A DNA stretch of 57,579 nucleotides, from the NCBI RefSeq assembly GCF_021026315.1, contig NZ_JAJNCX010000018.1, positions 1 through 57,579 of the forward strand, read 5' to 3'. Of this stretch, positions 1 to 57,579 are shown piece after piece. Numbering within the stretch: position 1 is the stretch's first letter; every line of letters starts with the position of its first letter. The stretch is from Rhizobium sp. C4. Its GTDB lineage: Bacteria > Pseudomonadota > Alphaproteobacteria > Rhizobiales > Rhizobiaceae. Both the position numbers and the translations under genes were made by a program. The notes under the pieces are model-generated. The model saw nothing but the letters and a program-made list of their open reading frames with translations, did not search any database and was not told the origin of the DNA.

Positions 1-60
1 AGCCTCCTGCTCGCGCAGCACCCCAATAATCTGCTCTTCTGTAAATCTCTGCTTCTTCAT
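1..60 (-). CDS. IS3-family transposase OrfA, N-terminal fragment
   Basis: The first 20 residues are visible, beginning MKKQRFTEEQIIGVL. This is the usual start of the helix-turn-helix OrfA (DNA-binding half of the transposase) in the IS407/IS511-like branch of IS3. A purine-rich leader (TGAGGACGGACTT) precedes the ATG. OrfB, which holds the DDE catalytic domain, would lie beyond the left edge of the window. The fragment is cut by the window edge, and nothing here shows whether the full element is intact. Confidence 0.8.
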   Translation of the reverse strand, partial: MKKQRFTEEQIIGVLREQEA

Positions 61-122
61 AAGTCCGTCCTCAATGGGCCGAACTCTAATCAATTTTGGA
101 GGAAATTCTCAGTGGCAGGTCA
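1..122 (-). mobile_element. End of an IS3-family (IS407-like) insertion sequence
   Basis: On the minus strand the sequence begins TGACCTGCCACTGAG at position 122, runs through a short leader and reaches an ATG at 60 that opens a typical IS3-family OrfA. The TG start and the TGACCTGCC motif match what I recall of terminal repeats of the IS407 subgroup. The outer end falls inside an amidase gene, whose reading frame is lost exactly there. Only this end is visible, because the rest of the element and its target duplication lie outside the window. The family is recognised from memory, with no database comparison. Confidence 0.8.
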
Positions 123-866
123 GGCGCCGGGCGCCGGCCGGATCGTTTCCGTCAGACCTAAGACCTCGGCCAGCAGCGCGAGGTCGGCGACGGAACGGCC
201 ATACCAGCCGACCGTATCGAGGCTGTTCGCGTAGATCTTGAAGCCTTCGCGGCTGACCATGCCGAAGGTCGGCTTCAGGGCGTAAACGCCGCAGAAGGAG
301 GCGGGACGGATGGTGGAGCCGCCGGTCTGGGTGCCGATGGAGAGGGGCACATGAAAGTCGGCGACGGATGCCGCGGAGCCGGCCGAGGAGCCGCCGGAAG
401 AAAACCGCGGATCACGCGGATTTCCGGTCGCGGCATTGCGACCGGCTGCGGCAAATTCCGTCGTGTCCGTCTTGCCCAGAATGATGGCGCCCTCGGCGCG
501 CAGCAGATCGACGACGGCCGCGTCCTGCCCCGGCTGGTGGCCTTCAAAATTGGGCGAGTTGAATGTGGTCGGCATGTCTTTCGTCTCGAAGACATCCTTG
601 ATGCCGATCGGCAGGCCATGCAGTCTGCCGCGCTGTTCCTGCGGCAGGGCATCGAGTGCGGAGGCCTGCTTCAGCACATGCGGGTTCAGGTGGAGCCAAG
701 CCCGAACCTCGCCATCGCGCGCCTCGATCCGTTGCAGGCAGGACTGCACCAGATCCCGGGCGAGAAGCCGGCCCTCCCGCAAAGCCTGCAATGCCTGCGT
801 CGCGGTGAGCCGATGAAGCTCCAATTTTGCCGGAATACCGGAGGCCGGTTGCGGTCGGATATTCAT
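120..866 (-). pseudogene. Amidase-signature enzyme, 3' end removed by IS insertion
   Basis: The visible 248 residues are a good amidase-signature N-terminal half. There is the catalytic Lys near residue 90 (GIKDVFE), the Gly/Ser loop GGSSAGSAASVA near 160 with the cis-Ser, and GTQTGGSTIRPAS near 183 with the nucleophilic Ser. Amidases of this family usually run 420-480 residues. Here the frame stops at codon 120-122, which is the terminal TGA of the IS end, so about 200 residues including part of the substrate-binding wall are gone. The start at 866 has GAGG five bases upstream. It follows the second amidase by 20 nt on the same strand and would have been the third gene of the rutA-like unit. 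Activity is unlikely unless the truncated core still folds. Confidence 0.88.
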
Positions 867-886
867 GACTACCTCGGGACTGTCTC

Positions 887-2431
887 TCAGTCTGAAGATG
901 CGCCGGGCGGGGCCAGACGGTGATGCCCGGTGACGGATTGAAATGCTGCACCGACGAGAAGGCAGAGCGCATCCTCCTGCGGGCGACCGACGATTTGCAT
1001 GCCGGTCGGCAGACCCGCGCGTCCAAGCCCCGTCGGAAGCATCAATGCCGGGAAGCCGGTGAAGTCGAAAATCATCGTGTTTCGGGAGATGACGTCCTGA
1101 AAACCAAGCGGCGCGCCGTTGACATCGACCGTCAACGTCGCAAGCGAGCCCGCTTCGCCGCCAATCCCCGGTGTGATGAGGAGGTCAAGGCCGTCCATCG
1201 CGCCGAGGAACGCGTCTTGCGCCGCCACCCGCGCCTGAAGAGCCTGAGCGTAGTCGACAGCGCTGAAGGCCATGCCATTGCGCAGCCGGCCGAACATGCC
1301 GGGGTCCATGAGGTCGGCGCGCTCCGCCCGTTCGGCATGAAGGGCTGCCAGTTCGCTTTGCAAGACGATCCAGCCGGCCTTGTGGTAGGGCGCGACATCC
1401 ACAGGCGGCAGCTCCACCAGGATGCAGCCTAGCGTCTCCAGCGTTTCGAGCGCCTTCTGCCAGTTGGTCAAGACAGCCTGATCCACATTGTCGGTGAACC
1501 AGCCGCTGGCGACCCCGATGCGCAGACCCTTTATGTCCAGATCTTCCGAAAAGGCGGCGCAGTCGTGGGCAAGCTGTGGATCGGGGTGGCCCGTCATGAA
1601 TGGCAGGACGCGGGCAATATCCGTCGCTGAACGCGCCATCGGGCCAACATGGTCGAGCGTCCAGGAGAGGGCGGCGACCCCGCGGCGGGAAACCTTCTCG
1701 CCTGTCGGCTTCAGTCCCGTCGTACCGCACCAGCAGGAGGGCACACGGATCGAGCCGCCGGTATCCGTGCCCAGCGCCAGCGGCATCAACCGGGCGGCCA
1801 GCGCCGCGCCGGAGCCCGTCGAGGAGCCGCCTGTCCACCGGCTTGCATCCCATGGATTGGTCACAGCGCCAAAGCGCGGATTATGCGGGCCGCCGCAGGC
1901 AAATTCGCTTGTGGCGGTCATGGCAAAGGGAATGGCACCGGCAGCCCGAAGGCGGGCAACGACATCGGCGTCTGCCGGAGCGATGCGGTTGCCGGTGAAT
2001 TTCGAGCCGCAGGTCACTTCTGTGTCGGCGACGTCGATAATGTCCTTGACGCCGAAGGGAATGCCCTCCAGCGGGCGCGGGTTGCCGGCACTCCATCGTG
2101 CCGCGCTTTCGACAGCCGCTTCATGGGCGCCGGGTATCGGTCGCAGAATGGCTTCGCCGCCCGCCCGGGTGATGTCGACCGAGGTCATGAGACTTTCGAG
2201 GGCATTGACCGGCGTCAGCACCCCTGTGGAAAAGGCAGAAAGCAAACCGCCGACACCTGCCTCGGCGACGCTCTTGAACGCGCCTTCGGCGATCGGCATG
2301 GAGGCGAGTTCCGGCTCGCTCACAGGCGGCATCATAGGATGCGGCGCGAGACGGGCGTCCGCGTCAGCCGGATCGACAAAGGAGGTCGGCTCCAGCACAT
2401 CCGTTGCAGGGAGGGGCTGGAGCATGTTCAT
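887..2431 (-). CDS. Amidase-signature family hydrolase
   Basis: This amidase of about 514 residues would hydrolyse a C-N amide or ureido bond in the cytoplasm. Visible motifs are Lys in GVKDIID (about residue 127), the Gly/Ser loop WTGGSSTGSGAALAAR (about 204) and the nucleophile segment GTDTGGSIRVPS (about 224), the standard Ser-cisSer-Lys triad. The N-terminal ~95 residues before the amidase core are longer than usual. I chose ATG 2431, which has GGAG six bases upstream inside the rutA-like 3' end; TTG 2434 is also open. It sits four bases after the rutA-like stop, so the two are translationally coupled. In the Rut pathway the next enzyme would be the isochorismatase-like RutB; an amidase here may take that step on a different product. 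The substrate cannot be read from sequence. Confidence 0.9.
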   Translation of the reverse strand: MNMLQPLPATDVLEPTSFVDPADADARLAPHPMMPPVSEPELASMPIAEGAFKSVAEAGVGGLLSAFSTGVLTPVNALESLMTSVDITRAGGEAILRPIPGAHEAAVESAARWSAGNPRPLEGIPFGVKDIIDVADTEVTCGSKFTGNRIAPADADVVARLRAAGAIPFAMTATSEFACGGPHNPRFGAVTNPWDASRWTGGSSTGSGAALAARLMPLALGTDTGGSIRVPSCWCGTTGLKPTGEKVSRRGVAALSWTLDHVGPMARSATDIARVLPFMTGHPDPQLAHDCAAFSEDLDIKGLRIGVASGWFTDNVDQAVLTNWQKALETLETLGCILVELPPVDVAPYHKAGWIVLQSELAALHAERAERADLMDPGMFGRLRNGMAFSAVDYAQALQARVAAQDAFLGAMDGLDLLITPGIGGEAGSLATLTVDVNGAPLGFQDVISRNTMIFDFTGFPALMLPTGLGRAGLPTGMQIVGRPQEDALCLLVGAAFQSVTGHHRLAPPGASSD

Positions 2432-2434
2432 CAA

Positions 2435-3517
2435 TTACTCCGCAGCAATGCTGGTGGCGTTACGGGAGGCCATAAGCGGCTGGATGCGCTGACCGAACTG
2501 GTCGAGGCCGATCAGGAAGTCGTCGAAGGTCAGCATGATGCCCTTGGTGCCGGGGACATTGGCGGCTTCATCCAGCATGCGGGCGACAGAGGCGTAGGAA
2601 CCAACGATCGTGCCCATGTTGAAGTTGACCGCGCCTTCCGGCAGGTTGATGTGCTTGGCTGTAGAGGAGCTGTCGGCCGAGGCGTCCTTGCTGCCCTGGT
2701 CCGCCATCCAGGCGAGAGCATTGACGTCCGCGCCGCCGCGATATTTCTCCCACTTGGCCTTTGCCAGTTCGTCCGTCTCGTCGGCGATGACCATGAAGAG
2801 AACATAGGCGCCAACGTCGCGGCCCGTCTTGGCCGTGGCTTCGACCAGGCGAATGTTGCCTTCCTTGTGGGCGGTCGGCGTGTTGATGCCGGCGCCCATG
2901 ACGAAGTTGTAGTCGGCATATTCGGCGGCGAATTCCATGCCGCGCGGGCTCTGGCCGGCGGCAACGATCTCGATCTTGTTGGCCGGCATCGGCTTCATCT
3001 TGCAATCGTTCATCTGGAAATGCTTGCCGTCGAAGGTGCATTCGCCCTTTGTCCAGAGGTCCTGCATGACGTGCACATATTCGGACGAATAGTCATAGCG
3101 GTAGCCGAAATAGTCATTGCCCGGCCAGATGCCCATCTGATCGTACTCGGCCATCTGCCAGCCGGAGACGATGTTGACGCCGAAACGGCCGGGCGCAACG
3201 CTGTCGATCGTCGTCGCCATGCGGGCGACAATGGCCGGCGGCAGGGTGAGCACGGCGGTGGAGGCGAAAAGCTTGATCCGCTCGGTGACGGCCGCAAGGC
3301 TCGCCATCAGCGTGAAGGATTCCAGATTGTAGTCCCAGAACTCGGTCTTGCCGCCAAAGCCGCGCAGCTTGATCATCGAAAGCGCGAATTCGAGACCGTA
3401 TTTTTCGGCCTTCTGCACGATCTGCTTATTGAGTTCGAAGCTCGGCATATATTGCGGCGCGGCCTCGGAAATCAGCCATCCATTGTTGCCGATCGGGATG
3501 AAAACGCCAATGTCCAT
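2435..3517 (-). CDS. rutA: RutA-like FMN-dependent monooxygenase
   Basis: This luciferase-fold (LLM class) flavin monooxygenase has 360 residues, the length of RutA. RutA uses FMNH2 and O2 to open the uracil ring to ureidoacrylate. Long stretches match RutA as I recall it: [15 protein letters not shown] at the start, [34 protein letters not shown], and [18 protein letters not shown] near the end. I start at ATG 3517, with AGGAG upstream and [10 protein letters not shown] as first residues; the longer frame to 3625 adds nothing family-like. It heads a unit with two amidases, and an operator-like site lies 40 nt upstream. Its reductase partner, RutF-like, is encoded 8 kb away. The missing rutB-E and the GntR rather than RutR regulator leave the true substrate open (uracil, thymine or another cyclic amide). 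Confidence 0.9.
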
Positions 3518-3556
3518 GTTGTGCTCCTGTGGTCGGGAAGGGGAGGATGAACTGCA

Positions 3557-3571
3557 ATATGTACGAACTAA
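3557..3571. promoter_or_regulatory. Putative GntR operator upstream of the rutA-like unit
   Basis: Read on the minus strand the 15-mer is TTAGTTCGTACATAT. It differs at one base from the site between gntR and the MFS gene (4654-4668). It begins 40 nt upstream of the rutA-like ATG and contains a TACATA -10-like hexamer, so binding would block transcription. The regulator assignment is inferred from proximity to gntR. Confidence 0.65.
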
Positions 3572-3748
3572 TGCAAAAATTCCGAAACCTGTCCAGACAA
3601 AAATGGCGAACAAATAGGCGTGCATAAAATACGTGCAAAATCCTTCCGGATTCCGGTGGGTGTGATTGGGAATTGGGCGCGATCAGGCGCGCGCTGCAGC
3701 AACATTGTGCAGCGCGCAAGAGTGGCTCAGACGGCGTTTTCGGCTGTT

Positions 3749-4546
3749 TTAGTTTTCTGCCCGCAGTGTCGTCGTGTAGCTGAAACGGTCGGCGGGGAGA
3801 ATCTGGAAAGCGTATTCCAGCAGGCGGCGGCCGGAGCCGTAATAGCGGCGGGTCACCATCAGGGCGAGGTCGCCGCCTTTGCAGCCGACTTTCTCGGCAA
3901 TGTCCTCGTCCATGGCGACGGGGCGAACATCCTGTTGAATTTCATGGATTTTCTCGCCCGTGAACTCTTCGATGTAGTGGAAGATGGCGCGGCGGGCGAC
4001 GGTGACGTCCTTGATGGCGGCGGCAACGCGCGAGTCGATATAGACTTCATTCCAGGAAAAGGCCCTGCCGCGATTGGCAGGGTAGCGCACGCCGGTGATG
4101 TGCAGGAACTTGCGGCCGGGGCGGCAGCCCAGATCGACGGCCAGTCTGCCCTGGGCCGAGACCATTTCGCGATAACCGATAACGAATTCCGTCTCTGCGG
4201 CAATTTCGAAGAGTTCTGAGCGCGATTGCGCGATGAAGCGCGTGCTGCCATTCGTAGCCTCTATGGCCTCGACGCGCGTGCCCACTCCCTTGCGCGCCGA
4301 AAGCCGCCCCTTGTTGCGTAACAGGCCAATTGCCTGGCGCACTGTCTGGCGGCTGACGCCGAGCGCTTCGGCAAGTTCGTTTTCCGTGGGGAGCAGGGAG
4401 CCAACTGCAAAATCACCCTTGGAAATGCGGGCCTCCAGGTGGTGTGCCACCTGCATATAGAGCGGCGCGGTCGCAATCTCGGGCTTCCAGTCGCTCTTGA
4501 TATCCTGTTTGCCGCTCGTCATTTCCACAGCAATTGCATCGCTCAT
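3749..4546 (-). CDS. GntR-family regulator, HutC/UTRA subfamily
   Basis: The protein has 265 residues. Residues ~25-95 form the GntR winged helix: PLYMQVAHHLEARIS, then LPTENELAEALGVSRQTVRQAI as recognition helices, then a wing ending GVGTRVE. The rest is a UTRA ligand-binding domain (SRSELFEIAAETEFVIGY through DLALMVTRRYYGSGRRLLEY). ATG 4546 is preceded by GGGAGG ten bases upstream. It lies divergent from the MFS gene and next to the rutA-like unit. A palindromic TAGTACGTACAT-type motif in its own promoter region recurs before the two other transcription units, so it is likely a local autorepressor responding to the catabolic substrate. The canonical Rut regulator is the TetR-type RutR, so this is a different control system. 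Confidence 0.88.
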   Translation of the reverse strand: MSDAIAVEMTSGKQDIKSDWKPEIATAPLYMQVAHHLEARISKGDFAVGSLLPTENELAEALGVSRQTVRQAIGLLRNKGRLSARKGVGTRVEAIEATNGSTRFIAQSRSELFEIAAETEFVIGYREMVSAQGRLAVDLGCRPGRKFLHITGVRYPANRGRAFSWNEVYIDSRVAAAIKDVTVARRAIFHYIEEFTGEKIHEIQQDVRPVAMDEDIAEKVGCKGGDLALMVTRRYYGSGRRLLEYAFQILPADRFSYTTTLRAEN

Positions 4547-4653
4547 GTGTTCAGGCCTCCCGGCCCATCAATATGTTTTTTCATGCGAAAGCAAACGGAT
4601 TTCAGCGCCGATGCTAATTTTCGCAGTGTCCTTGCGCTCAATTTCGAAATCAA

Positions 4654-4668
4654 TTAGTACGTACATAT
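4654..4668. promoter_or_regulatory. Putative GntR operator between gntR and the MFS gene
   Basis: The site TTAGTACGTACATAT contains the 8-bp palindrome GTACGTAC. It lies 29 nt upstream of the MFS ATG and 108 nt upstream of the gntR ATG, so one site could control both divergent genes. It shares 14 of 15 bases with the site before the rutA-like unit and the GTACGTACAT core with the site before the importer. Confidence 0.68.
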
Positions 4669-4696
4669 ACGGATATCTTTAGGGCTGTTGCATTTC

Positions 4697-5929
4697 ATGT
4701 CAGACGTCACCGTCGAAGACGCCTCGGGATCGGGCGCGCGGAAATCCCATTCGCTTGTGGTCACGCTCAGTGCGGCCACGTTGATCCAGATTGTCGCAAC
4801 GGCCAGCGTTCTTGCCCTGACTGCCATTGCTCCGACTGTGGCTGTGGATCTTGGCATCGGGGCCTATCTGATTGGTTATCAGATCAGCCTGATCTATGCC
4901 TCGGGCATGTTCTCGTCGGCTGTGGCCGGTACGCTCGTCAAGCGCTTCGGGCCGGTACGTGTCGAACAGCTGGCGCTTGTCTGCTTTGTTCTAGGTTTTG
5001 TCGGCATCGCCATGGCGCATGTTCTGCCAATCATCATCGCCTCCCTGCTGATCGGGATCGGCTATGGGCTGAACAATCCTGCTTCCTCGGAAATGCTGGG
5101 GCGGATCACGCCGCAGAACAAGCGCAACATCGTCTTCTCGATCAAGCAGTCCGGTGTGCCGCTCGGCGGCATCCTGGCGAGCTTTGCCTTTCCCTTCCTG
5201 TCGCGGCAGATTGATTGGCAATATGCGGTGTTGGTCGGGGCTGCGGCGCCGCTGGCGACCATGGTGCTTCTGGCTGTAACGCATGAGAGCGACCCTGTGG
5301 ACCGCACCGTGCCGATGGGCTCGATGATGAAGGGGTTTCGCGACGAGCAAAGCATCATCTGGAAAAATCCCAAGCTGAGAACCTTGAGTTTCCTCGGCTT
5401 TGCCTATTCGGCGACGCAGCTTTCGCTTTCCGCCTTCGCGGTTGTGACGCTGGTTCATGATGGCGGCTGGTCGCTTCTGGCCGCCGGTTCCGTGGCGGCC
5501 GTGATGCAGTTCTTTGGCGCGTTCGGGCGCATCTTCTGGGGTGTCGTTGCGGACAGGGTTGGCGGCGGCTTCAAGACGCTGGCGCTGCTGGGGCTGCTCA
5601 TCGGACTTGGATTCGCCTCCCTTTTCTTTGTCGTGGACATGCCGGCTTACGTGCAGGTCGCGATACTGATCATGTTGGGCATGACTACGATCGGCTGGAA
5701 CGGCGTGCTCTTGGCCGAGGTGGCGCATAATGCGCCGGAAGGGCGCATCGGCGCGATTACTGGTGGCGTCCTGGTTTACACGTTCATCGGTGTCATCGTC
5801 GGGCCGTCGAGCTTTGCAAGCCTCTATATGGGCACTGGCCATTATGGGGCGAGTTTCCTTGTCTTTTCGCTGCTCGGATTTTTCGGCATGGTCGCGGCAT
5901 GGCGCTCCCATAAAGCGGCGCGGGTCTGA
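4697..5929 (+). CDS. Major facilitator superfamily transporter
   Basis: This inner-membrane carrier of 410 residues has about twelve hydrophobic spans. The MFS signature between spans 2 and 3 is seen as GTLVKRFGPVRVEQ. The segment IGIGYGLNNPASSEML and the motif KQSGVPLGGILA recall the cyanate/aromatic-acid-type MFS branch. ATG 4697 is chosen; an upstream TTG at 4688 is also in frame. It is divergent from gntR, shares the operator at 4654-4668 with it and is followed by a strong terminator. From the context it probably moves the substrate or a breakdown product of the rutA/amidase pathway. Direction of transport and ligand are not evident. Confidence 0.87.
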   Translation: MSDVTVEDASGSGARKSHSLVVTLSAATLIQIVATASVLALTAIAPTVAVDLGIGAYLIGYQISLIYASGMFSSAVAGTLVKRFGPVRVEQLALVCFVLGFVGIAMAHVLPIIIASLLIGIGYGLNNPASSEMLGRITPQNKRNIVFSIKQSGVPLGGILASFAFPFLSRQIDWQYAVLVGAAAPLATMVLLAVTHESDPVDRTVPMGSMMKGFRDEQSIIWKNPKLRTLSFLGFAYSATQLSLSAFAVVTLVHDGGWSLLAAGSVAAVMQFFGAFGRIFWGVVADRVGGGFKTLALLGLLIGLGFASLFFVVDMPAYVQVAILIMLGMTTIGWNGVLLAEVAHNAPEGRIGAITGGVLVYTFIGVIVGPSSFASLYMGTGHYGASFLVFSLLGFFGMVAAWRSHKAARV

Positions 5930-5961
5930 CATGTAAAGTACTGACATATTAAGATATGGAG

Positions 5962-5994
5962 CGGGGCCGTGCAACGTGTGCGGCCCCGTTTTCG
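5962..5994 (+). terminator. Rho-independent terminator after the MFS gene
   Basis: A perfect 8-bp stem, CGGGGCCG (5962-5969) paired with CGGCCCCG (5981-5988), has an 11-nt loop and is followed by TTTTCGTTT. It lies 33 nt after the MFS stop codon and isolates that gene from the importer operon. Confidence 0.85.
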
Positions 5995-6118
5995 TTTGTC
6001 CTTTCGTTACGTAAAGTTTCGTCAATCTAAGGGAGATGAATAAGAATATTGCAGATAATCACGCCTTGGACGGCATTTGCCTGAATATTTTGCAGTGCAA
6101 AAAAATCTTGCAAAATAG

Positions 6119-6149
6119 TTGACGACGCTTTGAATATGTACGTACATTA
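6119..6149 (+). promoter_or_regulatory. Candidate promoter and GntR operator of the importer operon
   Basis: TTGACG at 6119-6124 lies 18 nt before TACATT at 6143-6148, a reasonable sigma70-type pair. The operator-like ATATGTACGTACAT (6134-6147, core palindrome TGTACGTACA) overlaps the -10 region, the position expected for repression. The substrate-binding-protein ATG is 74 nt downstream. Confidence 0.62.
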
Positions 6150-6222
6150 CATATGTCCCGTTGCCACGGAGATGCGATCACGACCCCGGAAATGCGGGGC
6201 ATCCAACAGGGGAATGTCAGAT

Positions 6223-7323
6223 ATGCGTGTGCTTCTACTCAGCGCTTTCGTTGCCGCGTCCGCCATTGCTGCAGTGCCGTCGGGCGCGCATGCGGATGCC
6301 ATGGCCGACGCCAAGGCGATCATCGAACAGCATAAGAAGATACCCGTCTTTGAACCGCCCGGCGAGCCCTTTGACGCAAAGTCCTGCATGGCGGGCAAGA
6401 AGGTTCTCTCGATCCCGATCTCGATGACGATCCCGTTCAATGTCGAGTTGCAGAAGGCGATGTCAACCGCCGCCAAGGAAGTCGGCTTCACCTACACGAC
6501 CTGGGACAATCAGCTGAAGACCGACCAGTGGATACAGGGTGTGTCGCAGGCAATCAGCCAGAAATACGACGTGCTGGACCTCGCCGGCGGCCTGAACCCC
6601 GAATGGCTTGGCCCGCAGCTGAGCGAAGCGCGCAGCGCCGGTCTCAAGATCACGACAACGCATCTTTACGATGTCACTCAGAAGTCCGCTCCGACGGTGG
6701 ATTACTCCTCGCGCGTCGACTTCACCGGCGCGGGCAAGGTGCTCGCCGCCTGGGCCTATATTCAGACAGGCGGCAAACCGAATGTGCTCATCGTAGGCTC
6801 CTCAGACGTGCTGCCGTCCATTCCCTTCGTCAAGGCGATCCAGGAAGAGCTGAAGGTGCTTTGCCCGGAATGCAAGCAGAAACATCTCGATGTCCCGGTT
6901 TCCGACTGGGCCACGAAGATCCAGCCCGGCACGCAATCCGCGCTGCTGGCTGATCCCGGCATCAACTACATCATCCCGATCTATGACTCGATGTCGCAAT
7001 TCGTCGTGCCGGCGCTGCGCATCACTGGTGCGGCTGGCTCAGTCGGCGTCGCAGGCTTCAACGGCACGCCCTTCGTGCTCGACATGCTGCGCGACGGCCA
7101 GGTCAACATGGATATCGGCGAAAGCCTCGGCTGGGCCGGCTATGCGGCGATCGACAACATCATGCGCATGATCTGCGGCAAGCCGGAAGTGGCCAAGCTC
7201 AACGTGCCGCTGCTGATCTTCGACAAGGACAATGTGAAGACTGCCGGCGTGCCGGCCAACTTCAATGACGGCTATGGCGATGCGCATCTCGAGGGGTTCC
7301 GCAAGCTCTGGAAGCTGAAGTGA
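6223..7323 (+). CDS. Sugar-type ABC importer, periplasmic binding protein
   Basis: This is a secreted solute-binding protein of 366 residues, of the ribose/sugar-binding (Periplasmic_BP_4-like) fold. The signal peptide is visible: MRVLLLSAFVAASAIAAV followed by a cleavage region near SGAHA/DA. I start at 6223, with GGGG about nine bases upstream; longer frames to 6130 only add residues before the signal peptide. Typical fold segments include KVLSIPISMTIPFNVE and the later SVGVAGFNGTPFVLDMLRDG. It is the first gene of an importer operon with ATPase, permease, a 68-aa protein, an amidase and a RutF-like reductase. Despite the sugar-transporter family, this context suggests an N-containing ring compound or nucleoside-like ligand; that is inference. 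Confidence 0.9.
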   Translation: MRVLLLSAFVAASAIAAVPSGAHADAMADAKAIIEQHKKIPVFEPPGEPFDAKSCMAGKKVLSIPISMTIPFNVELQKAMSTAAKEVGFTYTTWDNQLKTDQWIQGVSQAISQKYDVLDLAGGLNPEWLGPQLSEARSAGLKITTTHLYDVTQKSAPTVDYSSRVDFTGAGKVLAAWAYIQTGGKPNVLIVGSSDVLPSIPFVKAIQEELKVLCPECKQKHLDVPVSDWATKIQPGTQSALLADPGINYIIPIYDSMSQFVVPALRITGAAGSVGVAGFNGTPFVLDMLRDGQVNMDIGESLGWAGYAAIDNIMRMICGKPEVAKLNVPLLIFDKDNVKTAGVPANFNDGYGDAHLEGFRKLWKLK

Positions 7324-7358
7324 GCTGAGCAACCTTCAACCCGAACCGGAGCCGCGCC

Positions 7359-8906
7359 ATGACTGATAATGCCGTGCTTGTGATGAACAACATCAAGATG
7401 AAGTTCGGAAGCAACTATGCCCTCAAGGGCGTCAGCATTGCGGTCCGGCGCGGCGAGGTCTTCGGCCTGCTCGGACAGAACGGATCGGGCAAGTCCACCC
7501 TCATCAAGGTTCTGGCCGGGTTTCACCAGCCGGAAGAGGGCAGCGAGGTCGTGCTGTGGGGCGAGAAAATGGCCCTGCCGCTCGACCCCATGCTGATCAA
7601 GAAGCGCGGTGTCGCCTTCGTCCACCAGCATCTCGGTCTCGTCCCCTCGCTGACGGTCGCCGAAAACATGCGGGTGACGTCACTCGGCCAGAAGAACCCC
7701 TGGTTCGTTTCCTGGCGCAAGGAGGCCGAGCGCCTTTCCAGGCTCTTTGCCGAATTCAATCTCGATATCGACCCGATGGCGACCGTGGCGAGCCTGCCGC
7801 CGGTCGAGCGCGCCTTCGTCGCCATCATCCGCGCCTTCGAGGATCTGCGTGCGTCCGATGCCGGCTATGGTGGGGAGGGCATTCTGGTACTCGACGAACC
7901 GACGCCTTTCCTGCCGGGCGAGGACGTGAAGCGGCTCTTCGAACTCGTCCGTTCCATCGTCAAGACCGGCGCCTCCGTGATCATCGTGACCCACGACATC
8001 GACGAGGTGCGCGACATCACCGATCGCGTCGCTGTGCTGCGTGACGGACAGCTGGTCGAGGTTCTCGACACGTATGCCTCGAGCCGCCAGGCCATTCTTG
8101 ATACGATCATCGGATCGCGCATCGATGCCTTTGCCAAGGAGCGGATGAGCACCGGCGCTGCTCCCGTTGCCATCCGCGCCGATCATCTGACCGATGGCCG
8201 CACGCCGCCTTTCAGCCTGTCGCTGCAAGAGGGTGAGATTCTGGGTGTCACGGGCCTGATTGGCTCGGGCTTTGCCAGCGTGCCTTACACGCTTTATGGC
8301 GCGCGGCGGGGAGCCGGGACGCTGACAGTTGCCGATCGGAAGGTCGATCTGGCGGCCATGAGCCCGCTCATGGCGCAGCGCATGGGCGTGGCATTGCTTC
8401 CAGGTGACAGGCTGGGGGCGGCCGGGATCGGCTCGCTGGCAGTCACCGACAACATTACTCTGCCCATTCTTGAGGAACTTTCGAACCTTGTGGGGCTCGA
8501 CCGTGGCGCCATGGTGAAGTAGGCCGGGCGGCTTTCCGAACTCCATGACGTGCGCCCGCACAATCCGGCGCTGGCGCTCGGGTCGCTTTCCGGCGGAAAT
8601 CAGCAGAAGGTGCTGCTTGCCAAATGGCTGCGCATCCAGCCGAAACTGCTTCTCCTCGATGAGCCGACGCAGGGTGTCGATTTTGGCGCGCGGCAGCAGA
8701 TTTTCAAGGCGCTGGATGGGGCGGCGCGCGCCGGAACCTCCATCCTCTGCGCCTCCACCGACAATGAACAGCTTGAGCAGATCTGCGACCGCATCCTTGT
8801 CTTCGCGCGCGGACGGCCCGTGGTCGAGCTCAAGGGACACGAGATCAGCCGCAAGGCAATCACCGAAGCCTGCTTCTACAGCACCGATGCGGAGGCCGCA
8901 GAATGA
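7359..8906 (+). pseudogene. Sugar-type ABC importer ATPase with an in-frame amber codon
   Basis: Two tandem ABC domains of the RbsA/MglA kind are encoded in one continuous frame interrupted by TAG at 8520-8522. The first 387 residues hold Walker A GQNGSGKST, Walker B GILVLDEPT and a degenerate signature (SLPPVERAFVAII), then the usual degenerate second P-loop (GLIGSGFASV). After the TAG the same frame continues AGRLSELHDVRPHN and carries the strong second signature LSGGNQQKVLLAKWL and Walker B LLLLDEPTQGVD. The joined product would be about 515 residues, normal for the family. The stop removes the only canonical signature motif. One substitution (for example CAG or AAG to TAG) explains it. 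The gene may be dead, or partly rescued by amber suppression or internal re-initiation. The permease start overlaps its end. Confidence 0.85.
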
Positions 8907-9913
8907 CAACGATCGAAATGCCCGTCCAGAAACCCGTCTCCGCCCTGCGGTCGCGCTTCACGCTGAAAACCGAGGCGGAACGTTTCGCGCTGGTCGCCGC
9001 CTGGCTCTTTCTCATCATTCTCTTCGGCATTCTCATGCCGGACAGTTTCTTGAGCTGGCGCAATTTCTCGACCATGTTCGGCTCGCAGGCCGTCCTGGTC
9101 GTCCTCACGCTCGGCATCATCATTCCGCTCACCTCCGGCGACTTCGACCTGTCGGGCGCGTCCATCCTGACGATGAGTTCGATGGTCATCGGCGTCTTCA
9201 ATGCGCAGATGGGCTGGCCGATCCTGCCGGTGCTGGTCATGTCGCTGGCCGTCGGCGCGCTGATCGGGGCGATCAATGCCTTCTTCGTCCTCTATTTCCG
9301 CATCCACTCGCTCATCGTGACCTTGGGTGTCGGCACCTTCGTCAATGGCGTCATTCTCTGGATGAGCGGTTCGCAGACGATCTCCGGCGTCTCGATGGAC
9401 CTTGTTACCTGGGTCATCATGGGCCGGCTCTGGGGCATTCCGCTCGCCTTCTACTATGCGCTGATCCTGGCTGCGGTCATCTGGTACGCGTTCGAATTCA
9501 CCATTCCCGGCCGCAAGCTGCTGTTTGTCGGACGCGGTCGCGAGGTCTCGCGGTTGAACGGCATCCCGGTCGAGCGTGTGCGCGCGACGTCCTTCATTCT
9601 CTCAGGCCTGATCTCCGCCTTTGCCGGCATCCTCTATTCCGGCATGACGGGTTCGGCCGATCCGCTCTCCGGCCTCAATCTGCTGCTGCCCGCCTTCGCT
9701 GCGGCCTTCCTCGGCGCCACGACCATCGCGCCCGGCCGCTTCAACGCATTCGGCGCCGTGATCAGCGTCTATTTCCTCGTCACCGGCATTACCGGCCTGA
9801 CCATGATGGGCGCACATGCCTATGTGCAGAACCTCTTCTATGGCGGCGCGCTGGTCATCGCCGTGTCGCTCAGCCAGCTCGTCCGCAACCGTCAGCCGCA
9901 GGATTTCAGCTGA
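8903..9913 (+). CDS. Sugar-type ABC importer permease (RbsC-like)
   Basis: This integral membrane permease of 336 residues has about eight to ten hydrophobic spans in the RbsC/AraH pattern. Visible family segments are TLGIIIPLTSGDFDLSGASI near residue 70, IGAINAFFVLYFRIHSLIVT, and GRKLLFVGRGREVSRLNGI, the cytoplasmic loop that docks on the ATPase. Its ATG overlaps the end of the ATPase frame (ATGA). Its TGA overlaps the ATG of the following 68-aa gene, so translation of the whole operon is coupled. The gene looks intact even though the ATPase upstream has an amber codon. Confidence 0.92.
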   Translation: MTTIEMPVQKPVSALRSRFTLKTEAERFALVAAWLFLIILFGILMPDSFLSWRNFSTMFGSQAVLVVLTLGIIIPLTSGDFDLSGASILTMSSMVIGVFNAQMGWPILPVLVMSLAVGALIGAINAFFVLYFRIHSLIVTLGVGTFVNGVILWMSGSQTISGVSMDLVTWVIMGRLWGIPLAFYYALILAAVIWYAFEFTIPGRKLLFVGRGREVSRLNGIPVERVRATSFILSGLISAFAGILYSGMTGSADPLSGLNLLLPAFAAAFLGATTIAPGRFNAFGAVISVYFLVTGITGLTMMGAHAYVQNLFYGGALVIAVSLSQLVRNRQPQDFS

Positions 9914-10119
9914 TGGCCGAACTCAAGGAAATCGCCGATACGCTGGCGCGCCTTTACTGGTCGCGTCCGGCCAACGAGGCGGAGACGGTCGCCATGGCGG
10001 GTGAAATGGAGCGCGACAGTGCCGCCATCGCCCCGCCGCGCGAGGGACAAGGCAATGTCTTCTTCGCAATCGAGCCTTCGACCTACTATGCGCTGATGGC
10101 CAAGGAGGCGGAGGCATGA
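9913..10119 (+). CDS. 68-aa protein, candidate GatC/AtzG-like amidase partner
   Basis: A small acidic protein, MAELKEIADTLARLYWSRP at the start and ending in FFAIEPSTYYALMAKEAEA, with predicted helices. It overlaps the permease stop at its start, and its TGA overlaps the amidase ATG at 10116, so it is made in step with the amidase. Small helical subunits of this size sit directly before amidase-signature enzymes elsewhere: GatC with GatA, and AtzG with the 1-carboxybiuret hydrolase AtzE. I see no decisive motif, so the partner role is inferred from size, gene order and coupling. Without that context it is a conserved-type hypothetical protein. Confidence 0.72.
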   Translation: MAELKEIADTLARLYWSRPANEAETVAMAGEMERDSAAIAPPREGQGNVFFAIEPSTYYALMAKEAEA

Positions 10120-11537
10120 GCAAGCTTCATCCGCAAAGCCTCGCCGAGGCGGCCAGCCTGATCAGGACCGGTGAGGTCACCTCGCTTTCGCTGACGCAGG
10201 CCGCGATCGAACGCGCCAAGACATCGCAGCCGCGCATCAACGCCTTCATCGCCATCGAGGAGGATGCAGCCCTTGCCGCCGCCGAGGCGGCCGACCGTTG
10301 GAAATCGGGCGGCAAGCCGCTGGGCCCGTTGCACGGCGTGCCGCTGGCGCACAAGGACATGTATGACCGCAAGGGCATGGTGACGGGATGCGGGTCCAAA
10401 ATCCGCGCCGGCCATGTCGCGACCTCGACCTCGACTGTGATGCAGCGGCTTGAGGCGGCGGGCGCCATTTCCATCGGGCGGCTCAACATGAGCGAATTCG
10501 CCATGGGGCCGACCGGTCACAATGCCCATCATGGCCGCGCGAAGAACCCGATCGATCCGGAGCGGATCACGGGCGGCTCGTCCAGCGGTTCGGGTTCTGC
10601 CGTCGGGGCAGGGGTTGTGCTGGCCGCGCTCGGCTCCGACACCGGTGGTTCCATTCGTCTTCCAGCCGCCTGCTGCGGCGTTGTCGGCATCAAGCCCACG
10701 CAGGGACGCGTCAGCCGCCATGGCGCAATGCCGCTTTCCTTCTCGCAGGATTGTATCGGCCCGCTCGGCGCGCATGTGGATGACGCCTACAGCCTGCTCC
10801 GGATCATCAGCGGTGCGGACCCGCTCGATCCGACCTGCGCGACCTTGCCGCCGCCCGACGATCTGTCTGCGGACGTGTCGGCCCTGCGCATCGGGGTGCT
10901 CGGTGGCGTGTTCGCGAAAGATGTCGAGGCGGTGGTTGCGGGTGGTTTGGGCGCTGCAATGATGGCGCTGGAGCCGCATGTCGCCGCAATCCGGCAGGCA
11001 ACGCCTTCCGATCTCTCGACGGTTGCCGAACTTGCAAACGTCGTTGCCATGGGCGAGGCGGGCGCGGCCCATTTCGACTGGGTGCGCGAGCGGCCGGAAG
11101 ATTACGGGCCGCAGATCCGCATGCGGCTGTCGCAATCGCTTGCCATGCCCGCCCCGATCTACATCCGCGCGCTACAGATGCGCAGTCTCCTGCTGGCAGA
11201 GTTTTTGGAGACGGCATTCTCGGAGGCGGACGTGCTGATCGCGCCGGTCATGCCGTTCCTGCCGCCGCGTTCGGCGGATGTCGATATTGGCGCGAGCCCC
11301 GAGATGAACCGTATCGTCAGCGCGATGACAATGTTCACGCGGCCGTTTTCCTATCTCGGATTGCCGGTCGTCACGATGCCGGTCGCCGTCTCGCCCGAGG
11401 GGCTGCCGGTCGCGATCCAGATCATAGGCCGGCCCTGGCGCGAGGCACAGATCGCCTGCCTCGCCAGCCGTCTCGAACACGAACTCTCCCTCAAACCCTT
11501 TGTGCCGCAGGTCGCGCCCCTGGCGCAGTCGGCATGA
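10116..11537 (+). CDS. Amidase-signature hydrolase (AtzE/GatA-like)
   Basis: The protein has 473 residues, full length for the family. The triad is visible: Lys about residue 79 in PLAHKDMYDRKG, cis-Ser in ITGGSSSGSGSAVGAG near 153, and the nucleophilic Ser in GSDTGGSIRLPAACCG near 178. The C-terminal part ends with a typical FSYLGLPVVTMPVA segment and GLPVAIQIIGRPW. It is translationally coupled to the 68-aa protein upstream and followed by the RutF-like gene. It is the third amidase of the cluster and the only one in the importer operon. The best guess is hydrolysis of a ureido or carbamoyl intermediate produced after ring opening. The exact amide is unknown. Confidence 0.9.
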   Translation: MSKLHPQSLAEAASLIRTGEVTSLSLTQAAIERAKTSQPRINAFIAIEEDAALAAAEAADRWKSGGKPLGPLHGVPLAHKDMYDRKGMVTGCGSKIRAGHVATSTSTVMQRLEAAGAISIGRLNMSEFAMGPTGHNAHHGRAKNPIDPERITGGSSSGSGSAVGAGVVLAALGSDTGGSIRLPAACCGVVGIKPTQGRVSRHGAMPLSFSQDCIGPLGAHVDDAYSLLRIISGADPLDPTCATLPPPDDLSADVSALRIGVLGGVFAKDVEAVVAGGLGAAMMALEPHVAAIRQATPSDLSTVAELANVVAMGEAGAAHFDWVRERPEDYGPQIRMRLSQSLAMPAPIYIRALQMRSLLLAEFLETAFSEADVLIAPVMPFLPPRSADVDIGASPEMNRIVSAMTMFTRPFSYLGLPVVTMPVAVSPEGLPVAIQIIGRPWREAQIACLASRLEHELSLKPFVPQVAPLAQSA

Positions 11538-11561
11538 GCGCTACTTGAAAGGATGTCTCTG

Positions 11562-12098
11562 ATGACCCTCAAACCGTCTTTCGCCAATGCCGAAGTCATC
11601 GCGGATGCCGTCTCGCAGCAGACCTTTCGCGATGCGATGTCCAAGATGGGCGCGGCCGTCAACATCGTGACCTCCGACGGCCCGGCCGGCAAGGTCGGCT
11701 TTGCCGCAACTGCCGTGTGCAGCGTCACCGACACGCCGCCGACACTGCTTGTTTGTCTCAACCGCTCCGCCTCGGTGTTCAACGCCGTCATGGAAAACCG
11801 CGCGCTCTGCGTGAATGTGCTGGCGAGCTCCCACGACCGCCTCTCCAACCTCTTCGGCGGCAAGACGCCGGTCGAGGAGCGGTTTGCTGCGGCAAGCTGG
11901 CATCGCGGCGTATCAGGCGCACCGGTACTTGACGATGCCGTCGTCTCGTTCGATTGCATGGTGGCGGACAGTATGGATGTGGGGACACACCGCGTCCTGT
12001 TCTGCTCCGTCCTTTCCGTTTCCAACGGTGAAGGCGCCGATGCGTTGATCTACTTCCAGCGAAGCTACCACAGCGTGGGGCTTGCCGCTGCCGGTTAG
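11562..12098 (+). CDS. rutF: RutF-like NADH:flavin reductase
   Basis: This is a flavin reductase-domain protein of 178 residues. Segments matching RutF as I recall it include [39 protein letters not shown] and [20 protein letters not shown]. RutF regenerates the reduced FMN consumed by RutA. I prefer ATG 11562, because AAAGGA lies seven bases before it; the ATG at 11553 abuts that ribosome site. It closes the importer-amidase operon, while the RutA-like oxygenase is on the opposite strand 8 kb away, so the two-component monooxygenase is split between two units under one proposed regulator. No obvious terminator follows. Confidence 0.9.
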
Positions 12099-12834
12099 CG
12101 GTTGTGCGAGCCTCTGGGCGTCATCCCATATTTTCCTTTGTCGGGCGGAGCGTGCTCGGAGAAAATTCCCCGAATGGTCCTGAGTTTCTTGAATGCCTCG
12201 GTTGCGGTTGTACTGCTTCTCGAAATTCACGGTCGATAGCATCCGTTCCTGACATGCTTAGGTTCGGGTTCTAGAACATCGCGATGTAAAAGAACACGTC
12301 GAGCGGCGCTTGCTCTTGAGGCGAATGAGACCGAAAAAGGCTCTGTCAAATTGGAGACGGATATTAAGGCGTTCATCAATACCGCTGGCAAGCTCGAGCA
12401 AGGCAATGTTGCCATTCTTGGCGATACGGCAAAGTTCTCAAATAAAACCTCGGCCATGCCATTAAGCTGGATGATAATGTCGAGGCTATCGTCGAATTCT
12501 CAGGTTGGCACGCGATGGTGCTGCAGGAGATAAATTTCTCTTTCAAAACGAGATTTGGGACCTCAAGGTAGACAGAAATCGCAGGAAGAGACATCCGTTT
12601 CCACTTATATTTTGGATCGGGACGCTACTGTCCGACGGGATTGGAGCATTCTGCCAGCCATTTATTTGACCATATGACGTCAAACTACGTCTGCTCTCGG
12701 ACGTTTTTGCATGGAATTCAAACGGCAAAAATGCGGGCGCATTCCCGCCGTTCAAATTGGTCGAGAATCGTCTCCAGTTTGCTGGACGATGTCTTACTTC
12801 TCGAACTCCGTCTCGACATCACGAAGGCGCGCCA

Positions 12835-12961
12835 AATTGACAAGCCTCTGTGCCATCAGGCACCCGCAACCAACTTCCCTACATAAAATATAACGGAAAA
12901 GCCCGCTAGGTGAAAACCAGCGGACTTCTTGGCGTTCGGGCGATTTGAATTCGATCAATGC
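12835..12961 (+). repeat. Dispersed terminator repeat, copy 1
   Basis: This is the most diverged of four copies. It shares AATTGACAAG-CTCTGTGCCATCAGG, the CCGCAACCAAC block, the GGTGAAAACCAGCG hairpin loop and the right end GATTTGAATTCGATCAATGC with copy 3. After that right end the sequences differ completely, which defines the element boundary. It lies 21 nt past the stop of the minus-strand HWE kinase. Confidence 0.82.
12897..12927 (-). terminator. Hairpin terminator of the HWE kinase gene
   Basis: Read on the minus strand, AAGTCCGCT pairs with AGCGGGCTT with one mismatched position around a TTTTCACC loop, followed by TTTCC. It lies 55-85 nt after the kinase stop and is the hairpin of repeat copy 1. 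Confidence 0.7.
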
Positions 12962-12982
12962 TGCCATCCACCCCGCTGCCGC

Positions 12983-14065
12983 TCAGGCGGCGGTGCTGGT
13001 GCTTGAGTGAAATGTGGTATGGGCAACGGTTACACTCATGCCTTTGTCGCTGGACACGGTCTGGACCCGCGCGTCCAGCTGCTTGGCAAGGGCTTCAATG
13101 ATCAGCGATCCCAGCCCCGATCCCGGTTCTGCCGGTTTGGCCGTCGCGTTTTTGCCCACGCCGTTGTCCGAAACCACCAGCCGCCAGTCTGCTTCCTGCA
13201 TTTCGAAGCTCACCAGAACCCGTTCGGACCCGGTATGGACCGGGAAGGCATATTTGATGGCGTTGATGACGAGTTCCGTGACGATGAGACCAAGGCTGAC
13301 GGCGCTGCGGGACGGGATCGCGCTTTCGGTTGCGTTCACATCGATGATGATGGGCCTGCTGTCCAGCACGATGGACTTGGCCAAACCCTCGCACAGCTTG
13401 CGCAGGTAAGCCGCCACTTCGATCTCTTCGACACCGTCTGTCAGATGCAGATAGTTCTGGACGGTTGCGACCGACATGACGCGCCTATGGGCATCTTCCA
13501 GATGGCGTCGGCTGTCTTCGGAGGTGACCGCGCGCGCCTTCAGCAGCAATATGCTCGCTATGATCTGAAGGCTGTTGGCGACCCGGTGCTGCATCTCGTC
13601 GAAGAGAATACGTTGCTGGTCGAGCAATTTTTCGGTGCGCTCGAGAAGCGCCTGTTTCTCGGCCGTGGCATGCCTTGCTTCCGTGACATCGCGAAAGGCC
13701 AGCAACGTGTTCGGCGGGGACGATCCGCCGTAGGCGACCGTACTGGCCGACATGACCAGAGTTCGCCGACCGAGGCTTGCGACATCACGATCGAATTCAA
13801 AAGCTGAGATCTGCGGCTGATCCGGCATGGTCACCGTCAGCAGGTTGCGCAGCACCGGAATGTCCCATTGCTGCTCGTCCAGATCAAACAGGCCGACACC
13901 ATGAGATGTCTCGGGATCGATCTCGAACGTCTGAAAGAAGGCACTGTTTGCCGCAATGAGGCGCATGTGGCTGTCGAGGACGACGAAGGGTTCTGGAATG
14001 CTCTCGACGATCGCGAGCGCAAGCGTCTTGGCATCCTGGGGATTTCCGAGCCGCCGCAACCGCAT
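12983..14065 (-). CDS. PAS-containing HWE/HisKA_2 sensor histidine kinase
   Basis: This cytoplasmic kinase of 360 residues has no membrane span. Residues ~20-135 are a PAS sensor (IPEPFVVLDSHMRLIAANSAF). Around 160 is the HisKA_2 phosphoacceptor, LFDEMQHRVANSLQIIASIL, with the modified His. The C-terminal ATPase domain has LIVTELVINAIKYAFP (N box), VVSDNGVGK (G1) and GSGLGSLIIEAL (G2). This form is common in Rhizobiales, often in general stress or light signalling. No response regulator gene is adjacent, so its partner must be elsewhere. ATG 14065 is preceded by GGGGG rather than a strong ribosome site. Confidence 0.88.
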   Translation of the reverse strand: MRLRRLGNPQDAKTLALAIVESIPEPFVVLDSHMRLIAANSAFFQTFEIDPETSHGVGLFDLDEQQWDIPVLRNLLTVTMPDQPQISAFEFDRDVASLGRRTLVMSASTVAYGGSSPPNTLLAFRDVTEARHATAEKQALLERTEKLLDQQRILFDEMQHRVANSLQIIASILLLKARAVTSEDSRRHLEDAHRRVMSVATVQNYLHLTDGVEEIEVAAYLRKLCEGLAKSIVLDSRPIIIDVNATESAIPSRSAVSLGLIVTELVINAIKYAFPVHTGSERVLVSFEMQEADWRLVVSDNGVGKNATAKPAEPGSGLGSLIIEALAKQLDARVQTVSSDKGMSVTVAHTTFHSSTSTAA

Positions 14066-14252
14066 ATCCCCCCGCGAGGTTGAATGGTCCCGCCGACCCT
14101 CATCTCTGCCGGTTTGAACACTACGCTTGATTGTCTCCCTTAGCCAACAGAATCTAAGCTTGCAGCCACCGGGGACAGACGCAAAGCGGGTGCGGATTTC
14201 AAACGCGTCGTTTCGCGCGCCTCGGGATGCCAGGTCGCAGCAGCCGGTGGGC

Positions 14253-14933
14253 TTACCCGGTCACCTGGCCGTCGCCGACGAGAATCTGACGCCGGCATCT
14301 GGCGGCGATCTTGTCGTCATGGGTCGAGATCAGAAATGTCGTGCCTTCCTCGCGATTGAGGCGGTCGATCGTCTCCATCACCTGGTTGGCGGCGGCGCGG
14401 TCGAGATTGCCGGTCGGCTCGTCGGCCAGCACCAGTTCCGGACTGTTCATCAGCGCGCGGGCGACGGCCACCCTTTGCTTTTGCCCGCCGGAAAGGCTGG
14501 TGGCGAGATAATCCATCCTGTCGGCAAGGCCCATCCTGACCAGTAGTTCGCGTCCGCGCGCGCGGGCCGCCGAAGTCTCTCGTCCCTCCCGCACGGCGGT
14601 CGGCAAGATCACGTTCTCCAGTGCTGTAAAATCCGGCAGGAGATTGTGAAACTGGAACACGAAGCCGATATGCCGGTTGCGGAACTCCGTGAGGTCCTCG
14701 TCGCTGGCTGAGGTCAGATCTTGTCCCAGCATCGTGTGGCGGCCCGATGTCGGCCGCATCAATGTGCCGAGTATGGTCAGCAGGGTGCTCTTGCCGGACC
14801 CGGATGGTCCGAGCAGAGCCGACATCTCGCCATGCGCCATTGTAAGGTTTAGACCTTTCAGCACCTGGGTCGCGGCATCGCCCTCCCCGAAGGTCTTCCA
14901 AAGATCGCGGACATCGAGCAGGGGCTCCGTCAT
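14253..14933 (-). CDS. MacB/LolD-type ABC exporter ATPase
   Basis: The ATPase subunit has 226 residues. Walker A is GPSGSGKST near residue 40, the Q loop FVFQFHNLLPDFTALEN, signature LSGGQKQRVAVARAL, Walker B LVLADEPTGNLD and switch His STHDD. The FQFHNLLP segment is typical of the MacB/LolD/FtsE branch, whose permeases transmit force to periplasmic partners rather than carrying solutes through the membrane. Its ATG overlaps the permease stop by four bases. It is the last gene of the dehydrogenase-adaptor-permease-ATPase unit. Confidence 0.93.
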   Translation of the reverse strand: MTEPLLDVRDLWKTFGEGDAATQVLKGLNLTMAHGEMSALLGPSGSGKSTLLTILGTLMRPTSGRHTMLGQDLTSASDEDLTEFRNRHIGFVFQFHNLLPDFTALENVILPTAVREGRETSAARARGRELLVRMGLADRMDYLATSLSGGQKQRVAVARALMNSPELVLADEPTGNLDRAAANQVMETIDRLNREEGTTFLISTHDDKIAARCRRQILVGDGQVTG

Positions 14934-16138
14934 TGGCCGATCGCCGTGACGGGATCGACGCGCGAGGCGGCGCGCGCGGGTAGAATGGAGGCGAGCGTGG
15001 CGCTGATCACGGTCAAGAGGATTGCCAGCCCGTAGGCGCCCTGCGTGATGTCGATCGGCAAATTGCCGGGCTTGAAGGCCTCACGGCCGGGAAAGGCGAG
15101 CAGCACGAGATAGCCAAGGCCCGCGCCGAGCAGGCCGCCGGCCAGTCCGATCATCGCGCCCTGGATGACGAAGACGGTGACGACGAAGGAGCGCGGCGCG
15201 CCCATGGCCCGCATGATCCCGATTTCGGGACGCCTGCGATAGGTGGAGAGGAGAAGCGCGGACGCGATACCGATGACGATGGTGATCAGCGCGAAGGATT
15301 TGAGCATGAGGCCTGTCTGCGCCTGAGCCTTGAGCGCATCGAGAAGCTGGGCGGCATTCTCGGTCCAGGACGTGGCGGGCAGGCCGGTGATCGCCTTGAT
15401 CCGCGCGGTCGTCGCATCCGCCTGATAGAGGTCGGCGAGCTTGATCTCGACCCGCGAGACGCCCTGCGGCAAGGCAAACAGCGTTCGCGCGACGGCAAGA
15501 CTGACATAGACCTGCCGGCGGTCGGGGCCGCCGGAGCCGATCTCGTAAATGCCCGAAACGATCAGCGACTGGCTGATGCCCGTATCTGCCTGAAGCTCGA
15601 CCGTCTGGCCGAGGCGGTAGCTCATGTCGTCAGCCAGCTTCTTGCCGATCAGGACCTTACCCGGCCCCAGATCGACCGTTCCCGCGACGAGATAAGACTT
15701 CAGATTGATGATGGCGGAGACCTTGGCGGGCTCGACGCCCGTCACGCTCACCTGCGCCGACTGCACGCCGCGCTTGAGGAAACCGCCTCCGGTGATCTCG
15801 CGGGAGACAGCCTTGACGCCCGGCAGTTGCTCGATGACGGGAATGAAGGCATCGACGGAGGAGAGACGGGCCTCGCGGCTGGTATCCTTCTTCTGGACCA
15901 GCAGGACCGCGCCCTTTTCATCTGGCAAAAGCAAGGAGGGGACGCGCGCCTCCGCTTCGATCGTCACATGAGAGAGATCGCCCGCCGTGCGCGACAGGAT
16001 ATAGTCAGCAAGCCCGCCGATCAGGGCGCTCATGAAGATGAAGATGAACACGCCGACCGCGACCCCGAAGATGAGCAGCGCGGATTGCGCCTTGTTGGAG
16101 GTCATGTAGCGTGAGGCGATCTTGAGCGCATAGAGCAT
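14930..16138 (-). CDS. MacB/FtsX-type ABC permease
   Basis: The protein has 402 residues with the MacB/FtsX layout. There is one span near residues 18-42 (SALLIFGVAVGVFIFIF), a large periplasmic domain of about 220 residues, and three C-terminal spans starting at IVIGIASALLLSTYRRRPEIGIMRA, the FtsX core. It ends AASRVDPVTAIGQ, typical for the family. The gap to the adaptor gene upstream is one base. It would form a tripartite exporter with the neighbouring ATPase and adaptor. No outer-membrane TolC-like gene is nearby. Confidence 0.92.
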   Translation of the reverse strand: MLYALKIASRYMTSNKAQSALLIFGVAVGVFIFIFMSALIGGLADYILSRTAGDLSHVTIEAEARVPSLLLPDEKGAVLLVQKKDTSREARLSSVDAFIPVIEQLPGVKAVSREITGGGFLKRGVQSAQVSVTGVEPAKVSAIINLKSYLVAGTVDLGPGKVLIGKKLADDMSYRLGQTVELQADTGISQSLIVSGIYEIGSGGPDRRQVYVSLAVARTLFALPQGVSRVEIKLADLYQADATTARIKAITGLPATSWTENAAQLLDALKAQAQTGLMLKSFALITIVIGIASALLLSTYRRRPEIGIMRAMGAPRSFVVTVFVIQGAMIGLAGGLLGAGLGYLVLLAFPGREAFKPGNLPIDITQGAYGLAILLTVISATLASILPARAASRVDPVTAIGQ

Positions 16139-16139
16139 G

Positions 16140-17339
16140 TTACGGCCCCTTGACCTTCACGCTCTTTCCATCGGCAAGGCCATTGGCATCGACGATCAAC
16201 CGGTCTCCCGCCTTCAGGCCATCGGTCACGAGCAGCCGTTCTGCGGGCCAGTCGATGACGTTGACGGCCGTCTTGTGCGCCTTCCCGTCGGTGGCAACGA
16301 GGAAGACGGCATGGTCCTGTCCGCTCGTCACGATGGCGGCCCGTGGCGCCGAGATGGCCTTGTCCTTGCGCTCAACGATGATATTGGCCGTCACCGTCAG
16401 CCCCACGGGTGCCAATTGAGGTTTGTCGAACGCGATCTTGACGGCAAGACCGCCCGTTCCGGCATCGACGACCGGCGCCACGAAGGTGACATGGCCTTCC
16501 TGCGTGCTTGTCGCCCCCGTCAGTTGCAGGAGGGCCGGCATGCCGACCTTGATCTGCGTTGCGTAGAGTTCATCGACATTCGTCTCGACCACGAGGTCGC
16601 TGAGATCCGCAAGCGTGAAAAGCGGCGTTGAGAGATCGACGACCTGACCGGGATCGACATTGCGCTTCAGGACAGTTCCGGCAATGGGGGCGACGATGCT
16701 GAACTTCGTCAGCAGAAACTGCGCCTGATCGACAAGCGCGCGCAGCCTGCCGACCTCCTGATCGGCGCGCGCCATGGCGTGCCGGGCATCCTCAAGCGCC
16801 ATGCGGGATACGTTTTCCCCAAGCGCCTCCGCGCGGTCGAGCGCTTCGCTCGCCTGGCTTTGCGCGACTTGAGCCTGCTGCAATGTTGCAATGCTCTGCC
16901 GCACGGCGGCGGTCTGCGATGTGTCGTCCAGTGTCGCAAGCACTGCGCCCTGCTGCACGACGTCACCTTCCTGCGCCATGCGGGTCGTGAGCGTTCCGGC
17001 GACGGTTGATTTGACATCGACGGAACGAAGCGCCGCGATCCGCCCGTTGATGGCAAGAACACGGGTGATCGGCCCGGGGGCTACGACCTCCACGGCCACG
17101 GTTGCCGCGGTCGTTTTCCAGGGCTGACGGTAGAGCACGGCCGCGATGATGGCGAGGCCAATGGCCAGCGCGACGAGCAATGGCCAGCGTCGTGGCCGCT
17201 GCTCGTTATCGCGGGATGGGCCTGGGTCTGCCGGGTGTTGCGGGGGAACGGTCACGGCTGAATAGGGCTTTGTGGCGACCATCGCATTCCGCGAAACGGT
17301 CTCGGTCGGCTTTCCGTTTTGTTCGGGAACCACCATCAA
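16140..17339 (-). CDS. Periplasmic adaptor (MacA/HlyD family)
   Basis: The protein has 399 residues. The N-terminal ~50 residues are cytoplasmic and Pro/Arg-rich, followed by a signal anchor (LLVALAIGLAIIAAVLY). Then come a lipoyl half-motif (DVKSTVAGTLTTRMAQEGDVV), a predicted coiled coil (residues ~160-240, rich in QSQASEALDRAEAL), the second lipoyl half (FSIVAPIAGTVLKRNVDPGQVVD) and beta-barrel domains. It links inner-membrane MacB-like permeases with an outer-membrane channel. It starts 39 nt after the hydroxyacyl-CoA dehydrogenase stop, so it is probably cotranscribed with it from the FNR-type promoter. Confidence 0.9.
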   Translation of the reverse strand: MMVVPEQNGKPTETVSRNAMVATKPYSAVTVPPQHPADPGPSRDNEQRPRRWPLLVALAIGLAIIAAVLYRQPWKTTAATVAVEVVAPGPITRVLAINGRIAALRSVDVKSTVAGTLTTRMAQEGDVVQQGAVLATLDDTSQTAAVRQSIATLQQAQVAQSQASEALDRAEALGENVSRMALEDARHAMARADQEVGRLRALVDQAQFLLTKFSIVAPIAGTVLKRNVDPGQVVDLSTPLFTLADLSDLVVETNVDELYATQIKVGMPALLQLTGATSTQEGHVTFVAPVVDAGTGGLAVKIAFDKPQLAPVGLTVTANIIVERKDKAISAPRAAIVTSGQDHAVFLVATDGKAHKTAVNVIDWPAERLLVTDGLKAGDRLIVDANGLADGKSVKVKGP

Positions 17340-17378
17340 TTCAATCCGTGTTGTTCGTCAGCGTGTCTGGCCAGGTCG

Positions 17379-18284
17379 TCACGTCAGGAAGTCGGGCTGC
17401 GCGTAAGCCGGGTTCGGATAGTGGTAGAAACCCTCGCCCGACGCGGCACCCAACTTGCCCTTGTCGATGTAATTCGTCTTCAGATACTCGGCGATGCGAA
17501 GCTGCACCGGATCCTTGCTTTGCTCGGCGCCGTTACGGATAATGTTGTAGGCCGTCGTCAGGCCGACAATGTCGAGGATGGCGAATGGCCCCATGCCGAT
17601 CGAGTTGGCGACCATCCAGGTCTTGTCGATGGTCTGGGCGTCGGCGACCTCGTTGACCAGCAATTGCAGCGCCGCGTTCAGCATGGGAATGAGCAGCGTG
17701 TTGAGCAGATATCCCGGCTGCTCCTTCTTCAGCGGCAGCGCGACCATGCCGATCGCTTTCGCAAATGCCACCACCGCATCGAAGACCGCCGGATCGGTGC
17801 CGGGGTGGCCCATGATTTCCGCCGTGTTGTGGGTCCAGATCTGATTGGCGAAGTGCAGGTTCAGGAAATGCTCGGGACGGCCGGTGAAGGCGGCAAACTG
17901 GCTCGGCAGCATGGTCGAAGAATTGCTGGCAAAGATCGTGCTCGGCGGCGCGACCTTGGCGAGTTCCGCATAGAAAGCGCGCTTGATATCGACGTTCTCC
18001 GGGACCGCCTCGATCATCAGATCGGCGTCCGCGACGGCCGTCTTCAGGTCGGAGCTATAGGCGATGCGGTCGAATGCGGCATCGACCGCCGCCTGCGTGG
18101 CGCCGACCTCGGCGATATAGGTTTGCTTCAGGGCCGTAAACTTGGCCTTTGCGCCTTCAAGCACGGTGTCGTTGATGTCGTAGACCGTGACATCGAAGCC
18201 GTGAAAGGCCGTTTGAAAGGCGATCTGTGCGCCGAGAACACCGGTTCCAGCGACGGTAACGTTCCTTATCGATTGCTTGGGCAT
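17379..18284 (-). CDS. 3-hydroxyacyl-CoA dehydrogenase (3-hydroxybutyryl-CoA type)
   Basis: This NAD(P)-dependent enzyme has 301 residues, the single-function short form. The Rossmann motif is VAGTGVLGAQIAFQTAFHGF at residues ~10-30, followed by the Asp of TVYDIND that favours NAD. The catalytic His-Glu pair is consistent with HFLNLHFANQIW and the EIMGHPGT segment. The C-terminal helical domain (GYLLNTLLIPMLNAAL) is present. The start is followed directly by the Rossmann strand. An FNR-type box lies 75 nt upstream of the ATG with a TAGGCT hexamer at the right spacing. A role as an anaerobic hydrogen sink on acetoacetyl-CoA or beta-ketoacyl-CoA is plausible but inferred. Confidence 0.92.
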   Translation of the reverse strand: MPKQSIRNVTVAGTGVLGAQIAFQTAFHGFDVTVYDINDTVLEGAKAKFTALKQTYIAEVGATQAAVDAAFDRIAYSSDLKTAVADADLMIEAVPENVDIKRAFYAELAKVAPPSTIFASNSSTMLPSQFAAFTGRPEHFLNLHFANQIWTHNTAEIMGHPGTDPAVFDAVVAFAKAIGMVALPLKKEQPGYLLNTLLIPMLNAALQLLVNEVADAQTIDKTWMVANSIGMGPFAILDIVGLTTAYNIIRNGAEQSKDPVQLRIAEYLKTNYIDKGKLGAASGEGFYHYPNPAYAQPDFLT

Positions 18285-18330
18285 AGGCCCTCCAGTCTTG
18301 TTCTTTATCTTTTCGACAACAGGCCGGATC

Positions 18331-18372
18331 AGCCTATGCCTATGGGGTGGGGTCGGTTTTGATCAAGATCAA
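18331..18372 (-). promoter_or_regulatory. FNR/FixK-type promoter of the hydroxyacyl-CoA dehydrogenase unit
   Basis: The box TTGATCTTGATCAA (minus strand, 18372-18359) is a perfect TTGAT-N4-ATCAA palindrome. Twenty-two bases further is TAGGCT (18336-18331), giving a class II geometry with the box centred near -41.5. The expected transcript start is about 18324, some 40 nt before the ATG. Confidence 0.83.
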
Positions 18373-18401
18373 TAAGCATGGCAGTCCAGGGCCGAACCCG
18401 A

Positions 18402-20993
18402 TCACATCCCCCATTTCCGGATGAACCACGTTTTGACGATTGTCGTCAGCACGGCATAGCCGACGAGGAACGATGCGACGATCGGCCAGTAGAGCAGCGG
18501 AAGCGGCTGCAGGCCAAGCGTTCCTGCCAGCGGCGAGTATGGCAGCGCAACGGCGATGGCACAGATGATGATCGTCGAAATGATCAGCGGCGGGCTTGCC
18601 CAGCTGTCGATGAAGGGCCGTTTCTTCGTGCGGATGACATGGATGATCAGCGTCTGGGACAGGATGGATTCCACGAACCAGCCCGTCTGGAAAAGCGACG
18701 GATTGCTCCAGGCATCGAACACGTAGAGCATGGTGAAATAGGTCGCATAGTCGAAGATCGAGCTCATCGGGCCAATGAACAGCATGAAGCGCATGATGTT
18801 GCCTATTTCCCATTTGCGGGGCTGCTGCAGATACTCCTCGTCCACCGTATCGGTGGGGATCGTCGTCTGCGAAAAATCGTAAAGCAGGTTGTTCGCCAGA
18901 ACCTGCAGCGGCGCCATCGGCAGGAAGGGCAGGAACATGGATGCGCCGAGCACGCTGAACATGTTCCCGAAACTCGAGCTGGCACCCATCTTGATATATT
19001 TGACGATGTTGCCGAACACCCGCCGCCCTTCGAGAACGCCTTCATTGAGGATCGCAAGGTTCTTTTCGAGAAGGATGATGTCTGCGGATTCCTTGGCGAT
19101 GTCGGCGGCCGTATCAACCGATATGCCGACATCCGCCCGCTTCAGCGCCGGCCCGTCATTGATGCCGTCTCCCAGAAAGCCGACGACATGGTCGCTGGCC
19201 TGCAGGGCTGCAATGATGCGGGCTTTTTGCGCGGGTGAGACCTTGGCAAAGACATTCGTCCGCTCAATTGCCTTGCGCAAAGCCTCGTCATCCATCGCCT
19301 CGATTTCATGGCCTGTGGCAACGCCTGTCACGGTCAGTCCGACATCCCGGCATGTCTTCAACGTCACCAGATCGTTGTCGCCCGTCAGGATCTTGATCGA
19401 GACGCCCGATGCAGCAAGGGCAGCAAGCGCGGCGGCGGCCGTTTCCTTCGGCGGATCGAGAAAGGCGACAAAGCCCTGAAGGGTCAGGCCGGCCTCGTCG
19501 CCGGCATGATAGGATGATTTCGGTTCGGCAATCTCTCTGGTGCCCAGGGCAATGACGCGAAAGCCGTCGCCATTAAGCCGCGCGGTCACGTCGGCAATGC
19601 TGGTGCGGTGGGCTGCATCGAGCGGCCTGCTTCCGTCGGCCGTTCGGCAATCGGCGCAGACGGCGAGCACCTCCTCGACGGCCCCCTTGCAGATCAGCAG
19701 CGTTTTGCCCTCGGGCGTCCCAACGACGACCGAGAGGCGTCGGCGATTGAAATCGAAGGGGATCTCATCGATCTTGCTGTAGCCGCCATCGACTGAGAGA
19801 TGTTCCTCAAGCTCGGCATGGTTCTGGATTGCAACGTCCAGAAGGTTCCGGAGCCCACTTTGAAAGTGGCTGTTGAGATAGGCGTATTTCAGGACATTAT
19901 CGTCGTTGTGTCCTGCCACATCGAGATGCAGTTTGAGGACGACGCGGTCCTGTGTCAGCGTGCCTGTCTTGTCGGTACACAACACGTCCATGGCGCCGAA
20001 ATTCTGGATCGCATCCAGCCGCTTCACGATGGCATGTTTCTTCGCCATCGCCATCGCTCCCTGTGCCAGGTTCACGGTGACGATCATGGGCAGCATTTCC
20101 GGCGCCAGTCCGACAGCGACGGCCACGGCAAAGAACAGCGCTTCCAGCCAATCGTGCTTGGTCAGGCCATTGATGAGGAAAACCAGCGGCACCATGACGA
20201 GGATGAAGCGCAGCATCAGCCAGGAAAAGCTTCGGATGCCGCGATCGAAGCTCGTTTCGGTGTCGGCGGCCATGATCTGGCGCGCCAGCGTTCCAAACGA
20301 AGTGGCGTCGCCGGTGTGAACGACGACGGCCGTGCCATATCCGCTGGAAATGCTCGATCCCATGAAGCAGATATTGGGCAGCGCCAGCGGGTTCTCGTCG
20401 GTCACCTTCGCGATGGCGTCGTTTTTTTCGACAGGCATGGATTCGCCGGTCAGTGTCGACTGGTTGACGTACAAATCGTTCGCGCTGCACAAGCGGACAT
20501 CGGCCGGCACCATGTCGCCCGCCGAGAGCTTGACGATATCACCCGGAACAAGCCCATCCAGCGGGATCGCGGCAAACCCCTCGGCATCCGCGCCGGCAGC
20601 GCCCTGTCGTTTCACCATGACCTCGACACGCACCATATTGGCAAGCTTTGCCGCCGCCTTGCTGGAGCGATGCTCCTGAATGAAGCCGAGGCCAATGCTG
20701 AGCACGACCATGGTCGCAATCACGGCGGCCGAGCGCAGATCCGAGAGCAGCCAGGAGAGGCCGGCAAGCCCGAACAGCAATATGTTCAGCGGGTTCTTGA
20801 ATTTGTTCCAAAGCTCCAGAAGCAGAGGCGAGCTGTCACGCCCGCCCGCTATATTGGGTCCGTAGGTTTCAAGACGTGCCTTGACCTCCTGACCGGAGAG
20901 GCCATCAGAACCTGTTTTCAGTTTCGCAAGCACGTCGGAAACGCTGGCTGCCGCCAGTGTCCGGAGTTCGAGATCGGATGGATTTGGTGTCAC
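18402..20993 (-). CDS. mgtA: Magnesium-translocating P-type ATPase
   Basis: The protein has about 863 residues and fits the MgtA/MgtB branch of P3B ATPases, which use ATP to import Mg2+. Visible elements are the actuator SAGDMVPADVRLC and LTGESMPVEK, the phosphorylation motif DKTGTLTQD near residue 340, and the hinge VVGFLGDGINDGPALKRAD. C-terminal spans include LQVLANNLLYDFSQTTIPTD, typical of MgtA. I start at GTG 20993 (GGAG ten bases upstream), because the longer frame to 21122 would overlap arcC by 56 bases and adds Arg-rich residues unlike the family. It follows arcC closely and is probably the last gene of the arc unit. Confidence 0.9.
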   Translation of the reverse strand: MTPNPSDLELRTLAAASVSDVLAKLKTGSDGLSGQEVKARLETYGPNIAGGRDSSPLLLELWNKFKNPLNILLFGLAGLSWLLSDLRSAAVIATMVVLSIGLGFIQEHRSSKAAAKLANMVRVEVMVKRQGAAGADAEGFAAIPLDGLVPGDIVKLSAGDMVPADVRLCSANDLYVNQSTLTGESMPVEKNDAIAKVTDENPLALPNICFMGSSISSGYGTAVVVHTGDATSFGTLARQIMAADTETSFDRGIRSFSWLMLRFILVMVPLVFLINGLTKHDWLEALFFAVAVAVGLAPEMLPMIVTVNLAQGAMAMAKKHAIVKRLDAIQNFGAMDVLCTDKTGTLTQDRVVLKLHLDVAGHNDDNVLKYAYLNSHFQSGLRNLLDVAIQNHAELEEHLSVDGGYSKIDEIPFDFNRRRLSVVVGTPEGKTLLICKGAVEEVLAVCADCRTADGSRPLDAAHRTSIADVTARLNGDGFRVIALGTREIAEPKSSYHAGDEAGLTLQGFVAFLDPPKETAAAALAALAASGVSIKILTGDNDLVTLKTCRDVGLTVTGVATGHEIEAMDDEALRKAIERTNVFAKVSPAQKARIIAALQASDHVVGFLGDGINDGPALKRADVGISVDTAADIAKESADIILLEKNLAILNEGVLEGRRVFGNIVKYIKMGASSSFGNMFSVLGASMFLPFLPMAPLQVLANNLLYDFSQTTIPTDTVDEEYLQQPRKWEIGNIMRFMLFIGPMSSIFDYATYFTMLYVFDAWSNPSLFQTGWFVESILSQTLIIHVIRTKKRPFIDSWASPPLIISTIIICAIAVALPYSPLAGTLGLQPLPLLYWPIVASFLVGYAVLTTIVKTWFIRKWGM

Positions 20994-21066
20994 GCAGGTT
21001 TGCTCCAATGCTCTTGCCTTGCGCCTCGGGTTCCAACTGCGAAAGTCATGAGGGGTTCCATCTTGC

Positions 21067-22008
21067 TCATGAGCGCAACGCGCCACCGAGATCGTGGCTT
21101 TTGGCAATCCGCGTGCCCGCATGGCCGTTCAGTATGCCTTCGGCATCCTCAAGCCGTCCGATTGCCGCAAATCCTCCTGCTTCGGCAAAGTCGGCCGCAG
21201 CAATGAGCTTCGGCCGCATGGAACCCTCCGGGGCACCCAGGGTGCGCGCAGCCTCCGGCGTCAGTTCGGCAATGGCGACGGCATTCCCGCTGCCGAAATC
21301 ACGAAAGACCGCGGCAACATCCGTCAACAATAGCAGCGCATCAGCGCCGAGCGAACGCGCCAGCAGGGCGCTTGCGGCATCCTTGTCGATGACCGCCTCG
21401 ATGCCGAGCAGGCTGCCGTCGTTGCGTCTGACGACCGGGATACCCCCGCCGCCGGTGCAGACGACGATCACGCCGTTGTCGAGCAGCAGCTTCAGCACCT
21501 TCCAGTCCGGGATCTCGACGGGCTTCGGCGAGGGAACAACACGACGCCACTTGTCGCCGTCTCTCGCAACGGTCCATCCGGCCGCCTTCGCGCGGCTTTC
21601 CGCTTCAGCTTGTTCATAGACCGGGCCGACGAATTTGCCGGGCTTGCCGAAAGCCGGATCCTTCGGGTCCACAATCACCTGTGTCAGGACGGTCGCCACC
21701 GGTCTTGTGTGATCCAGCGCGTTTTCCAGTTCCTGCTCGATCATATAGCCGATCATGCCCTCGGTTTCTGCGCCGAGAACATCCAGCGGATAGGCCTCAT
21801 CCGGCTTGTAGGCGGCGCCTTGCAGGGCGAGCAGGCCAACCTGCGGACCGTTGCCATGCGTGACGACAAGTCTGTGGCCCGCCCGGATGATGGCGGCCAG
21901 CGACCGGGCGACGACCTGAACGTTTTTGCGTTGCGCCTCTGCCGTCAGGGCCTCGCCGCGCCTGAGAAGGGCGTTGCCGCCGAGTGCTGCCACGACCAGC
22001 ATTCTCAA
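21067..22008 (-). CDS. arcC: Carbamate kinase
   Basis: The protein has 313 residues, the usual length. It transfers the phosphate of carbamoyl phosphate to ADP, the ATP-yielding last step of the arginine deiminase route. Visible motifs are [12 protein letters not shown] at the N-terminus (phosphate binding), [24 protein letters not shown] and the [24 protein letters not shown] stretch (nucleotide site). Its start overlaps the end of the ornithine carbamoyltransferase gene by four bases, so the two are coupled. Confidence 0.95.
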
Positions 22009-23006
22009 TCCCCCAGCGTTGCAACGAGGACTGCCTTGATGGTGTGCAGACGGTTTTCCGCCTGATCGAAGACGATCGAGGCCGGACTTTCAAAGACCTC
22101 TTCCGTGACTTCCATGGCATCGATGCCAAACTGGGCCTTGATGTCGGCACCGACGCTCGTCTCCGTATTATGAAATGCCGGCAGGCAATGCATGAAGCGG
22201 GTTCTCGGATTTCCGGTCCGTTTCATCAGCGCCGCGTTGACCTGATAGGGCATGAGCAGCTTGATACGTTCTGCCCATTTCTCCTTCGGCTCGCCCATCG
22301 AAACCCAGACATCGGTATAGACGAAGTCGACATCCTTGACCGCCTGTCCGATATCCGCCGTGATCGTGATCCGCGCGCCGGTTTCTTTGGCGATCTCGTC
22401 CGCCTCGTGGCGAATTTCGGCAGACGGCCAGCATGCCTCCGGCGCACAAAGCCGAACGTCCATGCCCATTTTGGCGCCGCCGATCAGCACGCTGCCGCCC
22501 ATGTTGTTGGCGGCGTCGCCGATGAAAACGAAGGCGACCTGATGCAGGAGCTTTTCGACATGTTCCTGCATGGTCAGGAAGTCGGCCAGGATCTGGGTTG
22601 GATGGAATTCATTGGTCAGGCCGTTATAGACGGGCACGCCGGAATATTTCGCCAGTTCCTCGACGATCGCCTGGCCGAAGCCCCGATATTCGATCGCGTC
22701 ATAGATGCGGCCAAGAACGCGGGCCGTATCCTTGACCGATTCCTTGTGCCCGATATGGCTTCCCGTTGGTCCGAGATAGGTGACGCGCGCGCCCTGATCG
22801 AAGGCCGCGACTTCAAAGCCGACACGGGTTCGGGTCGAATCCTTCTCGAAAATGAGGGCAATGTCCTTGCCCTTTAGCCTTGGGACCTCGGTGCCGGCAT
22901 ATTTTGCCGTCTTCAGGTCCGCCGCAAGCTTGATGAGAAAGCTGATCTCGCGCGGCGTGTAATCGCGAAGCGTCAGCAGGCTTCGGTTCTTCAGATTGAA
23001 GGCCAT
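22005..23006 (-). CDS. arcB: Ornithine carbamoyltransferase, catabolic
   Basis: The protein has 333 residues. The carbamoyl-phosphate loop is [13 protein letters not shown] near residue 57, the second substrate motif is [10 protein letters not shown] near 272, and [18 protein letters not shown] is also typical. In the deiminase route it works in reverse, splitting citrulline into ornithine and carbamoyl phosphate. The start at 23006 has AAGGAG eight bases upstream; the longer frame overlaps arcA and is Arg-rich. Gene order arcD-arcA-arcB-arcC supports the catabolic rather than the biosynthetic (ArgF) role. Confidence 0.95.
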
Positions 23007-23023
23007 GGAAATGCTCCTTGAAG

Positions 23024-24256
23024 TCAGGTTGCGTCGCGGATGGTCGGGCAGCTCATGCAATGGCCCCCACCGCGACCTCGGCCGAGTTCCGCGCCGGGAA
23101 TGGCCAGCACGTCGATGCCGACGGCTTTGAGCGCCGCGTTCGTATCGTCGTTTCTGTCGTAACCGACGACGACGCCGGGTCTCAGCGCCAGAACATTGTT
23201 GCCGTCGTTCCACTGCTCGCGCGCACGCTCTTCCTCTGTCGCGCCGCCGGTGGGCACGATCTGAAGCTTTCGATAGCCGAGAACCTCGGCCACGATCTCG
23301 AAGATCGGTCGCGGGTCATGGCGGAAGGAGAGGGGCGTTTTGCCATCACCCGGCCTGATGTCATAGCAGACGAGTTCGTCCGCAACCTCCTTGAACGTCG
23401 TCACGACATCGCCGCCGCAGAGCGTGAAGACGGTATCGAGATGCATGGCGGCACGCGACTTCGGGATGCGGAAGGCCAGAACCCGATCGACAACGCTCTT
23501 GCTGAACAGAGCCTCTGCAAGTTGCCCGATGCCTTGTGGAGACGACCGCTCGCCCATGCCAACGAGAACCGTGCGGTTTCCAACCGGCATGATATCGCCG
23601 CCCTCCAGCGTTGCCAGCCCGTGCTCCTTTGACGGATCGCCCCAATGGACCGTCACCTTGCCGGCGAATTTGGGATGAAACCTGTAAATCGCCGCCGTCA
23701 GCAGCGTTTCAGGCCGTCTGGCCGGCCAGAACATAGGATTGACCGCGACACCGCCATAGATCCACGCGGAATTGTCGCGGGTGAACAGGGCGTTCGGCAG
23801 CGGCGGCAGGATGAAGCCGTGATGGCCAAGGTAGCTTCCAAACAGGCCGGTCGGCTTGAAGGGGAGATCGTCGACCGCGAGCCCACCGAGCAGAAAGTCG
23901 GCAAGGCGAGGTCGGGGCAGTTCCTCCATCCAGGCGCGCAACTCGGCGATCATGCCGATGCCGACCTGATCGGCTGCGATCCGGTGATCCAGCACGAAGG
24001 CGCGGGCTTCAGGAATTTCGAGGGTTTCGGCGAGCAGCGTGTTGACGTCCAGCACCTCGACACCCTGTTCCCGCATCACGCCGGTAAAGACATCGTGGTC
24101 CTTCTGGGCCTGCTTGACCCAGAAAACGTCGTCGAAAAGCAGCTCCTCCCGGTTTGTCGGCGTGAGGCGTCGATGGGCAAGGCCGGGGCGGCAGACCAGC
24201 ACCTGCCGCAAGGTTCCTGTTTCGGAATGCACGCCCAGGGGAAGGGAATTGTTCAT
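23024..24256 (-). CDS. arcA: Arginine deiminase
   Basis: The protein has 410 residues, the normal length. It hydrolyses L-arginine to citrulline and ammonia. Family motifs are [19 protein letters not shown] (substrate guanidinium-binding Asp region), [23 protein letters not shown] with the catalytic His, and the C-terminal GGGHCMSCP with the nucleophilic Cys near residue 400. The gap to arcB is 17 nt. The full catalytic set is intact. The unit is preceded by an FNR-type box before arcD, consistent with oxygen control of fermentation of arginine and with acid neutralisation by ammonia. Confidence 0.96.
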
Positions 24257-24344
24257 TGTCGTCTTCCTCGGCCAATGGCCGCCAGAGCATCATCCGATCG
24301 GAGTGGAACGAAGGTCGATTGGATCATGTTGAAAATAGAAGGAT

Positions 24345-25814
24345 TTAGAGGGCGCTGATGGCGCCGATCCACATGAGGTATCCGGCGACGACCGCCGCCA
24401 GACCGATCGCCGCCGCGAGAAGCGCCTCGAGGCCGGAGAACGGTTTTTCCGCCCTGGCATGCCGTGCCCACCAGTAGACGGGAACGCCGAGGACATAGAG
24501 AAGCGCGCACATCAGCAGATAGTTCGGGCCGGCTGCGTAAATCAGCCAGCAACCGTAGACCGTCGCAATGGCGCCCGTGAACAGATCGCGGCCGCGTGCT
24601 TCGCCCGGGCCATAGGCCTCGCCGCTGATGGCGAGCTTGAGGGCGTAAGCGCCGGAAAGCACGTAAGGGACAAGGATGGCCGTCGATGCGATGAAGAAGA
24701 GGGCCAGATAGGTCGAATTCGCAAAGAAGGTGAGAATCAGAAAAGCCTGTACGAGCAGGTTGGTGATCCAGAGCGCTCCCGACGGCGAGCCCTTGCTGTT
24801 TTCAACGGCAAAGATGTCCGGCAACATCCCCTCCTTGGCGGCGCGATAGGGGATTTCGGCGGCAAACAGCGTCCAGCTCAGGAAGGCGCCGGCGACGGAC
24901 ACGACGAGCCCGATCCGGACGACGACGGAGCCCCAGGGGCCGGCAATCTTTTCAAGAACATTGGCCATGGAGGCAGCGGCCGGCAGGCCGGCGAGTTCCG
25001 GCTGGCTCATGATGCCGAAGGAGAGAAGCGAGACGGCAAGATAGGCCGCAAGCGCGATGACGAAGCCGATGATCGTTGCCCGTCCGATATCGGCCCGTTT
25101 GGCCGCCCGCGCGGAATAGACGCTGGCGCCTTCGATGCCGATGAAGACCCAGAGCGTGACCAGCATCGTGCTTTTGACCTGGGTGAGGATATTGCCGAGC
25201 GCCGGTGTTTCCGTGCCCCAGAGGTCCAGGCGAAATGTTGGAAGACGGAAGGCGATCGCAACAAGCGCGATGAACAGCACGATCGGTGCGAGCTTGGCGA
25301 TCGTCGTCAGGACGTTGATGATGGCGGCCTGGCGAATGCCCATCAGGATCAGGGCATGCGTGGCCCAAAGCAGAATGGACGCCCCGACGATCGCCTGCCA
25401 CGTATTCCCTTCTGCGCCGAACGCGGGAAAGAAATAGCTCAGCGCCCCGAAGATCAGAACGACATAGGAGACATTGCCGATCCAGGCGCTCAGCCAGTAA
25501 CCCCACGCACTATTAAATCCGACGAAATCGCCGAAGCCGGCGCGGGCATAGGCATAGGGACCGGCGTCCAGCGCGGGCTTTCGGGTCGACAGGCTCTGGT
25601 AGACGAAGGCCAGCGCCAGCATGCCGACGCCCGTGATCAGCCATCCGATCATGACAGCGCCGGGCGACGCGCCCTTCGCCATGTTTTGCGGCAGGCTGAA
25701 GACACCGCCCCCGATCATCGATCCGACCACCAGCGCCACCAGAGGCAGCAGGCCGAGCTTGGTTTCAGAAACAGGGCTTTGGACGCGGACCACGTCCACG
25801 GTCGGAATGCTCAT
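24345..25814 (-). CDS. arcD: Arginine:ornithine antiporter
   Basis: This is an amino acid/polyamine/organocation (APC) transporter of 489 residues with about twelve to thirteen spans. The first span carries the APC substrate motif VGSMIGGGVFSLPQNM, and later segments such as EGASVYSARAAKRADIG and AAEIPYRAAKEGMLP resemble ArcD/YdgI-type exchangers. It swaps external arginine for internal ornithine, needing no energy. It is the first gene of the arc unit, 88 nt ahead of arcA. The ATG has AAGGAA about seven bases upstream, and the FNR-type box lies about 155 nt upstream. Confidence 0.93.
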   Translation of the reverse strand: MSIPTVDVVRVQSPVSETKLGLLPLVALVVGSMIGGGVFSLPQNMAKGASPGAVMIGWLITGVGMLALAFVYQSLSTRKPALDAGPYAYARAGFGDFVGFNSAWGYWLSAWIGNVSYVVLIFGALSYFFPAFGAEGNTWQAIVGASILLWATHALILMGIRQAAIINVLTTIAKLAPIVLFIALVAIAFRLPTFRLDLWGTETPALGNILTQVKSTMLVTLWVFIGIEGASVYSARAAKRADIGRATIIGFVIALAAYLAVSLLSFGIMSQPELAGLPAAASMANVLEKIAGPWGSVVVRIGLVVSVAGAFLSWTLFAAEIPYRAAKEGMLPDIFAVENSKGSPSGALWITNLLVQAFLILTFFANSTYLALFFIASTAILVPYVLSGAYALKLAISGEAYGPGEARGRDLFTGAIATVYGCWLIYAAGPNYLLMCALLYVLGVPVYWWARHARAEKPFSGLEALLAAAIGLAAVVAGYLMWIGAISAL

Positions 25815-25941
25815 GCTCGTATTCCTTGCTTTGAAGAACTATCGTTAGCGAGCTGGGTTCCATCTGCGGAACGAACCTCAAATCAATGCCGAGGGCACCT
25901 CTGCGGGTGCGCGTGACGGTTCCGAAACTCGTCACGATCTT

Positions 25942-25983
25942 AAGCTAGACCTTATACACCCTTTTGGAATTGATACAGGTCAA
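25942..25983 (-). promoter_or_regulatory. FNR/FixK-type promoter of the arc unit
   Basis: The minus-strand box is TTGACCTGTATCAA (25983-25970), TTGA-N6-TCAA. Exactly 22 nt downstream is TAGCTT (25947-25942), mirroring the TAGGCT element before the hydroxyacyl-CoA dehydrogenase. A start near 25935 would give a leader of about 120 nt before arcD. The box could also act on the divergent ABC gene, but its spacing fits arc best. Confidence 0.78.
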
Positions 25984-26223
25984 GGGACGCGTTCTGATTG
26001 AGGTGTAGCTATTCCCCGGAGGAATCGAGGGCTTTTACGGTACGCTTCAGGTTGGGGGATGCGACTTGCCTGTTTTGCGCGGTGCCGGTCCCGCGCGTCG
26101 TCATCGGCGACGACGACCTGGGCCACCATCGAACTGCTGAGTCGGAGAGAGAGCGTGGGGTTCGAATTCTGCGGCCCCAAAGTGCCTGCCGCCCCCGTAT
26201 GCCGTCGGAAAGGTACAATCGTC

Positions 26224-28146
26224 ATGCGGAATCGCTCCGGCCTTCGGGATGCGTTCATCGACAGGATTTTCGGCAGACGGGAAGTGCGCCATTCTAGCCC
26301 GGTCGCATCCATGCGCGGGTTCTGGGGTTTGATGAGCGCCTACTGGCTCTCCGAGCGGTGGCGAGAGGCCTGGGGCATCACGGTTGCGATCCTGATCCTG
26401 ACGGCCTTCTACGCGAAGGCGAATGTCTGGTTTGCCGTTACCTCCGGCGAACTGATCAACCGGATCGCCTATTTCCACGATCCCGCGACGCCAACTACGC
26501 TCTCGACCCTGCTGACGACCTTTGCGACGCTTGCGGGTATTGCAATCCTGCGAGACGCAGGCTTCACCGCGACACGCCATTTCCTGTCGACCACGCTTCA
26601 TCGCCGATGGCGGGCCTGGCTCGACCAGCGCTTCAACGAAGCACTGTTCGATTCCAATCATACCCATTTCCACCTGCAGCAGATCGGAGCCGACGCGGCA
26701 GGAACGTCAGTTCCGGCACCGGACAATATCGATCAGCGCATCCAGGAATCCATCAAGGGAATGACCGGCGGCGCCATCGGGCTGGCAATGGGCGTCGCCG
26801 GCGTCGTGCTCTCCCTCGGTTTCGTCGGCAGCAAACTGATCGAAACCTCGACCGAGGTCAGCGGGCTTATGTTTCTGGGCAGTTATGGCAGCGCCGTTCT
26901 CGCCTTCGTGGCGATTGCGGTCTATGTGCCGATCAACACCCTCATGGCTGCCAGGCTCGGCGGCCTTCTCCAGCGGCTCTCTGTCCGCATGCAATGGGCG
27001 GAAGGCGGTTACCGCAACGAGCTGAACACCTTTCTACACAGGAGCTTCCACGTCGCGGTCCTCCACGCCGAAAGAGCCCAGAAAGCCGTCAATCAGCGGA
27101 GATATCGGGATATAGACCAGACCTGGGCCAGCCAGAACAAGGTCACGGCCGCCTATATGGGGTTCGAGCTTGTTCACAACTTCGTCGGCGCGCGGATCGT
27201 CGCCTACGCGCCCAATCTCATTCCCTACATCAACAAGACGATCAGTCTCCAACAATACGTCACGGGCGCCGAGCTTGCGAATGCCCTCATCAATGACTGT
27301 TCCTGGTTCATCCATGTCATGCCCGATATCGCCACGCTCCGGGCCAATGCCCGGCGGATAACCGACCTCGCGCAGGCGATCGAATGTGTCCAGCAACCCG
27401 AGGCGTTTTATGCGCAAAGCGGCCCGTGCGACTTCAAGTACTCGAAGCAGGATGCCGCGCGCGGCGTGATGGTCGAGAAACTGGAATTGCTGCATGCCCG
27501 CGTCGAACAGCCTTTCCTCGTTGCCGACCGGCTGGAATTCGCACCGGGCGAATGGACGCTGATTGTCGGGGAGTCGGGAAGCGGCAAGACATCGCTTCTG
27601 AAGGCGATGAACAGGCTTTGGGCGCATGGTCGCGGTTCGATCCTCACGCCCCGGCATGTCCGTGCACTCTATGCGGCGCAGGACATCAGGCTCCAGGCCG
27701 TGTCCTTGCGAGAACTCATCTGCCTTCCCGACCCGGTCAGCGCGCATTCCGAAGCAAGCATCAGGGCAGCCCTGTCTCAGGCCGGGCTCGAAGCGCTTGC
27801 CGACGCATTGTCGGACGATGGTCGTGACGGCCAGAGCTGGGATCAGCTTCTATCGGGTGGACAGAAGCAGAAGCTCGTCCTTGCAAGGATACTGCTGCTG
27901 CGACCCGGGCTGATCTTTCTGGATGAGGCGACAAGCGCGCTCGACGCCGAGGCGGCACGGGCGTTTCACCGCACGATCAAGGACGCCTGTCAGGAAGCAA
28001 CCGTCATCGCCGTCATGCATGACATCTCCCCCATCCGCTCCGATCGCGGGATCGACTTTTTCGACAGCGTTCTGAGCATACGAGACAAAGTCGCGTCCAA
28101 GGGCTCCATAGAGGCTTGGCGGAAGTCGTCCATGCCGGCTTCTTGA
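26224..28146 (+). CDS. YddA/SbmA-like ABC transporter (fused permease and ATPase)
   Basis: The protein has about 640 residues. The N-terminal half has hydrophobic spans of the SbmA/BacA-type membrane domain (AWGITVAILILTAFYAKANVW, LGVVLS-type segments, EGGYRNELNTFLHRSFHVAVL). The C-terminal half is an ATPase with Walker A GESGSGKTS, signature LLSGGQKQKLVLARIL and Walker B GLIFLDEATSALD. I start at 26224, with GGAAAGG upstream, because the frame back to 26059 adds low-complexity residues with no ribosome site. It is divergent from arcD. The family includes peptide-antibiotic and cobalamin transporters such as E. coli YddA and mycobacterial BacA; the substrate here is not known. Confidence 0.85.
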   Translation: MRNRSGLRDAFIDRIFGRREVRHSSPVASMRGFWGLMSAYWLSERWREAWGITVAILILTAFYAKANVWFAVTSGELINRIAYFHDPATPTTLSTLLTTFATLAGIAILRDAGFTATRHFLSTTLHRRWRAWLDQRFNEALFDSNHTHFHLQQIGADAAGTSVPAPDNIDQRIQESIKGMTGGAIGLAMGVAGVVLSLGFVGSKLIETSTEVSGLMFLGSYGSAVLAFVAIAVYVPINTLMAARLGGLLQRLSVRMQWAEGGYRNELNTFLHRSFHVAVLHAERAQKAVNQRRYRDIDQTWASQNKVTAAYMGFELVHNFVGARIVAYAPNLIPYINKTISLQQYVTGAELANALINDCSWFIHVMPDIATLRANARRITDLAQAIECVQQPEAFYAQSGPCDFKYSKQDAARGVMVEKLELLHARVEQPFLVADRLEFAPGEWTLIVGESGSGKTSLLKAMNRLWAHGRGSILTPRHVRALYAAQDIRLQAVSLRELICLPDPVSAHSEASIRAALSQAGLEALADALSDDGRDGQSWDQLLSGGQKQKLVLARILLLRPGLIFLDEATSALDAEAARAFHRTIKDACQEATVIAVMHDISPIRSDRGIDFFDSVLSIRDKVASKGSIEAWRKSSMPAS

Positions 28147-28200
28147 ATTGAAGACTGGCGGGTATGCCCTGCCGGCGATCATCCCGCTGCCGGCACCGGA

Positions 28201-28668
28201 TCAGGCTTCGGGTCCGCCGTCGTCATTTTCGGCCTCGACGCCGCTGACATCAATAATGTCGAGGGCGAAGAAGATATGCGTAGAGGAGGATCGCGGCGGT
28301 TCCTGGGTTGGGCTTAATGCGCCCGGCTCCCACCAATCGAAATGTTGTGCGAGAAGGGACCAGGCCTGCATCCTTTCCGGGCGGCTCGCCTCATCGTCCG
28401 GCAATTCGGTAAAGTTCGCGTCGACAACGACGCTCATCCAATGATGGTTGTCGCCATATCGATCGATCTGCAGGCAGACACGCGGATTGGACCTCAAAAT
28501 CTCAATCTTTTTGCCCGGCATCGAGAAGGCGTAGAGCCGGTTCCCATGGAGAGCGTAGTAGATCGGGATGACATAGGGAATATTGTCCTTGGCACAGGCC
28601 AGCCTCGCCAAACGCTGTTCGGCAATGAGGGCAATGCAGTCGTTCTTGCTCATTTCCCGGATAAACAT
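28201..28668 (-). CDS. PNPOx-like flavin-binding protein
   Basis: The protein has 155 residues and the split-barrel flavin-binding fold of the pyridoxamine-phosphate-oxidase-like family (LARLACAKDNIPYVIPIYYAL, LYAFSMPGKKIEILRSNPRVCLQ). I start at 28668, where GGAGG lies eight bases upstream; the longer frame to 28746 is not family-like. It is divergent from the osmC-like gene, with an FNR-type box between them. Such genes often belong to FNR/Dos-type low-oxygen regulons. The enzymatic role (heme, F420 or FMN chemistry) cannot be told from sequence. It converges with the YddA-like gene. Confidence 0.87.
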   Translation of the reverse strand: MFIREMSKNDCIALIAEQRLARLACAKDNIPYVIPIYYALHGNRLYAFSMPGKKIEILRSNPRVCLQIDRYGDNHHWMSVVVDANFTELPDDEASRPERMQAWSLLAQHFDWWEPGALSPTQEPPRSSSTHIFFALDIIDVSGVEAENDDGGPEA

Positions 28669-28820
28669 TCCGGTTCCTCCCCGATGCGTGATGTTCTGAT
28701 GGCGACTTATCGATTTCCGCAGCCAACGCCCCGGTGTCGTTGGCATCTGAGCAGCGGCTTCCTCGCTGCTGATTTCGTTTGCAGATGGGCAATATCTACC
28801 AATTTGAAAATGCCTCCGCC

Positions 28821-28861
28821 TTGATGCCGGTCAATCGGGATGCCTTGGCACGTGGTAGCGT
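28821..28861 (+). promoter_or_regulatory. FNR/FixK-type promoter between the PNPOx-like and OsmC-like genes
   Basis: The box TTGATGCCGGTCAA (28821-28834) is followed after 21 nt by TAGCGT (28856-28861). The predicted transcript would start near 28868, about 38 nt before the OsmC-like ATG. The palindrome could also serve the divergent flavin-binding gene, 153 nt away. Confidence 0.78.
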
Positions 28862-28905
28862 GTTGCACGGATGTCCGGCAGGTTGTGTCCGGAGGAGGAT
28901 TTTTG

Positions 28906-29310
28906 ATGCTCGAATACAGTGTCTCCGCGCAACGGATCGACCAGCGAGAAAGCGTCGCGCGCACCAAGGATGCGCAGATCAGGTTGGCGACGGGGCTTTC
29001 CGGCACAGCGGATGCCTTTAATCCGGCAGAACTGCTGCTGGCGGCGATTGCTGCCTGCATGATCAAGGGGATTGAGCGCGTCACGCCACTCCTCGATTTC
29101 TCGCTTAACGGTGTCGAGGTGCACCTTCATGCCGTTCGGCAGGACAGCCCGCCGCTGATCGTTTCCGTCGATTACGAGCTTGTGGTCGAGACTGACGAAA
29201 CGGATCAACGTCTCGAACTGCTGCACAAGAATGTCCGCAAATACGGGACGATCTCCAACACCATCGCTCTTTCTGCGCGTCTTGAGGGCACGATCCGGAG
29301 GAAATCATGA
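28906..29310 (+). CDS. OsmC-family protein lacking the second active-site Cys
   Basis: The protein has 134 residues with the OsmC/Ohr fold (FNPAELLLAAIAACMIKGIERV, then beta strands VEVHLHAVRQDSPPLIVSVDYEL). The peroxidatic Cys is present in AAIAACM near residue 45. In OsmC/Ohr enzymes the resolving Cys sits in a CP(I/V)S motif; here that place reads KYGTISNTIAL, so the Cys is replaced. Thiol peroxidase activity is therefore doubtful. GGAGGAGG precedes the ATG at 28906. Its TGA overlaps the ATG of the VIT-family gene. It is probably a member of the oxygen-limited regulon. Confidence 0.86.
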   Translation: MLEYSVSAQRIDQRESVARTKDAQIRLATGLSGTADAFNPAELLLAAIAACMIKGIERVTPLLDFSLNGVEVHLHAVRQDSPPLIVSVDYELVVETDETDQRLELLHKNVRKYGTISNTIALSARLEGTIRRKS

Positions 29311-30001
29311 AAGGCCTTCATCGTGAAAACCACCTCGTTTCCCGTATCGGATGGCTGCGCGCCGCTGTGCTCGGAGCAAATGACGGCATCGTCTCGACGG
29401 CGAGCCTCATTGTCGGCGTAGCCGCGTCTGCCGCCGGCAGTTCTCAAATCCTGATCGCCGGGGTTGCTGGTCTGGTGGCCGGTGCCATGTCGATGGCAGC
29501 CGGCGAATATGTTTCGGTCAGTTCGCAGGCCGATACCGAGCAGGCCGATCTGGCGCGGGAGAGAGTTGAGCTGGAGACCCAGCCGGCTGAGGAGCGCGAG
29601 GAGCTTGCCCAGCTTTACGCGAAGCGCGGCGTGGAGATTGAGCTGACCCGGCGCGTGGCCGAGCAATTGATGCAGAAGGATGCGCTGGAGGCGCATGCGC
29701 GTGAGGAACTCGGCATTTCCGAAATCACTAGGCAAGGCCCATCGTTGCCGCACTGACCTCGGCCCTGACATTCTCACTCGGCGCATTCATGCCACTCGCC
29801 ATGGTGTGGCTGGCCCCGGCCCACCTGCTCGTGGTGATCGTCTCGGCTGCCTCCATCCTGTTCCTCGGCCTTCTCGGGGCGATTGGTGCGAAGGCAGGCG
29901 GCGCGAACGTGCTGAAAGCGACGCTCCGCGTCACCTTTTGGGGTGCCTTTGCCATGGCCCTAACGGCAGGCATCGGTGCCTTGGTTGGGACCGCCGTGTA
30001 G
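29307..30001 (+). pseudogene. VIT/CCC1-family iron/manganese transporter, frameshifted
   Basis: The first 140 codons match a bacterial VIT-family protein: VSRIGWLRAAVLGANDGIVS, the first span, GAMSMAAGEYVSVSSQADTE, and the cytoplasmic Glu-rich metal-binding domain ending AREELGISEIT. Around 29730 the frame is lost and stops at 29754-29756. In the +1-shifted frame the protein resumes perfectly as ARPIVAALTSALTFSLGAF and runs through the last three spans to a stop at 30001. Restoring one base (ACG instead of AG after ACT) joins both parts into about 231 residues, the normal family length. It is either a genuine loss, a phase-variation-like change, or a sequencing error; no slippery homopolymer is present. 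Confidence 0.86.
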
Positions 30002-30215
30002 ACAGCGCTGCTGTCAGGTGAGCGAACGTCAGCGGCGAACGACAATGCCGAAACCCGGCGCTGTTCAACGATCCGCCTTATTCGCGAACGCACGGATCAG
30101 ATCCATACTCGTTGGGGGAATACGGCAGCAAGCGTCGCCTTCGTCATGGTCACTCGATCCAAAGAGTTGGAGACGATTTCCGTCTCTCGGCGGTTTCTAA
30201 TCCGAGAATTCATGG

Positions 30216-30313
30216 CGAATTGCCAAGTCTCTGTGCAATCAGGCCCCCCACAACCAAACTCGCAACATCAAATAAAACGAAAAAGCCCGCCAGGTAATAC
30301 CAGCGGGCTTTTG
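30216..30313 (+). repeat. Dispersed terminator repeat, copy 2, in a 414-bp intergenic gap
   Basis: This copy reads GCGAATTGCCAAGTCTCTGTG, then AATCAGGCCCCCCACAACCAAAC, then the AAAAAGCCCGCCAGG hairpin. It keeps the order and spacing of the other copies but ends at the hairpin, diverging after CGGGCTTTT. The rest of the gap (30002-30215 and 30314-30415) shows no gene or other signal to me. It lies downstream of the minus-strand chemoreceptor gene and of the plus-strand VIT gene. Confidence 0.82.
30280..30312. terminator. Bidirectional rho-independent terminator
   Basis: AAAAGCCCGC pairs perfectly with GCGGGCTTTT around a CAGGTAATACCA loop. Runs of A on the left and T on the right give U-tracts on both strands, so it can end both the VIT (plus) and chemoreceptor (minus) transcripts. 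Confidence 0.88.
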
Positions 30314-30415
30314 ACGTCCGGGACCTATCTCTCACCCCTATGTGCCGGAGATCTTCCTTTTGCATGACATAATCGGAAGAGCTCGACTTAAAGGGGCTTG
30401 TAACTCGAGTAAATC

Positions 30416-31843
30416 TTAGGCGGCGCGGCGGTTTGTTCCGTAGGCGTTTTTCGTCCCGCCGACCTTGAGGCGAGAGACCAGTTCGGCGAGATGCGCCGCC
30501 TCCGATGCCAGGGAATGGCTGGAATGGGCTGTATTGGACACCATCGCGGCGTTCTGCTGTGTCATCTGGTCCATCTGGTTGACCGCGCTGTTGATTTCGC
30601 GAATGCCGGTCGCTTGTTCCTTGGCGGACTGGGCGACTTCGGAAATCAGGCCTGTAATGCTGGCGATTTCGGTGACGATCGTTTCCAGCGCCTTGCCGGT
30701 CTCTCCGACGAGGTTGACGCCCTTGCCGACCTGATCGCTCGAGGTCGAGATGAGCTGCTTGATTTCCTTGGCGGCATTGGCGGAGCGTTGCGCCAGTTCG
30801 CGCACTTCCTGCGCGACGACGGCGAAGCCCTTGCCGGCATCACCTGCACGTGCGGCCTCGACGCCTGCGTTCAGCGCCAGAAGGTTGGTTTGGAAGGCAA
30901 TCTCGTCGATGACGCTGATGATCTGGCTGATCTGGCCTGAGGAATGCGCGATCTGCGACATGGCGGAAATCGCGTTCTGGACGACGCTGCCGGAATGTTC
31001 GGCGGCCTGGCGCGTCTTGGACGTGGCAGACGCCAGTTCGTTGGTGTTTTGAGCGGTCCGCTGCACGGTGGACGTGATCTCGTCAATTGCCGCGGCAGTT
31101 TCTTCGAGCGAGCTTGCCTGCTGTTCGGTGCGGCGCGAAAGATCGTCCGTCGAGCGGCTGATTTCAGAAGAACCGCCACTGATGCTATGGACAGCCTCCA
31201 CCACGGCGGTGATCACCTCTTCAAGCTGCTGCGTTGCCGTGTTGAAGTCGCGTTTCAAAATCTCGGATTTTGCCGGCAGCGTGGCGTCGATCCGGTAGGT
31301 CAGGTCGCCTGCCGCCAGCGCGGTCATGGCCGAGCGAAGGGCGGTAATCGTTTCCTGATCCTCGCGGGCAACCGCCTCGGACTGTTCGCGCAGCACGAAC
31401 TGTTCATGGATATCCGTGAACGTGCCGCACACTCTCACAGTCGTTCCATCGGGGAGATAGCGGGCGCCGGCGGTCGAGCGGAACCAGCGGTAAGACCCTT
31501 CCTTGATCTTGATGCGGAAGGTTTCCGTGTAGCGCGCCTTTCCGCTCTTGTCGCTCAGGAATTGGCCGAGACCCGTGAAGACGCGTTCCAGATCGTCCGG
31601 ATGGGCTCTCGAGATCCATGCTTCCAGCGTGTCTGGGAATTCGGCCTCCGTATAGCCCGTGATGCGCCTCAGTTCGGAAGAATAGCGCCAACGTGACTGC
31701 GGATGCTGACCGTTTGCCTCCGGCAGATAGGCCTCCCAAAGCCCTACGCCGCAATATCCATCCAGAAGATCGAGACGTTCCTGTGCAGTCTCGAATTTTG
31801 ACTGGAGTTCTTTCGCTTCCGCCTTCGATCTTATGCCGAACAT
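30416..31843 (-). CDS. Soluble PAS-domain methyl-accepting chemotaxis protein
   Basis: The protein has about 475 residues with no membrane span. Residues ~30-150 are a PAS domain ([36 protein letters not shown]). A short HAMP-like linker ([20 protein letters not shown]) follows, then the MCP signalling helix pair with the conserved hairpin tip [21 protein letters not shown]. It would sense an intracellular signal, perhaps redox or energy state through PAS, and couple to CheA/CheW clusters. It lacks a C-terminal CheR-binding pentapeptide (ends [11 protein letters not shown]). I start at 31843 (GGGGAAG upstream). The gene is alone on its strand. Confidence 0.9.
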
Positions 31844-32487
31844 ATGCTTCCCCAAGATGCGAGTGAGATTGAGGCGAAATTTAACAAACGGCAAATAAGC
31901 ATTGGTTAATCAAAAATGCCGCGCATAGCCGAGCATGTGTCCTCTGGGGGATGCAGGCGCCGGCCTCGGACGCCTGCAAAACGATGATCGGGCCCTCGTC
32001 CTTCTACCCATCTCTGAAAACACATATTGAAAAGCAAAGCTTTGTCCGGATTTCAGTCTGGTTTCGGAGCCGTTTTCCAAATTGAAAACTGACTATCTTG
32101 AACAGCGCGAAGATCTGTTTTGTTCAAAACATCTTACCGAAATATTCAAAGAAAAAGGGTTGCTGCATGGGAGTATCGCATCATTTCTGGAGATTGATGG
32201 ACCGCGTTTCGACGTGACTTCGGACCCATGGATGACGAAACATCGGGTGGACTCGTTAACACGACCAGCGGTCACACGGGGGCGTAATTGCGAAGTTCAG
32301 AGGAAATACAGTCTTTCTGCATAGCGTTGGCAGCAGGTTGATAGCAATACGAGTGCTCAAGCGGACGTGTCTTGTCGCAAAAGCTGTACAACCTGCAAGA
32401 ATTGACAAATGTCGGAACGGGAGTATCGTCCGAAGGCTGCGTAACGGGGAGGAGCCCGGATCGGGAGATCGGACGCGGGAGGATATG
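31844..32487. other. Intergenic region with an inverted repeat
   Basis: No gene is supported here; small frames are short and lack ribosome sites. At 31952-31978 an 8-bp perfect inverted repeat, TGCAGGCG and CGCCTGCA, has an 11-nt spacer and no T-run, so it is either an operator or a weak RNA hairpin in the chemoreceptor leader. The rest is AT-rich and presumably contains the divergent promoters of the chemoreceptor and the AraC-type gene. Confidence 0.55.
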
Positions 32488-33408
32488 ATGGTGGAACTGA
32501 CTTCGCAGCTTGATCTGCGAAAGAGCATCCGGCCTGAAGATGTCATTCGTTTCGCGCCGGGTGAGATCGTTGCTGAGGCGGATGCCGGCGATGCGGCGGG
32601 CCGCAGCCTTTTCTTTCGCGACATAGACTATGGCGCTTCGACTGTTTCGGCTCCCGGCATCGACAGCATCCTGATGGTCGTCTACCGACGCGGACAAACG
32701 CGAATGCGCCGTCGTGTGGACGGGACATGGCGCGAAACCCATGTGAAGCCAGGCGCGATATCGCTTCTCGGTGTAGACCGCTCCTCCGATTGGGAATGGG
32801 ACGGCAATATCGAGGTTTCGCATTTCTATCTCTCGAAAGACCTCATGTCGAAAATGGCTTTGCGCGCCTTCGAGAGCGAATATCGCCACTTCCATGCCAT
32901 TGACGATCTTTGCATCGAGGATCCTTCGCTGCTGGCGTTGACCGATGCGCTTGAAGCCGAATTGCGGAATGTCGCCTCCGGGTCCCGGCTTCTGACGGAT
33001 CTTCTCTCTCAGGCGCTGACCCTTCAGGTGCTGCGCAACCATCACATCTGTGACAGGGCGAGCCGTGACACCGTTGATGCCGGGGTGACACTGACGGGTG
33101 CGCAACGCCAGCGCGTCATCGACTTCATCGAGGCCAATTTCGCCAAGAATTTCAGTCTTGCCGATCTCGCCAATGCGGCAGGCCTGTGTGAACACACCTT
33201 TCCGCGTCGTTTCAAGGCGGCTTTCGAGCAAAGCCCCTGGCAATTCGTGCTGATGCGGCGCGTGCATCGCGCCATGGCGCTGATCAAGGACACGCGTCTT
33301 TCTCTTGCCGAGATCGCCTTCCTCACGGGCTTCAGCGATCAGGCCCACATGACCCGCGTCATGAAAAAGGCGACAGGCCAGACGCCCGGAAACCTGCGCC
33401 GCGCGTAA
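32488..33408 (+). CDS. AraC-family transcriptional activator
   Basis: The protein has about 306 residues. The C-terminal ~100 residues carry two HTH motifs: FSLADLANAAGLCEHTFPRRFKAAF and LSLAEIAFLTGFSDQAHMTRVMKKA, followed by TGQTPGNLRRA, the classic AraC/XylS ending. The N-terminal part is a divergent ligand-binding/cupin-like domain. I start at 32488, five bases after GGAGG; the frame back to 32338 is not convincing. It lies 290 bp upstream of the carboxylase genes in the same direction, so it likely activates them in response to the ketone or alcohol substrate. In known acetone carboxylase loci the regulator is usually a sigma54 activator (AcxR), so this is a different arrangement. Confidence 0.88.
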   Translation: MVELTSQLDLRKSIRPEDVIRFAPGEIVAEADAGDAAGRSLFFRDIDYGASTVSAPGIDSILMVVYRRGQTRMRRRVDGTWRETHVKPGAISLLGVDRSSDWEWDGNIEVSHFYLSKDLMSKMALRAFESEYRHFHAIDDLCIEDPSLLALTDALEAELRNVASGSRLLTDLLSQALTLQVLRNHHICDRASRDTVDAGVTLTGAQRQRVIDFIEANFAKNFSLADLANAAGLCEHTFPRRFKAAFEQSPWQFVLMRRVHRAMALIKDTRLSLAEIAFLTGFSDQAHMTRVMKKATGQTPGNLRRA

Positions 33409-33698
33409 GCCTGCCGGGTACTGATACGCCCCCGGACATTTCCCTTCTTCTTTATCCAGCCCCCTTCCGTAAGGTCAGATTGTACAAAATCGGTAACCCG
33501 ATCGTTCAATATCGTCTGCCGTCAAACTGACAGTCTTCTTTCCATGCCGGGATTGTGAGGGAGGAGCCTTGCGGATCGCCGGCTCCGTCTCTGGGAGGAG
33601 GCTCGCGTTTTTTTGTCATGGTCGCAGGGCGTTTCGTCGTCGTGCGAGCAGCGAGGCGCACTTTCTCCCGTGTCTGGCAAAAGGGAGGCTTTTCAACA

Positions 33699-35849
33699 AT
33701 GAACCAATTCATCATGTCCATGGATGCCGGTGGCACCATGACGGATACGTTCTTCGTCGATGATACGGGACGCTTCGTCGTCGGCAAGGCGCAGACGACG
33801 CCCGCCGATGAATCGATCGGCTTCGGCCGCTCGGTGGAGGACGCGCTGGCGCAATGGGGGCAATCCCCGGAAGCGGTGTTTCCGAAAGTCGCGACCGGCA
33901 TCTATTCCGGCACGTCGATGCTCAATCGGCTTCTGGAGCGGAAAGGTCGACGTCTCGGCGTCATCGTGACGGCCGGTATGGAAGATTATTTCCAGCTCGA
34001 GCGCGGCATTCAGACCTATCTCGGCTATTCGTATCAGGACCGTCTGAAGGTCTTGACGCATCGTCACAATCAGCCCCTGGTCCCGCGCGAGCGGATGAAG
34101 GGTGTGCGTGGCCGCATCGACCTTTTCGGCACGGAAGCCATCCCGCTCTATGAACACGAGGCCGAAGCGGCTGTCGCCGAACTGCTCGACATGGATGTCG
34201 AGGGCATCGTCGTCAACCTGCTGTTCTCCTATGTCAACGGCGCGCATGAAAATGCCGTCAAGGAGGCCGCGCTCAAGGTCATGGAGCGCAAGGGCAAGAG
34301 CGTTCCGATCTATCTCTCTTCCGAGCTTTATCCGGTCATGCAGGATTTTGCCCGGCTCAACACCGTGACGATCGAGGCCTATGCTGCCGAACCGTCGCGC
34401 GGCCAATTCCAGAAAATCGCCAATCGTGCGAAGGGTTTCGGCGGGCAGTTCGAGCTGCGCGTCATGGCCTCGCATGGCGGCACGATCTCGACGGAAGCCC
34501 GCGAGCTTGCCCGCACGCTCATTTCCGGCCCCATCGGCGGTATGGTCGGCGCGCGCCATCTCGGTGCAGAACTTGGCATCGGCAATATTGTCTGCTCGGA
34601 TATCGGCGGCACATCCTTCGACCTCGGCCTGATCACCGGCGGCGAGTTCACCACCAAGACGCAGCCGGACATGGCGCGTTTCGTGCTCAAGCTGCCGCTG
34701 GTCGATATTGACTCGGTCGGTGCCGGCACGGGCTCCTATGTTCGCCTCGACCCGATCTCAAAGCGCATCGAATTCGGGCCGGACAGTGCCGGGTCGCGCA
34801 TCGGCATGTGCTTCGAGCAGGGCGGCGTCGATACGCCGACGCTGTCGGATTGCAACATCATCCTCGGCAATCTCAACCCGAACAACTTCCTCGGTGGCGA
34901 AGTCATCCTCAACAAGGAGCGCAGCTATCAGGCGATCAAGGAGCGTATTGCCGATCCGCTGGGTCTCGACCCCTATGACGCGGCAGAAGGCGTTCTCCAG
35001 CTCTTCGAGAACCACCTGCGCAACGAGGTCTATGCCCGCGTCTTCGGCAAGGGCTATTCGCCGGAAGACTATACGCTCTTCTCCTATGGCGGTGGCGGGC
35101 CGATGCATGTCGCCGGCTACACCAAGGGCCTGAACTTCGCCGATGTTCTGGTTCCGGCATGGGCGGCGGGCTTCTCGGCCTTCGGCTGCGCCTGCGCCGA
35201 TTTCGAATATCGTCTCGACCGCACGGTGAATGTGGCAACGGCCAGCCCGGATTTGGCGCCGGCTGCCTTTGAACAGGGCTTCAACCTGCTTTCCGGCGCA
35301 GTCAATGCCGGGTGGGAGGGGCTTCGTGCCAAGGTGAAGGACGAGTTCTCCAAGTCCGGCGTCGATGCTGCCCAGATCGAGTACCGTCATTGCCTGCGCG
35401 TGCAGTATGTCGGTCAGCTCAACGACGTGGAAATCGAGCTGCCCTTCCAGGAGATCCGCTCGGTTGATGACATCCGCGAAATCATCGAACGCTTCGAGGC
35501 GGCCTATTCGAAGGAATTCTCCCGTTCGGCGAAATCGCCAGAGCTCGGCTACCTCGTCACCAACGTTCTGGTACGCGGCGTGGTCAAGGTGATGAAGCCG
35601 GCGCTGCCGAACTTCCCGCTGCATGGTCCGGAGCCAACGGAAGATGCCCTCAAGGAAATCCGTCCGATCTACCGAAACGGCAAATGGCACGATGCCCGTA
35701 TCTTCGACATGGACGAGCTTCTGCCCGGCAATGTGATCACCGGTCCGGCCGTCATCGAGGCCTCTTCCACGACATTCATGGTCCCGCCCGGTGCTGAAGC
35801 CCGGCTCGACCAGCACCTCATCTTCCACCTGCGTCATCTCGAAGACTGA
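33699..35849 (+). CDS. acxA: Acetone-carboxylase-like beta subunit (hydantoinase/oxoprolinase A family)
   Basis: The protein has about 716 residues, the same length class as acetone carboxylase beta. The N-terminal ATPase (ASKHA-like) P-loop is SMDAGGTMTDTFFVDD, and a second phosphate motif is CSDIGGTSFDLGLITGGEF near residue 305. FSYGGGGPMHVAGY marks the C-terminal core. In acetone carboxylase this subunit phosphorylates the substrate and bicarbonate with ATP. I start at ATG 33699 (GGGAGG ten bases upstream); the frame back to 33555 is spurious. Gene order beta-alpha-gamma is the same as acxABC of Xanthobacter. Substrate is open: acetone, butanone or an aryl ketone. Confidence 0.86.
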   Translation: MNQFIMSMDAGGTMTDTFFVDDTGRFVVGKAQTTPADESIGFGRSVEDALAQWGQSPEAVFPKVATGIYSGTSMLNRLLERKGRRLGVIVTAGMEDYFQLERGIQTYLGYSYQDRLKVLTHRHNQPLVPRERMKGVRGRIDLFGTEAIPLYEHEAEAAVAELLDMDVEGIVVNLLFSYVNGAHENAVKEAALKVMERKGKSVPIYLSSELYPVMQDFARLNTVTIEAYAAEPSRGQFQKIANRAKGFGGQFELRVMASHGGTISTEARELARTLISGPIGGMVGARHLGAELGIGNIVCSDIGGTSFDLGLITGGEFTTKTQPDMARFVLKLPLVDIDSVGAGTGSYVRLDPISKRIEFGPDSAGSRIGMCFEQGGVDTPTLSDCNIILGNLNPNNFLGGEVILNKERSYQAIKERIADPLGLDPYDAAEGVLQLFENHLRNEVYARVFGKGYSPEDYTLFSYGGGGPMHVAGYTKGLNFADVLVPAWAAGFSAFGCACADFEYRLDRTVNVATASPDLAPAAFEQGFNLLSGAVNAGWEGLRAKVKDEFSKSGVDAAQIEYRHCLRVQYVGQLNDVEIELPFQEIRSVDDIREIIERFEAAYSKEFSRSAKSPELGYLVTNVLVRGVVKVMKPALPNFPLHGPEPTEDALKEIRPIYRNGKWHDARIFDMDELLPGNVITGPAVIEASSTTFMVPPGAEARLDQHLIFHLRHLED

Positions 35850-35867
35850 CCGGAAAGGACGACCAAC

Positions 35868-38084
35868 ATGTTGAACAAACTGCAAACTGTTGACAGCCGC
35901 ATCGAAAATATCGGCTGGGAAGGCAAGACGCTCCGGCAGATGCTGACGGAGTCCGACGAGATCTTCGAGCGCACCGGCCATTATCAGGGCCTGAAGGACC
36001 TGAAGATCCGCAACGGCCAGCCGATCCTGTACGAGAAGATCTTCTCGCACCTGCGGGGCGGCCTCGTAAATGCGCGCTCCACAGCGCTCAACATTTCCGC
36101 CTCACCCATCGTGAAGGAAATCGGCGAGCTGTCCTTCGCGCTCTACACGCCGGAGGGCGAATCCGTTGCGCTTTCCACCGGCATCATCGTGCATGTCCAT
36201 ACGATGGCCGATGCGATCAAATATATGATCCGCAACAATTACGAGAAGAATCCGGGCATCGCGCCGGGCCATGTCTTCTGCAACAACAATTCGATGATCG
36301 GCGATGTTCACACCGCCGACGTCCATACGCTGATCCCGATCTTCTGGGAAAACGAGCTGATCGGCTGGGCCGGCGGCGTGACCCATGAAATCGATGTCGG
36401 CGGCATCCAGCCCGGCTCCATGTGCTACGGCCATGCCGACCGCTATGGCGACGGCCTGCTCGTCTCGGCCGAACTCGTCGGCACCAACGACCTCTTCCAC
36501 GAGGACTATCTCCAGCGTTGCCGCGACAACGTGCGCGCCGAGATGTATTGGGTGCTGGACGAAAAGACCCGTCTCACCGGCTGCCAGCTGGTGCGCGAGC
36601 AGGTCTATCGGACGATCGAGGAAGTCGGCCTCGACACCTACAAGTCCTTCATCCGCGAGGCGGTCGAGGAAGGTCGCCGCACGCTGATCGGCAAGGTCAA
36701 GCAGATGGGCTTTCCCGGCGAATACGAAGCCCCGACCTTCATCGATCTGCCCTGGAAGAACGACGAGACGGTCCATCCTCTGGCCCGCAAGGACACGATG
36801 ATGCATGCGCCGCTGCGCATGAAGATCACCGGTGACGGGCATCTTGGCTTGAGCTTCGACGGGGCGAACCAGTGGGACTATCACTCGTTCAACTGCGCGC
36901 CGTCACCGATGCAGGGCGCGATGTGGGTGCAGCTCACCCAGACGCTCTGGAACTCGGACAAGATCAATGACGGGGCCTATTATGCCACCTCCATCGAACT
37001 GCCGAAGGGATCGTGGTGCAATCCGGACTATGACAAGGTTTCGACCACGCTCACCTGGTTCTTCCTGATCCCGAGCTTCACCGGCTTCGTGCGCAGCCTC
37101 GCGCGCTCTTACTTTGCGCGTGGCTATCTGGAGGAGATTTCCGCCTCCTATCCCTGCACCTGGAACCTGCTGCAGGGTGGTGGCATCAACCACTTCGGCC
37201 AGCCGTCGGCCTTCACCAACTTCGAGATCTCCTGCCAGGGCACGGGTGCAGCCTATGTCAAGGACGGGGAGGCGACATGCGCCGCCATGTGGAACCCGGA
37301 AGGCGACATGGGCGAGGTCGAAACCTGGGAACATCTCGAACCGCTGCTCTATCTCGGCCGTGGCCGCAAGGCCAACACGTCGGGAGCCGGCAAGTATCGC
37401 GGTGGCTGCGGGGCTGAAAGTCTGCGCATGCTCTTCAAGACGCAGTCGCAGATCCTGTTCAGTGCAGGTGAGGGCCATGTCTTCTCGTCCGCCGGCGTCT
37501 TCGGCGGCTATCCGGGCAATTCCGGCTATCGCCACAATGTCCATAACTCCAACATGAAGGAACTGACGGCCAGCAAGGCTCCCTATCCGACGCTTGACGG
37601 CGACCCGGAAAACAGTGCCATCAGCGCCATGGTCAAGGGCGATGAGGTCTTCGACCTCAACCAGATGACCGGCCCGCATCCCTTCGGCGAATATGACCTC
37701 TACACCTCCGTCCAGCGCGGTGGTCCGGGTCTGGGCGATCCGCTTGAACGCGATCCGGCCTCGGTCGCTGCCGATGTCAACGGCGGTGAACTTCTGGAGC
37801 GTTTTGCCAAGCCGATCTACGGCGTGGTGCTGACCAAGGGGGCCGATGGCAGGCTGCAGGCCGATGTGGCGGCGACGCAGGCCGAACGCGCCGCGATGCG
37901 CAAGCGTCGTCTCGAGCGTGCCGTCGACACCAAGGACTTTATCGCGCGTGAGCGTGAGCGGGTTCTTGCCGGCAATATCCACGCGCCGGTTCGCGCCATG
38001 TACCAGAGTTCCATGAAACTCTCGTCGCGCTGGGCTGCGCATTTCCGCAACTTCTGGAGCCTTGGCGAAGACTTCTCGTTCTGA
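35868..38084 (+). CDS. acxB: Acetone-carboxylase-like alpha subunit (hydantoinase/oxoprolinase B family)
   Basis: The protein has 738 residues, HyuB-type. It resembles the alpha subunit of acetone carboxylase along its whole length: GIIVHVHTMADAIKYMIRNN, FCNNNSMIGDVHTADVHT, GWAGGVTHEIDVGG, and the late KYRGGCGAESLRMLFK. The His and Asp residues of GDVHTADVHT plus His of GVTHEID correspond to the residues I recall as Mn ligands in the Xanthobacter enzyme. In this family it carries out carboxylation of the phosphorylated enol. GGAAAGGA precedes the ATG, 18 nt after the beta subunit stop. Its C-terminus ends NFWSLGEDFSF, shorter than the Xanthobacter subunit. Confidence 0.87.
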   Translation: MLNKLQTVDSRIENIGWEGKTLRQMLTESDEIFERTGHYQGLKDLKIRNGQPILYEKIFSHLRGGLVNARSTALNISASPIVKEIGELSFALYTPEGESVALSTGIIVHVHTMADAIKYMIRNNYEKNPGIAPGHVFCNNNSMIGDVHTADVHTLIPIFWENELIGWAGGVTHEIDVGGIQPGSMCYGHADRYGDGLLVSAELVGTNDLFHEDYLQRCRDNVRAEMYWVLDEKTRLTGCQLVREQVYRTIEEVGLDTYKSFIREAVEEGRRTLIGKVKQMGFPGEYEAPTFIDLPWKNDETVHPLARKDTMMHAPLRMKITGDGHLGLSFDGANQWDYHSFNCAPSPMQGAMWVQLTQTLWNSDKINDGAYYATSIELPKGSWCNPDYDKVSTTLTWFFLIPSFTGFVRSLARSYFARGYLEEISASYPCTWNLLQGGGINHFGQPSAFTNFEISCQGTGAAYVKDGEATCAAMWNPEGDMGEVETWEHLEPLLYLGRGRKANTSGAGKYRGGCGAESLRMLFKTQSQILFSAGEGHVFSSAGVFGGYPGNSGYRHNVHNSNMKELTASKAPYPTLDGDPENSAISAMVKGDEVFDLNQMTGPHPFGEYDLYTSVQRGGPGLGDPLERDPASVAADVNGGELLERFAKPIYGVVLTKGADGRLQADVAATQAERAAMRKRRLERAVDTKDFIARERERVLAGNIHAPVRAMYQSSMKLSSRWAAHFRNFWSLGEDFSF

Positions 38085-38120
38085 AGTCGCTGCCCGTACA
38101 GATAACTATTGGAGATAACC

Positions 38121-38615
38121 ATGAGTGTATCCCACGACATCAACACCTTGCGGGAGCTGAAAGACGGCAAGCTGAGCTTCGAGAAGCTGCACGGCATGAT
38201 CAGCGGCTTCAAGGACGCGGACCGCTTCGACAAGATGGTCAAGATCTGGCAGGACAGCGTGGAATGGGACGATCCCATCCTGCTGCCACTTGCCGAACAT
38301 CTCTTCGTGGTCCGAAAGCCCGACGGCCGCCGCATCGTCAAATCGACCTGGGGCTATGAATATTGCGACGTGAATGAAAACTGGAAGCTTCACGCCAAGG
38401 TTTTCGTGCGTGACACCGAGGAACTGATCAACGAGATCTATCCGGACAAGCTGGGCTGCGATCCCGAATGGATGCAGCTTCGCGAATATTACGATCCGCT
38501 CTCCGGCACGCTGCTGGAGGTGGAAGTGGTGCCGCCCGGATATCCCATCGTCCACGACTTCAAGCCGGACATCGACACCTTCTACCGTGACTGGCTTGGC
38601 CGGCCGGTGCCGTAA
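38121..38615 (+). CDS. acxC: Acetone-carboxylase-like gamma subunit without the zinc cysteines
   Basis: The protein has 164 residues and matches the small gamma subunit in its end segments: NWKLHAKVFVRDTEEL, HDFKPDIDTFYRDWLGRPVP. In acetone carboxylase gamma, as I recall it, a CxCGHxxC and a CPxCG motif bind zinc. Here the first region reads STWGYEYCDV and the second REYYDPLSGTLLEV, keeping only one cysteine of the set. The fold is therefore likely kept without the metal. I start at 38121 (TTGGAG six bases upstream). It completes a beta-alpha-gamma operon, 37 nt after the alpha gene. Confidence 0.86.
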   Translation: MSVSHDINTLRELKDGKLSFEKLHGMISGFKDADRFDKMVKIWQDSVEWDDPILLPLAEHLFVVRKPDGRRIVKSTWGYEYCDVNENWKLHAKVFVRDTEELINEIYPDKLGCDPEWMQLREYYDPLSGTLLEVEVVPPGYPIVHDFKPDIDTFYRDWLGRPVP

Positions 38616-38713
38616 GCGGCGGCCGGTCTCAGTCTCTTGAATGCGGGGAAGGCGGGGCATCTTGGATGCCTCGGCTTCCCTCGACCAGTTTTAAAGCAGG
38701 AAAGGACAAAACC

Positions 38714-39475
38714 ATGGAATCGATCTTCATCACGGGCGCGGGCTCCGGGATCGGCAAGCACACGGCAACGGTTTTCGCCGCAAAAGGCTGGCGTGTCGGA
38801 CTGGCCGACAACAATGGAGCCGCAGCTGCTGCACTTGCGGCCGAGCTTGGGGGCCATGCGAAAGCCTACACGGTTGATGTCACCAGCCTTGCTTCAATTG
38901 AGACGGCGCTTGCCGATTTCGTCGGCCCCGAAGGCGCGCTGAAGGCGATCTTCAATTCGGCCGGTCTTCTGGAAATGAAGCCATTTGCGGAGGCGAATAT
39001 CGATCGTCTCAACGCCGTCTTCGACGTCAACGTCAAGGGCGTGATCAACTCGACCAAAGCCGCCTTGCCTTATCTGTCCCGGCATGGCGATGCACGGATC
39101 ATCACGATGGGGTCGGTGTCCGGCATTTACGGCATTCCAGATCTTGCGGTCTATTCGTCCTCCAAATTCGCGGTGCGCGGCCTGACCGAAGCGCTGAATG
39201 TCGAACTTGAGGGCAAGGGCATATGGGTCTGCGACCTCATGGTCGCCTATGTAAAAACACCCATGGTGCTCGAAGCCGCAAGCAAGGCGAAGTCCGTGGA
39301 TATTCTCGGCGTCAATGTGACACCCGATCAGGTGGCGGAAACCGTTCTCAAGGCGGTGGACGGGCGTCAGGTCCATTGGTTCGTGACCCCGGAAGATGCA
39401 GGTGTTGCAACCCAGGTCGACAGCATGCCCTGGGAAAGCCGCCGGGATTTTGTCAAGCAAATCACCGGTTATTGA
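38714..39475 (+). CDS. Short-chain dehydrogenase/reductase
   Basis: The protein has 253 residues of the classical SDR type. The cofactor motif is ITGAGSGIGKHTA at residues ~6-18, with LADNN suggesting NAD over NADP. The active site has Ser in TMGSVSGIYG and YSSSKFAVRG near residue 150 for Tyr-xxx-Lys. The start at 38714 has AGGAAAGGA upstream. It follows the carboxylase gamma gene by 98 nt and precedes the ligase. Its likely job is oxidation of a secondary alcohol to the ketone that the carboxylase then uses, as 1-phenylethanol dehydrogenase does in acetophenone degraders. A 3-hydroxybutyrate dehydrogenase role is an alternative. Confidence 0.9.
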   Translation: MESIFITGAGSGIGKHTATVFAAKGWRVGLADNNGAAAAALAAELGGHAKAYTVDVTSLASIETALADFVGPEGALKAIFNSAGLLEMKPFAEANIDRLNAVFDVNVKGVINSTKAALPYLSRHGDARIITMGSVSGIYGIPDLAVYSSSKFAVRGLTEALNVELEGKGIWVCDLMVAYVKTPMVLEAASKAKSVDILGVNVTPDQVAETVLKAVDGRQVHWFVTPEDAGVATQVDSMPWESRRDFVKQITGY

Positions 39476-39528
39476 GTACGGGCCTGTCCGGAGCAGAACG
39501 GGACAGGCCCGTACTGCTCCGGACAGGC
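39476..39528 (+). other. Two overlapping, mutually exclusive hairpins between the SDR and ligase genes
   Basis: Starting directly after the SDR stop codon, arm GTACGGGCCTGTCC (39476-39489) pairs perfectly with 39501-39514 around an 11-nt loop. A second arm, GCCTGTCCGGAGCA (39482-39495), overlaps the first and pairs perfectly with 39515-39528 around a 19-nt loop. The two 14-bp stems cannot form together. No T-run follows. The arrangement resembles an attenuator or a processing/stability switch between two cistrons. Confidence 0.85.
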
Positions 39529-39581
39529 ACGGTTGGGCAAACGGGTCGGTACCCGGCGACAAGTATTGAGGAATGACGGCA

Positions 39582-41123
39582 ATGGATATGCGGATGCGTC
39601 TGATCGATTATCTGGACACCGGGGCATCGCTAGGCGCTGATCGTCCCTGCCTGACCATGTCGGGCAGGGATCACAGCTATGGCGAGGTGCAGGTGCTGAG
39701 CTACCGGGTTGCCCGCAGCCTCGCGGCAAGCGGTATTGCGGCGGGCGACAAGGTTGCCATTCTCTCGGCAAACGATCCCATCGCATTTTCCTGCGTTTTC
39801 GGCATTTCGCGGGCGGGTGCCGTCTGGTGCCCGATCAACCCGCGCAACGAAGCCAACGAGAACCGCTACATCCTCGACAATTTCGATTGCCGCTTCCTCA
39901 TCTTTCACAGCGCCTTTGCGGAGATGGTGGAGAAGATGCTGCCGGATCTGCCGCAGCTCGCGCAGGCTGTCTGCCTGGATGCGGAACTCCCCTTCGCGAT
40001 ATCGCTCGAAGCCTGGATCGACGGTGTGGACGACAGCCCCTTTTCCCGTGAACCGATCGACGATGTCGCCATGATCCCCGGAACCGGTGGCACGACCGGC
40101 AAGCCAAAGGGCGTGATGTTGACCGACACGAATCTCGAAATCATGTCGGCCCTGACATTGATGGGCTATCCGTTCGAGGGGAGGCCGCGCTATCTGGCGC
40201 TCGCGCCGCTGACGCATGCGGCGGGCGTTCTCTGCTTTCCCGTTCTGGCGCTGGGTGGCCAGATTGTGGTCATGTCGCGTCCCGACATCGCCGAGTTCGC
40301 CCGTCTGATCGAGGCACACAGGATCACCCACACATTCCTGCCGCCGACGCTGATCTATATGCTGCTCGACAGTCCCTATCTTGACAAGGCCGATCTCTCG
40401 TCGCTGCAATGCTTCTGGTATGGGGCAGCGCCGATCTCGGTCGCGCGCCTGAAGGAGGCGCTCACGCGCATCGGCCCCATGGCACAATTCTTCGGCCAGA
40501 CCGAAGCGCCGATGATGATCACCGTCATGCCGCCGAAAGACCATTACAACGCGGATGGATCGATTGCCGAGGATCGGCTGCGTTCGGCCGGCCGCGCCGG
40601 CCCGCACGTGCGGCTGGGGATCATTGACGGCGAAGGCAGGCTGCTTCCGGCAGGTGAGCGGGGCGAGGTCGTCCTTCGCAGCTCGCTGGTCATGAAGGGT
40701 TATTACAAGAACCAGGCGGCGACCGAGGAAACCTTCGCCCATGGCTGGCATCACACCGGCGATATCGGCTATCTGGACGAGGACAATTTCCTCTACATCG
40801 TCGACCGTGCCAAGGACATGATCATCACCGGCGGCTTCAACGTCTATTCCGTCGAGGTTGAGCAGGCGCTGGCCCAGCATGACGACGTTCTCGATTGCGC
40901 CGTCGTCGGCTTGCCGGACGACAAATGGGGCGAACGCATCGTCGCCGTCGTCCAGCCCAAGGAAGGCAAGACGATCGACGCCCAAGCCCTCATCGCCTTC
41001 GTCAAGGCCCAGATCGGCAGCATCAAGGCCCCGAAACAGCTCGAAGTCTGGCCCGACCTGCCACGCTCGCGGGTTGGAAAGGTGCTGAAGGCAGAGATCC
41101 GGCAAAAGCTGTCGACGGAATAA
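39582..41123 (+). CDS. Acyl-CoA synthetase / AMP-dependent ligase
   Basis: The protein has about 513 residues of the ANL superfamily. The P-loop A3 motif reads GTGGTTGKPKGVM rather than the usual TSGTTG; A5 is FGQTEAPMM; A7 is HTGDIGYLDEDNFLYIVDR; A8 is KDMIITGGFNVYSVEVE; and the A10 lysine lies in SRVGKVLKAEIR. It activates a carboxylic acid to its CoA thioester via an acyl-AMP. Either ATG 39582 (GAGG ten bases upstream) or 39573 could start it. Position after the carboxylase and SDR suggests activation of the beta-keto acid (acetoacetate-like), comparable to benzoylacetate-CoA ligase in acetophenone degraders. Specificity is inferred from context only. Confidence 0.88.
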   Translation: MDMRMRLIDYLDTGASLGADRPCLTMSGRDHSYGEVQVLSYRVARSLAASGIAAGDKVAILSANDPIAFSCVFGISRAGAVWCPINPRNEANENRYILDNFDCRFLIFHSAFAEMVEKMLPDLPQLAQAVCLDAELPFAISLEAWIDGVDDSPFSREPIDDVAMIPGTGGTTGKPKGVMLTDTNLEIMSALTLMGYPFEGRPRYLALAPLTHAAGVLCFPVLALGGQIVVMSRPDIAEFARLIEAHRITHTFLPPTLIYMLLDSPYLDKADLSSLQCFWYGAAPISVARLKEALTRIGPMAQFFGQTEAPMMITVMPPKDHYNADGSIAEDRLRSAGRAGPHVRLGIIDGEGRLLPAGERGEVVLRSSLVMKGYYKNQAATEETFAHGWHHTGDIGYLDEDNFLYIVDRAKDMIITGGFNVYSVEVEQALAQHDDVLDCAVVGLPDDKWGERIVAVVQPKEGKTIDAQALIAFVKAQIGSIKAPKQLEVWPDLPRSRVGKVLKAEIRQKLSTE

Positions 41124-41140
41124 CATCGCAACAAGCTTGC

Positions 41141-41268
41141 CGAATTGACAAGTCTCTGTGCCATCAGGCCCCCGCAACCAACCTCTCGACATCAAATATA
41201 ACCAAAAAGCCCGCCAGGTGAAAACCAGCGGGCTGTTCGCGTTTGGACGATTTGAATTCGATCAATGC
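41141..41268 (+). repeat. Dispersed terminator repeat, copy 3, in a 406-bp intergenic gap
   Basis: The copy runs CGAATTGACAAGTCTCTGTG, CCATCAGGCCCCCGCAACCAAC, an AT-rich spacer, the AAAAAGCCCGCC...GCGGGCTGTTCGCGTTT hairpin block and GATTTGAATTCGATCAATGC. That right end is shared with copy 1; after it comes the MerR fragment. The remainder of the gap to 41529 shows only an imperfect dyad near 41465-41505, with no supported gene. Confidence 0.85.
41204..41234 (-). terminator. Hairpin terminator downstream of the metal-efflux unit
   Basis: On the minus strand AGCCCGC pairs with GCGGGCT around TGGTTTTCACCTG and is followed by TTTTTGG. On the plus strand the hairpin is followed by GTTCGCG, so it works only for minus-strand transcripts. 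Confidence 0.75.
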
Positions 41269-41278
41269 AGTCACCTGA

Positions 41279-41437
41279 GATGCTCTGAGACGAGACGCGG
41301 CAAGGACACGCCTCGCGGCTCTCAACGCTCGGATTGACGAACTGAACCGTACCCGCGAGGCGGTCGAGCGCCTAGTAGCAGAATGTTCATCCGGCAAAAG
41401 CGGCCCCTGCCCAATCCTGGAGTCGTTTGGCTTGTAG
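41279..41437 (+). pseudogene. 3' remnant of a MerR-type metal-responsive regulator
   Basis: An open frame of 52 codons runs from just after the repeat boundary to TAG 41435-41437. It reads RLAALNARIDELNRTREAVE, then RLVAEC, then GPCPILESFG. The dimerisation-helix pattern followed by Cys and CPIL is typical of the C-terminal end of MerR-family regulators of the CadR/ZntR/CueR kind. The DNA-binding N-terminal half is absent; upstream the frame meets a TGA at 41276 and then the repeat. It sits beside a metal-efflux unit, so it probably regulated that locus before truncation. Confidence 0.72.
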
Positions 41438-41529
41438 CCTCATCTCCCTGGTTAAGGGGGCACCGGCTATTCGGGTGCCTTCCTTGTCGGTGCTGGGCAC
41501 CTTAAGTGCCGCATCATTGGCCCCAACGA

Positions 41530-41901
41530 TCAGAACTTGCCCTGCGCGGTGGTCCCGTCCAGGGTGATCACCTGTATCGCACCCTTGACGCCCGGATTAA
41601 CCGGAACGGGCGAAGTCCCCGTGAGGCGGTTGCCATCGGCAGCAGACAAGGTGAAGCGTTGCGTTGCGCCATCCACCAACAGGATCGCGTTCCCCTTATA
41701 TCCAGCCGCCGGAACCGGCTTATCCGCAGCATCGTATATATAAACGCTGACCTCGGTGGTCCCTGACACCACCAGTTCGACATGGTGGTTTGCGCCTGCG
41801 TCAACCTTCAGTCCACCATTCGGGCCGGGACGGGGTGCGTGGGCATAGGCTGGAAAGGCGGCCATGACGGCGATGGACAGGGCAAGCAGAGTGCGACGCA
41901 T
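41530..41901 (-). CDS. Small secreted protein of the metal-efflux unit
   Basis: The protein has 123 residues with a clear signal peptide (MRRTLLALSIAVMAAFPAYA) and a mature start AHAPRPGPNGG, then GANHHVELVVSGTTEV and a beta-rich domain. It resembles small periplasmic partners encoded with RND metal pumps, which begin with a similar H-x-P-x-x-GG segment and may bind metal through His residues. It has no cysteines. It follows the pump gene by 18 nt on the same strand. A metal chaperone role (CusF-like in position, not in fold) is inferred. Confidence 0.82.
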   Translation of the reverse strand: MRRTLLALSIAVMAAFPAYAHAPRPGPNGGLKVDAGANHHVELVVSGTTEVSVYIYDAADKPVPAAGYKGNAILLVDGATQRFTLSAADGNRLTGTSPVPVNPGVKGAIQVITLDGTTAQGKF

Positions 41902-41919
41902 GGAGTTCTCCTGGTAGGG

Positions 41920-44900
41920 CTAAAAGGTTTCGATGGTGCGGGTGGGTGCTCCGGTCGTCGGCTGCGCGCCGCTCACTTGGCGACGCGCTTGCTCGACAAG
42001 ACGCGCCAGAGGCTTGCGACCATATCGCAGGAACAGCGTCGGTGTCAGAAGCGTATCGAGGAGCGTGGCGGTGACAAGCCCACCGAAGATGGTGATGGCA
42101 ACCGGATGGAGGATCTCCTTGCCCGGGGCCTTGGCATCGATCATCAGCGGAATGAGGGCGACGCCCGCCGACAGGGCCGTCATCAAGACGGGTGTCAGAC
42201 GTTCGAGCGAGCCCCGTACCACAAGATCCCTGCCGAACGGCAGATCCTCCTGGATTGCCAGATTTATGTAGTGGCTGATCTTCAGGATGCCGTTGCGGGT
42301 GGAAATGCCGGTTAGCGTGATGAAGCCGATCATCGAGGCCACGGAAAGCGGCTGGCCGGCAATCCAGAGCGCGGTCACCGATCCGATCAATGCCAGCGGC
42401 ACGCTCGCCATGATGATCGAGACGAAGAGCACCGAGCGATAACGCGAATAGAGGATCGCAAACACCATGGCCAGCGAGATGACCGAGAGGAGGCCGATGG
42501 TTCTCATCGACTCCTCCTGCGCCTGGAAGGTGCCTTCGAGGCTGACGAAGAAGCCGGGCGGCAGTGTGGAGCGCGCGATCACATTGCGGATGTCGGCAAT
42601 GACCCTGGCCATGTCCGCTTCGCCGTCGGTATTGGCGAGAACGACGACGCGACGCTTGCCGTTTTCACGCAGGATCTGGTTGGGACCATCCGTTTCGCGG
42701 ACTTCGGCGATCTGGCTGACGGGGATCCAGCCTGCAGGCGTCTCGATCAGCATATCCGAGAGCCCCTTGGTGCTGCGCGTCTCATCCTCAAGACGCAGCA
42801 CGACATCGAACCGCTTGTTGCCATCAATGATGCGGGAAACAATCGTTCCGTTCGACAGACGTTCGAGCTGCTCGGTCACGGCCGCCGGCTGGATGCCGTA
42901 AAGGGCCGCGCGGCGGTAATCGACAATGACCTCAAGATGCGGGATGCGGACCTGCTTTTCCACCTGCAGGTCGACGATACCAGGGATATCCGCCAGCTTG
43001 CCACGAAACTCCTCGGCAAAGCCGCGAATGCTGTCGAGATCCTCGCCGAATATCTTGAGCGCGATCTGGGCGCGCACGCCCGAAAGCATGTGGTCGAGCC
43101 GGTGGGAAATCGGCTGGCCGACATTGGTAGCGACAGGCAGGACCGAAAGTCGCGACCGAATGTCCGCAATGATCTCGTCCTTGCTCCTTCCGTCTGCCGC
43201 AAGGGCCACTTCGATCTCCGATGCGTGCACGCCTTCCGCATGTTCATCGAGCTCGGCACGGCCGGTGCGACGACCGACCTGCTCGACCTCGGGCACCTCC
43301 ATGATCAATCGCTCTGCGATCAGGCCGACCCGGTGGCTCTCGGCAAGCGAAATGCCAGGGTTGAACAGCATGTTGATCGTCAGCGTGCCCTCATTGAAGG
43401 GTGGCAGGAAGGAGCGCGGCAGTTGCGTGGCAAACAGGCCTGCCGCAACGACGCCAGTAAGCACGATCGTCATCAGGATCTTCGGATGGCCGAAAGACCA
43501 TTTGAGAAGACGGCGGTTTGCCCGTTTCAGGACCCGGACGACCACGCCCTCATGCTCGTCCAGACGCTTCAGGCCGGGCAGCATGTAATAGGCCATGACC
43601 GGGGTGAGCGTGATCGACACCACAAGCGAAGCCAGGATGGAGATGATATAGGCCTGGCCAAGCGGCGCGAAGAGCCGTCCTTCGATGCCGGAAAGCGCAA
43701 ACAGCGGCACGAAAACGAGAACGATGATCATCGTGGCATAGATGATGCCGGAGCGGACTTCCTGGCTCGCGGAGACGACGACGTCAAAGACTGACCGCGG
43801 ATTGCCCTTCTCTCGGTTCTCCCGCAGCCGCCGGAAAATGTTCTCGACATCGACGACCGCATCGTCGACCAGTTCGCCGATGGCGATCGCCAGACCGCCA
43901 AGCGTCATGGTGTTGATCGACAAACCCATCAGATGGAAGAGGATCGCGGACACCAGAATGGAAACGGGGATCGCCGTCAGCGAGATGGCGGTCGTCCTTG
44001 TATTCAGGAGGAAGACGAACAGAATGATGGCAACGACGACGATGGCCTCAACCAGAACCTTCTGAACGTTTCCAATCGAGGTCTCGATGAAATTGGCCTG
44101 CCGGAAAAGGACCTGATCGGCTTTCACGCCTGCCGGCAAGGTGGCACCGATCTCGCTGAGTGCTGCCTCGACCTCGCGTGTGAGCTTCACGGTATCGATA
44201 TCCGGCTGCTTCTCCACCGAGACTATGACAGCAGACTGCCCCTGATAGCCTGCATCCCCTCGCTTCTGGCGCGATGCAAAAGCCACCTCTGCGACCTGTC
44301 GCAGCAGGACGGGTTGCCCGGCCACGCTGGCCACCACGACGCTTGCCAGATCCTCGATCTTCTTTGTGCGGCCGACATTGCGGATCAGGAATTCGCGGCT
44401 GTATTGGTCCGTGAAGCCGCCGCCGGTGTTGGAACCGAACTGCGCCAGCGCCTGTTCGATCTGCTTGAAGGACACGCCGAGCGCCCGCATGGCGGCCGAA
44501 TTGGGCGAGACGCGATACTGCCTGACTTCGCCGCCGATCGGAATGACCTGGGCCACACCGGGGATGCTCAGGATACGCGGCCGAACGGTGAAATCGGCCA
44601 GTTCTCGCAACTCCATGGCTGAGACCTTGTCCGGCCCGGTCACGGCAATCAGCATCACCTGACCCATGATCGAATTGATCGGCCCCATCTGCGGCACGAC
44701 ATTGGCAGGCAGTTGCGGCTGCACCAGCGACAGGCGCTCGGCAATCTGTTGCCGATTGCGATAGATATCCGTGTCCCAGTCGAATTCGACATAGATGATC
44801 GAAAGACCCACGCCTGACGTGGAGCGCACACGGCTTACCCCCGGAAGCCCGTTCATCTGGGACTCGAGCGGATAGGTTACGAGCTGTTCGACCTCCTCCG

Positions 44901-45072
44901 GTGCAAGCCCCTCGGCTTCCGTCATGATGGTGACGGTCGGCCGATTGAGATCCGGGAACACGTCGACAGGCAAACGCGTGACCGTAAATGCCCCATAGAT
45001 CATCAGCACGGCGGCGATCGCCAGGACGAAAAGCCGGTTCCTGAGCGACTGGGTGACGAGAAAGTTGAACAT
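41920..45072 (-). CDS. RND heavy-metal-type efflux pump (CusA/CzcA family)
   Basis: The protein has 1,050 residues, full RND length, with twelve expected spans and two large periplasmic loops. Family segments are [20 protein letters not shown] near the N-terminus, [18 protein letters not shown] and [20 protein letters not shown]. The TM4 charge motif reads [20 protein letters not shown]; in CzcA this region is DFGxxVDGAVV and in CusA AIGAMVDAAIV, so it fits neither well and metal specificity is uncertain. It pairs with the adaptor gene eight bases upstream. No outer-membrane factor gene is in the window. Confidence 0.92.
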
Positions 45073-45079
45073 AACAGCC

Positions 45080-46759
45080 TCAGCGGATCTGGTTCAGGAG
45101 TTCGGCACCCTGTGTGACGATGCGCTTGCCGGCTTCGATACCCGAGACAACCAGCAGACGGTCGCCGTCCAGGGGCTCGGTGCGGACTTCCCTTGGGACG
45201 AAACGCTCCGCATTCGTGTGTTCGTAGACGAGGGACTGGCCATTCGAGCCGCGCAGGACACTGGTGCGCGGGACAGCAATGCCTGTTCGTTTCTCCATGG
45301 TCGAGGAGAGCACGGTCAGCAATTGCCCGGCGCGGATGCCTTCGGGGTTCTCCTCGACGCTGAAGTGGATCGGGATCGCCTGATTGCGATCGGCCAGACC
45401 GCTGCCGCGATAGCTAAGCGTCGCGGTTCTGCCATCCATGAATTTGCCTCGCGCCGTCCCCGTCACGGAATGGGCTTCGAAACTCAACGCCTCCACCCAG
45501 TAGCGGCTTGGATCGATGATCTGGAAGATGACTGTATTGGGTTCGGCGATCTGACCCGCGACCGCCTGGGCTGCGGCGATCACACCCGATACAGGGGCAA
45601 TCAGCTTCTCCGCGGCCATGGGTGCCTGTTCAAGATTGGCGCGTCTTGCTTTTAGACCCTGGAGCTCGAGCCTCGCATCCTCGACCTCGGCACGCGCCAC
45701 CACGGACTGGAGCTGCTCGAAGCGCTGGAGCTTGCGCTCGACCAGCATGATGTTCTGGTCGAGTTCGCGGGCCTGCTGCTGTTGGCTTGTCAGGTCGGCG
45801 GCACCGACGGAGGGCTGTACGAGCGCCAGCACGTCTCCGGCAGACACCCGCGCGCCCAGTTGGAGGAAGCCGCCGGAGGGCGGCAGAAGCCTTCCTGATA
45901 CGGATGCCTGGACATAGCCTGATGTCGTGGGATCGGGAATGATCCGCGCCGGCAGCTCCACGGTCCCCGCATGTGTGGCCTGTTCCGTGAATATCGTGCG
46001 GATCGCGAGGATGCGCTGTGTGGTCTTAGGCACGAAGATCGAGCCATCCGCAAACCGCTGGGCGACGTCCCGCTCGGCGGCCTGCATGCCGGGCAGTGCA
46101 GGGCCGGCAGCGTACGATTTGGGCGTTCCCGCGAAAATCAGGATTGCCGCGATGGCAGCGACCGTGGCGGTGGACTTGCGGCGGCGAAACAGCAAGGCGA
46201 TCAGAAGGCCGAGCACCACTCCGCCGCCACCGACGGCCAGCAGCGTCAGGTCAGGTCGCAGCAGCCGTGCCCCGACACCTTGCACCCACGCGGTGCTGAC
46301 CGGAAAGCCATCAGTCGCTGCCACCGACCCCACGCTGGTTGCTTTCTCGGGGATTACCATTGTGATGGTCAGCACATCGAAGAGATCACCTGCCATGACA
46401 GTGATCGCGAGATCATAGGTTCCGGACTGCGCCAGCCAGGGAGCTGCTGCAACATAGGTGCCCTCTCCCATGGCTTCCGCCTTTATCGTGCCGGCGGGGC
46501 TGTCGATCTCCAGCGACGCGCCGCTGATCGGTTCGTTGCCCTTGAAGCTGTCGAGGAAGATCTCCAGCCGCGCGCCGCGCGCCACGGCCACCAGTTCTAT
46601 ATCGACTGTCGACGCATCGGCACGTGGCGCGATCGTCGCTGAGACCGGCGGAGGCGGCGCGCCATGATCATGTCCCTCATGGGCAAAGGCAGGCGATGGG
46701 GCCCACCCGATCAGAAGGAGAGTAAAGCCAGTGAGAACAGAGGCGAATCGGTCGACCAT
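45080..46759 (-). CDS. RND adaptor with an extra N-terminal sensory-like module
   Basis: The protein has 559 residues, about 150 longer than usual CusB/CzcB adaptors. It begins with a signal peptide and HEGHDHG, a His-rich metal-binding start, then a ~150-residue beta domain, a span near residues 175-195 ([19 protein letters not shown]) followed by RRRKS and a second short span ending SYAAG. The rest is the normal adaptor: lipoyl halves ([34 protein letters not shown]), a helical hairpin ([13 protein letters not shown]-like) and beta barrels. It is the first structural gene of the efflux unit. The double-membrane N-terminal module is unusual. Confidence 0.88.
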
Positions 46760-46840
46760 CGCAAACCTGAGAACGAGTTGATTTGCTCCGGTGTAGCTCC
46801 GCGTCTTTGTCCAGCGATGTCCAGATTGTTACAGAATGTT

Positions 46841-48199
46841 TCAGGACAGTTTTGAGCTATCCTTTGGAAGTGTGATACTGACGATCAGCCCGCCCGTGTC
46901 GGCGTTATCAAGCCGCAGGCTCCCGAAATGGCCGTTTATAATGGCCTGAGCGATCGGCAGTCCCAGCCCAAAGCCCCCCGTTTCCAGGTTCCGCGATGGC
47001 TCAAGCCGAACAAAGGGTGACAGCGCCCGCTCGATGTCCTCTGCAGCAATACCGGGGCCCGCATCACGGATTTTGATGTTAACTTCAGTATCGCGATCGG
47101 TCACCTCGACATGCGCTTGCCCGCCATATTTGCATGCATTCTCGACGAGGTTGGCAAAGGCGCGCTTCAAGGCAAGGCGCCGCCCCATGATAATGGCATG
47201 GGCGCTGCCGGTGAGTTCGACCGAAGCGCCCCGATCGACGGCATCATCAATCAGGGTTTCCAGAATCGCGACGATGTCGATCGACTTCAACTCCTCGTCA
47301 CGGCGATCGCCGCGCAGGAAAGACAGGGTCTGATCGAGCATCCGCTCCATCTCCGTCAAGTCTTCCGCCATCGCCGCGCGCACGGCTCCATCGGCCAGAT
47401 CCTCGGCCCTGAACCGCAAGCGGGTGATCGGAGTCTTGAGGTCGTGGGAAACGGCCGCAAGCGCCTGGGTCTGGTCTTCGATCAGGCGTTCGATGCGACG
47501 CTGCATGTCGTTGAAGGCAACCGCCAGCTCGACCACCTCTCGCGGCCCTGTTTCCGGCACGGCGGTGACCGTCTTGCCCCGGTAGAAATCCTTCGCGGCG
47601 GCGGCGACCGCAGCCAGCGGGCGGGTGAACCAGCGCACCAGAAGCATGGAAACAATAATCGCCCCGACGGCCATCAATGTCGTCGAAACCAGCATACTCC
47701 CCGGAGGTGGGGCCTTTCGGTCCCATGCAACGAGATTGACGTTGATCCAGGTCGCGTCTGGAAGCTTGATCGACACAACCGCCAGATGGGGATCGTCACT
47801 TGCCTGGTTCTCGGGCCCGATGATCAGGCCGTCCTCCGCGATCTCAGGTGCGAGCGTCCGAAGATTTCGCCTGAGCGGCTCCCAGTTCTCCCCTCCAGTC
47901 CCGCCGGCAACTGCATAGGGCGTTGCTCCCCAATGAGCAACAATGGAGCCGCCTGAGAAATCATGGGCCACATCCTCGCGTTCCTCGACAGGCGCACGCA
48001 TGACCGCTCGCTTGATTGTCAGAAGCTGGTCGGCAAGCCGGGCTTCGTTTGCCAGGTCCAGTTCCTGTTCCAGGCTCCGGTGATAGGTGAACAGGCTGCC
48101 GAAATGCACCAGCGAGACGCCGAACAGAACAACCAGTGCCGTCCGCAACCGCAGGCTATCGATTGACTGCCACCAGTGCCGGATACGGATCTCAGGCAC
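46841..48199 (-). CDS. Sensor histidine kinase of the efflux locus
   Basis: The protein has 452 residues. Two spans bracket a periplasmic sensor of about 125 residues (TALVVLFGVSLVHFGSLF and VSTTLMAVGAIIVSMLLV), then HAMP (RPLAAVAAAAKDFYRGK), the HisKA phosphoacceptor LAAVSHDLKTPITRLRFRAE, and the HATPase domain with NLVENACKYG, DAGPGI and GGFGLGLPIAQAII. Its start overlaps the response regulator stop by eight bases. Lying 81 nt before the adaptor gene, it probably senses the exported metal in the periplasm. Confidence 0.93.
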   Translation of the reverse strand: MPEIRIRHWWQSIDSLRLRTALVVLFGVSLVHFGSLFTYHRSLEQELDLANEARLADQLLTIKRAVMRAPVEEREDVAHDFSGGSIVAHWGATPYAVAGGTGGENWEPLRRNLRTLAPEIAEDGLIIGPENQASDDPHLAVVSIKLPDATWINVNLVAWDRKAPPPGSMLVSTTLMAVGAIIVSMLLVRWFTRPLAAVAAAAKDFYRGKTVTAVPETGPREVVELAVAFNDMQRRIERLIEDQTQALAAVSHDLKTPITRLRFRAEDLADGAVRAAMAEDLTEMERMLDQTLSFLRGDRRDEELKSIDIVAILETLIDDAVDRGASVELTGSAHAIIMGRRLALKRAFANLVENACKYGGQAHVEVTDRDTEVNIKIRDAGPGIAAEDIERALSPFVRLEPSRNLETGGFGLGLPIAQAIINGHFGSLRLDNADTGGLIVSITLPKDSSKLS

Positions 48200-48902
48200 G
48201 GGTCACGTCCGTCGCAAAAAGATATCCGGCACCTCGCACCGTCTTGATCAGATCTTCACGGCCATCGAGCTTCCGGCGCAAACGGCTCACCTGCACGTCG
48301 ATCGATCGATCATAGCCTTCGATGGTGCGATTGCGGGCGGCGTCCAGGAGGAATTCACGCGTCAGAATCCGCTGCGGTGCTTCTAGGAAGGCCAGCAGCA
48401 AATCATATTCCCCCGTCGACAGATCCACGACGACACCGCTTGGCGCGGTGAGTTCGCGCTTCAGGGTATCGAGCGTCCAGCCGGCGAAGAGGAAGCTTCG
48501 CCGGGCGCGCTGCGTGGACGGACTGCCCAGACCACGGCTGCGCCGCAACACCGCACCAATCCGCGCCAGCAACTCTCGCGGATTGAACGGTTTCGGCAGA
48601 TAGTCGTCCGCCCCAACCTCAAGACCGATGATGCGATCCGTGTCGTCGCCCTTGGCTGTCAGCATGATGATCGGGACGGAGGAGCTGCGGCGCAGGTCGC
48701 GACAGATCTCCAAACCGTTCTTTCCCGGAAGCATGAGATCCAGCACGATCAGATCGACCGCAGCCTGTTTCAGTGTCTCGGCCATCTCGACGCCATTTCG
48801 TGCGGTATGGACTCGAAACCCGTTCGCCCGCAGGAACTTCGCAACCAGGATCAGGATCTGACCGTCATCATCGACAATCAGGATTTCGGGCAAGGCATCC
48901 AA
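48192..48902 (-). CDS. OmpR-family response regulator
   Basis: The protein has 236 residues. The receiver domain has the acidic pair ILIVDDDGQ, the phosphorylated Asp in DLIVLDLMLPG near residue 53 and the Lys of PKPFNPREL. The C-terminal winged helix ends with DRSIDVQVSRLRRKLDGRED. It is the first gene of the regulator-kinase-adaptor-pump-small protein series on this strand and the likely activator of the efflux genes. Confidence 0.94.
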   Translation of the reverse strand: MDALPEILIVDDDGQILILVAKFLRANGFRVHTARNGVEMAETLKQAAVDLIVLDLMLPGKNGLEICRDLRRSSSVPIIMLTAKGDDTDRIIGLEVGADDYLPKPFNPRELLARIGAVLRRSRGLGSPSTQRARRSFLFAGWTLDTLKRELTAPSGVVVDLSTGEYDLLLAFLEAPQRILTREFLLDAARNRTIEGYDRSIDVQVSRLRRKLDGREDLIKTVRGAGYLFATDVTRA

Positions 48903-49180
48903 GGCTGTTGTCTCCGCGGGTCCGATACTAGCGAAGCCCCGTCATGTAGCAGACGGCTGGAGCCAGTTTGTGTCGAAAAGGTAACAGATTGTTTCACCAG
49001 CAATAGCCTACACAGGAAATCTGAGGCGTTTAGCACTTGAACAGTTATACAGCGAACGGCTGCTTCTGAGCTATTGTTTTGTAAGCCTAACGTCTCAAAT
49101 GGGGGCGCATTCCTGCCGTTCGGGCTGCCTCAAGCTGGTTTCCAATTCGTGCCTGCTAGTAAATAAGCCGAAATACCGGC

Positions 49181-49284
49181 CGAATTGACAAGTCTCTGCG
49201 CCATCAGGCCCCCGCAACCAAACAATCAATACGCAAGACAACGAAAAAGCCCGCCAGGTGAAAACCAGCGGGCTGTTCGCGTTT
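49181..49284 (+). repeat. Dispersed terminator repeat, copy 4
   Basis: The copy is CGAATTGACAAGTCTCTGCG, CCATCAGGCCCCCGCAACCA, spacer, then the AAAAAGCCCGCC...GCGGGCTGTTCGCGTTT block. It matches copy 3 nearly base for base through the hairpin, with a divergent spacer, and ends at GCGTTT 57 nt from the stop of the giant repeat-protein gene. Confidence 0.85.
49244..49274 (-). terminator. Terminator of the giant repeat-protein gene
   Basis: The minus-strand hairpin AGCCCGC / GCGGGCT with loop TGGTTTTCACCTG is followed by TTTTTCG. It lies 67-97 nt beyond the stop codon at 49341. Confidence 0.82.
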
Positions 49285-49340
49285 CTGCGCGCAGACGCCA
49301 CCCCCGTGAAGAACCATAGAAAGGATATTCCCGGGTTGGC

Positions 49341-52300
49341 TCAGTCGACATTGTATTCGAACCGACCGACCAGAACGTCCACGTTGTGGAGCCCCAGAAT
49401 GGAATTGGTGAAGAGCTCGTAGGTGCGTCCGCCCTCGACCCTCGTTCCACCGGAGGTCCAGCCGTCCCCGGAGAGGTCGAGCGTGTCGCCGGTGTCCAGC
49501 CTGACGACGAGGCTCGTCGTGTCGCCGTCGATGGCTTGCGACATGTCGAACACATCTTCGGCTGTCAGCTTGATGCTGTTGTTGCCGTGGCCGGTCATGT
49601 CGATCATCTCGATGCTCGACACACGATCCTGCGCCAGCTTGGTGAAATCGAGCATCATATCCGTGCCCTGAACGAGAAGAGTGTCAAAGCCCGACTTGCC
49701 GTCAATCCTGGTGAAAGCCGTGTTCGATACTGAAATCGTATCGTCGTTCTCTGTGCCTCGATAGTCCTGGCTGCCGAGATAGGCCCCGCCGAAGAGGACA
49801 TAGGCCGCTCCCCTGTCATCGCCTTCGGTCACATCATTGCCCCTGGCGCCGACGAGGAGATCGTCGAAGCCGTCGCCATTGACGTCTCCGGCCGCCGCCA
49901 CTGTCGACCCGGCAACGTCGCCCGCAGCTTCGCCGACGAGCTTGAAGCCGCCTTTGCCGGCCGCGATGTCGCTCAGATGAATGTCGCCGGTGCGCTCGCT
50001 CTCGCAAAAGATCACATAGGCCGCACCCGCCTCGCTGCGGCCTTCACCATTGCCGGGTGCCCCGACCAGAATGTCGGCGAGCCCGTCGCCATTGATGTCG
50101 CCCGCCGATGAAACCGCCACGCCTGCCCGGTCGAGATCGTCCTCGCCGATGATCCTGAGGCCAGCGCTACGCGTGCCGCCGTCTGTCCCCAGCGTCATAT
50201 GTTCAAGATCGACACCGTAAGGCACATCGCCCCGGCCATAGACGACATAGGCCTTGCCGGCCATCGCGCCCTCGACCATCCCGTAATAAGGAGCGTCAAA
50301 CGGGGCGCCAATCAGGAAATCGTCCAGCCCGTCGCCGTTGACATCGCCTGCCGCAGCAACAGCAAAACCCGTCTCGTCGAATTCCGCGACACCCGAAATC
50401 TTGAAGCCGCCGACACCGAAACCAAGTCCTCCAAGATCTATGGACGAAATGCTGTTGCCTGAACCATAAACAAGATAGGCAGCGCCCTTGTAGAAGCCAT
50501 TGCTGTAGCCGCCATAGGCGCCGATCACGTAATCGCCATATCCGTCCTGATTGAAGTCGCCGGCGGAAGAAACCGCATAGCCTGCGAGCTGATAGGGCTC
50601 CTCTCCGGCAATCTTGAAGCCGTCGCTTCCCTTCTGCATCAATTGCAGGTCGAGCGTTGAGTTGCGGTCTCGGGAACCGAGAATGACATAGGCGGCCCCG
50701 GTGCTGTCGGAATAGTCGGCTGTCGAACTGTTGTTCGGTGCGCCGATGATGACATCGGCATATCCATCGCCGTTGATGTCGCCGGCGGCGGAGACGGATG
50801 TGCCAGCCGTATCGTAATCATTCTCACCCAAGATCTTGAAGCCACCATGGCCGATAGCGATTTCAGACAGTTGCAGGGTTTGAGGCGCTTCGGTCGTTCC
50901 GTAAATGATGTAGGCAGCGCCGGCGGAATAGCCGGCTTCGTGATCGCTATGCGCGCCGATTGCGATATCATCCAGGCCATCGCCATTGAAATCGCCCAGA
51001 GATGCGACGGTGATGCCATTCTGGATCGTATCGCTTTCGGCTGTTATCCGGACGCCGCCAATGGAAAAGCCAACATCCGCAAGGTCTATCGTACCGCCAA
51101 GGGAATATCCGCCGAACAGGACGAAAGCCGTATCCTGTCCGCCTCCGCCATCCGAAACCATGGCCGCAGAAGCAGCGACGCGGCCGCCGAAATCGCCTCC
51201 ATACATGGCGCTGACAAGGAGATCATCAACGCCATCGCCATTGAAATCGCCCGCTGACGAAACGGAATAGCCGGCTCGGTCGCCAAAGGCGCCACCGACA
51301 ATCTTCAAGCCGTATGGGCTGCCGGCAAGGCTGGAAAGCAGGATCTGTGCCGGAGCTTCAATGACGGTAACGCCCGGTTCATCTGTTCCCTGGACGGCGA
51401 TGGTGATCATCGTCATCGTTCCATCCACCGTCGGGATATAGATTTCATCGGTCAGCACGTCACCGTTGTTCAGGGCCTGCACTTCGGGCCGCCAGTTGTC
51501 GAGCTGATAGGTCCAGCTGCCATCGGCATCAATCGTGATGCCGCCATAAAGGCCGGGAGACAGGGACTGTGTGTCGAAGGACGATTGCCCGACATCGGGG
51601 TCGCTCGCGAATAGTCGTCCCGAAGTGCTCAGCTGGCCATCTTCGCGGACCATGCCTGTTATGGTCCCGGTAATCTCGGCCGCATCGTTATAACCTTGGA
51701 CCCTCAGCGTTGCGATGTTCGCGACGTCGAGAACGCCGTCGCTGACGGTGTAGGCAATGGTGATGTCACGAAAACTGTTAAAGTCGAGCGCATTGAACTG
51801 CGCCGGGTCGATGCCGATCGTTCCGTCGCCGTGATCCACAAAGGCGACCGTGTGGCCGAGATTGTCGATGGCGGTGATATCTCGCACCGACAAGGCGCTG
51901 CTTTCGGCGTCGGTCTGGCCGGCAAGCAGGTTAATCGTGGCAACCGTGTCATCCTCGCTGACGGCGCCGGCGTCGATTGCGACAACGTTCGGTGCATCGT
52001 TCACGCCGCGATATGTCAGGTTCACGGTCGCGGTGTCCGTTCCGCCATGGCCGTCCGAAATTGTGTAGGTGAACGTGTCGGCAAGCCGCTCGCCGGCCCC
52101 CAGCGCCTGAAGAGCCGTGACGCTCCTCGGATCGATGGAGATCGTGCCATCGCCATTCAGCGCCACCGCCGCACCCAAGGCGCTGGTCGGTGAAACGCCG
52201 GTGATTGACAGCGTGTCGCCATCGCCATCCGTGTCGTTGCCAAGCAGGCTTGCAACGGTGATCGTGTGAACCGTGCCTGCTGACAAGTCAGCGCGGGCCG

Positions 52301-55300
52301 GATTGCCCTGCGCATCGTAGATCTGCGCCTTGACGCCGGAGGCGGATGCGTCGAGGCCCTGCCAGGTGATGACGAATCCGCCGTTCGCCAGTGCTGCGAT
52401 GGCCGGGTGCCGTTGCGAGGACTCCGTGTCGGTGTTGACCAGGAATTCCCGGCCGACAGGCGTGCCATTGGCGTCGAAAAGACGCGCCTTGATGCCCAGG
52501 CCGGATGTGTCATCCACACGATCACTGCTCTCCCAGGCCATCACGAAGCCGCCGTTCGAAAGCGCGGTGATCGCCGGTTTTGTCTGGTCGCCGGCCATCT
52601 GGTTGTTGACGATGAACTCGCTGCCGACGGCGTTGCCGTGGGCGTCAAAGATCTGCGCCTTGATGCCATAACCGGACGTGTCGGTTTCATGGTCGTCGCT
52701 GGTCCATGTGATGACGAAGCCGCCGTTCGACAGGGCCGTGATATCGGGCTCGAACTGGCCGTTGGCAGTTCGCGTATTCACAAGATGTTCAGCGCCGACG
52801 GCCGCGCCATTGGCGTCAAAGATCTGCGCCCTGATCTCGTAGTCGGACGCATCGTCGATGCCGTCATGGCTCTCCCATGTGACGACAAATCCGCCAGTCG
52901 ACAATGCCGTGATCGCAGGCGAGGTCTGGTTGCTGTCCGTCCGTGTGTTGACCAGGAATTCATCGCCGACGGGGGCGCCACCTGCATCGAATATCTGCGC
53001 CTTGACGCCGAACTCGGATTGATCCTCCACGCCATCGTAGCTGTGCCATGTGATGACAAAGCCGCCGCCTGTCAGGGCGGTGATATCGGGCGCCTGCTGG
53101 GTGTCGTTGGTCTGGCTGTTGACGAGGAATTCCTTGCCGACAGGCGATCCGTCGGCGGCAAAGATCTGCGCCCTGATCTCGGTCGCAGCTCGGTTGAAGA
53201 CCTGCTCATCGTTCTGCCATGTGATGACAAAGCCGCCATTCGTGAGCGCCGTGATGGCCGGAACTTCCCTGTATGTATTGGTTTGTGCGTTGACGAGGAA
53301 CTCCGCGCCGACAGCCATCCCGCCTGCGTCGAATATCTGCGCCTTGATGCTGGAAAAGTCTGGAAAATTACCCGGATAATCATGAGCAATCCATGTGACC
53401 ACGAAGCCGCCGTTTGAAAGCGCTGTGACTGCGGGGCCGAATTGATCACTTGCGAGCTCCGAATTGACCAGGAATTCACCGGTCTGCACGTTGGCAGAAA
53501 TGGTGTCGTCATTGGCAAGGGGCGTGGTCTGATCGGCGAAGCCGTTGACCGTCAGCGTGGCGCTGTTGGCCGTGCTGGTGGTGCCATCGGATACGGCATA
53601 GCTGACCGTGAGCGTCCGGCTTTCACCATTGCGCAGAGCATTGAACTGAGCAGGATCGATACTGATCGTTCCGTTGCCGTTGTCCACAAACGTCACGGCA
53701 TGACCGAGATTGTCCTTCACCGCAATGGAAACCGCCGACAATGCGGTCGTCTCCTCGTCGCTTTGACCCGCCAGCAGGTTGATCGTGACGATGGCGTCAT
53801 CCTCGCCGACCGTGCCGGCATTGATCGCGGTGACGATGGGTGCGTCGTTTGCGCCGGTGATCTGGATGGAGACTGCCTGCGTGAAACGCCCTTCTGCTTC
53901 TGAGACCACGAATTGCTCGGTGAGTGTTGCACCGGTGGCGAGCGACCGCACGGCGGCCTTGTCGTTGTCGAGGTCGTAGGTCCAGGCGCCGTTCGAGCCC
54001 AGATGGAATGTCCCGTAGACGCCCTGAACATCTTTCGCGAGATATTCCAGCGCGCCGGCATAGCGGTCGATGGCCTTCACGGTGCCGGCAGCACCCGGCG
54101 CATCCTCGCTGATGCTGGCGGTCCGGTCGCCGCCGAAGGTCGAGAAGTCGAATGTGCCGTCGATATGCAGGGTCACGGTTCCAAGACCCGCGCCATCGGT
54201 GGTGGCAACGGCGAAGCGCTCGATGGCATCATCGCCGGGGAGCAGGGCTTGTACAGCGTCGCTGAAGGGGTCGAGTTGATAGTGCCAATGCCCGTCTGCC
54301 GCCAGGTCGAAGGTCCCGAAAACGCCCTGGACCTGCAAGAGCGGGACAAACTGAGCCGTGCCCTGCGCGGTAATCGTTCCGGACGCGGTGAGGCGGTAGT
54401 CTTCGATCAGGGACGCCGTGAGGTCGCCCGTCACCGGCGGCGGAGCCTTGATGTCTATGGCCACTGCCGCAATCGCCGAGCCGTCTTCGGCCATGACCTT
54501 GAAGCTCTCGGCAAGCGTCTTGCCAAAGGTCAGCGCCTTGACGGATGCATTTTCCGGATCGAGCCGGTAGGTCCACGACCCGTCGGCCAGCAGGGTGAAA
54601 CTGCCGTAATCGCCCTGTCGCGTCGTTGCGACGAAGCCTTCGCTTCGTCCGTCGGCAAAGGTTGCGGTGAGCCTGCCGGTCGCCGTTTCCACCCGGGATC
54701 CGATGACATCGCCGTCCAGATCGCCGGCGATATGCGCATGGTCGGTATCGTTGGGCAGCGAGAAGCCGCCATAGACGACATAGGCGGCGCCTGCATCCGC
54801 GCCACCCGCATCATTGAGATTGGCCCCGACGAGCAGATCGCCCAAACCATCTCCATCGATGTCTCCGGCAGACGCAACCGCGATGCCGGCATGATCGCCG
54901 CCGGCCTCGCCGACGAGCTTGAAGCCGCCAATTCCCAGCGCAATCGTGTCGAGATTGATTTCCGAGGGCGCATGGGCCGTGCCGTAAACCACATAGGCGC
55001 TGCCGGCGCCGCTTCCGGCCTGCGCGACCGCCTCGTCGAGAAGGTTGAGGCCAAGCTGGGACAGTGGAAGGTTCCTGTCGGTCGAGGCGCCGACCACCAG
55101 GTCGGTGAAGCCATCGCCGTTCAGATCGCCTGCGGCGGCGACCGATATGCCGGCGGCGTTCCCGGCGGCCTCGCCGGTGATCTTGAACCCGCCGATGCCG
55201 TTGGCGATGTCTGTCAGCGACAGATCGCTTCTGACCCCCTCGCGCCCGAAGACGACATAGGCTGCCCCCGCCTGCGCGCCGCCTTCGGCATTCGACGGAA

Positions 55301-57579
55301 CACCGACCATGAAGTCATCGATCCCGTCGCCGTTTATGTCGCCAAGGGCGGAGATTGTGATCAATGATCTCTCGGCAGAGGGAATTGTTTCGTCAGGTCG
55401 AAGAGAGGCGCCCTCCACCGTGATGCTCGAAATGGCCGGACTGCCCGAGGCGCCCAGCGTGGCAGATCCGTAGATGATCCTGGAGATGCCAAAATGTGAC
55501 CCCACCGCGACATCATCGAAGCCATCCTTGTCAATGTCGCCGAGGGCCGAGACTGTGACCCCTCCCAGGACATTGGCAGACCCTGGAAATGACGGAAACG
55601 TAACCTTGAAACCGCCTATCCCGTCAGCAACGGCATCGAGATTGACCGTCGTCTCCCCAGCCTGTCCCAGAACGATGTAGGCCCCATCTCTCGATCCAAT
55701 GACGAGGTCATCAAGACCATCGCCGTTGACATCGCCGGCGGACGCAACATCCATGCCCGCGAAAATGCCGGTTACAGATTGTGGAAAGGGACCGGATAGC
55801 GATTGCACCGACTCGCCTTCGATCCTGAAGCCGGAGACAGCGTCGCCTATGTCGTCCAGATTGACCGAGCCGATCGTGTTCGCTTGCCCGAAGATGACGT
55901 AGGCGCCGCCGACGCCGGGGTTCGCAACAAACGTATCGCCGTCAAAGCGAAGCTGGGTGCTGCCGGGCCCACCCATAAGGATGTCCGCAAACCCGTCGCC
56001 ATTGACATCTCCGGCCGCTGCCACGGACATGCCGGTGAAATGATTGGCGTCGGGGGATATGGCAGGACTTCCGAAGGGGTCTCTCACGATCGTGGAACCT
56101 GGGACGATCTTGAAGCCGCCGCGACCGGCGGCAATGTCATCCAGATTGATCTGGTCCGGGCGTTGTTGCTGACCATAGACGACATAGACGGCCCCGTGAT
56201 CCGTCAAGGTCGCCGGCAGATCTCCTGGGCCGCCGGTCGCATCATTGCCCGGCGCACCGATGATGAAATCATCAAACCCGTCGCCGTTGAAATCGCCTGC
56301 CGACGAAACGGAAAGACCGGCCATGTCGCCCGCCCGCTCGCCAACGATCCTGAACCCGCCTTCGCCGGTGGCAATATCGGAGAGAAGCAAGGTTTCGCCG
56401 TCATATTGACCGGTCACGGTAACCGTGACGGTCGCGTCCGCTGACGCCCCGTGGCTGTCGGTTGCGCGCACGACAACGGTCACATCGCGGGTCTGGCCGT
56501 CTTCAAGCGACTGGAAGCCCTGGCCGGGATCGAAGATCAGCGATGTGCCGCTGAGTTTTGCCGTGCCTTCGAGCGGGCCTTTGACGATCGAATAGGTCAG
56601 CGTCTTGCCGTCATCATCGGTGTCGATATCGGAGGCGAGCTTTGCCAGATCAAGCGCGACACTTGCCCCGTCCTCGACCGCGCTCAGGCGGCCGGCAGAA
56701 AGGATAGGCGCATCGTTTTCCCCGGTCACGGTGATCGTGACCGTGCCCTTGCCCGACAGCCCATGTCTGTCGGTTGCGCTGAGATCAATCTCGACGGACC
56801 TTGTTTCGCCCTTCGACAGGCTCTCGAACGCGCTGCCCGTCTCGAAGGAAAGCGTGGTTCCCTTGAGTGAGGCGCTGCCGAGCTTCGGTTCGCCTGTCAC
56901 CGCATAGGTGAGGGTGTTTGCGTTGTCATCGGAATCGACATCCCCCGCAAGCGATGCGATGTCGATTGTCGCCGAGGCGCTCTCGGTGATCTTCAGCGCC
57001 TTGTCCGAAATGGTCGGCGCGTCATTGATGCCCGTCACCGTCACCGTGACCGTTGCATCCGCGGTTTCACCCTGCGAATTGGTCACGCGCACGGTGACAT
57101 CCACATCGCGGCTCTCGCCCTTTGCGAGGTCATCAAACCCCTTGGCCGGATTGAACACCAGCTGGCCGTTCGCAATGCTGGCCAAGCCCTTCTCGGGCTG
57201 CTCGACGATCGCGAATGTCGGCGCCAGGCCATCATCCAGGCCGGTCGTTTTCACCAGGCTCATCAGCTTCATGGCAACGGTTGCGCCATTTTCCACGGCG
57301 TCCAGATGACCATCAATGACGACCGGGACTTCGTTGGCACCTGTGACGACGAACTCCACCGGCACAATGAAGATCGTGTTGCTGCTTGCGCTTTCAACAC
57401 GGACATCGAGCGAAACGGTGGCGGACTGGCCCTTCGTCAGGTTGTTGAAGGCGCCGTTGGGATCGAAGGTTAGGATGCCGGTTTGCGAGAGCGAGACCTG
57501 TCCGCCTCCCGTCACGGGTCCGCTCACGAAGGTGAGGTCGGGATTGTGGCTGCGGTCGGAGACGATCGACATGATGTCG
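49341..57579 (-). CDS. Giant secreted FG-GAP/VCBS repeat protein, 5' end outside window
   Basis: The frame is open to the window edge; at least 2,745 residues are visible. From the N-terminal side come four cadherin/dystroglycan-like modules of about 100 residues (each ending near TVTVTGINDAP-type motifs), then seven FG-GAP repeats, three VCBS-like modules and a cadherin-like module, seven GGFVITW repeats, more VCBS-like modules, seven further FG-GAP repeats, and a C-terminal ~140-residue region starting GTENDDTISVSN. That end resembles type I secretion targeting regions of RTX adhesins. DxNGDGxxD loops suggest calcium binding. No type I exporter gene is in view. Probably a cell-surface or released adhesin. 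The Met at 57572 is not evidence of the true start. Confidence 0.92.
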   Translation of the reverse strand, partial: DIMSIVSDRSHNPDLTFVSGPVTGGGQVSLSQTGILTFDPNGAFNNLTKGQSATVSLDVRVESASSNTIFIVPVEFVVTGANEVPVVIDGHLDAVENGATVAMKLMSLVKTTGLDDGLAPTFAIVEQPEKGLASIANGQLVFNPAKGFDDLAKGESRDVDVTVRVTNSQGETADATVTVTVTGINDAPTISDKALKITESASATIDIASLAGDVDSDDNANTLTYAVTGEPKLGSASLKGTTLSFETGSAFESLSKGETRSVEIDLSATDRHGLSGKGTVTITVTGENDAPILSAGRLSAVEDGASVALDLAKLASDIDTDDDGKTLTYSIVKGPLEGTAKLSGTSLIFDPGQGFQSLEDGQTRDVTVVVRATDSHGASADATVTVTVTGQYDGETLLLSDIATGEGGFRIVGERAGDMAGLSVSSAGDFNGDGFDDFIIGAPGNDATGGPGDLPATLTDHGAVYVVYGQQQRPDQINLDDIAAGRGGFKIVPGSTIVRDPFGSPAISPDANHFTGMSVAAAGDVNGDGFADILMGGPGSTQLRFDGDTFVANPGVGGAYVIFGQANTIGSVNLDDIGDAVSGFRIEGESVQSLSGPFPQSVTGIFAGMDVASAGDVNGDGLDDLVIGSRDGAYIVLGQAGETTVNLDAVADGIGGFKVTFPSFPGSANVLGGVTVSALGDIDKDGFDDVAVGSHFGISRIIYGSATLGASGSPAISSITVEGASLRPDETIPSAERSLITISALGDINGDGIDDFMVGVPSNAEGGAQAGAAYVVFGREGVRSDLSLTDIANGIGGFKITGEAAGNAAGISVAAAGDLNGDGFTDLVVGASTDRNLPLSQLGLNLLDEAVAQAGSGAGSAYVVYGTAHAPSEINLDTIALGIGGFKLVGEAGGDHAGIAVASAGDIDGDGLGDLLVGANLNDAGGADAGAAYVVYGGFSLPNDTDHAHIAGDLDGDVIGSRVETATGRLTATFADGRSEGFVATTRQGDYGSFTLLADGSWTYRLDPENASVKALTFGKTLAESFKVMAEDGSAIAAVAIDIKAPPPVTGDLTASLIEDYRLTASGTITAQGTAQFVPLLQVQGVFGTFDLAADGHWHYQLDPFSDAVQALLPGDDAIERFAVATTDGAGLGTVTLHIDGTFDFSTFGGDRTASISEDAPGAAGTVKAIDRYAGALEYLAKDVQGVYGTFHLGSNGAWTYDLDNDKAAVRSLATGATLTEQFVVSEAEGRFTQAVSIQITGANDAPIVTAINAGTVGEDDAIVTINLLAGQSDEETTALSAVSIAVKDNLGHAVTFVDNGNGTISIDPAQFNALRNGESRTLTVSYAVSDGTTSTANSATLTVNGFADQTTPLANDDTISANVQTGEFLVNSELASDQFGPAVTALSNGGFVVTWIAHDYPGNFPDFSSIKAQIFDAGGMAVGAEFLVNAQTNTYREVPAITALTNGGFVITWQNDEQVFNRAATEIRAQIFAADGSPVGKEFLVNSQTNDTQQAPDITALTGGGFVITWHSYDGVEDQSEFGVKAQIFDAGGAPVGDEFLVNTRTDSNQTSPAITALSTGGFVVTWESHDGIDDASDYEIRAQIFDANGAAVGAEHLVNTRTANGQFEPDITALSNGGFVITWTSDDHETDTSGYGIKAQIFDAHGNAVGSEFIVNNQMAGDQTKPAITALSNGGFVMAWESSDRVDDTSGLGIKARLFDANGTPVGREFLVNTDTESSQRHPAIAALANGGFVITWQGLDASASGVKAQIYDAQGNPARADLSAGTVHTITVASLLGNDTDGDGDTLSITGVSPTSALGAAVALNGDGTISIDPRSVTALQALGAGERLADTFTYTISDGHGGTDTATVNLTYRGVNDAPNVVAIDAGAVSEDDTVATINLLAGQTDAESSALSVRDITAIDNLGHTVAFVDHGDGTIGIDPAQFNALDFNSFRDITIAYTVSDGVLDVANIATLRVQGYNDAAEITGTITGMVREDGQLSTSGRLFASDPDVGQSSFDTQSLSPGLYGGITIDADGSWTYQLDNWRPEVQALNNGDVLTDEIYIPTVDGTMTMITIAVQGTDEPGVTVIEAPAQILLSSLAGSPYGLKIVGGAFGDRAGYSVSSAGDFNGDGVDDLLVSAMYGGDFGGRVAASAAMVSDGGGGQDTAFVLFGGYSLGGTIDLADVGFSIGGVRITAESDTIQNGITVASLGDFNGDGLDDIAIGAHSDHEAGYSAGAAYIIYGTTEAPQTLQLSEIAIGHGGFKILGENDYDTAGTSVSAAGDINGDGYADVIIGAPNNSSTADYSDSTGAAYVILGSRDRNSTLDLQLMQKGSDGFKIAGEEPYQLAGYAVSSAGDFNQDGYGDYVIGAYGGYSNGFYKGAAYLVYGSGNSISSIDLGGLGFGVGGFKISGVAEFDETGFAVAAAGDVNGDGLDDFLIGAPFDAPYYGMVEGAMAGKAYVVYGRGDVPYGVDLEHMTLGTDGGTRSAGLRIIGEDDLDRAGVAVSSAGDINGDGLADILVGAPGNGEGRSEAGAAYVIFCESERTGDIHLSDIAAGKGGFKLVGEAAGDVAGSTVAAAGDVNGDGFDDLLVGARGNDVTEGDDRGAAYVLFGGAYLGSQDYRGTENDDTISVSNTAFTRIDGKSGFDTLLVQGTDMMLDFTKLAQDRVSSIEMIDMTGHGNNSIKLTAEDVFDMSQAIDGDTTSLVVRLDTGDTLDLSGDGWTSGGTRVEGGRTYELFTNSILGLHNVDVLVGRFEYNVD
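49770..51330 (-). repeat. FG-GAP block 2, seven repeats
   Basis: Seven more FG-GAP units: GDFNGDGVDDL, GDFNGDGLDDI, GDINGDGYADV, GDFNQDGYGDY, GDVNGDGLDDF, GDINGDGLADI and GDVNGDGFDDL, spaced about 75 residues apart, directly before the C-terminal region. Confidence 0.88.
52300..53470 (-). repeat. GGFVITW block, seven repeats of about 57 residues
   Basis: Seven tandem units contain AL-x-x-GGFV-x-x-W followed by KAQIFDA-x-G-x-x-VG-x-EFLVN; the GGFV motifs recur about every 171 bp between about 53,392 and 52,367. The count and unit length suit another beta propeller. Confidence 0.88.
54730..56400 (-). repeat. FG-GAP block 1, seven repeats
   Basis: Seven copies of a ~75-85 residue unit, each with a GD-x-N/D-x-DG-x-x-D calcium loop: GDFNGDGFDDF, GDVNGDGFADI, GDVNGDGLDDL, GDIDKDGFDDV, GDINGDGIDDF, GDLNGDGFTDL and GDIDGDGLGDL. 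Seven such repeats form the integrin-alpha type seven-bladed propeller. Confidence 0.88.

Follow-up and report, generated by a model that had tools for sequence, protein, structure and literature searches.

The window, i.e., the whole 57,579 bp stretch of Rhizobium sp. C4 DNA analysed here, was found to carry a damaged copy of a conserved bacterial gene set that has apparently not been described so far. The members of this cassette encode a RutA-type flavin monooxygenase, a RutF-type flavin reductase, an AtzE-like amidase with a 68-aa protein, a CUT2-type ABC importer, an MFS carrier, a GntR/UTRA regulator, amidases 2 and 3, and an isochorismatase-family hydrolase. Judging from sequence, we consider it fairly likely that this is a conserved regulon, in decay here, which serves a second ring-opening pathway of the Rut type, every reaction of which is predicted. 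The compound fed on is probably a ring different from uracil. No title or abstract found in the open-licence PMC literature describes the cassette.

Gene content, conservation and promoter motif

The coordinates of the features are collected in Table 1. The RutA-like and RutF-like genes claimed in the earlier note both exceed their NCBIfam equivalog cut-offs, the former with 624 bits against 498.3 (TIGR03612) and the latter, narrowly, with 256.2 bits against 254.75 (TIGR03615). Pfam domains were likewise found for the GntR/UTRA regulator, the MFS carrier, and the binding protein and permease of the sugar-type ABC importer, all as described from the letters alone, and the reported 68-aa protein is present. 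In fold, the binding protein comes closest to SBPs of the ribose type (about 20% identity), which says no more than sugar-type. All three genes listed as amidase-signature genes match PF01425, but the third lies outside positions 887 to 12,098 and is only an N-terminal half.

Table 1. Features of the cassette copy in the window (positions of the whole stretch).
Feature	Position	Strand	Basis
Repeat at contig end, probably an IS end, cutting amidase 3	1..119	none	genome copies at contig ends
Amidase 3 (only the N-terminal half; relatives' copies malonamidase-E2-like)	120..866	-	PF01425
Amidase 2	887..2434	-	PF01425, 293 bits
RutA-type flavin monooxygenase, non-canonical clade	2435..3517	-	TIGR03612 and trees
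TWCGTACAT site 5' of rutA	3559..3567	-	same site in 17/17 subclade loci
GntR/UTRA regulator	3749..4546	-	PF00392, PF07702
TWCGTACAT site 5' of MFS gene	4658..4666	+	12/17 subclade loci
MFS carrier	4697..5929	+	PF07690, 120 bits
Palindromic TWCGTACAT site 5' of SBP gene	6136..6147	none	16/17 subclade loci
CUT2-type periplasmic binding protein (SBP)	6214..7323	+	PF13407 (Peripla_BP_4)
Sugar-type ABC ATPase, TAG-interrupted	7359..8906	+	TAG at 8520-8522
ABC permease	8903..9913	+	PF02653 (BPD_transp_2)
68-aa protein preceding AtzE-like gene	9913..10119	+	counterpart in 17/17 subclade loci
AtzE-like amidase	10116..11537	+	NF006631, 362.1 bits, cut-off 461
RutF-type flavin reductase	11553..12098	+	TIGR03615

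The co-occurrence check suggested in the earlier note was run, and the cassette genes were found together in many other genomes. The named loci are the best 80 of at least 572 confirmed relatives. Eight cassette genes were found in all 17 loci of the window's RutA subclade, and the cassette is kept, with changes, in seven Rhodobacterales loci; these counts come from a presence table of 51 loci, chosen by hand from the 79 over which the 81 rows of the non-canonical RutA clade are spread. The remaining loci include Streptomyces, several Methylobacterium, and freshwater actinobacteria, where few cassette partners occur. An amidase lies near RutA in 54 of the 81 clade rows and none within 10 kb in the other 27 (some contigs being short), so that amidases are frequent, not universal, partners of the clade RutA.

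The cassette had been described as a split pathway. Its two arms do lie on opposite strands, but a single promoter motif is common to both: TWCGTACAT sites at the promoters of rutA and of the SBP and MFS genes tie the arms together, and the palindromic site overlaps a promoter-like -10. We infer that the GntR/UTRA protein would be the regulator acting on these sites in both arms.

The RutA lineage and the canonical rut genes

The RutA of the window shares 64-65% identity with E. coli RutA (533 bits) and is the single RutA above the cut-off in a profile search of the source genome. In our trees it falls outside the canonical RutA clade, as also in the 131-row tree, built without two rows (L111, partial; L117, with a stop inside the aligned stretch), where the non-canonical clade has a support of 89, short of what earns the program's star, and the deepest splits are poorly supported. 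Residue 105 of the O2 pocket is Ser in 80 of the 81 clade rows and Thr in all 25 canonical rows, while the remaining O2-pocket positions and the O2 motif are retained in the clade. This second lineage occurs in Rhizobiaceae, Rhodobacterales, and Actinomycetota.

The earlier note had named a RutA nested in the uracil clade, together with a full canonical rut operon in the same genome, as the finding that would speak against it; the genome has one RutA above the cut-off, a non-canonical one, and no RutB above its cut-off. The absence of rutB-E and RutR claimed there holds insofar as neither RutB (best 121.7 bits against 377.95) nor RutE (best 21.7 bits) has an above-cut-off match in the source genome and RutC and RutD are not in the cassette, but a RutR-like regulator lies on contig C47, under both cut-offs (238.7 against 368 and 223.9 against 230). 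Only one of the 81 clade rows has RutB, RutC or RutD near RutA, namely L093, a locus with a canonical RutA besides. The neighbourhood table covered 16 of the 25 canonical rows, and of these 15 have RutB, RutC or RutD close by (all but L036) and two an amidase.

In the subclade, 12 of 16 genomes searched have RutB over the cut-off, and the count over all genomes is 12 of 36; dihydropyrimidinase passes its own cut-off in 34 of 36, the source genome included. Nine of the 19 genomes that gave a RutB match had the RutB neighbourhood read, and in eight of the nine a canonical RutA stands beside RutB, which makes plain uracil an unlikely substrate of the cassette. The source genome and those of L063 and L064 have no RutB over the cut-off, so a uracil role is conceivable there. 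A redundant uracil/thymine pathway would have RutA open uracil and the isochorismatase hydrolase act as RutB, with spontaneous RutC and RutD steps and the amidases as bystanders. The identity to E. coli RutA, the retained O2 motif, the lack of an above-cut-off RutB in the source genome, RutE in six of the seven Rhodobacterales loci, and the dispensability of RutC for the chemistry, as given in PMC8113886, are consistent with it. We nevertheless regard it as unlikely, given that canonical rut genes and dihydropyrimidinase coexist with the cassette in genomes, that the cassette has a sugar-type ABC importer and no rutG-type carrier, and that several amidases are conserved next to RutA. The canonical rut genes elsewhere in relatives and the separate clade of the cassette RutA favour the distinct route instead. 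Peteryoungia aggregata, for example, has a canonical rut operon (L147) along with its cassette (L073).

Damage to the copy in Rhizobium sp. C4

Bases 1-119 of the window are found, identical or nearly so, at seven places in the genome, each of them a contig end; their reverse strand presumably starts an IS3-family transposase, from a 20-aa start. Amidase 3 stops at this repeat, covering PF01425 profile positions 1-205 of 445 and matching its L063 counterpart with 81% identity over 246 of 446 aa, and its remaining half was not found in the source genome. The frame of the ABC ATPase is interrupted by an in-frame TAG; the gene carries no stop in any of the 20 relatives that yielded both of its halves. 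The hydrolase is missing from the window because the copy is damaged locally. No linked hydrolase was found elsewhere in the source genome. Contig C12 encodes an isochorismatase with 62% protein identity, which was considered as the lost gene and rejected, as it belongs to another cluster, and the stretches there lack the TWCGTACAT motif in a check with eight hand-chosen pairs. By plasmid similarity the relatives are of the Rhizobium/Agrobacterium kind, the best record covering 18% of the query at 80.2%; a 16S search gave no match in the assembly, as it did in 5 of 14 control genomes.

The truncated amidase 3, missing hydrolase, and interrupted ATPase could also mean that the cassette is a relic in this strain, with no working pathway there. 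This is quite possible, short of likely: the frames of RutA, RutF, amidase 2, and the AtzE-like gene are open in the window, and the assembly gap could conceal what is missing. It would in any case concern the strain only, the cassette being intact in relatives such as Rhizobium sp. C1 (L063) and Peteryoungia aggregata (L073).

Hydrolase, amidases and the predicted pathway

In the presence table, the isochorismatase-family hydrolase occurs in 14 of the 17 subclade loci and in all seven Rhodobacterales loci; overall it was found near RutA in only 29 of the 81 clade rows (some contigs being short). The relatives' protein matches PF00857 with 116 bits and is far from RutB, with 40.9-46.6 bits against the RutB model (listed for three of the four scanned). 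Its nearest solved relatives are N-carbamoylsarcosine amidohydrolase (26st, 1nba) and 3ot4/3uao (127-139 bits for 26st and 3ot4), and the catalytic Cys stretch TTSGCVRA aligns with both 3ot4 and 26st. RutE, apart from the Rhodobacterales cassettes, is present in L025 and L023; of the 17 subclade loci only one has it (presence table), and it exceeds its cut-off in all six scanned. A methylisocitrate-lyase-like gene is found in 11 of the 17 subclade loci, two of them as partial hits. The idea that amidases stand in for RutB-E holds only in part, as intact relatives have an isochorismatase hydrolase of the RutB superfamily here and the Rhodobacterales cassettes retain RutE. The distinct oxidative route for a cyclic amide, proposed along with it, fares better, with a RutA clade of its own, co-occurrence, and relatives with separate canonical rut genes on its side.

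These enzymes would also suit a cyclic-imide (maleimide-like) pathway, in which RutA opens the imide, maleamate-type hydrolases and half-amidases finish, and the lyase takes the dicarboxylate. Closeness of the hydrolase to 3ot4/3uao, which we take to be maleamate amidohydrolase, the malonamidase-E2-like amidase 3 of a relative, the lyase-like gene, and hydantoinase-like enzymes in L023 and L024 point that way; the RutE of Rhodobacterales points rather to a three-carbon semialdehyde and RutA has a pyrimidine enzyme as a near relative, and we hold this pathway to be improbable. A paper on the maleamate amidohydrolase of Bordetella bronchiseptica is cited in PMC7948467.

In the second Rut-type pathway that we prefer, the CUT2 ABC importer and the MFS carrier would take up the heterocycle, RutF would provide reduced FMN, and the RutA-type enzyme would open the ring amide bond. 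The isochorismatase-family hydrolase, lost from the window copy, may play the part of RutB, with a ureido- or amido-acrylate product as its substrate, amidase-signature enzymes may strip further amide nitrogens, and carbon could exit via RutE in Rhodobacterales or the methylisocitrate-lyase-like enzyme in many subclade loci. Our best guess for the substrate is a substituted pyrimidine or a related cyclic ureide; an N1-substituted pyrimidine would account for the hydrolase and the sugar-type importer at once. Compared with the E. coli Rut pathway (RutA-RutG), as PMC8113886 and PMC7662398 describe it, the likeness lies in RutA and RutF over their cut-offs and RutE in some relatives. In contrast, the cassette lacks RutC, RutD, and an above-cut-off RutB, and has a sugar-type ABC importer, a GntR/UTRA regulator, extra amidases, and a separate RutA clade. 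The described flavin-N5-oxide enzymes form a small class (RutA, DszA, HcbA1), in which RutA opens uracil and thymine (PMC7662398). We lean slightly towards the view that the widespread second RutA lineage opens a ring other than these two by flavin-N5 oxygen chemistry. It would then be the core of a so far unrecognised pathway for nitrogen scavenging, equipped with a regulon and an importer of its own, a hydrolase of the isochorismatase type, and amidases that evolve fast. A regulon round a separate RutA clade, kept beside a uracil operon, suggests such chemistry on another nitrogen compound, for the finding of which defined genes, promoters, and intact strains are now on offer; automatic "pyrimidine utilization protein A" labels may accordingly span more than one pathway.

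Regarding the amidases, the nearest solved structure is biuret hydrolase for both amidase 2 (6c62) and the AtzE-like amidase, and for amidase 3, in its intact R. rhododendri form, the nearest solved relative is malonamidase E2 (199 bits). The 68-aa ORF matches an AtzG-type small subunit in position and size, and its order before the AtzE-like gene resembles atzG before atzE on pADP-1, as would suit a catabolism of the s-triazine/biuret type centred on an AtzE/AtzG enzyme, RutA being incidental. This we consider very improbable, as the amidase scores below both AtzE cut-offs (362.1 bits against 461 and 352.9 against 425.75) and the comparisons made for an AtzG or GatC identity of the small protein gave no match: hhalign gave a probability of 0.3% against three AtzG-like proteins, 17 members matched no Pfam family, and the best 50 of 67 Foldseek matches of its AlphaFold model (best E 1.1) include no GatC, leaving a positional analogy. 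The atzG-atzE-atzH clusters of Bordetella and Achromobacter, as given in PMC6219798, likewise place an AtzE-like amidase after a small ORF and include a monooxygenase and an FMN reductase; the cassette differs in its below-cut-off AtzE and its positional AtzG analogue, and the monooxygenases are likened by description. A second 68-aa ORF (5730-5936) shares sequence with the MFS gene in a different frame and was taken as spurious.

Gene order and condition of the window copy

Family models confirmed the RutA-like and RutF-like genes that the earlier note had recognized from the sequence alone, both of which scored above their cut-offs. A Palleronia cassette is likewise flanked by a kinase gene (HWE type), which has no visible similarity to the histidine-kinase-like gene of the window.

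Cassette genes and other features of the window
Feature	Position	Strand	Family match or remark
Repeat	1-119		
Amidase 3, N-terminal half	120-866	-	
Amidase 2	887-2434	-	
RutA	2435-3517	-	TIGR03612, 624 bits (cut-off 498.3)
GntR/UTRA regulator	3749-4546	-	
MFS carrier	4697-5929	+	
CUT2-type binding protein (SBP)	6214-7323	+	
ABC ATPase frame	7359-8906	+	
Permease	8903-9913	+	
68-aa protein	9913-10119	+	
AtzE-like amidase	10116-11537	+	
RutF	11553-12098	+	TIGR03615, 256.2 bits (cut-off 254.75; narrow pass)
Histidine-kinase-like gene	12983-14065	-	directly beyond RutF
Operon-like region	~21100-25760		~80% alike, at DNA level, an Agrobacterium plasmid operon (annotated arginine deiminase, ornithine carbamoyltransferase, carbamate kinase)
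ORF of 2743 aa	49341-57572	-	FG-GAP and cadherin-like repeats; possible large surface protein

The third amidase of the earlier note is present, but as an N-terminal half that stops at the repeat, with 81% identity over 246 residues to a 446-aa gene in the intact cassette of Rhizobium sp. C1 (L063). Bases 1-119 are repeated at 7 places in the genome, every one a contig end, a pattern expected of a repeated insertion sequence halting assembly, which this repeat probably is. When the L063 stretch containing amidase 3 and the isochorismatase-family hydrolase was searched in the genome of strain C4, only its nt 61-731 were recovered, lying at the window edge, plus a distant match (66%) to contig C12. 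Additionally, an in-frame TAG at 8520-8522 interrupts the ABC ATPase, whose frame is open in 20/20 relatives having both halves found. The missing RutB-like hydrolase and the short amidase 3 are therefore local decay or an assembly gap, at least in the window copy. In the same genome, region 150584-171000 of contig C12 (L058, L059) encodes an isochorismatase 62% like the cassette hydrolase, adjoining a LeuD-like gene. This region also holds SBP, ATPase, and permease paralogues (43-53%), accompanied by a RutF-like gene.

RutA clade

The window RutA lies outside the canonical clade; a RutA tree was among the checks proposed in the earlier note. In a 33-row tree, this 11-row clade (support 97/94) was separate from the canonical RutAs (13 rows including E. 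coli, 100/100), and in a 131-row quick tree, whose deepest forks are weak, the two groups comprised 81 (89) and 25 rows (99), respectively. Residue 105 of E. coli RutA helps O2 binding according to PMC10005588; this position is Thr in 25/25 canonical rows and Ser in 80/81 clade rows. L65, N134, V136, A206, and F224 were unchanged in 81/81 clade rows, the O2-pocket motif being taken from PMC8234197, L65, V136, and F224 from PMC7662398, and the A206 position being our own assignment. RutA chemistry is probably kept in the clade, with a clade-specific change beside the flavin.

Other arrangements were also observed. Locus L029 (G005:C34, 7708-12351) bears four tandem RutA-type genes of a third RutA clade, that of A. 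vitis, adjoining an amidase and a flavin reductase. Each of loci L022, L087, L104, and L105 combines two RutA-type genes that belong to separate parts of the tree, which might reflect the coupling of two related ring openings, and non-canonical RutA genes lie near canonical rut genes at L093 and at L110, L122, and L123.

Cassette conservation and a shared promoter motif

The window RutA belongs to a 17-row subclade (SH-aLRT 99, 131-row tree). Its named members are either Rhizobiaceae or labelled 'Rhizobiales bacterium', a single row (L025) coming from another family code. Co-occurrence of the genes, a check suggested in the earlier note, was found in these loci: RutF, AtzE, permease, ATPase, SBP, MFS, GntR, and RutA are each encoded in 17/17 loci, amidase 2 in 16, and amidase 3 in 13 (truncated window copy included). 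The hydrolase is present in 14/17, L069, L070, and the window being without it; eleven loci have a methylisocitrate-lyase-like gene, two of these as partial matches, and one has RutE. Among seven Rhodobacterales loci, two from one species, hydrolase, amidase 3, and AtzE occur in 7/7 and RutE in 6; five have the ABC genes, five a flavin reductase (33-35% identity), and three amidase 2. In another 27 clade loci of our choosing, we identified the hydrolase in 13, amidase 3 in 11, amidase 2 and permease in 10 each, AtzE in 9, ATPase and SBP in 9, and RutE in 1; RutA, amidase 2, hydrolase, and ABC genes occur together in Rhodococcus L125 and Gordonia L138. Across the 81 clade rows, an amidase lies within 10 kb of RutA in 54 and the hydrolase nearby in 29, with few partners beside RutA in many actinobacterial and Methylobacterium loci. 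No description of a RutA-centred cassette was found among open-licence papers; the atzG-atzE-atzH clusters with a monooxygenase and FMN reductase in Bordetella/Achromobacter, described in PMC6219798, may be a cousin. In L063, a RepB-type gene for plasmid partition (15115-16134) lies ~500 bp from the end of the intact cassette, so the cassette may move on plasmids. A DHBP-synthase-like gene adjoins a RutF-like gene at L041 (3548-4123), L092, and L103.

Against 0.18 occurrences expected, the 57.6-kb window contains the motif TWCGTACAT four times, upstream of rutA, the MFS gene, and the SBP gene, where it forms an overlapping palindrome sharing bases with a promoter-like -10. Four occurrences were reached in 0/100 shuffles, a flattering figure because the pattern was picked after inspection of these three spacers. 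Better evidence is its placement in relatives: within the subclade, it is present at the rutA promoter in 17/17, the SBP promoter in 16/17, and the MFS promoter in 12/17 loci, these spacers holding 58 of 60 matches. None of the 7 Rhodobacterales or 5 canonical loci examined contains it, and five other cassette loci gave a single occurrence (L092). The cassette would accordingly constitute one regulon, with the embedded GntR/UTRA protein as the predicted binder.

Partner enzymes and possible substrates

The RutB model gave the cassette hydrolase 40.9-46.6 bits in 3/4 proteins scanned, the fourth being unlisted (cut-off 377.95). Among solved structures, the hydrolase is closest to N-carbamoylsarcosine amidohydrolase and 3ot4/3uao (127-139 bits; RutB, 29.6), 3uao presumably being maleamate amidohydrolase. 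The former enzyme decarbamoylates a substituted amine and maleamate amidohydrolase cleaves a cis-acrylic amide; since ureidoacrylate combines both features, the RutB step would most plausibly fall to the cassette hydrolase. An N1-substituted pyrimidine as substrate would explain its relationship to N-carbamoylsarcosine amidohydrolase as well as the sugar-type importer, although no nucleoside-cleaving gene is among the identified cassette genes. A cyclic imide would instead explain the half-amidases and the lyase, leaving RutE unaccounted for. For the intact amidase 3 of R. rhododendri, the closest solved relative is malonamidase E2 (199 bits); for amidase 2 and the AtzE-like amidase, it is biuret hydrolase. 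Amidase 2 is conserved less than RutA, permease, and SBP in 8 cassette pairs and less than the hydrolase in the 5 pairs compared; between the window and L063, identity is 97% for RutA, 99% for the permease, 95% for the SBP, 76% for amidase 2, and 82% for amidase 3. Importer, RutA, and hydrolase look like the conserved core, and the amidases like the variable part.

When considering uracil, RutB was detected above the cut-off in 12 of 36 genomes with clade members, all among the 16 subclade genomes searched; 7 others gave weaker matches (E no higher than 1e-60), and the remaining 17 had no match. A canonical-clade RutA was located in 8/9 RutB neighbourhoods examined (exception, G237), and dihydropyrimidinase exceeded its cut-off in 34/36 genomes, including that of strain C4 (590.8 bits, cut-off 393.25), where its neighbours are a hydrolase of the carbamoylase family and a RutR-like regulator, the latter scoring below its cut-offs. 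The co-residence of these systems suggests that the substrate of the clade RutA is not simply uracil. The earlier note had seen no rutB in the window, and no RutB match was obtained in the C4 genome or in those of L063 and L064, so that the cassette may have a role in uracil use in these three. The RutA clusters L023 (11847-14344 region) and L024 (5212-7691 region) encode an enzyme resembling hydantoinase, which at 311 and 300 bits, respectively, is under the cut-off of 393, and a CobW/COG0523-type GTPase, that of L024 identified by eye.
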